Shown here piece by piece: positions 1 to 64,000 of a stretch of DNA of 64,000 bases. The first letter of the stretch is position 1. Each line of letters starts with the position of its first letter. The position numbers were made by a program, and so were the translations under genes. Under the pieces are notes generated by a model. The model was not told the DNA's origin. It ran no database searches and saw only the letters and a list, made by a program, of their open reading frames with translations. Source of the stretch: Liolophura sinensis (lineage: Eukaryota; Mollusca; Polyplacophora; Chitonida; Chitonidae); the NCBI RefSeq assembly GCF_032854445.1, contig NC_088300.1, forward strand, positions 64,268,984-64,332,983, written 5' to 3'.

Positions 1-119
1 TGGCTTTCACCCTGTGGACCCTGTAGTTTGTTACTTAGCATGGAAACTATTTTATGTACACATTTTATGTAACATTCTGTTTATTAGTTTTAACTACAGA
101 ACGCTTACATCATTCAAAT

Positions 120-385
120 ACAAAGTCCCAGGATCAATCCTGGGTCGGGTTATACCAAAGACTTTAAAAATGCTAATTGTTGATGCCTCCCCTGGCGCTC
201 AGCACAGAGGCTATAGCAAGGAAACAGGACTGGTTGACCGGTGTCAGTATATGTGACTGGATGGGGTGTCATGTATGATGTCTTCCGCAGCGGCAGCAGC
301 TTGGCGGAATTGTGTAGCCCTGGCACAAGAAGACACTGTATATACACACGCTTAATGACTTCTCGTCGTCATTGCGCTGGTCATG
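120..385 (+). repeat. SINE family B, copy 1
   Basis: tRNA-headed SINE, starting inside the B-box-like part of the head (ggatcaatcctgggtcg) and running through the family body. It shares the order of blocks with the fuller copy at 7668-8010: 'ataccaaagacttta', 'caaggaaacaggactggttg', and the end block 'taatgacttctcgtcgtca'. Confidence 0.7.
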
Positions 386-479
386 GAATACGCACGAACT
401 TAAGCGAAAGAGTGAAGTTGTGTTAATTGAAATTTATTAGACGCTACTGGTCTAGATTTATACATTTATACAAAATACT

Positions 480-600
480 TTGGTGGAAAGGAACAGCCTT
501 GCCACAAAAAGATACAATATATTTACAAACCTAATGACTTCTCGTCGTCATATGACTGAAAAATTGCTAAGTACGACGTTAACCCCAATCACACACACAT
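480..600 (+). repeat. SINE family B, 3' fragment
   Basis: Only the 3' part of the family is present: 'taatgacttctcgtcgtcat', 'ctgaaaaattgctaagtacg', then a CA/CATA-rich tail. It lies about 100 bases after the copy at 120-385, so it may be a second partial insertion or a duplicated end. Confidence 0.65.
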
Positions 601-764
601 ACATTCACGCACACATGCTCACATACATATATATACATACATATATTCTTACAGGTAATATTTTTTTTTATTATTCTCTAGATCACAAACATTTCAGGGA
701 CTAATTCACATTGAAAAAGTGTACTGTTGTTTAAACACTAACCAGCAAGAACACTACTGATTAA

Positions 765-1060
765 TCGAGTGAGTGAGTGTTTAAGGTTTAACGTCGTTCT
801 AGCAATTTTTCAGTCATATAATGACGAAGGAGTCCTATAGTGAATTAATGTGTCTCCTTGTTGCAGTACGGATTTCCACCACTCTTTTTTCTTGTGCTGC
901 TTTACTGAGACGACATACCGATGCCAAGTAAGCGGCCCCACCTGAGCCATTATACTGATATGGGTCAACCAGTTATTGCACTATCCCCTTAATGCTGAAC
1001 GTCAAGCGAGGAAGCTACGACTTGGTGCTGTGAAGCTGACTAATGGTCAGTAGATAGCCC
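765..1060 (-). repeat. SINE family B, minus-strand copy
   Basis: Reverse-oriented member beginning with the family 3' end (gtttaacgtcgttctagcaa on the plus strand) and continuing through 'gggtcaaccagttattgcac'. The latter block is shared with the copy in the SLC46 intron at 57430-57680. Confidence 0.65.
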
Positions 1061-1629
1061 CTTAACTGTCAATCATTTGTACCATATCGCTACGAGTGGT
1101 AGTTTTGTGATAAAATGAGCCTAAAACGTGTTGAATTCAGTGCTTTTGACTATTAAAATTGTGCATATCTCATCCCAGTAACCTAAACGCGCAAATGCCA
1201 CAGATCTCAAGCCGTCTTTGTTTTATATCTTAATAGTAATACTTGGTTTAACTATATTCTCAACCCCAAAACCACCTGTTTAAATCCCAACCAAACAAAC
1301 ACATACACCCTGTGCATCAAGAAGAGTAGCATATCTGTACGTTTTTTCTATGCAATGAAATAAACATTCAGGGCGTGTAGTACACAAGATTACAACGAAG
1401 ATAGTAAAACCAGAGCAGGGTAGGACAGTGTGAAGTGTGATAGTTGAGAATTGGTCACACGAAACAGGTAAAATACGGCTTTTGTCAAGTTATCTTTAAG
1501 TAGAGTTTTATTCTGACATGTGACATGTAACACGCCCCCTAGCACTATGGCTTACGCTGACCTACGTTGCAGGTGAGATATTTGCAACTGGCAATTGTTC
1601 ACAGCTACATGTATGTTTCATAAGATGAC

Positions 1630-1812
1630 TTAAGATCCAGCTCATGCTGGCTTCCTCTCCGGCCGTACGTGTTAACGTCTGTCAGAAACCTGCGGATGGT
1701 CGAGAGTTCCCCTCAGGCTCCGCCCAGTTTCCTTGCACCATAATGTTGGCCGCCGTCGTATAGAAATATTATTGAGTACGGGGTAAAACACCAATGAAAT
1801 AAATAAATAAAT
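1630..1812 (+). repeat. SINE family A, plus copy
   Basis: Starts with a decayed tRNA B-box remnant, then 'ctcatgctggcttcctctcc', 'ctgcggatggtcg', 'ataatgttggccgccgtcgt' and 'ggggtaaaacaccaatg', and ends in an (AAAT)n tail. The same block order is seen in about ten further copies in this window. The 3' tail and tRNA-type head identify it as a SINE. Confidence 0.75.
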
Positions 1813-2910
1813 TAAAAAGAAGATGGAGTTTAAACCTTTATGTTTGTTTTGTGGCTTTTTTATGAAAAAATTCTTCTTAGTTCAGGACTGCACATAATAA
1901 ATCCAGCCTAGACACAGAAATGTCCAAACACTGGAGAAGCAGGGGTAGTTCCGGATCTAGTTTTGCTTTTCAGCCCTCATGTTTTGTCACGTCGATGGGC
2001 CCCGTGAAATATATCCATCTTAAGATACTTCTCCTCCTCATCAAACTTGAAAAACCTGGCCAATGTGAATAAAAAGAAATCAAAGACAGTACATACTGAA
2101 GCTCTAATTTATAATAATTTCCACTGTTGGTTTAATCGATTACAAGTAGTGACTTCCAACAAGTTTCCAAATAAATTTTGTAACATTTTTAGCTATGTGC
2201 TATAAATCGTGGAGAGAAGGCAACAACTAGACCAGGTGTACATATGTAACGATAAGGTGCCCCAAATAAAAAAAACAAATAAAAAAAAATTTCTTTATAT
2301 CTTTGCGATCATGTATATCCCACATATCGCACCACAAAGTAAGCTAAAATGCGCACTATAGGGAAAAGGGAAAGCGCCTTCATGTTATGCATTTTTACCA
2401 ACCTGGCGCAAATTATTTCTATAACCCGAAAAAATTGTTGTTTCTGCTGACGTCACAAAACCCCTATTTTCCACTTTAGGGTAGGCTACGATGAGCGCGA
2501 CGTTTTGTTTCCAATTCCACCGTATCCAATGGCCTTATAAGAATTCCAGAATAACAATTGTTTTATACAGTTACCAACTCTATATGCGAAGCACATTTTA
2601 TACAATTGTGAAATACTCTTGATTAAAGTGAAAGACACCCCCTGACTAAAGTCCACTGATTGACGACCATTCAAATTAGCTTAAACCGCTATTAAATACT
2701 TTTTATATGTTTTTCAACCCAATAAAAGTTTAGTGAAACTTCGCTTTGGTACAACTTTAGCACGTCTCCATCATCCAGAGCAAGGTGACGTCGTGTTTAC
2801 TCTAGCTCTCTAACGTTGAAGGTATTTTTCGTATAATAATCTAAGCAGAAGCGTATCGCAGATAAAAGTTGTGGACTTCGGCAATGAAGACCCAAATGAT
2901 AAATGTTCTG

Positions 2911-3221
2911 TAAGACGGATCGGACGGTAGGGACCACGTGATCTCCTTAGTAACAAACGACGTGGGAAAACGGTCCTCCCAATGTCATTGCATTGGAAAA
3001 TGCCTATTTTTGAATCGCTGTCAGTGACCTTGTATCCGTTGGATTTGTATTATTTTCAGCTTTCCAGATATTCTGAGTATTTATTTTGTACAACTAGGCC
3101 TTACTGATCGCTGACAAAGTGGCAAAAAGTGACCTTTTCCCCAATGCTTTAACACTCGGTGGACATTTTGTTTTATACACGAAAGGGTGATCACGTGGCC
3201 TCCAACTTCCGACCCGTCTTA
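2911..3221. mobile_element. MITE-like element nested in element T
   Basis: About 310 bases bounded by imperfect inverted repeats of about 35 bases: 'taagacggatcggacgg' with 'ccacgtgatctcc' on the left, and on the right the reverse complement of a 'taagacgggtcggaagttgg' plus 'ccacgtgatcacc' arm. Termini begin TAAGAC and end GTCTTA, which would fit a TA target duplication of the Tc1/mariner type. It is absent from the other two copies of the host element. It has no coding capacity. Confidence 0.6.
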
Positions 3222-4036
3222 GAGAATTGATTTCTCGGAAATTGGGCATACTGGAACTGTTGATACAACATTTACAAGGAACTCCAGCAACCCTGTTTAA
3301 ATAGCCTGCACATGCACGGCCGGGGTATTCTAGGTTCAGGTCGTCGCTCCGGAGGGGCTTGCTTGTAATTTAGAGCCCTACTAAATGTTTACAAAATTAC
3401 AAAAGGATTGTTGTACACCGAAAAACATACTTAATTCTGAAACAAATGGAAATAAGTCGAAGCACCACTGAGGCTGATCTTGGCATTCGACTGTCGCTGG
3501 ATTTTATGCTTCAATTTTGTAGCGGTGGCTTCTAAGATAAAAGCAGTGCTCACCAAGTCATCGCGGACGTCGGAGAAAGCACATCGGTCAACAATTTTAT
3601 TTTTTTTTGTAAAGGAAAACAGGAAAAAAACATCCCTTGTACACGCGAGTAAGACGAAGGAGCAAAATTTAAATTCTTCAGTTGTAATGAATTCAGAGAA
3701 AAATTATATCATAAGGTTTAATTACCTTAAATAATGTAAATCAACTAACTTTACGTCTGTGGTAGTCAATAAATGATACCGATATGCCCACAAGACTTTG
3801 TGAAATGGCCCTTCGGCTACACGTTACTAAATCGGTGTAAACGATGTCATAATGATGTCTTATGCAGTAGTTCTGTGTTATCATGTCATTTCAAGGAGTA
3901 AATGGGAACAGGCTACGTCACAGCTTAGGCCGCGCAATCTGATAGCAACGTGTTTGATTGGATAAAATTCTTAACATGGTTGCCTCGACTCAGAGCAGTT
4001 TTATCACCTTGTTCCACATGTTATTCGGTGAAATCT

Positions 4037-5057
4037 CTGTTTGAGTTATTTCCCTTCGCGTCACCGCGAACCCCCACCCCCACCCCCCTACCATCCTTGC
4101 TTCTGTGGACTGATCAATATTGCAGACTGCACGCACTGTTGCACTGTAAAAAAAACTTGTAAATTTTGTACAGTAAATGCCAAGTGATTTACTCTGAAGG
4201 GAATTTAGATTTTTATTTTATTTTATTTTGTGTAAAGTCAAGGCATTATACGCATATTTTTCATTCAGTTAATCTGCTGGTTTATTATATTTCCACAGCA
4301 GCGTTCTCTCTTATTTTAGATAGGGTAATGAGTACAATGTGTTTTCTCGAGTTAAAGGGTTTTCCAGACATGTTTTGAATCATAAACTGGAGATATTTTT
4401 CTTTGAGTTTTTGACCGAGAAGTTCACAAAATGTGGTAATGCATTTATTTTTATATAATTCTTTGACTTGGCTAAGAACATTCCTTAAATGATATATAGA
4501 GCTGTTGTATATTCCTTAAATGGCTGGGGTAGAGTAGTGATTTGAATGATATAATAGTGCTGTTGTAGCATGATGTTAAGTAACGTGCTTTGATTATATC
4601 ATGTAAGAGTTGTTCCCCCTGAATTGATACTTTATTGGATTAATCGTATTTTGTTACTTTCATTTGCATACCAGAAAATTTGAATATTTGTTTTAGTGAG
4701 CGATCTTAATGTTACATACCTTCACAAGATTTGCGAGATAATAACAGTATTTCTTTGTGTGTCTGTTATTTAATGTAATATGATGGAGAAAAATTTCGTT
4801 GTTTATTTACGTGCATTTGTCTTGGTTTAGTTGACTGTTATTTAACTACTTATTATATAGTACAGGTACGTGCGATGTGCATTTGACTTAATTCCGTATC
4901 ACTGTTTTGATATACTGTGTTTCTGCATTTTACAGAACTGTTAACCAGCTGCCGAACGAACTCTCTATCACGTCACGCACGCTGAATAAACTGTTCCTGA
5001 AATTTTCCCTGCCTATTGGGCATTTTATATCAGTCAGGATTACCCGTTTCAAGCAGT
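4037..5057. mobile_element. Unidentified insertion inside element T copy 1
   Basis: The block that reads continuously as '...gagatttcacc...' next to 'attattttaat' in the copies at 21 kb and 58 kb is split here by about 1 kb. The inserted DNA is AT-rich, contains a C-rich patch near 4070-4090, and shows no recognisable coding sequence, terminal repeats or clear target duplication by eye. Confidence 0.45.
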
Positions 5058-5800
5058 CTAATTAAAATAATGAAGTATGATACTTTTTAGAAACCTTGAG
5101 TACGCTGCTCTCGATTGAAATATGTTTTAGCCAGGTGCCTGTTGTCTGTTAGGTTCATTACATACGTCCGTTTATTCCAAACAACCACAGTTCCTCAAAA
5201 TCAACAGCAATAGATAGCCTGACACATATGCTTTCATTATATAAACAAAGTATTATTCATAAAATGCAAGATCTGTCAAATGTCACACCTTCACATCTAA
5301 GTCATTTAACCACATTGATCACTTTAGCACAGTACAACTCTACATGGAACATAACTTGGACTATTGACACCATATATAGCGCATATGTATACAATCAACT
5401 GCTCCAGACAGATACTTCATCGCCACATATTCTATCAACTAGAAATTTTCGAACTCTGCCATTTATGCCTTCTCATTCAACATCCACTTGTTAGGTGACA
5501 TCCTTATATCCAAGAGTACATGCAAAACTTTCGTGTGCTTCAAATTGCGTTTTGAACATCGTAGTTTTGACTGTAACAGCTTTCTTATGAATACTGAAAA
5601 AGTTTATTATTGTAAGAGTATTTACAAATCCTGTCTTAATGCAACATTACAAAAAGAGTTGCGCGCCCATAGAAAGTACAAATCTTTCTAAATACGCATT
5701 TATTTCAAAACAGATCGCTGCAGTTGTTCATTGCTACGGTACATTCCACTGTATTGGGAAAGACTCCCATATACTCCAACTGTAGATTACTTTGACTTCC

Positions 5801-5803
<3 letters not shown>

Positions 5804-5867
<64 letters not shown>
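5804..5867. repeat. (AT)n microsatellite
   Basis: An uninterrupted alternating TA tract of about 64 bases. A second such tract lies at about 60205-60256. Confidence 0.95.
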
Positions 5868-5870
<3 letters not shown>

Positions 5871-7667
5871 TACGGTATATAGTTATTATTTTATCATTGG
5901 GAAACCGGTATAGTGGTACGTCAAGTGTTAGTTACGGCAGCTTGTGAATAGCTTTCATACAGTGATGCCAGAATAAACACCAGCAAATTGCTACTGCACC
6001 TGTGCCGATGTAGTAATTTTAGTGATTTTGGCTCAGGCGATATACTTTGAATTCCTAGAGCATGGGTATAAATCGCTGTATTAGACGGTTATCTTATTTT
6101 TACTTCAAGCAGTTGGGTATAGAGAACCAACAAGTAAACAAGTTAGCCATCTCGACAGTATCTGTGCCATGTTTGCAGAAGACTAGCTGTTTGAATTGTC
6201 TCTCTTTGTTGAATGTAATGGTGTGGCATAGAAAACGAGGCAAGCGGAATTCGGTCTGTATCTTTGAACCTAGCATGTGATAAATATGGGCTGTTAGATT
6301 CCACGAACATTGTGACCTGCAGATATTTGGCGTATATCCGGTCCGTTTGCAAAGTCCACACTTTCTTCCAAATATATTTTGTCCGCCAACTGCTGCACAC
6401 GTAATGTTTAGTACTTCCCTTGGGGAAACAAAACGAACTCTTGCACAAGCGCGGTGACAAACCAGCTCCAAGGAGCTTTTGGTCCGCCGGTAACTGAATT
6501 AATTAAACCACATAGCAAATTATTAAAGTCTGATCCACTCTCTACTTGAGTACTTCGCGCTACATTGGCTCTTTCACTACACTGCAGGTTATTCTTGACA
6601 ATTATAACATCACGGAAACAGCCAGACTGTTTTCAGGCAAGATTATTACAAGCCTGTTTATTCCGACTTCGTATTGAAAATTTCTGATTAAACCTCCAGT
6701 CTGTTCCACATTTGCTGGGTTAGAGTTTCAGTACCGTACTCTAGAATTTTCGACGATCAAGGTGAGTGTCACTTTTGTGTTAAGCAAACCTTCAGACTAT
6801 CAAACACCGCCGAACCATCGGGAGGCTTTCTCACTATACTAATACCAGAGGTCTTAAGACGTATCTGTTTATTTCTTTGGAGAAGCGAAGGTACATACCG
6901 CCGGCTCGTTTGTCATATACGGATCGGCTGCGGCATTACCAACTATTCACCGGGTTGAACCTGCGAGGCGCCCAGACAAAGACGTAATATTGCTTTAAAC
7001 ATTATACTGTCGCCATATCATGCACGACGTTGTCTTCTAACAGCAGGATTTGATTGCTAGGATACACACTTGCAGCATAAGCTTAGGTTACTGCATAGCA
7101 TGCCAGCATGTGGTACGAGGTTGGCACTGGATGCTCACCGGATGGAGCGACACTGTACTTGCATGCTGAGCACCATGCAAGTGCTAAAGAAAGCTAAATT
7201 TAATTGCCGTACTCGGGACTGAACGAATGTATCCTGCTTAATGGACAAACGCTATAATTGCATGGAAATAGAAAGAATAATGAGTAATTGTCAACAACAT
7301 ACTTACAAAACGAAGCCAATACAACAACTGGTTCTTTGGTTTCACACGACAAAATTCACAAGGATTCCACAATACACCCTTAAGTACAGTGGAATTCCGT
7401 TACAAAAAAACCCCAGAGATATCCTTGCATGATTCCGCCCTAATTTCGTTCTTCCAGTTCTTTGGTGGTTTGTGTTAAACGTCGATTTGGGAATTGGCAA
7501 AGCAATTACTAACCTGAAACATCTACATTGCTTAAAGGCTTGTATAGGGCCAGCCTACGAATGTCTGTTTCGACACATAGATCTCTAATATAGGTTCACG
7601 CCAAGTACGTGTCGACACACTGCAGACAGCAGACTAAGTGACCAACACATTCAGAAAAGGAAAAAGG

Positions 7668-8010
7668 CCACCTCGGTGATCCAATTGTTTAAGCGTCCGC
7701 CTCGAAGTCGGGAGACCGTGGAATCAAGCGACCCGGATAGGGTCATACCGAAGACTTTAAACATGGTAGGGTACTCGCTTGGCACTGAGCACTGAGAGAT
7801 TTAAGCAAGGAAACATGACTGGTTGGCATAATGTAAATGGGTTGGGTTTCCCATTTGGTGTCTTTAGCAGGCTTCAGTGGCGGAAGCACATTGGCGGCAT
7901 GGACTCTGCCGCACGCAAACACAACATATGTACACAAATCTAATGACACCTTGTCGTCACATGACTGAAAAATTGCTAAGTACGACATTAAACCCCAAGC
8001 ATACATACAT
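7668..8010 (+). repeat. SINE family B, near full-length copy
   Basis: The fullest family B copy. The head resembles a tRNA: an A-box-like 'tgatccaattgtttaagcgt' and a degenerate B-box near 7729-7740. The body follows ('ataccgaagacttta', 'caaggaaacatgactggttg', 'ttggcggcatggactctgcc') and the 3' block 'ctgaaaaattgctaagtacg', ending in a CATA-rich tail. This copy fixes the orientation used for the other members. Confidence 0.75.
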
Positions 8011-10367
8011 ATGCACATACTTTAAGAAAGACGAAATCAGTCAGGATTACTGGACAACATTTATTGATATTATACAATCAATCTCATCATTGGTAAATGA
8101 TTAGGGATTTAGATTACTGCCCATGTTTTACCTAGAGTTACAACACCAAATCACACGATACTTACGTTTTCACGCATACACTGACTAGATTCATTTGAAG
8201 ATAAAATCTTCTGGCCATCAGGGCTTAATAATAAATAGACAAAGCAGATAACATCTAGATGTTGAGTAACTCACAATGTTTGCGTACTATAGAGCTGTCA
8301 TGGTGAAAGCTATCATATGTACCTCTTTATTACCGTGACGACTATTCCAACCACTTACAACAACAACAACAACTGTTATAGATTGATTTAGGACCCTGCT
8401 GTGCAAATTCTTAAGTCCAAACAACGATGTCTGTACACAAATGCGGCATCCCACCAGTAGTTGGACAATTAATTGTTCATAGCCCTAAAAGATATCAAAG
8501 AAATGGAGAGAAAAACGTACAGCAAGTCCAATACCGGTAGAACAATATGATCAAGACCAGCAAATGGAGTCTTGGAAACTTGACAATGATGGCGATTCTT
8601 TGGATTCGTCAAGAATTTCGTTAAAAATTCATCGTAACAATGCCTGATGCAGAATGACATAGCATCTTGGCACACAAAGAGCATCAGCGTCATAATACAT
8701 ATGGCGCATGGAGCATACGAAGACAGGCAATGAACAGAACATTCGTCTTTGAATTAGAAATGCTCTGGCCTTGAATGTATTTAAAACATGCAGTTTCATA
8801 CTGACCATAAAATATGACGGAAATTGCATGCAACAACTGCACTGCTGAATTGTCACCAGTATCAATAATAATACAAAAAGGGCCTACAAAAATGTGATTT
8901 TAAAACAATGGTCATAATTCTGCAGACCTGAAGGTAGATGTTTACCAGAAACACATGATACAAGTACGAGTCATCAGACTGAAGAAAAAAACGTCAGGCC
9001 GACAAATGAGGTTGTTATAATGAACCACGGTTAAAATGGGAATCTCACGATAGTATGCCTTCTCACACAGAGTTATGCCGTATGTACTAGTCTAACCGAC
9101 ACACAGATGGTTAAGTGTTTCGGATACCCGTCAAGTTTGATGAAGCTAAAATCACTACAGAATCGGAAAGATTATGCTGAATGTCAACAAACAAATGCCC
9201 AAATCTCATCCTAATATAAAACCATGTATGCATCACTGGAATTCACATGTGTCAGATTCTGTCACACAAGTTTTATAGAAGACAAAAAAATCCACATTAT
9301 CCAAAAAGAAAATGATTGTGATACACTTGCTACATAATATATACATAGTACAAATGCAAAAATCCCAAAAGAGTTGAATGGCCAATAAGGTACATTTACT
9401 GTAATCCATGAACACACCACCGTCTCATGTTTTCATGGGGACAGTGCGACTGTGTAACACTATGGTTTCGACACACATTTCGTCTCCTGCATCATTTCCT
9501 TATTATTTTTTTATGTTTCCTTCGAAATTACAGTGAAGGATGGGGAATAAAAAGAGAAGAAACATTAAATAACCTCTGGTATATATTTCTCCTAATCCAG
9601 TTCAAACTTCACATTTAGGGTGTACACTGTAACGCAGTTCAGTGATCCAGAGACTCTTAGAAATACTGCATGACTGTAACAGAAGCATGAAAATGACGAT
9701 CATGCTTAAACTGATCACGGGTCCTGTGTTATAGCTGTAATCATGAACATCTATATATCTGAGATTGCCTTCCTGGTTACTCAGTTCGTAAGTATACCTC
9801 AAACCTCTCTACGTTACATCAAGAGAGCCAGCCTTACAGACGTTCTCCCTCATTAACCATTTCACCAATTTCTTTCCTTGAGTTTGTACTTTTTCTGAGA
9901 TATTCTGTCTCTTTTTCTTTTTTTTTTTCTTTTTCATTTTTTGTTTTATGCATTAAATGTGATATTTTCCATTCTAAGGACAAGATGACATTTGTAAATT
10001 AATGGCAGTGCTCTGAAAAGAGACAAGCTATGGCTTGGATGGGTCAAGTCAGACACACTTGTCTCACAAATAGACGCTGACAATTTGAAATGGAAGCTTG
10101 AAAAACAGCTCTTCTGAAACTGGGTATAAAAAAACTCTGAAATTCATACACTAAAATCCTTATTTTCATCAACAAACTTAAAATTTGGTGAACATGATCA
10201 AACTATCAACCTTCCCAACTAAACTGAAGATATCTACAACATAATTCTGTTGATATTTTACCATCATCCCTTGCCACAAAGCACAAAGGATAGACACACA
10301 TTCTTTAACTCCAGTTATCTACTGGTCAGTCTTTATATCTACACTTCAGATTTTTCCTCCCTACTTT

Positions 10368-10373
10368 TTTATT
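10368..10373 (-). promoter_or_regulatory. Possible FEZ polyadenylation signal
   Basis: AATAAA on the minus strand, about 530 bases after the FEZ stop codon. It is one of several possible signals in AT-rich DNA, and no cDNA evidence is available. Confidence 0.3.
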
Positions 10374-10903
10374 ACCCCTTTCTTACAAGTTCACCAATTA
10401 GCACATCATACTGCCCACCATAAAAAGACAGGCTTAATAGTAAACCAGCAGCATACTCAGCATTATTTACTAACGTTTAAGAATAGCAATAGAAGTATTT
10501 ACATGGTAAAACGATTTGATTATACATCTTTTAAAAATGAGAGGCAAAGTCAAGCGGAATGGTGAGAGAATCATAAAACTTTCTGTTTTGTTTTTGACGC
10601 CGCCAAAAGTTTGTACATACGTGAGCATAAGGCCTATGGAATCAGAGCAACCTGTACCTAAGCAAGCATCTGTCAGAACTATAACCAAGCCAAGATACCA
10701 CAAGAAATTCTTTGCCTAAAGACAGAAGAATACAGCTACTGTAGCCAGGTGAGCGAGAACTAGTTAAAATGTGTGTGTCGTAAGACACCGAAGGCAGCGT
10801 AGTAAAGCTGTAAACATTTCTGGTCATGCTGGACAGTCGGTGGCCGGGCTGGTCAGTCAGACTGGTGGTCACTTATTCGCCCACCATTACAATGACCGCC
10901 TCT

Positions 10904-10920
10904 TTATGTTGGACACAGAA
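10904..10920 (-). CDS. FEZ: FEZ coding exon 8 (last 17 bases)
   Basis: The acceptor TTTTCAG is followed by TT CTG TGT CCA ACA TAA. With the G left over from exon 7 this encodes VLCPT and the stop, exactly the invariant FEZ C-terminus. It is far too short to be found as an open frame and was located by the expected ending. Confidence 0.93.
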
Positions 10921-13900
10921 CTGAAAAGCAGAACGACATCTTCGTAAACATGTATTTCCTCATTGTTATTCTTCAACCTTTTCGCATGTTTACAGGGTGT
11001 TCATTTAAGCATATTCAGCAGGCATTTTTTTTGAGTTGAATGATAAAATTATATATATATTATATATAGCCATGAACTGTCCCATCCAAACAATGTCTCC
11101 AAAATTAAATTAAAAATGTGCATTAACTGCAATGAAAGTTGCTCTGTCATATGAGAAAAGGTTGAAGAATTAGGGTATTGCCTTTTCATAATTAGTTGTA
11201 ATGGTGATTAAATTTCTTAAATTTTATGTGATATTGGCTTTGATGTATATCCTTGTGAAAAAAAGCACATAATCTAGATTTTAAGAGTTTTAAAGCGTTA
11301 AGAAGGATAAATTAAGCCCACCTTTGAGGATGTAGTCTGTCAGCAGAGTTGGCACAGTTGGACTGTCCTCATTAATTGCTTCAAGGACTACAAAAAAAGA
11401 AAAAATAAACAAATGGTACAGCAGACCTATTCAATACACTTCTTGAAGTATGGAACCACTCTACATGGGCTATCAGTGCTCTTCAGGACTGCATGTCAAA
11501 GTATGAATAAAATAAATCGTTAAATGATCAACATCTGAAACTAATAAATGAAGAAACAAAGCAAAGGTCCCTCACAAAAAAAAAACAACAAGTGGTTTAA
11601 AGGAAAAGATCTCTAATAATCAAAGTAGGCAGCTGGCTTCCTCTCCGGCCGTAAGTGGGAAGGTCTGCCAGCAACCTGCGGATGGTCGTGGGTTTCCCCC
11701 GGGCTGTGCCCGGTTTCCACCCACCATAATGCTGGCCGCCGTCGTATAAGTGAAATATTCTTGAGTACGGCGTAAAACACCAATCAAAAAAAAAAAAAAA
11801 AAAAAAAATCAAAGTAGGCATCATAAAATACACAAATTAAAACTATGCATAAATATACTTTCATTTATCTTTTTAGATTTTTTTGTGAAAAGAGTTAAAG
11901 GTACTCAAACATTTGATGTCTAAGATGGGCTTTATGGACTATACTATGAAAGGTTAGGAACTCTGATGTTACACAAAGTTTATCCAACTCTAATCAAGAT
12001 ACTGAATGTTGGAATAACTCCTTTTACCTAGGAGTAAAAGATCACGGACATAATGTTCCCAAAAATTCCTTCCTCCTGGTGAACATCAGGAAAAAAAGAT
12101 GATGTGATGTCAGAAGTTCCTAGATACCGTCAGTATGACTCATTAAGCCCATCATAGTATCCAAATATTTGACTGCCTTTCAACACATTTTAAAAAATCT
12201 GAAAAAATAGATTTTTACGCATAATTTTCAGTTGTCTGTGTGACAAACCATATTTCATATTTTAGCTCTCTTTTATTTTAAGGCGTTAGTAAGGTGTGTA
12301 TGCTCTACCTTCAGAAGCATCTGTTTTCTTCCATGAGGAATTCGTTTCGGTTATAGAAAGCGTTCCAACCAATTAGCTTGCTTGGTTAGGTTATCTCACA
12401 GTACTGTTAATTTGATGTCCACAAATAGAAACAAAATGTCTGACATGCTGTCAAGAGGGTAACATCATGGTGTAGATATTACAAACTTACTAGGAAAACA
12501 TATACATGGCCATTGGCAAAACGTTGTTCAACTACAGATATGCTTGTTAATTCATTTCTTGACTTCAAGAACCCTTACAACATAATTTCTTCCATATCTC
12601 ATGAATGTCTCCTTGAAGCTAACCAGCCATACTGCACGCAAACCTGTATTTTTTAACCGGTTTCCCGACACCAGAGTTGATCAATAGTTGGCCTACACAT
12701 TTATGCAGAGCGTCAAGTGATGAAGGTATGACATAACTCAGGTCTCATCAGAACCTCTGTATTGGTGCAAAAAGAAAAAACATCACTCAATTTGGAGTCT
12801 TTTTTCTTTTTTTCTTTACCACAATCTGAAACGCAGCTAAACAATCAATACCTCCAGTAACCTCTGATTACTTAGGGTATTGATTTTATCTCAGATACCT
12901 GGGCAACTTACTTTTGATGTAAATCTGGAGCTGTTCTGAAGATGGAGGGCCCTGCTGAAGATGATAGGGGATAACTGTGGTGAGGTACTGTAAAATAACA
13001 TGTAGATACATCATATTATGTATGGCACAAAGCCAAAACTATAACAGTTAAACACTCTATTCAGGTACATGGTGAGGTCGAGTGTTTGAAAATTATTCCA
13101 CAGTAGCATCAAAACACATACATTTCAACCACATTTTTTATCATTCTTGAAGCGCAAATTCTCTGCAGCAGTGACATCCTGAAAGCGGATCAATGGTGTC
13201 TTCCACGTAGGCTTCGCTAAGCAAATGGCTCATGTCAAAAGACGAGATGTTAAAAATTTGATCGACTGACCAACTGGCTGACAAAGCAACTTTTACTGTC
13301 CCAGTAAAAAATTAATCAAAACATGCTTCCTGCAGAGATTGTGAAGTTGATCAATAAGATCATGTTATTAAGTAGTGGATGAAACCACAGCAACTTGGGA
13401 GAATCTTGTAATGTTTTTCTCTGCCCTCAAGACAACGACAGATGGCAGAATGAGAGAATGTGTAATCACAGCAGGAACAAATTTATCAAAGCTGGCAAGT
13501 TAAAATGGGGAATCCTTTCTAGTAACACAATTCACCAACAATTTTGTTTGAGACGAACAAATTTGACACAGTAAAAGTACAATGAAATTTTAAAAGTCTC
13601 ATGAAAATTGAAGATTAAATTGTACCATAGCTGGTTAAGGCATCTGCAACCAACACACACAGGAATCTCTGCTCTCACAAAAACTGGAATTTGTAAGATT
13701 TCTGCTGATATTCCTGATTACTTTGTGACTTTTTGTAAATGAGTAATAGTACACTAAACAAAGTATGAATACAAAAATACTGTTGGACCTTGAGCTCTTC
13801 AGCGTCTGCAGGACATGTTGCATACTACAGATTTCCATAGATTCCGTATTTCTCTAGCTATCTGTGTCTACTGGCATATGTCTGCTACAAGAGAGCCATG

Positions 13901-16900
13901 TCCAACTTTATGCACAGCCAAATGAAGGGCATAGGGGAAAATCACCAAAAAATTAAAACCTGTTGTTATAGGGAATATAGACAACAGACTTCATTACCAA
14001 CTTAAATGATCAGAGGGTTTTCTTTTAACACAGACAGTTGACTTAACAGAGGGTAAGACAACACAAACTTTTTTGCAGGATCTCAGAGCTATTATGAATT
14101 TTTGCTTTTCTGTTTCTCTTGTATTTGTCCTCTGACTCACCGTGCCAGCCTGGGGGCCATCCCCAGGAGAGTTCAAGTTGTTGTTGGGTTTGTTCTTTTT
14201 GTTCCGTTTGCGGTCAATGTTGTTCTCCCTCCTTTTCTTCTGGATGGTCAGGAGCAGGGAGATAAACTGGTTCTTAAGCTCCTTGTCAAACTCAAGGTCA
14301 TCCCGCAAAGCCAGCTCTTGGACGAGTGTTTCTGACAGTTCTTTTGTGGTTCGCTCGTATTCCGTTAACAGATCATTCAAGGCTCCCAGAGGCATGGACT
14401 TCATCTCTGAGACAACAGAAAATACAAGAATGAATTTAGGTTCATTTACTTCATTTATTTATTTGATTCTTGGTCCAACCTTGTACTCAACAATTTTTCC
14501 CTTATATCAAGGTAGCCAGTTTTATGGTAGGAGTGCCAGATTTATGGCCCTGGATATTGGCAAGTAACTGGCAAACTTTCCCATGGATGACAAAAACCAT
14601 GTTGGACCACAAAAAGGAGTATCGTCAACCACTTAGTGCCAACACCACCAATGGAAGCAGGGGAATCCTGAAACGTAATTCTATGTCCAGAAATGGCATA
14701 CAACCCACGCACTTCTATTTTGAACTCACAATGACAAAGCAAGCTCCTCAATCACTTGATCAGGGCATCCTCCAAAAGTTTTTTTAACATCTTGTTTGAA
14801 GTCGCTTTCAAAGTTATTTTGGTCATACATGTACCTCAGTTGGTGCTTACATGGGATATTTACAATTCTGGCCAAATGAGGTGCAGGTATGAAGCTGAAG
14901 ACACCAGCCATTAAAGCTTGTGTGATGTCACTAGGCCAGCCAGTGTGATGACACTGTTACTAGACCAGCCAGTGTGATGTCACTAGACCGGCCAGTATGA
15001 TGTCACTAGACCAGCCAGTGTGATGTCACTGTCACCAGACCAGACAGTGTGATATCACTGTCACTAGGCCAGCCAGTGTGATGTCACTGTCACTAGACCA
15101 GCCAGTGTGATGTCACTGTCACTAGACCAGCCAGTGTGATGTCACTGTCACTAGACCAGCCAGTGTGACATCAATGTCACTAGACCAGCCAGTGTGACAT
15201 CACTGTCACTAGACCAGCCAGTGTGACATCACTGTCACTAGACCAGCCAGTGTGACGTCACTGTCACTAGACCAGCCAGTGTGATGTCACTGTCACTAGA
15301 CCAGCCAGTGTGACATCACTGTTACTAGACCAGCCAGTGTGATGTCACTGTCACTAGACCAGCCAGTGTGATGTCACTGTCACTAGACCAGCCAGTGTGA
15401 TGTCACTGCCACTAGACCAGCCAGTGTTGCACGATTATCTTAACAATGACCATCAACTTACTCAGGTGACACAATCAGTCACAATTATAATTTCCTTAGT
15501 ACACTGCATGCTGTTTATAACAAACTGGTGTTTTGAACAACAGAACTGAAAGGATATACATGAACTTCTTGATGCTTTACAGAAGGTAGATTAAATTATT
15601 TTTTTACGCTTCCGATGGCTGTCCAGGCATCCCAGTAGAGAACAGTCCAAGCAATCATTGACTTATTCATATAAATAAGACCTTGTTGAGCACCTAATTC
15701 TTCTATATGGTGTTGCAGACAAGACAGGCTCAACAGGAATAATAAACATAATCAGTATGCAGCTTTGGAGTTTATGTCACTATGACAACAGTGACATCCC
15801 AGGACAAAATGATATTACTGTTTACGGCACAGTAGGGTTACTTGCCTATCTCTTATCTAGGCAGTATTTGTATTAAAAACAATAGAATGATTGACACTAT
15901 TGCTGCCATATGATGGAGAGAACATGTGAAGACAGAATATCAATATTTGTGCAACAGTTGACAGTTTTCTTAAGCCCTGCAATTTCACAAATGGGCCGGA
16001 CTAAAGCGCAAGTTCTAATGATGCTGTGTGATTTCTAAAAATTACAAAAAATTGAAAAAAGATGAGATCATTTTGGTAACTATGTGTAGTTCTGGCAAGG
16101 AACTATTTCAATTTTGATTAAATGGTTTTCAATAAATCTTTTTATGGGTTACTTCGTTTTTTTTCTTTGGGGGGGAGGGGGTAATCACACCTCATACAAT
16201 TACACTGGATTCAGGCAAAACCCTGCAATATCTCAGGCTATACTCCTCATGCTGCAAACAAACAGTTTGACAACTACTCATACACTTTATAGCACAGTCC
16301 AGGATTTCAGCAATCTTACATGAAACGTTCTCCTCAACAACGAAATTTCATATATTTTTTGTTTGATTGGTGTTTCACTTGTATATTGGCAGCCAGCATT
16401 ATGGTAGGAGGCAACCAGGCAAAGCCCGGGAAGAAACATACAACCATAGCAGGCCAGAGAGGAAGCCAGCACAAGCTGGACTTGAACTCACAGCCATCAC
16501 ATTTGTGAGCGGTTCCTGGGTCACTGCACTACACCAGCATGCTGACAACTAGGCATCAGAAGCCATCAACTAAGTTTTAGTTGCCCCACATTACTTACTG
16601 AATTCCAACCTAGCTATTAAGTTACATGTATAAAAAGTACTTCTGAATGGCATATGCTTCTGACTGGTACAGTGCCATTCCTAAGCACAAGCTCCTATTC
16701 TGCCACGCTGTTACACCATACCACACAATCACACACAACATCCAGCTGTACATCCCCATGGCAACAATCAACAAAGTACCGACACAAGGATAAAAGGTAA
16801 CTCCTTTATGTTTGTAACAAGCATTTTAAAGGCCTATAGATTTCTCTAACTAAGCCAGTCTGGTCACAGCATACCCTGCAAGTTGATGTAGCAAGCATTC

Positions 16901-19900
16901 CCACATTATAAGCAAAGTTACCACTAGTTAGACTGGCTGTCTGGGGAATAACACAATAGGGAATTACTTAGACCTATTCTGACTGATCACGCAGATAATA
17001 TCCTTCACCCTAAAACTGCCTGAACGTAATCATTAATTAACTACATTCCAATAGTATTACTCTCCTGTCTCATTAGCAAATTCAAGGACTCCAAAATTAA
17101 TTGAATTTAAATCAAAGCAATATTTCACATAAACATGCATAACTGAGTTTATTTATTTATTTGATTGGTGTTTATGCCGTATTTAAGGGATATTTCACTT
17201 ATACGACGACGGCCAGCATTATGGTGGGTGGAAACCGGGCAGAGCCTGGGGGAGACCTACGACCATCCCCAGGAGTTTATTTATTTGATATGAGTTCATC
17301 ACTAAACTCATGAATTTTTGGGATTCTCTGAAGGCAGTCACTTTTATTGAAGAGGTAAACCAAAGCAACTGTGGTAAACTACCAACCACTGGAAAGATAC
17401 AAACTTTTATGCCATAATGGTGGAAGACTACTGGTCTTCAATGATGGTTAAGAATGCAGAAGAACCTCAGAAGTGCCGTCAACAACTTATTTCCATGAAT
17501 GTCCCACAAACGAGAGGTGAGAAATCTGGAAATTCTCTATCCAAGTAAAAATATAACTTCTACTGATGACAAAATCTGCTCGGACACTGTTCTTGCATGA
17601 ATACAGACATGTAACCTAAATAAACTGAACCAATTTTCATGAACAGTAAATGAAGATTTCGTTGTTCACAGCTTATATATTTATCTGCATGTGTGTCATG
17701 CCATGCCAAAAAATATTTCTGGCAGTGGTACAATGTAAGGTGTATCTTTGAAGGAAACTGGGCAGATCTCAGAGAAAACCATGACCATCTGGCCTCAGGA
17801 TCACAAAGCAATCCTAGTGAAAATTTCAGCCACTACATTTTTTATGTCCCTTTCCATTATTCTAGCTAAAATTTTGTTTTCTAACTTATTCAGAATTTAC
17901 ATTGTCAAGCAATATTTTGACCTTGTTACATTAAAATGAAACATTTTTAAAGTGAGTTGAGTGGTGTCCTAAGATGAGCCAAATAAGATGTAACTGCAGA
18001 GAAATCTCAATGGATGAGTTTACACTACACCAAATCAGACGTACATGTTTACAATGTATGTACAAGAAAGAAATTCACTGCATATTGTCAGAATAATTGA
18101 TAAAATATTGAACAGCTACATCACCAGGAAGCGAGATATTATTTGTCACTCATTCCCCATAACAGCTTGTAAACAGCCTTCTATATCAACAGCCCACCAC
18201 ACTCAATTCCCTGCATAACCAAGCAATTAAGCAGGTTGCCTGTAGAGCTGAGTAAGCCTAGACTGCCTGTATTACAGTATGATCAATACTGCCTGTAGCC
18301 AACATCCACATGGCTTCCTGGGTGCATCATTACAGAGACAGCCCTGACTGGGACAGCAAACAAACACCGGCACAGAATAACACTTAAAACAATTGAACTC
18401 CCATCAAATAAAACATACAGAATCCATTTAACAAAAGTGGCACATAAAAAAAAAGAAGAAAAAAACCCCAAAGAAAAAAGAAAAGTCCAGATATCTTTAC
18501 TGATTGCTGAACTCTTTACTAGGGCTTTTAAAAGCCCATGTCAGGCAGTATCTGTTCATATTGTAACCTGTATCCGAGTAACCCAGGCCAAATGGCGACA
18601 TCAGATCGTTAGGGAATGAAACAGAGCACCAGGGTTGTGATGATCTGATACCTGGTACTATAAGGGGGGGGGGGGGGGGGGGGGGGGGCGGAAACAGCTC
18701 AGACAAATGAAGTGGTAATCAGCAGCCCAGCCTTCCTGAGTGGGTGAGATGAAATACATGACCCTCAAGATGTAGGCTTGTCCTGTGTGGTCAATACTGG
18801 CAAGGGTCAGCTGGTCAGTCTGATCAAAGGTCGAGAATGCATATTACTGACCACAGACATTGAGGCCAAACGTACTGATTACAAAATGGAATCAGAACTC
18901 ACGGCCCTCTCTCTGGCAGTTTCACAGAACGAGACCTAGAGGGTTGGTGGCTGCATACGGCTCTATCCAATGCCTTCTCGGCCACATATGGGGATTGCAC
19001 TAAGACTGATCACAGGCATGCAGATTTTATAGTCATTATTGCTGGTGATCAGGCAACACAAGGGGGGAAAAACACCCCGTACAAATAGGAAGAGGAGTGT
19101 TGTATGTTGGCTAGCCAACAACGGTCAAGTTAACAGTACATATATCACACAGCATGAGCGTTCTGCATTTATAAATTACCCCAAAATGGTATAAAATTTT
19201 GTCCACAAAAGTAGTTTTTAGAGGCCAAAAATGTCACAAAATATTATTTTTGGTGCCGAAACTTACAATTTTCCAGTAGAATATCATCCCATACTTCAAG
19301 CAAACACCTTTCTAAAATCAACAGAACCGTAAGAATCATGAAAGAATGGGCAAGTTACTCATGCACAAAATATATGGTCATTAAGAGTAGATTACACAAA
19401 CCTCTCTTGCATGTAGCCTCACATTTTGTACTTGCCACAAAAAAGCCTAAGATGACTGAATGCTTACAGCCTCTCTGACAGTTGTCTGCACACTGTATGG
19501 CTGCTCATGACAGAATATGCATATAACCCTCTGACAGATGTCTGCACACTGTAAAGCTGCTCATGACAGAACATGCACATAGCCTCTTTGACAGTTGTCT
19601 GCACACTGTAAAGCTGCTCATGACAGAATATGCATATAAGCCTCTGACAGTTGTCTGCAAACTGTAAGGCTGCTCATGACAGAATATGCATATAGCCTCT
19701 TTGGCAGCTGTCTGCACACTGTAAAGCTGCTCATGACAGAACTTACAAAAAAGCCTAAGATGACTGAATGCATATAGCCTTTCTAACAGTTGTCTGCAGA
19801 CTGTAAGGCTGCTCATGACAGAATATGCATATAGTCTCTTTGACAGTTGTCTGCACACTGTAAAGCTGCTCATGACAATATGCATATAGCCTCTCTGACA

Positions 19901-22900
19901 GTTGTCTGCACACTGTAAAGCTGCTCATGACAGAAAATGCCCATGACAGAATATGCATATAGCCTCTTTGACAGTTGTCTGCACACTGTTAAGCTGCTCA
20001 TGACAGAATATGCATATAACCCTCTGACAGTTGTCAGAGCTCATGACAGAATATGCATATAGCCTCTCTGCAGACAACTAAATGCATACACTTCCTGTGG
20101 TAATTGTCTAGAAACTGGAAAAGTGCATATTTGCAATTTTGAAAGCACGGAACAGATAAAAATTGCGAGATGCACAGTTCAGAATCTGTTCAACTACACT
20201 CAAACTGACCTCATTAAAACTGTCCTAAAACCATTGTCAACTTGCTCTCAATCCCATGCCCCATGTCACTCACTAGCCATGCCAGTATATCAATGTATGT
20301 TATTTACCCAATATTACTGCATACAGTATATACTTTAACAGCTTATCTTGTTGTAAATTGAATATTACAAAATGATTCATAACCTGACATTTTAGTGCCT
20401 TCAGCAAAACAAAAACACAACCTCAAACCTTAAATTATTCAGCTCCAGAAAATAGAGTTGTCCTGGCAAGAAAGTAAACACGATAAATACAAGCACATGC
20501 ATATTCTTAATTTGCTTGAAATTAACACAGTGTGTTTATTCATCTGATCGATATTTCAACATTTATGACTAACTGTCAATGTATTCCTGTCGTAACATGC
20601 CGATTCCATCTAAAGTCATATGGACCAATTGCGTATGACCACTTACGATGAGTCACATCTCGGGCAGTTGTGCATGCCAAGATTTACAAATATACAAGAG
20701 GCTTACTGCCAGCAAAATTAACACGTCTGCATGCCCCAGGCGTTTCAAATTTCTTCAGGGCAAGTGCCTCTAGCCGTCATGGTTGCCCATGGAACTAAGG
20801 GTTTTTTTAATGGTTGCCCTGGGGCAAATGGCCATAAAATTTAACTTTAACCCCTAGGTAAAGAAACCAGGTGCAGCTTAATTAAGGGAAATCAACGTGC
20901 CTAGTATAAAGGAGCCAGACAAACCTCCCGACTTAAATCTGAAGCTGAACCAGCTAGACCTAGATTCAAAAGAGTGACCGTACTCATATCCTAAACATCA
21001 AGACAGCACCTGGCTATAACATATTTCAATCGAAAGTATGATTCTCAAGCTTTCTAAAAAGTGTCATACTTTATTATTTTAATGAGATTTCACCGAATAA
21101 CATGTACAACAAAATGACAATGCTGCACAAATGGCTGGTATGAGTCGAGGCAGTCATCTTGTGCATTCTATCCAATCCAACACGTTGCTATTAGATTGCG
21201 CGGCCTAAGCTGTGGCGTAGTCTCTACCCATTCGCTCCATGAAGTGACATATGATAACACAGAACTACTGCATAAGACATCATTTCGTAATCATTTGCAA
21301 CGATTTAGTTACGTGTAGCCGAGGGGCCATTTCACACAGTGTTGTTCGACAGGTCTGTGTCATTTACGGACCATCACAGAAGAAAAATTAATTGACTTAC
21401 ATGCCGTGTACTATTTATCGACGGTATCACAAATTATGTTGATCCAACTATTGTATCAACAATTCAAGTATAGGAAGAAATATCTTTCCAGTATGTCCAA
21501 TTTACATGAAAACTGTTCATCACTTAGACCTCTCCGAAATCCACAACAATTATCTGCTCTATAGGCTTCCACTTTGAAAATACTATGGAAAACAATTTTG
21601 ACGTTAGAGAACCACAGCAGAGAAAACGTGACGTCACCTTGCTGTCGATAATGGAGACACTCTGAGCTGTGTCAGAGCAAAGTTTCAGTAAACTTTTACT
21701 GGTTTGAAAAAAAATTTTAAAAAATATTTATTGCTAGTTTAAGACAGTTTGAATGGTGGTCTTTCAGTGGACATAATCATTAGTCAGGTGCTGTCTTTCA
21801 CTTTTAGGTCATTGGATTTAGGGTATACAGCTACAGCTACAGGTTCACTGCAGCTGCAGAGGACATGATGACAGAGCAATGGTGATTTATATGTGCCACT
21901 TGTATAATGATGGCAGAATGATCATACTTTACGGGTTTTTCTCAGACAAGGGAAGGGCCATATTTTTATGTGTGGTGCTTGTGTGAAGCAAAACCTTGTG
22001 CCACTGTTACCTCAAAAAATAATTGTTGCGGAATGTTTACTATGTTGCAAAATATTAGTTTCTACTGTAACAACTGTCCTTATTATGATGTCATAATGAT
22101 GAGCTGGGAAACAAACGTTTGACATCAACAAAATGACCTCAAGGTCCTACTACCAGGCGTTTGACAGGTCAAATTGTAAATTTTGTCATTCTGTCCAATG
22201 CAGTACTTATTAATCATCCTCCCTGATATTATTCATTTAATTTTCCTAGGCTAAATTCCTAATTAACACTACACCAAAGAAAAGGCATATGAAAAGAAAA
22301 GCTACTTGATCTAACATGTGGATAAGCACAAGCTACTGCATCAATATAAAGGGCTATGTTCACTCAGACAGTTTCAATTCTTAAGAAAATCAGATATAAT
22401 CCTGCAACATCTAACACTGTTCTGCATGAACATCAAAGCAGATCATCAGAGTGAGCACAGTCTGTCTGACTAGTCTGGTGTACATTGATTAAGCAGGCGG
22501 CTGGGGAGACTGGAGCTACAATGCTCTGCATATACACTCACCAGCCTCGGGATACGTAGGCAGATGACTCAGCCTCTCTTTCACAGACGTGTACGGAGCC
22601 GGCATCTCCGGGATAATGTCATCAATACAGGTCTCTTCTGGGGGTGCGTCCTGCAAACAGAGACCGCCACAGTTCTACATATATGCAGCCATCAGATGAT
22701 CATAGACAAACACATGGACATGGCTCTCACATGGCACTGATGAAATCTTCATGTAACACTGCCAACCTTAGACTCCTATTACGCACATTCGTCAATGCGA
22801 GCATGCAGACTAATTATACCCAGACACATAAATACAAAAACCATTGTCTGGATATACAACACTTTTCAGCTGAAGAATATGTTCTATACAGCATGTACAT

Positions 22901-25900
22901 GTGCATGCATGACCCATATCCATCATCTGGATGCGATGCAACTGACAGGTTAACATGTATTGTAAATAAAGAATTACATGTACATGTCCATGTATGAAAT
23001 GAATAAAATTAAACTTCGTATTTCTTGCAAGTATATATTTAGTTTGTGTTCAACAATTTCATACTCAAAAATCCCCCCCCCCCCCCACACCACCCCCGAG
23101 AGTGGGGGGAGTGCCTAGAGAAAACAACCACACTTGGCCAGATACCTCAGAAACCTGATTTTACCTCAGTCCCTGGTTGGTGGCTGCAATATATTCATGT
23201 AGGCAACATGCAGAACATGAGACTGAACCAGAAACCCTGTGTACACATAGCTTACCCTCATCATACATTCTATCTCTGTGATGGCCTGGTCAGCAGAGAC
23301 AACCGGATCCTCGTTGTTCTGACTGCAGACTGGACACTATCAAGGAATGCATATCGAAGGCTTGGCTCAGTTCCTCATCATCTGACAGGTCCAGGTTTTC
23401 CTCCTCACACTCCTGGTAACAGCATAAAATACACATCACACACAAGGAAAATTTTAATCAATTGATTTATTTATTCGATTGGTGTTTTACGCCATACTCA
23501 AGAATATTTCACTTATTTGACCACGGCCAGCAATGGCACTAGTGACAGGCTCCTGGGTCATTGCGCAGCACTAGTGTGATAACCACCTCAACCATGGAGC
23601 TCCCCCCAACCCCCCGTTAATTATTTGATTGAACATAGCTTAATGCCCTACTCAAGAACTTTTCACTCATCAGTTTTATGGGTGAAGGAAATCAAAGTGT
23701 CTGGGTAAAACCATCCACCTTTGGCCACTTTCCTGCGTGTGACGTACAAGTATGCACTCGACATGTTAGGGCTGCATGAGTGGACCTGGCCCATGAGAAG
23801 GGCTGATCACTTATTGACATGAAAAGCCCACTAATAGCAAGAGAAGGGTCGCAGCTTATAAACAAACGGTACTGCACAAACATGTATCTCACAGCATGAT
23901 CTCACTGGCAAGGGATTAGCTGCAATAAGAACAACGAATGGGATGTATGCATGTGCACATAAGATATCATCAACCATTATCTACAACAAAAAGGTCTTCA
24001 CAAAAAAATGGAAGGTTGGATTGCAGTGGCTTGTAAGAAATAGGCCAAAGTCACCAACTTTCCATGGAACACATTTTACTAATGCTATAGATGCATAGTA
24101 CATGTACTTAACTACCTTGGTAACATGGCTAAAATACTTTAAGGAGACAACATGTTGTCAAAGCCTTATATCATCCAACTTTTGTGACATAAAATATAAT
24201 GTAGGTCAGTGGCAGAGAAACTTGATACATGCAGCTCTGACTCTTTGCAAGATTACTTGAGTTACTTACAAGTTCCACTGTGGTATAACAAGTTTGAAAA
24301 GGATTGCTTGAAGAGTTCATGAGATAGAACATTAGAACATTATAAGAAAATGAAGGGATGGGCCAGTGGCTTGTAAAAAATGTCAACGTTAACAATTCCC
24401 AGAGGGCTTTCTTCCCACTGGAATGCCTTTATATGACATGAACATGGAAGCCTTTTATATCATAAGAGCCTTTCATGAGATAACATAATAACCCTTCACA
24501 CAATTTAATTTTAGTATCTGGCAATCGCCTATTGACACCTTCAGTAAGGCTCATGCCTAAAAGTCCATGGGTGTTTCTTCTCTGGAATCATTCCGTGTCA
24601 TTTAAAATTTATACATATAAAAATCTGCAAGTAATATTCAGAAAATTCTGGAGAAAGACAAATTTTCACAAAGTGATATCAGAATCGATAAGTACATACC
24701 CTAAATGACCTCAAATTCATATCATTCATTATCCTGACATTTAACTTTAACACAGTACAGTAAAATGCTTAACATGTAATTTTGGGGCAGGAAATATTTC
24801 TGAAGAATTTCATCTTCCACAATGGTTCTTAATCACTACCTGTGGTCTGTTAACACTTGACTACCTGACTTTACCAGCACTCTGCATTGTGCCACCTTCA
24901 CAATCAGCACTACTGCACAGTTATTCATATCAAGGCTTATTTTTCACCCCAAGATATTTTTGAGTTTCCTCAAGATAACAAGCCTAGGTCATGTCTGTCA
25001 TGTACATTACATGTCTAAAGAATGCAGGTAGGACAGCTGTGCAGCAGGTTGTTATTCATCTGTCGACTTACATATTTATAGATGCAGTACTGGAACAATG
25101 GAGGCTGTGGTATTCCAGCCCCTATAACCAGATCCCCAATAGTGCCATACGTGGCGAAGTTCACCTGAATCAATATCTAACCCAGTTTTAGCTCCATGCT
25201 TGCAGCTTGCTCTGCCCTGGCATGTGTCAGCGTGGCGAGAGCCTGTAGTTCATTCACATTGGTGTACCGTTATTTGGTCTATTCTATGTACCTTGGCACT
25301 TAGCAGACTAACACTCATACTGAACAGCATTAGTTCTCACCAGTGCATCTGAATGTACTGTACCAGATGAGCCCGCCCAGCTATATTCACAATGTTACTG
25401 TCACCACTATGATTTCATGAGGAAAAAAGTAGATGCACAAGTACATCAACATTGAAATGCACTGGTACCCAATATCAACATCCTCAAAAAACACAAAAAG
25501 GAGGCGTGGTGGTAGTCCAACATGAGTCATTTTACACATAAATCATGATACATAACAAGTGCAATTTGTATCAAGTGTACATTTTTGTATAGAATGTATG
25601 ATATGTGTGTGTCATGTGACGTTGCAGTGCGAAATCCTGTGTCATCCTGTCTCCTAGCCAAGTGTATACTAACAACTAGCATCTAACAGAGGTCCACTCC
25701 CAATCCCTGGATATTTTCCTATCCACACACATAGTCTCTGTAGTGTTTCCTACCTGATCATTTACCTGAAAATACACATGGTTTTGGGGATGTGCCTCTG
25801 TTGAACGTTGTATTGTTAGCACATCTATATAATGTCTACCTTAATACCTCAGCCTTTTCACATATAAAAAAGCAACTTAGATTTTGGAGACAAAATGACA

Positions 25901-28900
25901 TTGATTGGATTGGCCATTTTCAAACCTTCACCAAAGTATAATTTAATTAGTCAACACAGAATAATGCCTTCAGAATATGCTTGAACTAATGAATAAATTA
26001 GGCGAGCTGTCTCCCTAAACTGCAGATATACATGTATGTATATAAATGTAAAGTAGAAGACATGCTTGAAGTCCTTGGTGGGTACCCTAGCACACCACTA
26101 GTCTGCTAATGGTGCTTCTGTGGAATTACTCTAGGCTTGTTGGCTATATACTTAGTGGATGCAGGTCAGAGTAACAGAAGACTGAGGTTGGAACAGAAAC
26201 AACACAAAGTTGTGAACAGTATAAATGTGAACTGGAAAGAGAGTCATGTAAGAGAATCTAGTGTGTCTCACAAGTATCAGTCACTCGCAAAGAATGCACG
26301 CTAGTATTCAGATAAGGGATTATGTACCACTGATGAGCAAGCGAGTAAGTTAACAGCACTGAAGTGAACTGTTGATTCTGTTGATTTGTTCATGAAAAGT
26401 AGTTGAAAATGAAGAAGAAATTAACACACGAACTGCAAAACATCAGCATCTACTGTAACGATTACTCCTGGAATGGACATATCCAAAGTGACTGATTCTA
26501 CCTGAATTCCTAATTTTGATACCTGGAAAATATTGAAAAGGAAAACAGATCAGTAATGAAGTATTATATTATAAACATAGCTCAATAAAGAAGGATTACA
26601 TTTTAAAAATCCACTTTGACAGACTTGCCACATTATTCTTTAATAACTACAACATAATACATTAGTATGACATATTAGTATATACATGTAGGTCTATTTC
26701 AATTTGGAGATACAGTGTTAAAGTGCTGGGTGAACAGTTCAATGGATGGGGTGGGATAATAATCATGCAACTTTCTATGTCACATATTAAACTGGTTTGT
26801 GATCAATAATAGGAATAAAACTTCAAATAATAAGTGGAAATTTGGAAGTTTTTCATTCTCTCCCAGACTCTGCTAAGTCAGACTGCAACTCTGTAAAGTC
26901 AGATGCTTTGTGAGGTATTGTTTTGTCAAAGTGCAGACAAACATTACATGACATATTATATGTATGTACCACAAGGAATTGCTTTACATGCATGACAGTT
27001 AAATGTGATCGAGCATGTTCATGTATCATACTGCTGTTTTCTTTGCCACAAACCTGTATGTCATTTGCTAGAATACTGCCTTGAATATGCCTCATATTAA
27101 ACAATAGTAAGACTGTCAGTACACTACTAAAAGCTCTATATTTATAAGATTTGAAATAACCTATTTCATATGTAAGTTCAGTAATTTTCATGTGACACAT
27201 CTTAATTCATTCTAAGGTATCCATCCACCTTAACGGACGACTTAAAAGTTGCTTAATAAGTTTGATTGCTTTCTTATAAGAAAAATTTCAGTGCTGGCAT
27301 CAAAAGTATTATTTAAAGGCTTTTATATACTTTACATACGTGGTCTACAAATCATGATGTCCCAGTGCTCATAACTGATCATCATTGTAATTGTATACCC
27401 TCTCCATAAAAAAACTCCTCACTAAGCCTACCTGCTATCAAGTATATTTACAATATATACCCTACTTCCTCAACCTTTTGGCATATGAAAGGGCACTTAC
27501 AGCGCAATTGATGCACATTAAATTTGATTCTGAAGACAAAACATTTTCACAAAAAGTATAATTTCATCAGCCTATACAAAATATTGCCTTCAGATAGCCT
27601 TGCAAATAGGCGAAAAGGTTAAATTGTAGTAGTTCAATTTCACCTCACTCCCCGCATCCTCCTCTGAGAAATTGGGCTTATGGTGTTACAGTATATCTAT
27701 GGTGAATGTTTACCTTCATGGCAATATACAAATTCAATTATCATTATCACGCAACACTGATGCCAGACAGACCATTAGAGTGTGATGTAATTTCTTGATG
27801 CACTTCAATGTCACAAAAATAACTACAGGCATATTGTTTTCTTTCTTTTTTGTGTGTGTGTGTGCACGCGTTATTCAAGTACAGCCCATTAGCTAATTAT
27901 TTGTGCTATGTTCCAGTGTCAGCAAGGTTTGCCATGTACCAGAATGTAAATGCCAAAGATATGGCATTTATTTCCGCTCCATCACATAACAATTTACAGC
28001 TGTACAATGTACATGTATGTGAATTTGGAATCAGACTAGTTCGTGATCATATAAGGTGAGTCAGTATTAAGGAGAAACTTGTTGTGAGTCATCATCAAAA
28101 CACATGTCCACAACTCAACTCTTTCTCTCGAACACACAGCAATGTGTAAAGAAGAATCAATGCAGAAACTGGAAAGTCCAATACCACAAGCTAGTCAAAC
28201 AAAAAGAATGCCACATCTGATCAAGTGGAAAAAATAATATAACTTTGTCTTTTATATACATGTAACACTGAATGCTTCAAATTTGGTCTATCTATTCAAA
28301 AGCTTATAGACATTCATAACACTTTTTACAGCATCTTGTCGTAACTTGGGAGTGTTTTGATTTAGAGCCTAACAAACACTTTGATCTACACTTGTTTTAA
28401 AGTACAAATACTTTTTAAATTTCAATCTTGTTTGAGTCATAAGCATACAATATGAAACAAACATTTGAACTGCTTTGTTGTCTACATGTACACGAAATAT
28501 TTAAAGAATTTCATCATTTTTTTTTTGGAACTAAAGAACAGCCACAACATTCAAAGTGACTCAGTCTGGAAATAACAGAAAATGTAGATACAAGTCCTTG
28601 CATTATCTTACTCATACTGTATTGGAGATCTATTGTAACCCTTCATGTGAACTTGCAACATAAGTCTGTCAACTAGATCGAAATAACCTACTTCCCTTCA
28701 CCTAGAGTTAAGCATTTTTCACGTGACTTGCTTGACTCTGATGAACCCATTCACCTTATAGGACTGCTTAAGAGTCGTTTGATACATTTGATTACTTTCT
28801 TATAAGAAAAACTTTGGTGTTGACATCAAACATATTATCTAAAGACTTTTATTTACTTTACATACATGTACATACATGTACATACACAATTAACATACAT

Positions 28901-31900
28901 GTACCACATTTTATGTGAAATACAAAATTTGTAAGGATTTGTAACGGTTGACCTGGCTGTGTACCTGTTCATGGAGCATGGCGAGATGTGGACATGAGCT
29001 TACAAAATAACCAAAGATGCCAACATTTATCAATCATAACGGTAAAATCTGTGACAAATCCCTTAAAGCAATCCCTTTCAGCACAGATGGGCCTGGTAAA
29101 CTGTTACTAAAGGGGAGCCTAATCCCTGAACAATTACCACAGAGAAGTGCTTACTTTAGCCCCACCAATATGTGAAGACAGCTGTTCCAAGCTGTACAAA
29201 ACCCATCTGCTCAACTGTCAGCAGGCCTATGAGCAGGTTATTAGAGGCTCAGCTCAACAGAAACCAGGCAACTGCTCCTACCCAGAAAAGTACTGTGATT
29301 GATTTTCCCCCAATAAATCATCCACCTTGAAGTCTAGAATAAACATACTTGCATACAAACTGCCTATGAGCATCATGGAATTCACCCAAAATTAGTAATC
29401 TTGGTTTAATTATCCTGCATGACCAGTACCCAACAGAGAAAATATGCAAAACTGTTATTATGCACAACACAAATATTTATTATACTGACAGTATATTGTA
29501 CAGAAAGTAAAATTAATCTAAGAACACTGACCTAAACACCAGAAATCCACAGCTACACACAGCTTGTCAGAACTGATTCAACAATAACAAACAGTTACAT
29601 GACACTCTGCATGAAGTACATGTAATTCCAAACCTTTTCACATATTGACACGACTGACTTATATGAGAAAACAATCCTCTCTTGTGAGAACATTCAATGT
29701 CTTTTCAAAGATATACATTTACTTCTTTGTCTTTCAAAAGGTAACAGATAATTAATGCATCTTCTGCTGTAAATTGCTGGTGCAGATTTAATGACGATGT
29801 ACATGTATTGCACACAGCCTTGCATGCTCTCAGAAATAATGTTTTAGGCTTTGGAGTCAACTTTTGCGACCCAAAAATCAACCCAATTTGAATAATCACA
29901 ACCAGATATTGCAGCTTTGGCTCAAGTATGATGAGAAAATACAGGACTTCCTATCGGGCCTGTCAATCATTTGTTTTTGTCGAGATCTTGAGCAAAAACA
30001 CTATGTAACATTAACATCTAGAGTGCGTAAGCTCTTTTCATGCATGCTTCATGTGAACTGTTTCCTAACAGGACACTCAACATGTCAATTCTTCATGTGC
30101 ACAGGTACATGTATGTAAATCACCATAAGTGTGTCTCAAAAATGACACATCGAAAGTGCTTCACCTCCATACGCTTCCACCAAATACACAGGATGGTGCC
30201 TAAACATACAGAGTGATGCTTAAACATATAGCTTGGTAGTTGTCCAGAACTACAAACAAAGCGACCTATAATTTATACTACCATTGATGTTCACCACCAC
30301 ACAGTAATTTGGTTCATCAATCAGGGAGCAGTTAAGCCTACTTAACCCATGTAAGCAGTGAAATAATTTAAACAGCTCTATTCACTATAACAGTAGAATT
30401 TGCGCAATTAAATCCACTGTATACAGAAACGAGGAGGGTTGGCCTCTGTTTAAATCTACATATAGATAATGACTTATATGTAAGTAGGAAAATTTACCAC
30501 AGCGTTGTTTGACAGGATGTATCCTGACAATGGAAGCAAAGTATACAATTACATGCAGAATCCATGTCCCACTCTACAACAAGGGTGAATCATGGAAATT
30601 AACTGAGGATAACCCATGTTCACATCATCATTATATACATGTTTATACCTACATTATAATACAACAAAATATTGTCCTGAAACTCTGAATAACTCGACTG
30701 TTTTGTCCTCATCACTTGAAACTCACTTTAATTGTACTCTATTACATGCACATTTCCATGTTCATTGTAGAGCCTTACTTGGTGTTGGCCTTGTACACTG
30801 GACTCCAAAACATTTCACAGGCTCAATGGTAGACGGAAATATGAGTGGAGGAAAGTGTATATATGGCAAATCTCCTCACTTCATGCTACAGTCTGTGCAA
30901 AATGGTATTTTAACACATATATGACTTTAACGGTTAAGGTCAAATTGTTGGAATAAAATACTGTTTTATGCTTTCTTATTGAGAGAGTATCTACAATATG
31001 TACCACTAATGCATTATGTCCACAGATGTGGAAACCCGTTCCATAAAAGGTACGTAATGTTACAGGCACAAAACTTCCATGGCGTTCAATGTTGTAGGTA
31101 TCCTGTTGCTACGGTACAAATAGATATGTGCAATTTGTGAAACTGGTCTTGGAATAAACACTTCATGTTGGGTTCATAGCTAAAATACAGTCAAGCTTTA
31201 CCCTTGCACTTACCTGCTTTTCTGGTAAATTTAATGCCTTGGTATGCAATTTTCGCACATAACTTTTTGACCAGTCAATAGGCAATAAATTTCCAAAATT
31301 TCCTGTAATTGTCCACCACATCCTGAAAACAAGGATATACAGAGAAAATTTAATGTGCATGATAAATCTCTACAACAACAGAGTTTGGAAGTACTTCCAT
31401 GCAACAGGAGTAATCCTAAATGAGTTTCATTAAAGGATAGAAAGATTAACACACCGCATTACATTCATTTTGGAATTCAGAAATACATGTATGTCTCTCA
31501 CTATCATTTTATCAGTTTATTTATGTTAAATACCTAAATGATGGTACAAAATTTCATTTGCCAGGGTCTGATTTATGATAAAAGTTTGGGCACCCAGCTA
31601 AGACATAGTATCCCGTAACTGTTTGGACAAGGAATTTCACCTGTCTGTTGGGGTATAGTATGTGGGAAGGCAATATAAAACTAAATCACTATATAAACAA
31701 CCCCATGAATCCTTTCACAAACAATTTCAAACTAAACAAACCCAGTCACTTTTGGGTCAAACATGTTTTTCTTATGATTTTTATCATCTGTAGTGTACGA
31801 ACTAGACAAGCCCAAATGCCGAACTCTGCATCCTGGGTTCAAAGTTAGCCTAGACAAGGCTCTGTTTGCAGTAATACAACTGCACATACACAAGTTAATG

Positions 31901-33788
31901 ATCTCACACAACATCAAAAGGAGTTACATATTTCATGATCTTTCCTGCCACCACTATGCCTTGTAAAATATATGCCTTTATGGTTAAGAAATGCATGCAT
32001 TACATTGTGGCCTAACCTTATTCATAATCCAAAGATTGAAACAAAACATGTAGATGTACACAAACAGGTCACTGATGGTACACCAACAGTGCAACTTAAT
32101 TTTTATCATTCCAAAGCAACATTATGTAAGCTTTACACTTCATAATAACATAAAATTTTACCAGCAAACTACATGCAAGATTATATACCATAAGAAAGGT
32201 CTATATCCATTTCAAGCTCAGTATGTTGAAAACAACAAAAGTAGAGTTTTCCAATAAGAGTTGCTTTCTTTTTTTTTTTAAAAATAATATCATATTGATT
32301 GTTGCCTTGTGAGACCTCCACCAACTACCACTAGAGGACTACACAAGGCAACATCTATTAATCACAATGTTATATTATTTGAGAGAATGGGTATGCATGT
32401 ATATGATAAGCACGCCCCTACTCCATATGTATTAAATACATGTTACATTCATTATCCATAATAAAGACTAGTTTGCATTGTACCAAATGAATGATTTAGA
32501 ATATCAACAATTATTGCAAAACTAATGTTGAATGTAATAAACTGTTTCAGGCTAAAAAGAAAATATACTGGACGCTCCGACAAATATAGCTTTGGTATTG
32601 TTCCACAAACATTTGTTTCGGCACTTAACTGGTTCTGAGTAAAATACAGAACTCCTGGCATCAGATATGCTCATGACAGTCAGATTAATGAATGATCGTG
32701 ATTTCAGAAACAAAATGAAACCACATAAAGGGGAAGAGATATACAAGTACATTTGTACACATGCATGTACCTCATATGGGTATTGTGCATGACTGGTAAA
32801 AACAAAAATAGTTTGGTCCTTAAACACTGATAATGTCAGAGTCATAGAAGAGGCAAAGTGTAACAAAAAAAAAACAAAAAACAAATGAATACAATCTGGC
32901 CAAAATTATCATCATCAATATGAGTAGGATTTAACAAACGAAAAAGTCAAACTGAGAAAAACAAGTTGATGAAAACTTATCTAGTTGTTACTGATATAAT
33001 AATAGAGACGTAAATATCTTATCTAGCAGACCGCATCAGAAAAAAATGTTGCAACGTGGTAATCAATAATTGAGCCTGGTTCACCTACAAGTAACAGGTC
33101 TGTGGTCTGTCTACACTAAATTATATGGAATAACGTCATCAGTCGTCCGACTCCCAGGCTGAAGTAAAACATACAATATTAGATCAAACATTTCTGATCA
33201 GTTATTTACAGTTTGCGGTCAAATATTTGATAAATATTTCGTTTTGGCAAAGTCTGACACTGACAGACAAATCAGGAAATTGGCACTTTATTGGTATGGT
33301 CAGGTTAACCCTGACCACCGGCCGACCCGATGCCCTTCCACTTCCAGCTGCCGGTGGTGTATACACACACACAACTGTCAAATGACAACTCCGAACCACA
33401 ACAGCAACAACCCTTTTTCTACCGGCGTCTTGAAGATATCCCACGCCGATCAGAGGCCATAGAGCAACAAAAATACTTACTGGCAATCTGTCATAATCTC
33501 CTCCTGTGTTCGAATCTGCACGGGAGCAAATTGCTCCACTTTTTCTTCATAGTCACAGAAACACTTGGTGATTTTATCATCAAGAGTGTTCACGAGATCT
33601 TCTAGAGATCCCGATAATGTCTCACCAAAATTTTCAGCCGACGAATTGTCTGTTTTTGCTGCACTTTTCATACTGTTTGATCCTTTGTTCGACCTGTTTT
33701 CATCTGTAGCTGTTTGGTAATCATTAAAATCGTTCCATTCTTCGTTTTCAAACGTAGCGAGGGGAGCTTCGAATTTCAACTCCGCCAT
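10904..33788 (-). CDS. FEZ: FEZ/UNC-76 family protein (fasciculation and elongation protein zeta)
   Basis: Eight coding exons on the minus strand: 33481-33788, 31214-31322, 23256-23412, 22542-22650, 14141-14406, 12912-12987, 11322-11387, 10904-10920. All junctions are GT/AG and all phases agree (2,0,0,1,0,1,1). The predicted protein is about 368 residues, close to vertebrate FEZ1/FEZ2. Diagnostic stretches are GNLLPIDW, SDDEELSQAFDMHSLIVS, SADQAITEIE, the coiled-coil region LVQELALRDDLEFDKELKNQ, and the C-terminus TVPTLLTDYILKVLCPT. FEZ proteins are cytosolic kinesin-1 adaptors in axonal transport and outgrowth; that role is family knowledge. The start chosen (33788) has a Kozak-like AAAATGG and gives MAELKFEAP; an in-frame ATG lies upstream at 33860. 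Exon 3 is 157 bases, one too many for its phase-0/phase-0 flanks, so the reading frame breaks near 23319-23323. Confidence 0.93.
10971..11167. mobile_element. Small inverted-repeat element family M, copy 1
   Basis: About 197 bases with matching ends, 'cttcaaccttttcgcatg' at the left and an inverted 'catatgagaaaaggttgaag' at the right. Related copies lie at 25847-26012 and 27468-27622. It sits in the last FEZ intron. No coding capacity; MITE-like. Confidence 0.6.
11322..11387 (-). CDS. FEZ: FEZ coding exon 7
   Basis: 66 bases between TTTGTAG and GTGGGC. With the split codon it encodes ILEAINEDSPTVPTLLTDYI then LK, the strongly conserved FEZ C-terminal segment. Enters in phase 1 from exon 6 and leaves in phase 1. 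Confidence 0.93.
11618..11820 (+). repeat. SINE family A, 5'-truncated copy with target-site duplication
   Basis: SINE body starting at 'gctggcttcctctccggcc' and ending in a pure run of 23 A (11786-11808). It is flanked by direct copies of 'tcaaagtaggca' (11620-11631 and 11809-11820). The perfect duplication and long A tail indicate a young, LINE-machinery-mediated insertion. It lies in FEZ intron 6. Confidence 0.9.
12912..12987 (-). CDS. FEZ: FEZ coding exon 6
   Basis: 76 bases between TTTTACAG and GTAAGT. Encodes YLTTVIPYHLQQ then GPPSSEQLQIYIK, matching the FEZ segment just before the C-terminal TDYILK block. Phase 0 in, phase 1 out. Vertebrate FEZ has extra sequence between the coiled coil and this exon; I found no separate exon for it between 12988 and 14140. 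Confidence 0.93.
14141..14406 (-). CDS. FEZ: FEZ coding exon 5 (coiled coil)
   Basis: 266 bases between TGTCTCAG and GTGAGT. Encodes MKSMPLGALNDLLTEYE, then the predicted coiled coil with LVQELALRDDLEFDKELKNQ, followed by a basic run RRENNIDRKRNKKNKPNNN. This is the FEZ region that mediates dimerisation and partner binding in vertebrates. The first two bases complete a codon begun in exon 4. It is the second longest coding exon after exon 1. Confidence 0.95.
14452..14545 (-). repeat. SINE family A, degenerate fragment
   Basis: Begins with the reversed 3' tail (tttatttatttgatt) and keeps weak matches to 'gtactcaa' and 'ccagttttatggtagga'. Most of the core is decayed. In FEZ intron 4, just upstream of exon 5. 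Confidence 0.4.
14925..15428. repeat. 29-bp minisatellite in FEZ intron 4
   Basis: About 18 tandem units of 29 bases, with a few shorter ones at the left. Each contains 'agaccagccagtgtga' followed by TGATGTCA, TGACATCA or, once, TGACGTCA. Units vary mainly at the two central bases of that 8-mer and in 'ggccag' versus 'accag'. The array is clean and flanked by ordinary intron sequence. Confidence 0.95.
16360..16550 (-). repeat. SINE family A, long degenerate copy with tRNA head
   Basis: Read on the minus strand, it starts with a tRNA-like head (A-box-like 'tgctggtgtagtgcagtgac', B-box 'gagttcaagtccagc'), then 'ttcctctctggcc' and 'ccataatgctggctgcc', and ends in the 'caccaatcaaac' tail. It is the copy that best shows the tRNA-derived head of family A. 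In FEZ intron 4. Confidence 0.7.
17144..17288 (-). repeat. SINE family A, minus copy with possible target duplication
   Basis: Core blocks 'gattggtgtttatgccgtat', 'acggccagcattatggtggg' and 'ccgggcagagcctggggg' are clear. 'gagtttatttattt' occurs at both edges (17144 and 17273), consistent with a target-site duplication of a 5'-truncated insertion. In FEZ intron 4. Confidence 0.7.
18664..18688 (+). repeat. Uninterrupted run of 25 G
   Basis: A homopolymer of 25 G in FEZ intron 4. On the transcribed (minus) strand it is poly(C). Such runs are unstable and often mis-sized in assemblies. Confidence 0.95.
19465..20080. repeat. 57-bp tandem repeat in FEZ intron 4
   Basis: About ten units of roughly 57 bases with the blocks 'atatgcatatagcctctttg', 'acagttgtctgcacactgta' and 'aagctgctcatgacaga'. 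The unit length is a multiple of three, so it creates long open frames on the minus strand that repeat every 19 codons. These are artefacts of the repeat. Confidence 0.93.
21002..21794 (+). mobile_element. Inverted-repeat DNA element family T, copy 2 (deleted form)
   Basis: About 0.8 kb. The left end 'gacagcacctggctataac' and the right end (reverse complement 'gacagcacctgactaatg') form imperfect terminal inverted repeats. It shares 'gattgcgcggcctaagctgt' and 'ttattattttaatgagattt' with the copies at 2.6-5.1 kb and 58.1-59.4 kb, but lacks several hundred bases of their middle. In FEZ intron 4. Confidence 0.65.
22542..22650 (-). CDS. FEZ: FEZ coding exon 4
   Basis: 109 bases between GTTTGCAG and GTGAGT. 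Encodes DAPPEETCIDDIIPEM then PAPYTSVKERLSHLPTYPEA and the first base of the next codon. This is the acidic, poorly conserved middle of FEZ, equivalent to the part after MMQESPDPE in vertebrates. It is supported by splice sites and phase more than by similarity. Confidence 0.85.
23073..23086 (+). repeat. Poly(C) run
   Basis: 14 consecutive C, followed by a further C-rich patch. In FEZ intron 3, about 170 bases downstream of exon 3 in the direction of transcription. Confidence 0.9.
23256..23412 (-). CDS. FEZ: FEZ coding exon 3 (frame break inside)
   Basis: 157 bases between TGTTACCAG and GTAAGC. The first part reads ECEEENLDLSDDEELSQAFD then MHSLIVSSLQS; the second part, in the next frame, reads NNEDPVVSADQAITEIECMMR. 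Both are clearly FEZ (vertebrate FEZ2 has a similar SDDEEL...DMHSIIVS...ADQVIEEIEEMM order). Flanking introns are both phase 0, so the length should be divisible by three; it is one base too long. A splice acceptor-like CTGCAG at 23323-23328 lies right at the break and could start a shorter exon. Confidence 0.88.
23465..23605 (-). repeat. SINE family A copy, internally deleted
   Basis: Keeps the reversed tail and 'gattggtgttttacgccata', then jumps from 'cggccagcaatggc' directly to the head region 'gctcctgggtcattgcgcag', which is a tRNA-like head on the minus strand. The central core is missing. In FEZ intron 2. A second fragment follows at about 23620-23690. Confidence 0.6.
25847..26012. mobile_element. 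Small inverted-repeat element family M, copy 2
   Basis: Begins 'cctcagccttttcacatat', contains the shared blocks 'agtataatttaattagtca' and 'aatgccttcagaatatgctt', and ends near 'aggcgagct'. These blocks occur in the same order at 27468-27622. Ends are more decayed than in the other copies. Confidence 0.5.
27225..27345. repeat. Dispersed repeat, copy 1
   Basis: About 120 bases similar to 28740-28870: 'gattgctttcttataagaaa' versus 'gattactttcttataagaaa', then 'ctggcatcaaaagtattatt' versus 'ttgacatcaaacatattatc', then 'acttttatttactttacata'-like ends. In FEZ intron 2; identity unknown. Confidence 0.6.
27468..27622. mobile_element. Small inverted-repeat element family M, copy 3
   Basis: About 155 bases from 'cctcaaccttttggcatatg' to 'aggcgaaaaggtt', giving terminal inverted repeats of the form CAACCTTTTxGC / GCGAAAAGGTT. 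In FEZ intron 2. Confidence 0.6.
28740..28870. repeat. Dispersed repeat, copy 2
   Basis: Direct-orientation partner of 27225-27345. It is followed by a short 'acatgtacatac' tandem tract. Confidence 0.6.
31214..31322 (-). CDS. FEZ: FEZ coding exon 2
   Basis: 109 bases between TGTTTTCAG and GTAAGT. With the split codon it encodes MWWTITGNFGNLLPIDWSK then SYVRKLHTKALNLPEKQ. It aligns with the FEZ2 stretch containing WDALTDNYGNVMPVDW and LHLLTLNL. Enters in phase 2, leaves in phase 0. Confidence 0.93.
33481..33788 (-). CDS. FEZ: FEZ coding exon 1
   Basis: Encodes the acidic N-terminus beginning MAELKFEAPLATFENEEWND, then SLEDLVNTLDDKITKCFCDY and APVQIRTQEE, as in FEZ1/FEZ2 (EDLVN.FDEKL). The donor is GCCA|GTAAGT. 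The ATG at 33788 has context AAAATGG; an upstream in-frame ATG at 33860 would add 24 residues. Confidence 0.92.
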
Positions 33789-33851
33789 TTTAAGCTCCCT
33801 CATCCTGCCCGACTGGCCTTCACCCGCGGTGAACCCTTTGACCCCCTGCCC

Positions 33852-33910
33852 TGACGTCATCGTTCATATTTTATGCAAGGCTTGGCCAATCAAATTCAAT
33901 GGCGCGGGAA
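33852..33910 (-). promoter_or_regulatory. FEZ proximal promoter elements
   Basis: Just upstream of the FEZ start are a perfect cyclic-AMP response element TGACGTCA (33852-33859), an inverted CCAAT box (33886-33890) and a TTCCCGCG motif in the minus-strand sense near 33901-33910, which resembles an E2F site. No TATA box is obvious. Transcription start is not known. Confidence 0.5.
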
Positions 33911-36900
33911 TTCCTGGAAGTCTTTGATGATGGAATTTTTACACGTGCCAACCTGATAGTAAATGCATAGCCAGTCCTATAATAAAACTCAACGCAACTC
34001 AACACGAAAACGAAGCATTGAACAACGCATGATTCAGCTACGACCACATATGTACATGCATAGGTTAGGGCTACTTGGTGTGTAAACCGTTTTACCTGAA
34101 CTCATTCATGAATGCAGATAACACATTTATAGGAATGCATGTGGCTACATCGTGCACGAGCGACGACACAGCCACGTTTCTATAAGCAGAATATTATAAT
34201 GGTTTTAACGAAACAGTGCAGTGAACGAACCTCTTGACGCAGTAATGTGCTAAAACATAATTATTTTACACATACATCTAGTACTGCTCTATATATATCG
34301 TGTACAAAGGGCTAATCATACAGCAGAGTAGCTTTCGCTGTAATTATATTCCAATATTACTGTATGTTATATAAGTCATTTTTAAACCACTATATGTCTC
34401 TAAAACTACTATGTAAAGGAGGTGTCATTTTTGAATTAATGGAACAGAAGGCTTTACTTTTTTAAATTTTATATTTTCAATACGTTTTTAAAATTTAATC
34501 AAACAAAAAAAATGGCTTATCAGCGCTTCGTATCTTTCGAAAAATGCATAATCGGATATAATGATAAGCTTCAGAAAGAACATGCAGTGATGATTACAAT
34601 AATTAACCTATAGAGCTGTTCGATCAGATTAGAGATATATAAAATTCAACTGACTATACACGTGGTAACCTGGATATTATATATACAGACTGCAATCTGG
34701 TGTAATTTGCTTTATACTCACTCCTTACCAGTTTTCTTCTTTATTTTGCGGAAAATAGTATATACATAGTTCAAGTAAATATGTATTGCATGATGCGATG
34801 GAGCTTTCTCTTTAACCGAACGGTGCAGACAGGTTATACAGGTTCCATAAGTGCAAAAACACCTTTCTCAATACATGCCATGATGCCGCAACGTCGACGA
34901 AATCTTGGCTTTTTTGTTTTGTTTACAGGCACGCTAACATTTTTTTTAATAATAATCCATAATTACTGCCATTTGTTATATACCCTGGTATAAATATGCG
35001 TGAGTAATTTAGAATGACAACCATATGAATTATCATATTATGGGGAGTAAACATTTTTGGTGAATCACATCATGAATATATCGTCCATTAAGATGAATGC
35101 ATACATATATTTTCATGTATATGTTAACCACAGTTACCTCCCCGGAACTGCGCGTACCTTGCGTATCTGGGCCGAAATTTTAGGCCTTACATAGGTATAG
35201 CTAAGTGACAAACTGCCATGTAGTAACTGTATAATCTATAATCTTGTACGTATATCGGTAACAAATCTCGCTAGGTGTTTTTTCCCCTGATAATATGAAT
35301 ACACGTAAACGGTGTCTGCCCGAGGCATATAGTGCATTCATAATGCATGTAACAATAATGTAACAAAAGGTTTGTTACTGTAACGTCCCTGTGAACTATC
35401 ACCTTTATATGTAGTAGCACGTTTGTATATTCACTCTGGACCGTTTCTTCAGATGCCGGCAATTGTAAAGTGCACTTCAACATATACATTAATTAGAGAT
35501 GAGCTACAGGCCAAGCATGCATATTTGCATGGCGGAGACAAATTCGAGCTATACAAAGCTGCTGGAGTGTTTTAAATCCGAATCACGATCTTGCATGACA
35601 TCCACATATAAGCAAAACAACAATGTGTCTTTTGCAATAGTAATAAAAGTAACAGAAACATTATAATTTTCCTGCTCCGGTTTTGCTCTCTATGCTGTAC
35701 CTTAAATATATTTTATTCCTACATAAACCAGGATTCTGCTAGTGGACTATACGAATACCCGAGGCCTGGTCCCTTATCATTGTTTTAATGTGTTTGTTTG
35801 TTAAATGTGATGACAACACAGCATTTTGAGTAATTCTAGACCAGTGGCGTCTAATAAATTGGCATTAACATCACTGCATGTTTTTTTACTCAATTCTGCT
35901 TGAGTCATGGTGCTAGATGGCGGGTACATTGCTATTATTTATGCATTTACATGAACAGTTAGAATAAAACCCTGACTGAGGTAAAATGACAAGAAGCCCA
36001 ATTTCACCGGTCATACGTGTTACCCTTTGCCAGCTGTCACATTGTCGTCCGGTTTTACTATGCTGCATGTGCGTCTTTGATCATATTTAATGCAGCGAGA
36101 TGCGCGAGCGCTTCAATAGCAAACTTGCTTTCCGCCATAAAACAGACGACAACGACGCTTGTCTGGAGCTATAGGGAGGAGGGCCAAACTTCACTATAGT
36201 ACACCTGGCTATAGAATTGGCCTTAAAATTTTGGCAAGATATACTAAGCATCCATCAGAAAATGGTACATTCAACAGATTAGTTTTAACAGAAAGTATGT
36301 TGTCTGAGTAATGCTAGAATGTATTGTGCTCATGCTGCAGACTGTTCTGTTAAATATACCACACATATTGTATTAATTCAACACAAATATTCCATTAGAT
36401 TTGCAGGATATTGTGTTGAAAATGACAGAATATTATGTTATGATAACAGAATACATTCTAGCATCACTCAGACTACAGACTTTCTCTTGAAATTAACAGA
36501 TTATTTTTCCAGTGAAGTCATTAAGATCATTACGATCAGAATAATGAAGAATGGCGCCAACTGAACGAGAAACATCACCATGTCTGAAGTATCTTTTCAA
36601 GTTATGTATACCTCAGGATGAGAACTTCTCACTGGTTTCCACTGATAGCTGCATGTATGAGCTTGTGTTTCAGATCTGTTCTATTTCTTTGTACGAGCAC
36701 ATAACAGATCCCAATGCGTTACATAAACCAGTGTTTCAGACGGTCAACTGAATTAATGAATGCTCTTACAATATGGCATAAATATGCTAACAATGCTAAT
36801 AACTTATTCTTTGGTTACTGTTTAACATTTTAATACTCACCAGAATTTACATCAGTATGATTCTAAATTCGTAAGCTCGGTTTCACTTAACTTCCTAAGA

Positions 36901-38389
36901 TCAGTAAATTGCTTTCGTAAGTACTGTTTTGCCTCAATCCAACATGGAGAATTCCTCGACAAAGTCTAACACTATATAAGTGTGGTATTATGTTGCTAAC
37001 ACAAAATATTAACTTTTGCATAAGTAAAAATTTTGAAAAATTTTGTGAAACGGAGACCACTTGTATTCCAACTGTTTCACCAGTGATTTGGTTTGACTTG
37101 ACTTAAATTGGGGATGCCGCGACAGTGTGGACGTATACAATTCCGATTATTTCCAGATTTTTTTATATGAAACTATATTTACCTGGTATGTCGAACGTGG
37201 AGCTTCATACACTGGGTTCGTTATTTTGGGAATTGCATGGTCTTGCAAGTAATTGGTATGGAACGTCCCTTGACGTAGGCCTATATGAGATCTGTTTCAT
37301 TCTTCCCAGCTTACCTTTTCAGAAAACAGATATACTCTTCCGTTAAATATAAACTGGAACTCGGTTCGTGCGCTGTCAACATATGAATGTTCTATGCTAC
37401 AAAAACATGTTTCCTTTAATCCTACAGAAATTCTGACTTCAAATTATTTGTGAATAGCAGAAAAAGGCCATAACGTCACACTGGGAGACTCGATGACGAG
37501 CTACACAAAGGGTCCAAATGACAGTAGAACGCATCTTTTTCTTCTGTGACGTTGCAGTGTGTGTATTCTTCATACATGTTTTATGAGTACACGTACACCG
37601 ACAATTGTGGCCATAATAAGGGTAAGAACATGAGTTCACAGCATTGGACTGCCTTTATACAAGCGGGAAGGAGTTTTCCGAGTTCGCATTAACATAAATG
37701 TACCTTTCGTATCGAAAACAAGCCAGATTTCGCTAACCACTAATTTTCGATATAAGTCTGTCACACTCGGTGTAGTCCGATGTTAGGTTTGGCAAAATAA
37801 AATTTGGGATTTTAAAACGGAGCTTTCTCTGACATTGGTTTGTGGCCATCCTTAGCCGAACAAAACTTTGCCAAAAATGACGTCAGATCAATCTCGAACT
37901 ACACTCCGTCTCGGCGGAGGCGTCCGCAAATACATAGGCTCGTAGAATGTTTGATGGAAACCAAGAAAATTACTACAAGCTTCTCTTGTTGAAAAAGAAT
38001 ATGATATTAATTTTGTAAAAAGCAGCCGTGTCCACTCTAGGAACGGCAACGCGTTATTCGATATTTGCCGTTGGAGTGGATGCGTCTTTTATAGTTGTAT
38101 TAATTACGACGTTATGGTCTTTATTTTTCCCACACGACGAAGTGATATGAATTCGGAATGACTAAGAAACACGTTTTCGTCGCCAACAGCACTGGCACTT
38201 TGTGGACATCGCCAAGCGACAGAATCGAGTACCAGATAAACGATTCAGAGCACTTCATGTGGAAGCTATATCAGCTTTGAACATGGACAACAGATCTCAA
38301 AGCTTACGATTGATGTACGAATGCCTACTATGACGTCTAGACTTACAGAAATCACAAAGAAGTTGTGTTTTACTGGTTCTATCACAGTG
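33911..38389. other. Intergenic region between FEZ and sulfatase A
   Basis: About 4.5 kb, AT-rich, without an exon I can support. The only clear structure is the inverted-repeat element at 36302-36474. Open frames of 60-80 codons have no recognisable domains. Confidence 0.55.
36302..36474. mobile_element. Small palindromic element (MITE-like)
   Basis: Terminal inverted repeats of about 25 bases: 'gtctgagtaatgctagaatg' at the left and its inverse, 'cattctagcatcactcagac', at the right. An inner pair of related arms surrounds 'caacacaaatattcc' and 'ggatattgtgttgaaa'. It spans about 173 bases and has no coding capacity. Confidence 0.65.
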
Positions 38390-38395
38390 TTTATT
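38390..38395 (-). promoter_or_regulatory. Sulfatase A polyadenylation signal
   Basis: AATAAA on the minus strand, about 30 bases after the stop codon. The position is plausible but would give an unusually short 3' end. Confidence 0.4.
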
Positions 38396-38425
38396 AGAAG
38401 TACGTCAATTTTTTAAACTTAAAAC

Positions 38426-39870
38426 TTATTCAAATAAGCCATGGAAGTCTTCCTTTTCCGTCAGTTGTTTCTTGCAAAATGGTGGATTGTGACATAAATA
38501 TAACCATGGTCTTAAAAGTTGGGTGAACTGCGATGGGTATGGTGACAGGCTGGACTTGTGGAGATCAACAGCCGACAAGACCTTGCTTACCATCGTCTCA
38601 TGATCATTGAAAGAAAGTGACTTGCTTTCGGTGGGATCTTTTTCTACGTCAAACAATAAAGGCGGGTTAAAAATGTCTCCTGAGCAACTACGCGAGTAAA
38701 CCTTGTACTTGTCAAAAGTGACAGCTGCAACTCCACTGATGTCACAATAATGCATAAGAGCTCTACTCGAAACGGCAGTCCTGGGATCTTTCAGTCTCGG
38801 AAGTAGACTTATGCCATCTACGTTCAGAAGAAACCCAGGTTGTACAATGTCACGTATTGTTGGGAGTATATCCATTAAGCTGGCAATTACAGAGGTCTGT
38901 TGTTGCGTCTGTATGACTGCTGGCCATGTGATAATGGCGGGAACGCGTATACCACCCTCCAACACTGTTTGTTTTTCTCCCTTTAAATGCAGTACATCAT
39001 ACGAATGCCCCGTGAAATAGCGAAGAGATCCCCTCATGCCTTCAGGATGCTGGGCTTTGGTGATAGGGTTTGTTAACTCGGCACCGTTATCGGAAGCAAA
39101 GATGATCAGTGTGTCCTTGTAAACGTTAAGATCTTTAAGCTTGTTTAGGATGGCCCCGACACTCCAATCCATTTCCATTACGGAGTCCTTATACAGACCT
39201 TGTCCAGATCTGTTCCGAAACCAAGGGGAGACAAATGGTGGATAATGAGGCTGGAGATAAGACATAAATAGGAAAAACGGTTCTTTTTCTTTGGCCATGG
39301 CGGAAACGAATTCCAGCGACTTTTTGGTCATTCGTAATGTCATGTTTTCTTCCACATAAGGCTGTTCCAAGATATTCTGGTTATGCATCCAAACGCACGA
39401 TTTTGGATTGAAAACGGCGAAAGAAAGATACGATCCATAAGCTATTACAGCTATGACATTAACACCAAGCAGAAACTTTGCCAATGGTTTGCGCAGAAGG
39501 CCAAAGTGACTTGTTACCAGCAATGCTATTAGAACGGGTAAAAGTCTACGACTAAATGAGAAGAGCATGTCTAAGTCTGTAATGCGGAACTCGTCGTTCA
39601 GAGTACACTGGGGTCCGTGGGACACTGGGGTGCCGTAAAATAAGTCAAATCCAAGATTTAGGGGTAAGTGTTCTCCTCCTTCTCCAACACCAAGGTTCCA
39701 TTTACCAATCATAGCCTGTCTGTAGCCCTGATATTTCAAGAATGTCGGTAAAAGTGTCCCATTCAAGCCATTAAGTCCCCCTGGCTGGGCGACACTGTGA
39801 AAGTCCGAGTTACGAAGGATAGGCAAGGCTTTAGCGTCCCTGAGCATGCCATACCGGACAGGATACTGAC
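38426..39870 (-). CDS. Sulfatase A exon 2
   Basis: 1445 bases after the acceptor TTCTTGCAG. Holds everything from PVRYGM to the C-terminal [12 protein letters not shown] segment, including the hairpin and the NMTLRMT glycosylation sequon that matches the conserved site in human STS. Confidence 0.95.
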
Positions 39871-41835
39871 CTGCAAGAAAGAATACACATCTGTATATAT
39901 TACACAGCATATGGGTTCCGCTACGAATCGCTTACAATTTATTGAGCTCCTCGGTTTAATTATATACATCTGCTGCTCTAAATCAAACGACGGTATACCA
40001 AAGATATGTTATAGGGTTCTTTGTACATCCTAGTTTATAGCTTACACAATTCACGTACTTTTTCTGTCTTGCAGGATTTTAGAGGATTTCTCACATCTCA
40101 GCGGATGTATTTACCTGTGCAAACAGCTCACTGAGGTACCATTAAAATGTAAACTTTGAACATCAGGCACAGTCAGAAAATCACAACAGGATGAGGAGGT
40201 TTCTGTGGGCAAAGTACAAAGACCACTGTGGTGTTTCCTTTGCAAAGAAAATATTTCCACCGTGATTAAACAGTTTTCTCACACAGGAAGAAAGATTTCA
40301 AAATATTTTCATTGTGAAAAGCATACCCACCACTGTTCAAAATTTTCCGTGCAGAAGAAAAGTAAACCGATTAGTGTATGGAAACTGTTCAGATGTTTCA
40401 CGGTCAGCAGTGAACCTATTTTCTTTGTCACAGAATACAGCCTGCACGTGACTTGCCTTTCTCGCGGATTCATTTCAGTCCATCATCATTGTGGGATTTG
40501 GACTGCATGAAATCTTCATCAAATTCAAACAGATGTAGCACAAAAGCATGATACGACCATAGCTGACAGTGTTAACTGTCTCATATTCAAAGAGCTTCGA
40601 TACATGAGAACTGTTGCCCAAGCTTATCAGTCAAGTCTGGGTGGACTTTGTGGCCATAAAATACACCTTTCGGGAAAAACTAAACATTTTACTATATTTG
40701 CATTTTACTGACACTGAGATGCAAAATATTCTTTTCATTTTATAAAAGGCATATACAGTGATACGAGGGAGTATAAAAATGAATGCATGAATGCTTGGAG
40801 TTTAACGTCGTACTTAGCAATGTTTCAGACAAATGACGACGAGGAGTCAGTGTGTGCATATCCTGTATCTTCTTGTAGCAGGGCGAGTCCATGCCGCCAA
40901 AGTGGTATCGCCACTGAAGCATCATGACAAAATACACCAGGCATGACACCTCACTCAGTCACATTACACTGACACCCGGCCAACCAGTCGCGTTTCCTTA
41001 CTCTAACCTCTCAGTACTGAGTGCCATGCGAGGCAGCAACAAGTACCATTTTTAAGGTCTTCAGTGTGACCTGGTCCGGGTTTGATCCCGGGTATCTGTA
41101 CTTCAAAGGGTGTATAAACCAGGGAGGAAATATAAACACATGCATTTTGAGCCCGTCGTAGAAAACATTCATTTATTTATTTATTTATCTATTTATTTTA
41201 TTGGAGTTTACGTCATACTCAGGAATAAGACGCCGGACAGCTTTATGGTGGGAGGAAATATGGGCAGAGCCCGGGAGAAACCCACTACCATCTGCGTGTT
41301 GCTGGCTGACCCTCCTACAAGTGACCGGAGAGGAAGACAGCGTAAGCTCGACATGAATCGCAGAAAGCATTGTCTAAATCCAAATTTGTTTCAGATCTCT
41401 CACTGAACTATTGTGGGACCTACGCTCATCCATACAATTGTGAAATCATGCGCTGTATTTCACGCCTGAGCAAACGAGGTCAAGTGTACGTACTGCAGGC
41501 ACTACAATGCAGGCTTCCCCCGGAATATGTCCTTTGTGCATGTAGCTAGTTTATATGCACACCTCTGTGTGCTGCATGGGCCTACCTGTGAGAATCGCTG
41601 CCCTAGCCGAGGTGTCCCCAGGTTCTGTATACATCCTAGTAAATCTCAAACCATCCCCTGCCAGTCCGTCAATGTTAGGGGTAGTTGCCTTGTCATTGCC
41701 ATAACACCCCAAATCCCCGTACCCGAGGTCATCGGCCAGGAACAAGACGATGTTGGGGTTAGAAGCCACTTGTCCCTGTTCCAGTTGAACAAGTGCCACC
41801 ACCAGCACGCAACGTGCAAACATCTGTGGATTCAT
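38426..41835 (-). CDS. Sulfatase A: steryl-sulfatase-like protein lacking the catalytic cysteine (probable pseudoenzyme)
   Basis: Two exons, 41586-41835 and 38426-39870, joined in phase 1 ([10 protein letters not shown]); 564 residues from the ATG at 41835 (alternative at 41823). It has a signal peptide ([15 protein letters not shown]), the metal-binding [14 protein letters not shown] (Asp35, Asp36), a membrane hairpin at about residues 200-250, the QPH motif, FASDNGAE and [14 protein letters not shown]. The family motif C-T-P-A-R is D-T-S-A-R here (Asp74), so there is no cysteine to convert to formylglycine. The GKWHLG motif is GKWNLG, losing the active-site His (Asn142). The frame is otherwise intact over its full length. 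Paralogues B and C keep both residues. The fold is sure; loss of sulfatase activity is inferred from the known mechanism. Substrate is unknown. Confidence 0.95.
40785..41095 (-). repeat. SINE family B, minus copy
   Basis: Contains 'gtttaacgtcgtacttagca', 'gacgacgaggagtc', 'gggcgagtccatgccgccaa' and, at the head end, 'tgatcccgggtatctg', which is a reversed B-box. Close relative of 52312-52662. Confidence 0.75.
41170..41362 (-). repeat. SINE family A, minus copy
   Basis: Starts with an extended (TTTA)n tail, then 'cggacagctttatggtggga', 'gggcagagcccgggagaaac' and 'gaccggagaggaagacagcg', reaching into the head. Confidence 0.75.
41586..41835 (-). CDS. Sulfatase A exon 1
   Basis: Signal peptide plus the first strand of the sulfatase fold, ending CACAG|GTAGGC. 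The catalytic-motif codons read GAC ACC TCG GCT AGG where B and C read TGC/TGT ACN CCN GCC/GCG AGG-type codons. Confidence 0.93.
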
Positions 41836-44800
41836 ATTAATCACAGTTTTGTGCAACTATACAGCGGTTCGAGTTAGGTCGTATGCACCTCGTAACCTTC
41901 ATACATTGTGAAACTTCTGCAACTTGCGTAGAGATCTACATACTCTTGCAGGTGTTCTCTAGATGTCCATGTACGAAGGATATAAGGGCATATGGGCGTA
42001 CCCGACCGGAAGTATCGTTAAAGAGACAGGCCTGAGCATGACCTGCTATCCCCTCCCACCTGGGCCTCATTTAAATAGATGTCCTCCATACGCCTGTCTC
42101 CATTTTCTCTTGATGAAAGGATTCGCGTAGACAGCCAACTGTACCGAGAAGGGTTATAACACAAATACGGCTACCCGCATACATATCATCACGTGTTATA
42201 AATTGAATCAATTTAATTATTCGTTCATTCTACTATAGCATCTGATTCTTTTGTACGGCATCGATTAAACAATCTGTCAATTCATTAAACAACCATACAA
42301 ACAAACAGACATAAAAATATACGAGCAAACCAATTAAAAAACACTAAAAATACTATGATCCCTTAGCTACCCTACTTGCTGCACCCACAAAACATCCCAC
42401 AAGAAAAATTTTATTGAAATATAGGCCTATCACGAGGGCTGATCACAACGGTTTTACAACTGAGGTGAATATACGTTCAGTGACAAAATGAAAACACACG
42501 ACAGGCGATTCAAAATCATATACCAAACTTTGACACTCGCGATGGGTTTCAAGCAAAATTGTGAGGTTTAAACCAAGTTCGCTGTAATTCAGTATTGGAT
42601 ATGGGTAGATACTACATTATACCGGTTTGCCAGGCATGTTTCGTCAGTACCAGTCATGTCGCTCGATTGCCGTTCTAATAAAATACTGATTATCTATCAA
42701 TCATGTAAAATTATCATGTAGAAAACGTGTATATTAAGAGCGAATGTTGGCACGCACTAGTATCTAGCCTATATATGGAGTCCCATTCGGATCATTCTCA
42801 TTGCGATAGCAGTGTTGTAGAACGGCTGTGGTTATACCTTTACAGGTCAAGAAAATTCAAGTCGAGATTCATTATTCATTTGGTAATCCAGTATTCAAAT
42901 GTACCAATAAACAAGCCCATCAAGTCAGGCTATAATTAGCACTATGTACTACTATTGTACAACGTAGGCTACGTATAAATGTCAATAATGTTCAAAATGT
43001 GGCACACTAAGCAGTTTCTCGTTTGTTTAAATTGAATTTTTGTTACGCTAATTGAAATTATTTCGGTTATTATTGCTGGTTTTCTTTCTTTGTGTCAAGC
43101 GCAGAAATAACAAGATTGAAAGTATTACATGAAATCTAAAGCCGCTACACACCTTCGCTTAATTATAACTGAGAAGTGCTACGCTTGATTTATGGGTGGA
43201 GAAAATCAGGTAGGTCCCGGAGAAAATCACAGCTCTTCAGCTGATTGGTACCTAAGAACTACTATGACGCAAGACCGAAGCTTAGTCAATCAGGTGTTTA
43301 GATTCGACTATGCGGTCTCCTTGCTCAGTTGCTGTAGTTTTGCACTCAAGCACCCTGAAGTAAGACCAATAAGCAGCCTTAAGAAGACCAATGATCAGCC
43401 TGAAGTAAGACCAATGGGCAGCCTTAAGTAAGCAATGATCAGCCTGAAGTAAGTCCAACCAACACCCTTGAGAAAGACAAACCAGTAGCCTTGAGTAAGA
43501 CCAACCAGCACTTGACACTAACTAATAGCCTTGAGCAAGTCCAACCAACAGCCTTGAGCAAGTCCAACCAACAGCCTTGAGCGAGTTTAACCAACAGCCT
43601 TGTGCAAGACTAATTAGAAGCCATGATCAACCAGCCTTCGGTTAGACCAACCAGTAGCCTTGGGCAAGACCAAACAGCAGCTTTCAGCAAAACCAATGAG
43701 CAGCCTTGAATAAGATCAATCTGTAGACTTCAGTAAGTCCAACCAGTAGTCTTACATAAGACCAGCCAGCAGTCTTACATAAGACCAACCAGTAGTCTTA
43801 TGTAAGACCAATCAGTAACCTTCAGTAAAAACAGCCAGCAGCCTTAAGTAAGAACAACCAGTAGTCTTAAGTGAAGACCAATCAGCAGTGTTGAGTAAAA
43901 CCAGCCAATAGCCTTATGTAAGACCAATCAGCAGCCCTTGGCAAGACCAGTCTGCAGCTTTCAGTAAGACCAACCAGTCGCTTTGAATAAGACCCATCAG
44001 CAGTCTTTGAGTAAGACCAATCAGTGACCTGAGTCAGACAACCAACAGTCCTGAGCAAGACCAACCAGCAGCCTTGAACAACAACAATCAGAAGTTTTGA
44101 CTAAGACAAACCAGTAGCCTTCAGCAAAGGCCATCCAGCAGATTTGAGTAAAACCAACCAGCAACCTTAAGGCCAATAAGCAGCCATGAGTAAGACCTAC
44201 CAGTAGCCTTAAGCAAACAGAATCAGTATCCTTAAGCAAAACCAACCAGAAGCCTTGAGCAAGACCCAGTAGCCTTCAGCAAAACCAGTCAGAAGTTGAG
44301 TGTTGAGTAAGACCAACCAGTAGGCTTAAGTAAGAACAATCAGCAGCTCTGAGCAAGACCAATCTGCAACTTTCAGTAAGACCAACCAGTAGGCTTAAGT
44401 AAGAACAATCAGCAGCTCTGAGCAAGACCAATCTGCAACTTTCAGTAAGACCAACCAGTAGGTTTAAATAAGAACAATCAGCAGCTCTGAGCAAGGCCAA
44501 TCTGCAACTTTCAGTAAAACCACCAGCAGCCTTAGTAAGACCAACCAGCAGTCTTGAGTAAAACCAATCAGCAACCTTGAGTAAAACCAATCAGCAGCCT
44601 GAGTATAATCAACCAGCAAGGCAGCAGTCTTCAATAAGACTTATCAGAAGCCTTGAGTAGACCAACAAGCAGTCTTACGTAAAACCAGCCAGTTGTCTTA
44701 TGTAAGACCAATCAATAGCCGTGAGTAAGACCAACCAGTAGCATTTAGTAAAACCAACCAGCAGCCTTAGTAAGAGCAACCAGCAGTTTTGAGTAAAACC

Positions 44801-45148
44801 AATCAGCAGCCTTGCGTAAAACCAATCAACAGCCTGAGTATAATCAACCAGCAAGGCAGCAGTCTTCAATAAGACTTATCAGAAGCCTTGAGTAGACCAA
44901 TCAGTCGCCTTAAGTAAAACCAATCAGTAGCCTTAAGTAAAACCAGCCAGAAGCCTGGGTGTAAACAGCCTTCAGTAAGACCAATCAGCAGCCTCGCAGT
45001 TGAGAGGTCCTGGTGTCAAATTGTGCATACAGGTGTCAAAATGTATAACGAACTAAACTGGTTTTCATATTTGTCTAGTTCAAGAACTCTTCATGATCCA
45101 CATACAAAAAAGAAACAGCATAGGTATAAAAATAAAATGATAAAAATC
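41836..45148. other. Intergenic region between sulfatases A and B
   Basis: About 3.3 kb. The left half is unremarkable AT-rich DNA; the right half is the long 24-bp minisatellite at about 43355-45000. Confidence 0.7.
43355..45000. repeat. Long degenerate 24-bp minisatellite
   Basis: About 1.65 kb of imperfect tandem units near 24 bases: 'agtaagaccaaccagcagcc' followed by 'ttga'. Higher-order copies are visible, for example the block with 'cagcagctctgagcaagacc' repeated three times near 44340-44500. The period is eight codons, so the minus strand shows spurious open frames rich in repeated LLVGLT-like words. Non-coding. Confidence 0.93.
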
Positions 45149-45154
45149 TTTATT
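45149..45154 (-). promoter_or_regulatory. Sulfatase B polyadenylation signal
   Basis: AATAAA on the minus strand, about 350 bases after the stop. Confidence 0.35.
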
Positions 45155-45507
45155 TTGAGCATTCATAGAATTGTGGAACAAACAAAGAACTGAGAGTTAT
45201 CATCAGTCTATTTATTCAAAATACACCTCCATTTTGTTCATAGATCACATGCATATGTATCTTTAATTTAGCACCTTGTTGATTCACATCTATAAAATAT
45301 TATGTACAAATGTGAGAAAAATATCCAGTAACACCCATAAACTTTCTTGTAAAAATATTACCGAAAAGAACTCCTGTGTAAATATGCTTAGAAATGGGAA
45401 TGTTTTTTATGAGAATAGCAGTCCAACAATATAAAACCTTGTAAAAAGATATTTTGATTCAAATTTTTCTTTAAAAAGCTATAACAAAAGAATGTGCAAG
45501 TTTCATA

Positions 45508-47000
45508 TTAAGTATTACTGAAAAGGTATTTGTAATCTTGCTCCTCAGATATAGAAATTTGACAGTAAGGAAAATTTGCACATGGAAAAAGCCATGGACG
45601 GGGTAATCTGGAAAAATGTGAAGACTGGGCCACTATTTCTGGTAATATATTAGACTGCTGCCTAATTACACCCATGTGGATCTTACTGAGCAGTGGCTCA
45701 TATTCCCTCACTGACAGAGGAGTTGTCTCCCCTGGATCTTCAGCAATGTTATAGAGAAGTGGAGGCTGAAGCATGACTCCCGAGCAGCCATGATTATTTT
45801 CACCAGTGGTGTAATACAGTTTATAGTTTCCATATGACACTGCTGCCACAGCACTCATTTCACAGAAATGCAGTAACAACTCATGGTGGATAATTAAGCC
45901 TGGGTCCTTGAATATCGCAGTTAAACTTTTACCATCTATAAATCGGTTAACATTTCCGATTTTCAGAATTTCCTGTACTGTTGGAAAGACATCCATTAGT
46001 GATGCAACAGCATTTGACTGAGAGCCTGGAGGAATGTGGCCTGGCCATGAGATGATCGCAGGCACACGGATGCCTCCTTCCTTAAGAGAACCCTTTGTAC
46101 CAGATAACTCTATACCTACCTGATTGTGGACGGATTTGTACAGAGTAGAACCCCGCATCTCAGGTGGGTTTGGTATGTTTGTGGCAGGGTTTGAGATCTC
46201 AGGGCCATTATCAGAAGAAAAAATTATCAGGGTGTTATTTTTGATACTTAACTCTTGAAGCCGTTTGACAATCACACCCACACTCCAGTCTATCTCCATG
46301 ACAGAGTCATAGTATATTCCTTGCTTGGATTTGCCCATAAAGTTTTGAGATCTTATACTGGGGTGATGGGGCTGTAAGTAAGACATCAATAGAAAAAAGG
46401 GAGACTTGTCCTGTACTGTATCTGATATAAACTCTATGGCCTCATTCGTCATCCTCAGTGTCATATTTTCATCTTTGTACGGTTGCTCGATGATCTCCTT
46501 GTTTCTCATCAGAATGCAAGACAGAGGGTTGTCATGTAGCAAAAAGAAGAATGCACGATGTAGAAACAGGCCAATACAGAAACAAGCAAGGATAAGCACG
46601 ATGGCACGCTTCCCTATCATGTTCATGTATACACCTGTGAGAAGAAAAGCCACACCAGCACTAATGGCTGGAATGTGACTAGAAACAGACCTCACAAACA
46701 AGTCATGGTCAGTCAGTCTGTATTTCTCGTCACTGGTACATCCTGCACAATGAGACCCTGGAATACCATAGAATACATCAAACCCACAGTTCATGGGCAG
46801 ATGTTCCCCGTCTTTCCCCATGCCCAGGTGCCACTTTCCTATCATGGCATTTCGGTACCCTGAGGTCTTTAATATCTGAGGTAGGAAAGTATCCTTGCCG
46901 CAGGCTAACCCACCTGGCTGAGCATTGCTTACAAACACAGGTGACTTGATACCATAAGCATCCGTGTCTTCCATCAACCCATGTCTCACAGGGTGACTGC
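45508..47000 (-). CDS. Sulfatase B exon 2
   Basis: 1493 bases after the acceptor TTATTCCAG. Carries the hairpin and the C-terminal domain. Bases about 46440-46790 are nearly identical to 50810-51160 in sulfatase C. Confidence 0.96.
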
Positions 47001-48103
47001 CTGGAATAATAAAATATCCACAATTTAAAATGAAGTGCAATGGGCTATCATGTTCCTCTTTGAACTAGAAACCACACCTGAAAATAACAGAATGCGGGAA
47101 TTATCAATCACAATAAAATTAGATGATATCCTAATGATCAGTAACGTAATGTTGTACACTTATACAAGTCAAATCTCTTGAAGTCGTTCTGGAGAAAACC
47201 TAAAAGACTGGCAGCCTGTTCAAATGGGTGGCAATAAGAAGGTGGGTGGTGAGGTGAGTTGTCGCCTCTCAGAGCAAACACAGGTAAATGGGCAGAGGTC
47301 ACCTAGGCCCTTGATGCCACACACTCCTGCTTCGCTTGGAGTTCTGGCCAATTTTAAGCCAATGCAACAAATTGATTATGTAAAAAGCGTTATATTAACT
47401 CATTGTGGAGGCCATTCATTTTTATTTATGAACTGGCTGTTTTACAGTACACACTCTTGGCATTAAATATTGCTATCAGCAGATTTATTCTGAAATATTG
47501 ATTTGACATATTATAATAAACTTAACAAATGTCCTGTTTTACACACTGTTTTAAGTTTACAACCACTTTTCAAACATTCCCGAAACCATATACTGGGTGG
47601 CGAAAGGACATTCCCCCAAATAAAGACTGGAGTGTGGGTTGGCAGGGAGGGGGGGGGGCGTGGATGGTAAGTGGGGTTGAGAAAGAGATGTTTGTACTTT
47701 AAAATGTTTGGGCGCTAAATGCCATCGAGTAATGGTGGTAGAAGGGGTTCTGGTTGCATGTCACAGTACTTAGTGCCCGGCTGTGTGTGGACTGACAGGC
47801 GTGAGGGGTAATATACTTTAATACTGCGTACGTACCTGTAAGTAAAGCAGCCCTGGCTGGTGTGCAAACGGGCTGAGAGTACATCCTGGAGAATTTCAAC
47901 CCATCAGTCGCCAAGGCATCAATGTTTGGCGTCGGCACTTCATCATTACCGTAACATCCTAAATCCCCATAGCCAAGATCGTCTGCTAGAAAAATGACAA
48001 CATTAGGTTTTGTGTCTTCGATATTAGGCTCTGCGGCAGCATTTCCAAACCGCAACACTGCACAAACAATTAACAACCTAGCTAAATGCTCACTAGCCGG
48101 CAT
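45508..48103 (-). CDS. Sulfatase B: steryl-sulfatase/arylsulfatase D-E-F-H type
   Basis: Two exons, 47836-48103 and 45508-47000, joined in phase 1 (LTG|SHPVRHG); 586 residues, like human STS (583). Signal peptide MPASEHLARLLIVCAVLRFG, then metal-binding [10 protein letters not shown] (Asp41, Asp42), the formylglycine motif CTPAR (Cys80, Arg84), GKWHLG (Lys145, His147), a two-helix membrane hairpin at about residues 195-250, YLQPH, SSDNGPE and TKGSLKEGGIRVP. All catalytic residues expected for an active type I sulfatase are present. The hairpin places it with the membrane-anchored STS/ARSD/E/F/H group rather than soluble ARSA/ARSB; STS is an ER-membrane enzyme. It should hydrolyse sulfate esters, with the substrate undetermined. 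Predicted sequon NMTLRMT matches a known STS glycosylation site. The C-terminus ends EEQDYKYLFSNT, as in family members. Confidence 0.96.
47001..47835. other. Sulfatase B intron
   Basis: 835 bases with GT/AG ends at the same codon as in A and C. It has a G-rich patch at about 47645-47660 and no recognisable element. Confidence 0.85.
47836..48103 (-). CDS. Sulfatase B exon 1
   Basis: Signal peptide and catalytic motif; ends TTACAG|GTACGT. Same length (268 bases) as the chosen exon 1 of sulfatase C. Confidence 0.94.
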
Positions 48104-49629
48104 ATTTCACTAACTTACTCTCTATGGGACTCTTAACAGCTAGGCAGACCGCGGGGAAAATCGCATGTCCGGAACAGTTTCTAGTAACGGTACTGCACGG
48201 CCTAGCATGTGGCACTGGTTGTTTATAAAACTCGGATCTACATGCATGACCAATTTTACACATTACCCTACAGCTTTATGTGTTGGTGTAAAAGAACAAC
48301 CTTTGAAGACAGTCGTACATGTACAAGCAATAGTATGCAAGCGCATGCACAACTTACAAGTACGCTTACTGCAGTGAGCAACTTACACTGAACAATTTTA
48401 ATCAACTTTCGCATTTTACCATGTCACCGACATTGTGAGCCTGCAGCAACTGACCACGTTCATGAAGTAGTAGATGACAGGGCAGCACCGAAGCTGCATG
48501 TTCTGAGGGCAATGAAGTGCGTCCGGTACAGTCATCAGAACGCTCTGTGTGATCGGGTTATGAGGTAAAAAATGTGACATTTAGCCATGAGCATAAACTT
48601 TACCACAGTCTCTCAGCCAATCAACGTCGAGGTGAAGAATTTGTAGGTTTAATGGCGGGAATTCTCAGTGAAGGGCTGTGCGTTAGATAAAGCCGTCAAA
48701 TCAGAATTTCCTATTGTTGCAGGCCTACTATATCCGTCCGTGTTAAGATTGGTCATCGTCATATTCAGTTAAATCCCTTGCTAGCGACGTGGCTTTAAGT
48801 CAGTTTCAGGTCTTGAGCCCGTTTATCTGTACCATGTGAAAGCTAACTGGATTAAATGCCCTTGATAAATTAAGATATCTTAAATGCGACCGCGTGACAG
48901 GACAACCGCCTGAACCGGATGGTCATGTGAACGCATGCATTTTTATAACCGGCTTCGATGTAAACTGGTTCAGATTTGATCTAGTTCAATTTTGACCGTG
49001 TGAACGGGGTATTAGTATGACAATTTTGAAGTCATTCTGAGCACCTTTGAGCATTCATTTTCAGACGAAGGAAGAAAATTCATTTATTTTGATTGGTGTT
49101 TTGTGCCATATTCAAGAAAAGTTGAATCAGTAATATTTCTCTGTTTTTAATAAATCTTGGATCTGAAGAACTACCGCATCTCACCAGGTCTTGACTTAAA
49201 ATTGCTGCAGTTAAAATGGTTTGGTCTGGGTTTCAGTTTTCAATCTCATTAGACAAGGGCTCGTGGACTTCCACTAGACTGCTCAGTCAGCAATTCATCC
49301 AAAGTCCTTTGGAATGATAATAAATGCTACAGAAAGCTGTCAGTAGCAAGTTGGATCATCAAAATTGCCCGTCATTACCTAATTTGCATACACAATATTT
49401 TGAATGCTCAGCCCTCCATTGAACACACTTTATGAACTCAAGCAATACAGTAAATGTCACATAACAACTACATTGTACCAGTTTGTGTAAATGTGAGTGC
49501 AAATTGCAACAATAAGTGACATCCACATTTATTTTGTAATACATTTAATATTTTGACTAACCATTGTAAATGTCCATCAAAAGAAATTTGAAATTACAAT
49601 CTTACACTTTGTCGAGAAAAATTATTAAA
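48104..49629. other. Intergenic region between sulfatases B and C
   Basis: About 1.5 kb. Holds the 5' flank of B and a short family A SINE fragment at about 49080-49130 (gattggtgttttgtgccata). No gene seen. Confidence 0.7.
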
Positions 49630-49635
49630 TTTATT
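49630..49635 (-). promoter_or_regulatory. Sulfatase C polyadenylation signal
   Basis: AATAAA on the minus strand, about 290 bases after the stop. Other AT-rich candidates exist nearby. Confidence 0.3.
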
Positions 49636-49920
49636 TTCAAGGGCATTGAGGTTCCAAGAAATATGCATGAAAAGAATCTTAAAATGATGAATAAATATAT
49701 ATGTAGTATGGAAAGAGCCATTAAATCATATGTATCGTAAGTGGGTAATCTTACAAGATATATACCTATACATTTTAACAGTATTGTTTTTATATTTACA
49801 TTAAATTTATGTTCTCAAAACATATACAACCACTATGTCACAGACAAAAGCAACATTATGTATAAATGTTTGACAGTTAACTATTGATTATTAGGTATTC
49901 ATAATTTGTTACTCAGGTAG

Positions 49921-51371
49921 TCAAATGTGACAGTAAGGAAAATTTGCACAAGGAAACAGCCATGGACGTGGAACCCTAGCAAAATGTGAAGACTGAGCCA
50001 CTGTTTTTGGTAATAAACTGGTTTGCTGCTTTATAACATCCATGTGAACCTTGTGAAGAAGTGGCTCATGTTCGTACACTGGCAAAGGAGTTGTCTCCCC
50101 TGGATCTTCTGTAATATTGAAGAGAAGAGGGGGCTGAAGTATGGCTCCTGCACAACTGTGATTGTTTTTTCCACTGAGATAGTGCAATTTATAGTTTCCA
50201 TATGACACTGCAGCCACACTGTTCATATCACAGAAATGAAGTAACATCTCATGGTGGATAATTAAGCCTGGGTTCTTGAATATTGGAGTCAAGCTTTTAC
50301 CATCAATAAATCGGTTAACATTTCCAATTTTAAGAATTTCTTGAACTGTTGGGAAGACATCCATTAGTGAGGTCATAGCATTTGACTGAGATCCTGGAGG
50401 AATGTGGCCTGGCCATGAGATGATTGCAGGCACACGGATGCCTCCTTCCCTCACAGAACCCTTTTCACCTGACAGCTCAACACCTGCCTTATGCTGCTCT
50501 GATTTGTACAGAGTAGAACCCTGCATCTCAAGCGGGTTGGGTATATCTATTACAGGATTAGTGATTTCGGGGCCATTGTCAGAGGCAAAAATAATCAGGG
50601 TGTTATTTTTGATACCTAACTCCTGAAGTCGTTTGACAACAACACCCACACTCCAGTCTATCTCCATGACAGAGTCATAGTATTGTCCTTGCTTAGATTT
50701 GCCCACAAAATTTTTAGATCTGAAGCTGGGAACATGTGGCTGTAAGTATGACATGAACAAGAAAAAGGGGGTTTTAGCATGGTCCAGATCTGAAATAAAC
50801 CCTATGGCCTCATTCGTCATCCTCAGTGTCATATTATCATCTTTGTATGGTTGCTCGATGATCTCCTTGTTTCTCATCAGAATGCAAGACAGAGGGTTGT
50901 CATGTAGCAAAAAGAAGAATGCACGATGTAGAAACAGGCCAATACAGAAACAAGCAAGGATAAGCACGATGGCATGCTTCCCTATCATGTTCATGTATAC
51001 ACCTGTGAGAAGAAAAGCCACAACAGCACTAATGGCTGGAATGTGACTAGAAACAGACCTCACAAACAAGTCATGGTCAGTCAGTCTGTATTTCTCGTCA
51101 CTGGTACATCCTGCACAATGAGACCCTGGAATACCATAGAATACATCAAACCCACATTTCATGGGCAGATGTTCCCCATCTCTGCCAATGCCCAGGTGCC
51201 ACTTTCCTATCATGGCATTTCGGTACCCTGATAACTGGAAGATGCGAGGTAGGAAGGTATCTCTGCTACAGGCTATCCCACCTGGCTGGGCATGACTTCT
51301 AAATACAGGCCAGTTTGGACCGAAGATAGCCAAGGAGTCTCCCATTAAACCATGTCTCACAGGGTAACTTC
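49921..51371 (-). CDS. Sulfatase C exon 2
   Basis: 1451 bases after the acceptor CATATTCCAG, ending in a TGA that falls within the region homologous to B's last codons. Confidence 0.95.
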
Positions 51372-53173
51372 CTGGAATATGAAAATAATAGAACAGCATT
51401 ACCATTAATACATGCTCTGGAAGTCATCACATAAGCTTTTCCATATTTATATTAATCGCTAAGGAAGAAAGACAGAATATGCAAACATTTAAAAGAAAAC
51501 AACAAATAATACAACTTAAGTTATGTTAGAAGGGGTGTGGCAACAAACCTAAACAGCCACAGCCATGTTTTTCTGACAAGCTTGTCACTGGTTCAATCTT
51601 CTGTGATTCAAAAGTTCAACTTGCTAGATTACTGTTAAAAAGATGCAGGCTTTGGCATTTATAAAGGTCAGTGAAAGTTTCTGCGTGTAGTTCAGTGGCT
51701 TCGAAGCTGAACTCTGCTTTGAGTTACAGGTAGTCATTACTAGGTATAGATGCACAGAGGTCATTGCACATGCGGTGATTTATTTATTTATTTATTTATT
51801 TGATTGGCGTTTTACGCCGTACTCAAGAATATTTCACTTATACGACGGCGGCCAGCATTATGGTGGGAGGAAACCGGGCAGAGCCCGGGGGAAACCCACG
51901 ACCATCCGCAGGTTGCTGACAGACCCACATGCAGTGAAGGTTGAATATCATAAATATTTTTCTTGTGAGAGGTTAAAATCATAACCCACAAGACGCGAAT
52001 TCTGACAATATCATGATTTTGTGTATTTGAACAAGTCTAAGCAAAGTTTTTGGCTGTAGACCTTCACAGACTTGTGTATATAGCATGGCGGCCTGTCTTG
52101 TAAAGACGTAGGAATGTTAAAGTTGATTGAACTTGTATTATAACATCATTCTGCTAAGCTCTGATTGCTTAAAATGTCAGAGTGACATCAGGGTGTGTAA
52201 TAACAAAACTGATATCTAACTCTTGCCAGTGAGATATTACCTCTATCAGTGATGGAAATCCTGACATTTCACCATTACCGGTATATAAATAATAAATGTA
52301 TATATATTCTTGGGGTCTTATGTCTCACATAACAATTTTTCGTCATGAGACAATGAAGAGACATTAGGTCTATGTACATGTAGTGTGTTATCTTGTGGTA
52401 AGGCGAGTCCATACTGCCACTCAGTGCGCTGAAGCATCATGTCAAAGACACCAGACATGACACCCCACCCAGTCACTTTATACTGACACTGGGCAACCAG
52501 CCCTAGCTGCTTCCTGGTTGTAATCTCTCAGTGCTGAGTGACAAGGGAGGCAGCAACAAATACCATTATTAGATTCTTTGGTATGACCTTGACCAGGTTT
52601 GATCCCCGATCTCTCAGACTTTGAGGCAGATGCTCTTACCATTAGGCCATTAAAGCGGTCTCATACATACTATTACCAAGGGAGAAGAGTGTGAGGATGA
52701 CATCAGTATATATGGTGAATTGTTCAGTTTACATGACGAAATCTCATGACTGAGTGGGTGTGGCTGATACCTAGATACAAATTAGAACTGAGGAAGCTTA
52801 AGAATCTATAGGCCAATCCATTGTATTCTATATGTAAAATATTGGTATGTGGGTGAGATCAAATAATGATCTATGAGGGAGAGTGTATTTTGTAGGCCTA
52901 CGTACCTGTAAGTAAAGCAGCCCTGGCTGGCGTGCACACGGGCTGAGAGTACATCCTGGAAAACTTCAACCCCTCCGCTGCCAAAGCATCGATGTTAGGC
53001 GTCGCCACTTTATCATTACCATAGCAACCTAAATCTCCATAGCCAAGATCGTCTGCTAGAAATATCACAACATTAGGTTTTGTATCGCCATCATCATTAG
53101 AAGAATCAGCGTTACCAGATTGCAATAATGCATATATTAACACCAAACGAGGTAAGGGGCCACAAGCAAACAT
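49921..53173 (-). CDS. Sulfatase C: steryl-sulfatase/arylsulfatase D-E-F-H type
   Basis: Two exons, 52906-53173 and 49921-51371, joined in phase 1 ([10 protein letters not shown]); 572 residues from the ATG at 53173, which gives a signal peptide ([14 protein letters not shown]). An in-frame ATG at 53233 would add a 20-residue polar leader and is less likely. Catalytic residues are complete: [10 protein letters not shown] (Asp41, Asp42), CTPAR (Cys80), GKWHLG (Lys146, His148), YLQPH, ASDNGPE and [13 protein letters not shown]. The membrane hairpin is nearly identical to that of B. The protein stops at FPYCHI, about 15 residues before the end of B; downstream bases still resemble B's tail but with stops. 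Likely a working membrane-bound sulfatase. Confidence 0.95.
51779..51928 (-). repeat. SINE family A, well-preserved minus copy
   Basis: A clean core: (TTTA)n tail, 'gattggcgttttacgccgta', 'acggcggccagcattatggt', 'ccgggcagagcccgggggaa', 'accatccgcaggttgctgac'. It is truncated before the head. Confidence 0.85.
52312..52662 (-). repeat. SINE family B, minus copy with clear tRNA head
   Basis: Read on the minus strand, the head is 'agaccgctttaatggcctaa', 'tggtaagagcatctgcctca' and B-box 'gggatcaaacctggtc'. The A and B boxes are close to functional tRNA promoters. The body matches the copy at 40785-41095. Confidence 0.8.
52906..53173 (-). CDS. Sulfatase C exon 1
   Basis: Signal peptide and catalytic CTPAR motif; ends TTACAG|GTACGT, the same donor as B. 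Confidence 0.93.
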
Positions 53174-54657
53174 TTTTACCTCACTGGTGCTCTCTTGGGT
53201 TTTACGATGAAATGCGAAGATTGAACGGTTCAAACAGAAAGCCGACAGGGAAAGTTGTCAGCGGGACAGTTTCGGTGTTCTAAAAAACTAGGATCTGAAA
53301 GACGAACGGTATGCCCCTCCCTATTTACGTGTCAGCTCTGAGTTTTTAAGCAGAAAATCTGGCGACAATTTAGGTCAGAGACACGCATTCATTCAACTGC
53401 TGGTCACGTACCACATATCTGTAGCGTATATGCAGTGTTTTAGTTCTTACGCAATTTATATGTAGGCTGCCTGATCAAAGTCCAATTTCGCTATTGTAAA
53501 CACGTCGCTGATAAAATTCACAGCGTAAATCAGACACAAAGCGACATACTGTGTGAATGGATTCCATGGTGTAAGCAAGTGTTCAGTCTGATTGAATGAT
53601 CGGGGCTAAACACGTCTGGCACAGTCTGGGACAAACGGTATTTTGATGTTCGGGTATCGGCTATTTGTCTATATAAATGAATGTCCCTTATAATTTCATC
53701 TCTTCGAGTCTGAAACTAGGCCCTATGCTAGCTCTATAGCCCCTATGCATATGTAGGCCTGTATGACAGGTATCAATACAGATAATAACATAATTAGAAC
53801 CAAGCTTTCTGCAAGCATGCATGAACTTTTTATGTTGATCTAGGTAGGCGAAGCCATTGCATCTGGAATTCACACTGATGAACAGAGCCGTGTACATCTG
53901 GAAAAAAAATAGCAATACGTACTGTTCAGTTTGCATGAAGTCGGTCCTTTTGGAAGCAAGTCTTGCCTATTTGGCTTTCATTTTATTTTTATGTGGAACT
54001 AATAGTTAAGCTTGCTGTACAGATTTCAGTTCAGTTCAGTTCAGTTGAGTGACACGTCATGAAGGCGACTCGGAAGATTCGTAATGATGGCGTTCATTAG
54101 TTTCTCGTCCAGTGTAATCCGTTCTAGATGCTGAAGCATATCCGGAAACATTTAATAGGCCTATATAAATTTGAAACTTTCAGTCCTTTTGAATTAGATC
54201 TTTCATTTTCTATACGCTTGTCATTTGTCCATATTTTCAGCCATTTCCAGGCCATACCTTGCGTTTGTTTTGCGTTTATATATATGGCGCTTTAATTTTT
54301 TGGGTAGATAGATGGGTGATGGTGTGTCACACTTCACAAACTTTTCTGTATCTCCATTTTTGCGGTTGGCAGAGAAACCGGACTCTGTCCCTACATGTAT
54401 GGTATCTATATACTGTATAAATAGGTATATGACTTCGTCGTTTCCTGTGTGTCTATATACGCCCATGGCTTGGCCAGCGCTCATATAGCTTTCTGCATTC
54501 AATTAACAGTAATACAGTTTTATTTGCAAAATTGAAATTTCTTGCATCTTTGTAGCTATTATATAGCATTATTTGCAAAACTGATATATATATATATTTT
54601 TTTTTTTTTTATAATTTACAGGCAGGCGTCAAATAAAGCTGGAAGACAGCAGTAAAG
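53174..54657. other. Divergent intergenic region (sulfatase C / SLC46)
   Basis: About 1.5 kb separating two genes transcribed away from each other. It holds a short 'ttcag' tandem tract (about 54027-54048) and an AT tract just before the transporter start. No TATA box can be assigned with confidence to either gene. Confidence 0.6.
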
Positions 54658-55513
54658 ATGACGTGTCGTCACACCTGTAAATCCTTCTTCAAGGGCATAA
54701 CGGTAGAACCTGTACTGTTCGTGTACATGTTGGCGTCTTTTCTGCAGTTTCCCGCGACGCAAGGTCTTGCGTTTTCAAAAGTTTGCCTCCTAAAGTACAA
54801 TAGCACCCAATTTTGTGAGAGACTTAGACACAACGACACGCCAAACTTTGAGGAAACGTTTATTCAGTCGAAGACGTCGTTATGGATTACATTCCTCACC
54901 ATTTCTCTCACGGCACCATCTATTCTAACGACGGCTTTCATTGGCTCATGGGGTGACAAGATCGACCGGAAACTTCCTCTGATACTGCCATGCATTGGTG
55001 GAGCACTTTCTTCCTTGTGTTTCCTGATTAACAGCGTGTTTGTCAAGTTACCTTTGCCTGTGCTGTTAGTTGGACCTATACTGAACGGGCTAACTGGCGG
55101 ATTTGTAACGATGATCATGGCGACGTTCAGCTATGTGACTCACGTTTCGGAAACGAGATCTCGAACTTCTCGTGTTGCTGTCGTAGAAGCCATGTCCTTC
55201 ATCGCCGGAACGCTGGGAGTGATATTAATGGGGATTATTCTTGATCGAGCTAGTTTTACTGTTTTGTTTTCTTTGACGTCAGTCCTGTTCGTCATTGCAC
55301 TTATGTACGTTTTAATATTTGTAAAAAAATTGCAAACAGACTGTGGCCAAAGTCAATCCGACCAAAGACTAAGGCAGCGACTGGGGCACTATTTCAACGT
55401 GACTCACGTGAAGGAATCGATGGTTTGTGCGTTCAGAAGACGCGATGGCCATAATCGCTTACACCTTTGGATTCTGTTTTCTGTCATCGCAATACTAATG
55501 ATTTGCACATCTG
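54658..55513 (+). CDS. SLC46: SLC46 exon 1
   Basis: 856 bases from ATG (context AAAGATGACG), ending CATCTG|GTACGT. Encodes the first half of the carrier, to about residue 285. Confidence 0.93.
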
Positions 55514-57986
55514 GTACGTCCTTCTGTCACGGATATTTGCGCTTTTCCTTTGATCTGGATTTATAAATACACCGGCCTTTTGTCGATATATAGTATTGTG
55601 AAAATCCTCTCCAAAAATAGGTGTAAGATGCAAGATTTCATCGCCAGCTTTTGTTCAGTGTTCAGTTCAGCGCTCATACCACAACCATCAAAACCATATC
55701 TACTCGAAGCAAGCAGGACAATTCCAGTGTCGTCATATTGTATATTGTCCTGTCTCCGTGTTGTGAAGCAAGAGGTCTATTGTCTGAAAGGAGTCCGGAC
55801 AGATTCCACGCAGGCAGTTTTACTTAATCAAATCGCATTAAACTTCACAGTGAATATGGTTTCAGGTGTTCAATTTTCGATACAGGCCTACTAATTTAAT
55901 ACTAACAGTTTACGCTTTTCAAGTGCTCCCGAATTTTGATTTTCACTTTTCGAAATATAAACGAAATGACATTTTAAATACTTAATAGATATCTGATTGG
56001 TAATTGTGCTTATCTTGCAGGTCAGATGGACATTTTGCTGCTATTCGTGAGGCACTCGCCGTTGTCTTGGTCCTATGGTCTCTATGGTTACCTACAGGGG
56101 TTACACAACGGGCTCCGGAGCCTCCTTCTTTTATCCCTGCTGCCACTCCTCAAGAAGATCGGACTCCGTGACTCCACGCTGGTGCTCACGGGATTGGTGT
56201 CCAAAGTGGCAGGGTTGGTGCTGCTCGGCTTGTCCTCCAAAACGTGGATGGTGTTTCTAGGTATAGTTAAGCATTGTAGAGTCGCATTTACCTGTAGGTA
56301 TTTATTTATATCAGTTAAAACTTATTTGAAAAGCGGCCATGAGAAAACATACTGCATGTTTGTAAATTTTAGAAGGCGATCTGGGGCAGTATTCTACACA
56401 GCTATGGGTCGTAAACTTATTCGATATTCCGGGAAAACATGATTTTGGGGATAGTTCTGGAGACTAAACAGATTAACTGGAAATGTCCCTTGAACATTTG
56501 CACAGAAGTGAGAGATAAACATATATTTCTAAACTTTGAAGAAACGTTCATCGAAACTTTAGAGGTCTTTTCGATTCGAAATTTGGGAAGAAGTAACAAA
56601 AACAATTATGTATTTGCAGTGCCTGTGGTGTCTATGTTAGAAGGTTATCCTTCTGCAGGGTGTCGTTCTTTGATGTCAAGAATGGTGGAGAAAGATGAAC
56701 AAGGTCAGTACCTTGGTAAATTAACTTAGTAAAGCCTGTTTTAGTCTCTTTATTTCCGAATAACTTCAAATTGTTTTTTCGTAAGACATCCAGGTGGGCT
56801 TTTAGTGGTTAAGATATATGCTGAGTCTTGTAAACAACTTGAGAGAGGAGCCTTTTTCTCGAAGAGAAAGGAGAACGAATTTGGTATGATTAATTAACCA
56901 ATGCATCTTTCACAAATACACACATTTAATATCTGCTTTTGCATCAGTCCAATACATATAAGTAGATTCGAATATTCGAAACCCAGTTTTCAATTCTAAC
57001 AAAAGACTTAATTCCGGTGTAAATCCTGGATCTTTCACACATCAGTTGAGTCCATTGAACGTATTGCTCCGCGGAACCAAGCTCAGATCCATACCCGATG
57101 AAAGTATGAGTATAAATTTTGGTTTTCTTATAGAAAGTAGGGCATGCGTGTTGTCCGTATGGAAGTCGTGGGTGTAGAACTAGTAAAATATGTATAAACC
57201 TGTACAAACTGTTTATTTCAGGTAAAATATTCGGTGCTGTAGCCTCGATTGAAAGTATAGCTACTTTGTTGGCCTCCGTAATATTCAATAATATCTACTC
57301 TGCGACACAGTTCTACCCTGGGCTGACCTTCCAGATAATGGCCGGCCTTTGTAGCGTATCTATCGGATTAATGCTGTAAGTATATGGAGTACTTAAAATC
57401 ACCATCAAAACTCACCACTGTCTTTCTTTGCATGAATGTTATTCCACCGCTCTTTTATCTGGTGCTGCCTCATTGGGACGACTTACGAAGGCAAGTAAGC
57501 CGCCCAGCACGAACCAATACACTGATACAGGTCAACCAGTCGTTGCACTATCCCCTTAAGAGAAAGTTACACCTTCCTCTTTTTAAGGTCTTAGGTATGA
57601 CGCGACCCAGGATTGACCCTGGATCTCCAGCCTCCTGAACCGGAGGCGCTACGAACTGTGCTGTCGGGGCCGGTTAAATATAATCAGAGTGAGGCTCGGA
57701 CTCACCTGCCTACATCCTTTGGTGACAGCGACCGTACATGCATATAGGCCGCTTTGAACAGTCTTATATACTCGTTGAAATTAACTGAATAATAACTATG
57801 TGACGCTGTTTCCTTTGATGAGTATTCCTAAATAAGTAAAACTTCTGTTTCAGACTCGTACACATCCATTTGATAGGTAATTGGTACAGTGATCTCGTTG
57901 AATCCGAAGCCCAAGAGGAACCTACTCACACCGAAAACATTCAGGATAGGGACGACGACGACTCCTCTATAGCAGTTACAAGATGA
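54658..57986 (+). CDS. SLC46: SLC46-family major facilitator transporter (PCFT/SLC46A-like)
   Basis: Five coding exons: 54658-55513, 56021-56260, 56620-56703, 57222-57375, 57854-57986. All junctions are GT/AG with agreeing phases (1,1,1,2), giving 488 residues. A hydrophobic helix at about 18-36 is followed by an extracellular loop with sequons at Asn48 and Asn59, as in the folate transporter SLC46A1. Then come the loop 2-3 signature GSWGDKIDRK (97-106), SYVTHVSETRSR, typical of the family, a long central cytosolic loop near 223-268, and further helices in exons 1-4. The C-tail is acidic (DRDDDDSS). SLC46 proteins are proton-coupled or related carriers of folates and other organic anions; which member this is cannot be settled here. 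It lies divergent to sulfatase C. Confidence 0.93.
56021..56260 (+). CDS. SLC46: SLC46 exon 2
   Basis: 240 bases between ATCTTGCAG and GTATAG. Encodes QMDILLLFVRHSPLSWSYGL and YGYLQG, then two helices. Confidence 0.92.
56620..56703 (+). CDS. SLC46: SLC46 exon 3
   Basis: 84 bases between TATTTGCAG and GTCAGT. Encodes VPVVSMLEGYPSAGCRSLMS then RMVEKDEQG, a typical SLC46 loop (R.......SK.V...E.G) before the next helix. Confidence 0.9.
57222..57375 (+). CDS. SLC46: SLC46 exon 4
   Basis: 154 bases between TTATTTCAG and GTAAGT. Encodes KIFGAVASIESIATLLASVI and the final helices (GLTFQIMAGLCSVSIGLML). Confidence 0.92.
57430..57680 (-). repeat. SINE family B in SLC46 intron 4
   Basis: Minus-strand copy. 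The head end reads 'ggagatccagggtcaatcct' on the minus strand (B-box region), and the body shares 'gggtcaaccagttattgcac'-like sequence with the copy at 765-1060. Confidence 0.7.
57854..57986 (+). CDS. SLC46: SLC46 exon 5 (last)
   Basis: 133 bases after CTGTTTCAG. Encodes the end of the last helix and a 35-residue acidic cytosolic tail ending IAVTR, stop TGA. Confidence 0.88.
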
Positions 57987-58100
57987 TTGGCGGTTATGTT
58001 GTATGTTTACTACATGTATATTGGACACATGTATAGACAAGGGTGTACGGTCTGGTCTGCGAATGCAATGGAGGCATCTTTATTTCTATCTGAAAACCTA

Positions 58101-58106
58101 ATTAAA
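58101..58106 (+). promoter_or_regulatory. Possible SLC46 polyadenylation signal
   Basis: ATTAAA, a common variant signal, 115 bases after the stop and only a few bases before element T copy 3. Confidence 0.35.
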
Positions 58107-58113
58107 GGACAAA

Positions 58114-59440
58114 ACAGCGCCTAGCTAAAACATATTTCAGTGGAAAGCAGGATACTCAAACTTTCTTAAAAGCATCATGCTTTATTATTTTAATGAGATT
58201 TCACCCCATAACATGTAGCACAAAATGACAATACTGCACAAATGGCTGGTGTGAGTCAAGGCAGCCATGTTGAGAATTTTATCCATTCAAACACGTTGGT
58301 ATCTGATTGCGCGGTTTAAGATGTGACGTAGCCTTTACCCATCCACTTCTTTGAGTAACAAAACTATTGCATAAGATATCACTTTGTTGTCGTTTAAAAT
58401 GGTTTAGTTGAATGATACCCGATGGGCCGTTCACAAAGTGTTGTAGGACAGGTCCGTATCATTTACGGACCACCACAGACGTAAAATCATTTCATTTACA
58501 AGCCTTATAATATTCAACCATGGTATCACAAATTGTGTCAAACAGTAGCATACCGTCTCCTCCCAAACCGCATTCATCTCCCTAAATACATTTTTGTCAT
58601 TCAATTTAACATTTAGTCAGCAGTTTTTAAATAATAAATTTATCAGAATCTGTGCAAACTGCATTATTGATGCCGAAAGTTTATGGGAATGAGATGACGG
58701 CATTTCACCGGACAACGCTTAAAATATATTAAAAATCTTATGATATAATTTCTTTTCTCTGAATTTATTACAACTGAAGAATATAAATTTTGCTCCTTCG
58801 TCTTTCTCCCATACAAAATTGAAGAATAAAATCAAGCGACAGTAGAATGTTTAGATCAGCCTCATTGGTGCTTAGATTTATTTCCATTTATTTCAGAATT
58901 GAGTATGAATCTAGTTGCACAACAGTCCTGTTGTGCAACTTTAACAACAGTTAAATTTTGTAAACATTTAATTGAGCTCAAAATCACCAGGACAACCGCT
59001 CCGGAGGCTTTTACCTGAACCATGAATAGTCCGGCCGTGCATCTGCAGCTAGGCTATTGAAACAGGGTCGATGGAGTTCCTTGTAAATGATATAGTAGGC
59101 CTGCTGTATCAACAGTTCAAGCAGTGGAAGAAACATTCTTCCAGTATGTCTAATTTCCGAGAAAACTATATTTATCACTTGGGCGGGCTTCCCTGGCCGA
59201 AGTGCACAACTTCTATCTGTCCTAGGCTACTGCTTGGACTATTATACGGAAAATACCTTCGACTTTAGAAAGATAGAGTAAACGTTACGTCAGCTTGCCC
59301 TAGATAATGGAGACGTGCTGAAGCTGTGTCAAGACCAAGTTTCACGAAACTTTTTACTGGGTTGAAAAAATCTAAAAAAAATATTTAAAAATTTAAATAT
59401 TTAGCCTTTCAGTAGACTTAAACATTAGTCAAGCGCTGTC
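58114..59440 (+). mobile_element. Inverted-repeat DNA element family T, copy 3 (fullest)
   Basis: About 1.3 kb. The left end 'acagcgcctagctaaaacat' and the right end (reverse complement 'acagcgcttgactaatg') are imperfect inverted repeats. The middle, including 'ccatttatttcagaattgag' and 'ccgctccggaggctttt', is shared with copy 1 and missing from copy 2. No transposase is visible. Confidence 0.65.
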
Positions 59441-60020
59441 TTTCACTTTAAGTAAGACAGTTCAAAATTGTGACGCATGTTCTTACCGCTGTATTGTAAT
59501 GATTTGATTCGTTTTGAAGGATATTGCTGTATTTTTTTCATTTTTAAGCAAATTTTACAAATTTTGGTTCAATTGTCCTTTGGCTTGAGTGTTAGGAGGG
59601 CTGAACTTCACGGTAAATGTGGATTTCTTTATCATCCATTATCACTATAACTACAGAAAAGGGAAGGGTAGAGGTGGCAAATGTGTTTTGTACACACCTT
59701 CATAGCCGCTACATGCAGGCTAATTTGTTTTCGTTCCCAGACTACCTCTGCTCAAAACACTTAGACTAGTCCAACATTTGATATTAATTATGACATTAGA
59801 TTTTTATAGATAAATTAATGCTTTTTACTTTAGATATGCAGTTGTATATACTGCAAATACGTATTCTTATGCATTCATTTTTATACACGTAGGTCTCAAA
59901 GGGATATAAGCAAATTATGTATTTTGAATAAGTTACCTTGTTTACATAAAGGTTTAGTTCAATCAGACAATTACTGTTTCTATTTAAATACTTGTCAATA
60001 CCCATTTTGCTTCCATTGTT

Positions 60021-60080
60021 CTCCGTCGTATAAGTGAGATACTCTTGCGTACGGCGTAAAACACCAATCAAATAAATCAA
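60021..60080 (+). repeat. SINE family A, 3' fragment
   Basis: Only the last 60 bases: 'ctccgtcgtataagtgagat', 'acggcgtaaaacaccaatca' and an (AAAT)n tail. Confidence 0.75.
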
Positions 60081-60203
60081 ATACATTGTTCTCAGCGTCT
60101 TGATGGCATCCAGGAAGGGATCGGTTATGGTCTGTGTTGTCTTACTTAACGTGCGCTAAAATAGACCGTCAATATGATTAATTTATTCGACTGTTGTTTA
60201 ACT

Positions 60204-60204
<1 letters not shown>

Positions 60205-60256
<52 letters not shown>
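60205..60256. repeat. (AT)n microsatellite
   Basis: About 52 bases of alternating TA. Confidence 0.95.
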
Positions 60257-60259
<3 letters not shown>

Positions 60260-60564
60260 GTAACATCTGTATATAGGCCTGTGCATGTGTTACTGTGCTG
60301 CTACATGTATTCTCACTTTTTTTCTTATTATTATTTTTTTGTATAAAGTTCACTGCTTATTCAAAGAAATAAAATTTGAGACAAAAAAAATATTTCACCT
60401 TAGTTTGGTATTGTTGACGTACAACCTATTCAACAAAGTGACAGTTGTTGTTGTTGCACAAGGAACCTTACATACATGTAAGTTGACATCTTGTCAAAAC
60501 CGACATTTTCTCGTTGTACAGGGCATGGAAGAAAATGTTTTCCTTCCTTCTCTCTTTTGCTCTG

Positions 60565-60699
60565 TATTTATTTATTTGGTGTTTTACGCCGAACTCAAGA
60601 ATATTACACTTACACGACTGCGGTCAGCGTTATATGGTGGCGGGAAACCGGGCAGATTCCAAGGGAAACCCACCACCATCGGCAGGTTGTTGCCAGACT
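60565..60699 (-). repeat. SINE family A, minus copy
   Basis: Core blocks 'ggtgttttacgccgaactca', 'gcggtcagcgttatatggtg', 'aaaccgggcagattcc' and 'catcggcaggttgttgccag' are present; the head is missing. Confidence 0.8.
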
Positions 60700-63697
60700 A
60701 AAAATGTTTTCAGTTGGTTTTATTATTTAGTTGCATGAAATAATGCTCGTCCTCTTTTTCTTCAACTAGTCACAGATCGCTTCTTCAAGTACTAATCGGT
60801 GAACATGTATATTGTGAATGAATGGCCATTGGCGTCTGCATGGTGTCTTCAACACGGCGATCCAGTGAGAACAGTGTGATTCTTTCAGTTACATGTATAT
60901 ATATTTACGATTCACACCATCATAATTTTGCAGCAATTTATCCCACTGACTGCCAACACAGTGGCTGTCCTGCCGGGTGTTACATTTCTTTAAAGTTACA
61001 GGGTCTGAACAGAAGTTGGAGGCTTTCACTCCACTTTCAATTAAGACATCAGTTACCGGCTTATTGTTTATCGTGACTGATGTGAATAATATAATGCATG
61101 AATGGCCCGCTGTCCATATTGCAAATTCATGCATTATCCAGTATTGCCAGAGGGCAACTGTTCTTGACCGTCAGTTCTTACTGCCCGGTGTATTGTCGGC
61201 CTCTCTATATCAAAGCACCCGAAGCTTTCAATGTCCGAGTAAGGAGAGAATTTATACTCGTGGACAAAAATAAACCCAATTTTAGAGTTGTAGTTTATTT
61301 GTGGTATAATTTGGCTAAACATGTAGATGTGGTCAGTTGATGAATAAAATATAACTTTCCAGTCCCATGGAAATACGGATGCATAGAAATATAAGTAATA
61401 ACATTTAAGTAGGATTCTGCCTATTGCTTCATGTATTCCAGCCAGCATTGTAGGACAGCATTTATTAATGTGTATGAATTAAGATAACGATGTCATTACG
61501 TTGGAAAGAAAACATTTGGGGGAAAATGCATCTGGATTTACCTGGAGAAGTGGTGACTCTTTAATTGGTTTACATGCGCTCTATGCGCCGAGAGCTGGAT
61601 TCGAACATCCGACTTCTTGGTCAAATGCTTGGAGTGCAGAACAAAAGCCCTCGAGACATAATCCCTTACGACACGAGCTCTCTGTAGCAATTGTTTCAAT
61701 TCTGAAAATGCACCCACATTTATGCACACGTATTTCAAATGTAGAAACATGTTCTTTATTTGTAAGTCATTTTTTCCTTCTAAAAAAATCAAATAAAAAA
61801 ATGAAAACAACATTTCTTAGCAGGAAATATCGTTTTTTAAATAATATTGTGGAGAAAACTAAGATACAACCTCTATATAACACCTTTATAATACGACCAT
61901 TCATCTAGAACTGACGCGTTCCAAGGAAATAAGTATTATTATTTTTCATTGTTTTTTTAGCAATGTTCTTGAAAAATATACACCTATAGACTGAGAATAA
62001 ATATATTTCAATGTTCATTCAAGCTTTGTCTCATTTTGTCTTATTTCTCATTTTGTATCTCAAAATTCATCATTTTTATTTCCTTTTCCACATTTAAAAT
62101 ATTTACTTGTGGGCATTTGTACATGATTGGAATAAGGGCTAAGGGCTCGTGTCTAAAGGACACGCGTCCTACTGGCACCTGTCCGTATTTAAGGGCTCAT
62201 GTTTGCGCACCAAATGCTAGGCCTGTCTACAAAGTGACGACCCCTATTGTCGACTGCATGTGCTAATGACGCTAACAACTGGTCCAGCTGAAAGGAGCTC
62301 TGGAAAAAAATACCCCAGTAAACGCATACTTAGAGAATGGTGAAGGATTTTTACACCGTCCAGTAAATATCAATTGCAGTTGTTTTCTTCTGAACAATTT
62401 CAAGACATTGCTTGTTTTTAAAAAAATGTGTGTGTGTGTGTATGTGGGAATATACGTCTTGTTTTCTCTTTGAAATTATTATAAGTTTATTATAAGCGTA
62501 AACACAGATATGGCTCTGCATTAATGTTATATGTAGGCCTTGTATGTAAAAGGCATTAAGTCGGTTGTTTAGACAGACATGCTTATATACACACATATCC
62601 GCCTCTGTATATTCCAGTAGGGTTGACAATACACTGTGCATATATATGTTTGGACAATAAACTATAGACTTATACAGATGTGTTGACAACTTTGTTCATT
62701 TTTATATTTTGTGTATAAAACTTTAAAAAGAAACCCAATGTAAAAGCTCATAATCGGTTTAATATACAGGCGCCTTGTCAAAACCATAGCTATACATGTT
62801 ACCTGTATATTTACATCGTTATAGATTTTCCTGTATATAAGTATCTGCAGACTCTGGACCTGCATTTGCAACGATATTTTCTCTGTTCTGGACAACCTTT
62901 TGTCAAACTCAGTAAGTCTTGTTTTAATTTCTTCGAATGATCTCTTTATATTTCAGAAATCCTCTACTATCACATTGTTTTTGACTAAGGCATACAACTA
63001 CCCAGGCTCATTCCTTTATTGCAATTAATCTCAATTATTGCATAACATAATTTCTCCACATAGACAAGATGAGATATTTCTTATGAGAGTCCTTTTGTGT
63101 TTTTTTTTTCAGCGTTGGATGAAATTAAATAATAATATACGTTTTATGTATGTGTGCACATAAACCCATATATAACCGCGATGTATACACAGTATGCACC
63201 AACATCTATGAATAGTTTTATCCATATGTGCAATTCAGCATATGTATTCAGCGTGAAGACTGAAGATTAAGTTCAACTGATCTGTAAAAAATAAATCTTA
63301 CTTTAAGTTTTCATGTTTGATATGTTGTTGTCCGCACCAAATGTACCATTAATTCCGCGTGTATGTCCTCCCCACTGTTATCTTGAATTCTTAGTTAACT
63401 AGCTATTCAGTATGACCACTAGCTCTTTTGAGGTTAATCATTTGTCAGTTTACCGTAATTGTACTTAGTGCGTTTTGGTAGCAAAACTTCTATCAGGTCT
63501 ACCCTTTGATGTTCTTTGACCCACAATTCAGAGCGCTCATTTGGTTATCTAATTATCCTTGTTAATTAAGTTAAATATGACATATTATAATATTAACGCA
63601 TCGTTTTTGTTCCCGTCTTACGCTTGTATATAGAGACCTCGTTCGCTAACAAACACCTGCCAGAACAGATGTTCGCTGCGCGCCATACTAGATTTTC

Positions 63698-63728
63698 ATT
63701 GGCTGAGCGCCGCGCGTGCTATTTATAA
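63698..63728 (+). promoter_or_regulatory. Core promoter: inverted CCAAT box and TATA box
   Basis: ATTGG (63698-63702) lies about 18 bases upstream of TATTTATAA (63720-63728), in a locally GC- and CpG-rich patch that contrasts with the AT-rich surroundings. The expected transcription start is near 63750. Confidence 0.6.
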
Positions 63729-63749
63729 CCAGCCTCACAAAGGCCGTCA

Positions 63750-63848
63750 ACAAAGAGCACGCGCTAGCGGTCACTTCAGATCAGACGGTATGATCGCCGC
63801 ATAAAGAAAGGCCAGGTGTAGATAGCATTAGACTTTAACGCAGACAAG
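63750..63848 (+). other. Probable 5' untranslated first exon of a gene continuing to the right
   Basis: From the expected start to CAGACAAG|GTAAGT, an excellent splice donor at 63849. The exon contains one short upstream open frame (ATG at 63790, four codons, then TAA) and no long frame, so it is read as non-coding leader. The coding part must lie beyond 64000. The start position is approximate. Confidence 0.5.
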
Positions 63849-64000
63849 GTAAGTCCAGTCATATTTCCGTAAATTTTTGAAGCGTTGTGTCAGTTTTTCT
63901 TAGGTAAAAAGGACAACCAAATGGCTGTAACCATTCGTTTGATTCAGCCTCTTTTGTGTACTACTGTCCAATATTTAACGTGTGTTAATGGAGCATGGAA

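Follow-up and report, generated by a model that had tools for sequence, protein, structure and literature searches.

Sulfatases are a textbook enzyme family whose pseudo-enzymes have hardly been described, with the insect cases mentioned only in passing. Members of the formylglycine (FGly)-dependent family S1 carry the motif [CS]-x-P-x-R that is converted to FGly, a definition taken here from PMC5066984, and eukaryotic sulfatases are reported to depend on the Cys (PMC5066984, PMC6823443). For human steryl-sulfatase (STS) it has been proposed that His136 deprotonates the second hydroxyl of FGly and thereby regenerates the aldehyde (PMC4014121). According to PMC6823443, clades that lack the Cys are conserved across species in beetles (Sulf2, with Ser, or Gly in Tribolium) and in moths (SulfB, with Gly), and its authors think activity possible for the Ser forms; the same account reports that H125N alone abolished the activity of flea-beetle PcGSS2. 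Among bacteria, members that are putatively inactive are mentioned in the SulfAtlas paper (PMC5066984). The term pseudo-sulfatase is used by no paper in the literature searched, nor was a case found there of an STS-like sulfatase with both the Asp and the Asn replacement.

A tandem sulfatase cluster in Liolophura sinensis

The window analysed here is a 64,000-nucleotide stretch of Liolophura sinensis contig NC_088300.1, the minus strand of which carries three tandem sulfatase genes, C (53173-49921), B (48103-45508) and A (41835-38426). All three share a structure in which a short exon 1 and a long exon 2 are joined in the same phase at GT-AG sites, and the spliced proteins are 564 aa (A), 586 aa (B) and 572 aa (C) in length. 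B and C are 81% identical, whereas A is 46% identical to them, and all catalytic residues are intact in B and C, unlike in A. The assembly contains a single copy of A, and no exon-1-like sequence other than the first exons of A, B and C is present at the locus. The coding features are as follows.

41586-41835, minus strand: sulfatase A coding exon 1, with a signal-peptide-like start, the metal motif LADDLGYGD, DTSAR at the CxPxR position, and a GT donor right after
38426-39870, minus strand: sulfatase A coding exon 2 including the stop codon, with acceptor ATTCTTTCTTGCAG and matches to PF00884 and Sulfatase_C
45508-48103, minus strand: sulfatase B (exons 47836-48103 and 45508-47000), CTPAR and GKWHLG intact
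49921-53173, minus strand: sulfatase C (exons 52906-53173 and 49921-51371), CTPAR and GKWHLG intact

Profile searches place A in the sulfatase fold family, with PF00884 scores of 47.3 bits for exon 1 and 113.7 bits for exon 2 (curated cut-off 25) and a PF14707 (Sulfatase_C) score of 50.6 bits (curated cut-off 30.9). It also has the hydrophobic hairpin of STS-like membrane sulfatases, at residues 183-238, after the second signature and ahead of the C-terminal half, where it aligns with that of STS. NCBIfam matches were to bacterial models and fell far below cut-off. An AlphaFold2 model of A exon 2 together with nine window and own-genome sequences was discarded (mean pLDDT 42, pTM 0.33).

Among other features of the window, a long degenerate minisatellite with units of ~23 bp (CAGCCTTGAGTAAGACCAACCAG) occupies 43354-44956, between genes B and A, and two more tandem arrays lie at 14926-15427 (29-bp units) and 19460-20013 (units of about 56 bp). 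Within exon 2 of B and C (45508-51371) the hydrophobic-hairpin stretch is almost identical while the adjoining parts are more diverged, which looks like gene conversion. An MFS transporter gene lies on the plus strand at 54637-56442 (first exon PF07690, 61 bits) and presumably resembles SLC46-type carriers; minus-strand exons at 33477-33863 and 13994-14458 we take to resemble FEZ1/FEZ2 family proteins.

Active-site residues of sulfatase A

The preliminary description of this DNA, made from the letters alone, had claimed that A carries D-T-S-A-R (Asp74) where B and C carry C-T-P-A-R, and that its 564 spliced codons contain no stop or frameshift. Translation bears out both statements, the first in exon 1 (41586-41835, minus strand), where an in-frame stop precedes the start and the reading frame runs to the canonical GT donor. 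A second catalytic loss, absent from that description, is found in exon 2, where the conserved GKWHLG is replaced by GKWNLG. The positions that correspond to the STS active site, all on the minus strand, are listed below.

41614-41616: Asp74 codon GAC, at the site of the FGly cysteine (STS Cys75; alignment with STS)
41608-41610: Ser76 codon TCG, at the site of the FGE-motif proline (STS Pro77; alignment with STS)
41602-41604: Arg78 codon AGG, kept (STS Arg79; alignment with STS)
41728-41733: Asp35-Asp36, metal ligands kept (STS Asp35 and Asp36; residue map of PMC4014121, Table 2)
39695-39697: Asn142 codon AAC, at the site of the FGly-binding His (STS His136; CAC in B and C)
39701-39703: Lys140, kept (STS Lys134; alignment with STS)
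39245-39247: His292, kept (STS His290; alignment with STS)
39086-39091: Asp344-Asn345, metal ligands kept (STS Asp342 and Gln343; alignment with STS)
38972-38974: Lys383, kept (STS Lys368; alignment with STS, coordinate from the exon table)

Sulfatase A thus departs from the S1 motif [CS]-x-P-x-R and from the Lys plus His of the second S1 signature (STS Lys134 and His136), of which it retains only the Lys; in contrast, the four metal ligands (D, D, D, N/Q) and the sulfate-binding His and Lys are all present. Of the ten catalytic-site residues in Table 2 of PMC4014121, only Cys75 and His136 are missing from A, with the motif proline (Pro77) lost besides. Given the role proposed for His136, the losses affect both the making of FGly and its recycling, while the metal and sulfate contacts stay; the grouping of these losses as FGly-linked is our own reading of that residue table. 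At least four replacement changes, in three codons and two exons, are needed to turn Cys into Asp (TGC to GAC), Pro into Ser and His into Asn (CAC to AAC).

Elsewhere A is well conserved, holding 101 of 112 conserved core columns, a share close to that of the outgroup genes with Cys. The universally conserved columns that are changed number 11 in A compared with 2-3 in B and C, and three of the 11 lie among the 10 active-site columns, an enrichment that is only marginal (P = 0.058).

The Cys is kept (as CTPxR, CSPxR or CSPCK) in every other sulfatase N-terminal exon of the genome that reaches the motif, those ending short of it not being judged, and the own-genome sulfatases inspected have GKWH as against KWN in A. 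A second pair of STS-like genes, at C6:9.00-9.03 Mb, has a higher identity to STS, of about 49%. C9 carries FGE-type genes (PF03781), so the ordinary maturation route exists in this genome. No relatives of A were found among viral contigs.

Selection and decay

Fixing omega at 1 on the A branch gave lnL -7714.4 as compared with -7679.6 when it was free, a rejection by 35 log units in a test of five sequences with saturated synonymous sites. Because dS on the A branch is itself saturated, the omega value for that branch is not usable as a number, and the rejection covers the branch as a whole rather than the time after the loss. That later period was addressed by adding a neutral segment at the A tip, with the three active-site codons excluded. 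The best length of this neutral tail is 0, and from there the likelihood declines steadily, by 1.5 at 0.020 and by 2.8 at 0.033 substitutions per site, which gives a 95% bound near 0.025 substitutions per site. At 0.025 per site the probability of at least four changes is about 9e-5 over nine sites, although these active-site sites were chosen post hoc, and 0.01 over the 33 nucleotides of all catalytic and motif codons. A neutral tail within this bound is therefore too short for the active-site changes, most of which probably arose while selection was still keeping the protein for something else.

With canonical splice sites, an open frame, neutrality rejected and the neutral tail capped, A does not have the appearance of a pseudogene in decay. 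Within the five-sequence analysis it is a homologue that lacks catalytic residues and is under purifying selection, as pseudoenzymes are defined.

Interpretation and alternatives

We consider it probable, at roughly three chances in four, that A belongs to the steroid-sulfatase type and has been retained as a pseudo-sulfatase. Its sequence offers no Cys or Ser convertible to formylglycine and lacks the His proposed to regenerate the aldehyde, but keeps the hairpin and a constrained open frame. The earlier proposal of a retained pseudo-sulfatase rather than a dead gene is supported, and strengthened by the additional loss of His136 to Asn with the metal and sulfate ligands kept, by the rejection of neutrality and by the improbability of a long neutral phase.

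It is unlikely that A is instead a very young pseudogene, in which catalysis was lost so recently that stops have not yet gathered. Simulated neutral decay leaves some room for it, since the frame stays free of stops with a probability of 0.26-0.5 at 0.01-0.02 substitutions per site (0.26 at 0.02), falling to 0.04 at 0.05, and the excess of changed universally conserved columns in A relative to B and C also favours it; however, at least four replacements at the three FGly-linked codons fit poorly with so short a neutral time, and A has kept its splice sites, its signal start and its metal ligands intact. An error of assembly or base calling in these codons has a negligible chance: although the data come from a single assembly, the replacements are separate and lie in two exons of an otherwise open frame, so a single miscalled base is impossible as their source.

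That A is a changed enzyme, an Asp-type hydrolase of the alkaline phosphatase superfamily with Asp74 or a metal-bound water as the nucleophile, is quite improbable. The metal ligands, Arg78, Lys140, His292 and Lys383 are all kept, but the His that aids FGly turnover is gone. The nucleophiles known in this superfamily are Ser, Thr and FGly, and we know of no precedent for an acyl intermediate at this site. The narrower claim that A is a hydrolase of this superfamily with Asp replacing formylglycine is a little more improbable again, an Asp nucleophile being a type of which we know no example there. An active product might also arise from another first exon, for instance exon 1 of B (CTPAR) spliced over 8 kb to exon 2 of A in the same phase. 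Exon phases are compatible, yet the A locus has no extra exon 1, its own exon 1 has a start, a donor and the conserved metal motif, and exon 2 carries His136Asn, the change that is reported to have killed a beetle sulfatase (PMC6823443). Even a product with exon 1 of B would carry the Asn. The preliminary description had named an alternative exon 1 with CTPAR among the findings that would overturn its reading; that objection is weakened, and we regard this route as very improbable indeed.

Under the reading of A as a retained pseudo-sulfatase, its possession of both the Cys and the His losses leads to a strong expectation that the product would be inactive as a sulfatase. A plausible scenario is that A would pass through the secretory pathway and, as in STS, be held in the membrane by the hairpin. 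Asp74, at the place of FGly, would provide a fixed carboxylate beside the metal, resembling the hydrated or sulfated state of FGly, and may be a permanent ligand of that metal. The predicted metal site and sulfate pocket, now without a nucleophile, could then bind sulfated ligands or a partner without turnover, possible partners being the active neighbours B and C. Binding of sulfated ligands is a possibility suggested by the residues that are kept; pairing with B or C, as put forward in the preliminary description, is another possible role.

Comparison with known sulfatases

Sulfatase A offers a clean test case, in that the FGly-linked residues alone are lost while the metal and sulfate pocket is kept, and it is suited to asking if such a pocket might act as a receptor for sulfated ligands or take part, as a partner, in regulating active copies. 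Its best solved relative is human STS (PDB 1P49, 8EG3; E about 1e-78, about 40% identity over the aligned parts), which it resembles in motif order, hydrophobic hairpin, and metal and sulfate residues, but the STS residues FGly75, Pro77 and His136 are replaced in A by Asp, Ser and Asn. The coleopteran Sulf2 and lepidopteran SulfB clades, as presented in PMC6823443, are likewise animal sulfatase paralogues in which the FGly Cys is replaced; the replacements given there are Ser or Gly rather than Asp, and the proteins are insect arylsulfatases whereas A is STS-like. Flea-beetle PcGSS3, PcGSS4 and PcGSS5 share with A an Asn at the same conserved His, with barely detectable activity according to that source, but these beetle proteins keep the Cys, whereas A has lost both residues (PMC6823443). 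Cys-less and His-to-Asn animal sulfatases are thus already known in insects, and the Asp/Asn pair seen in the STS-like A adds a variant to them.
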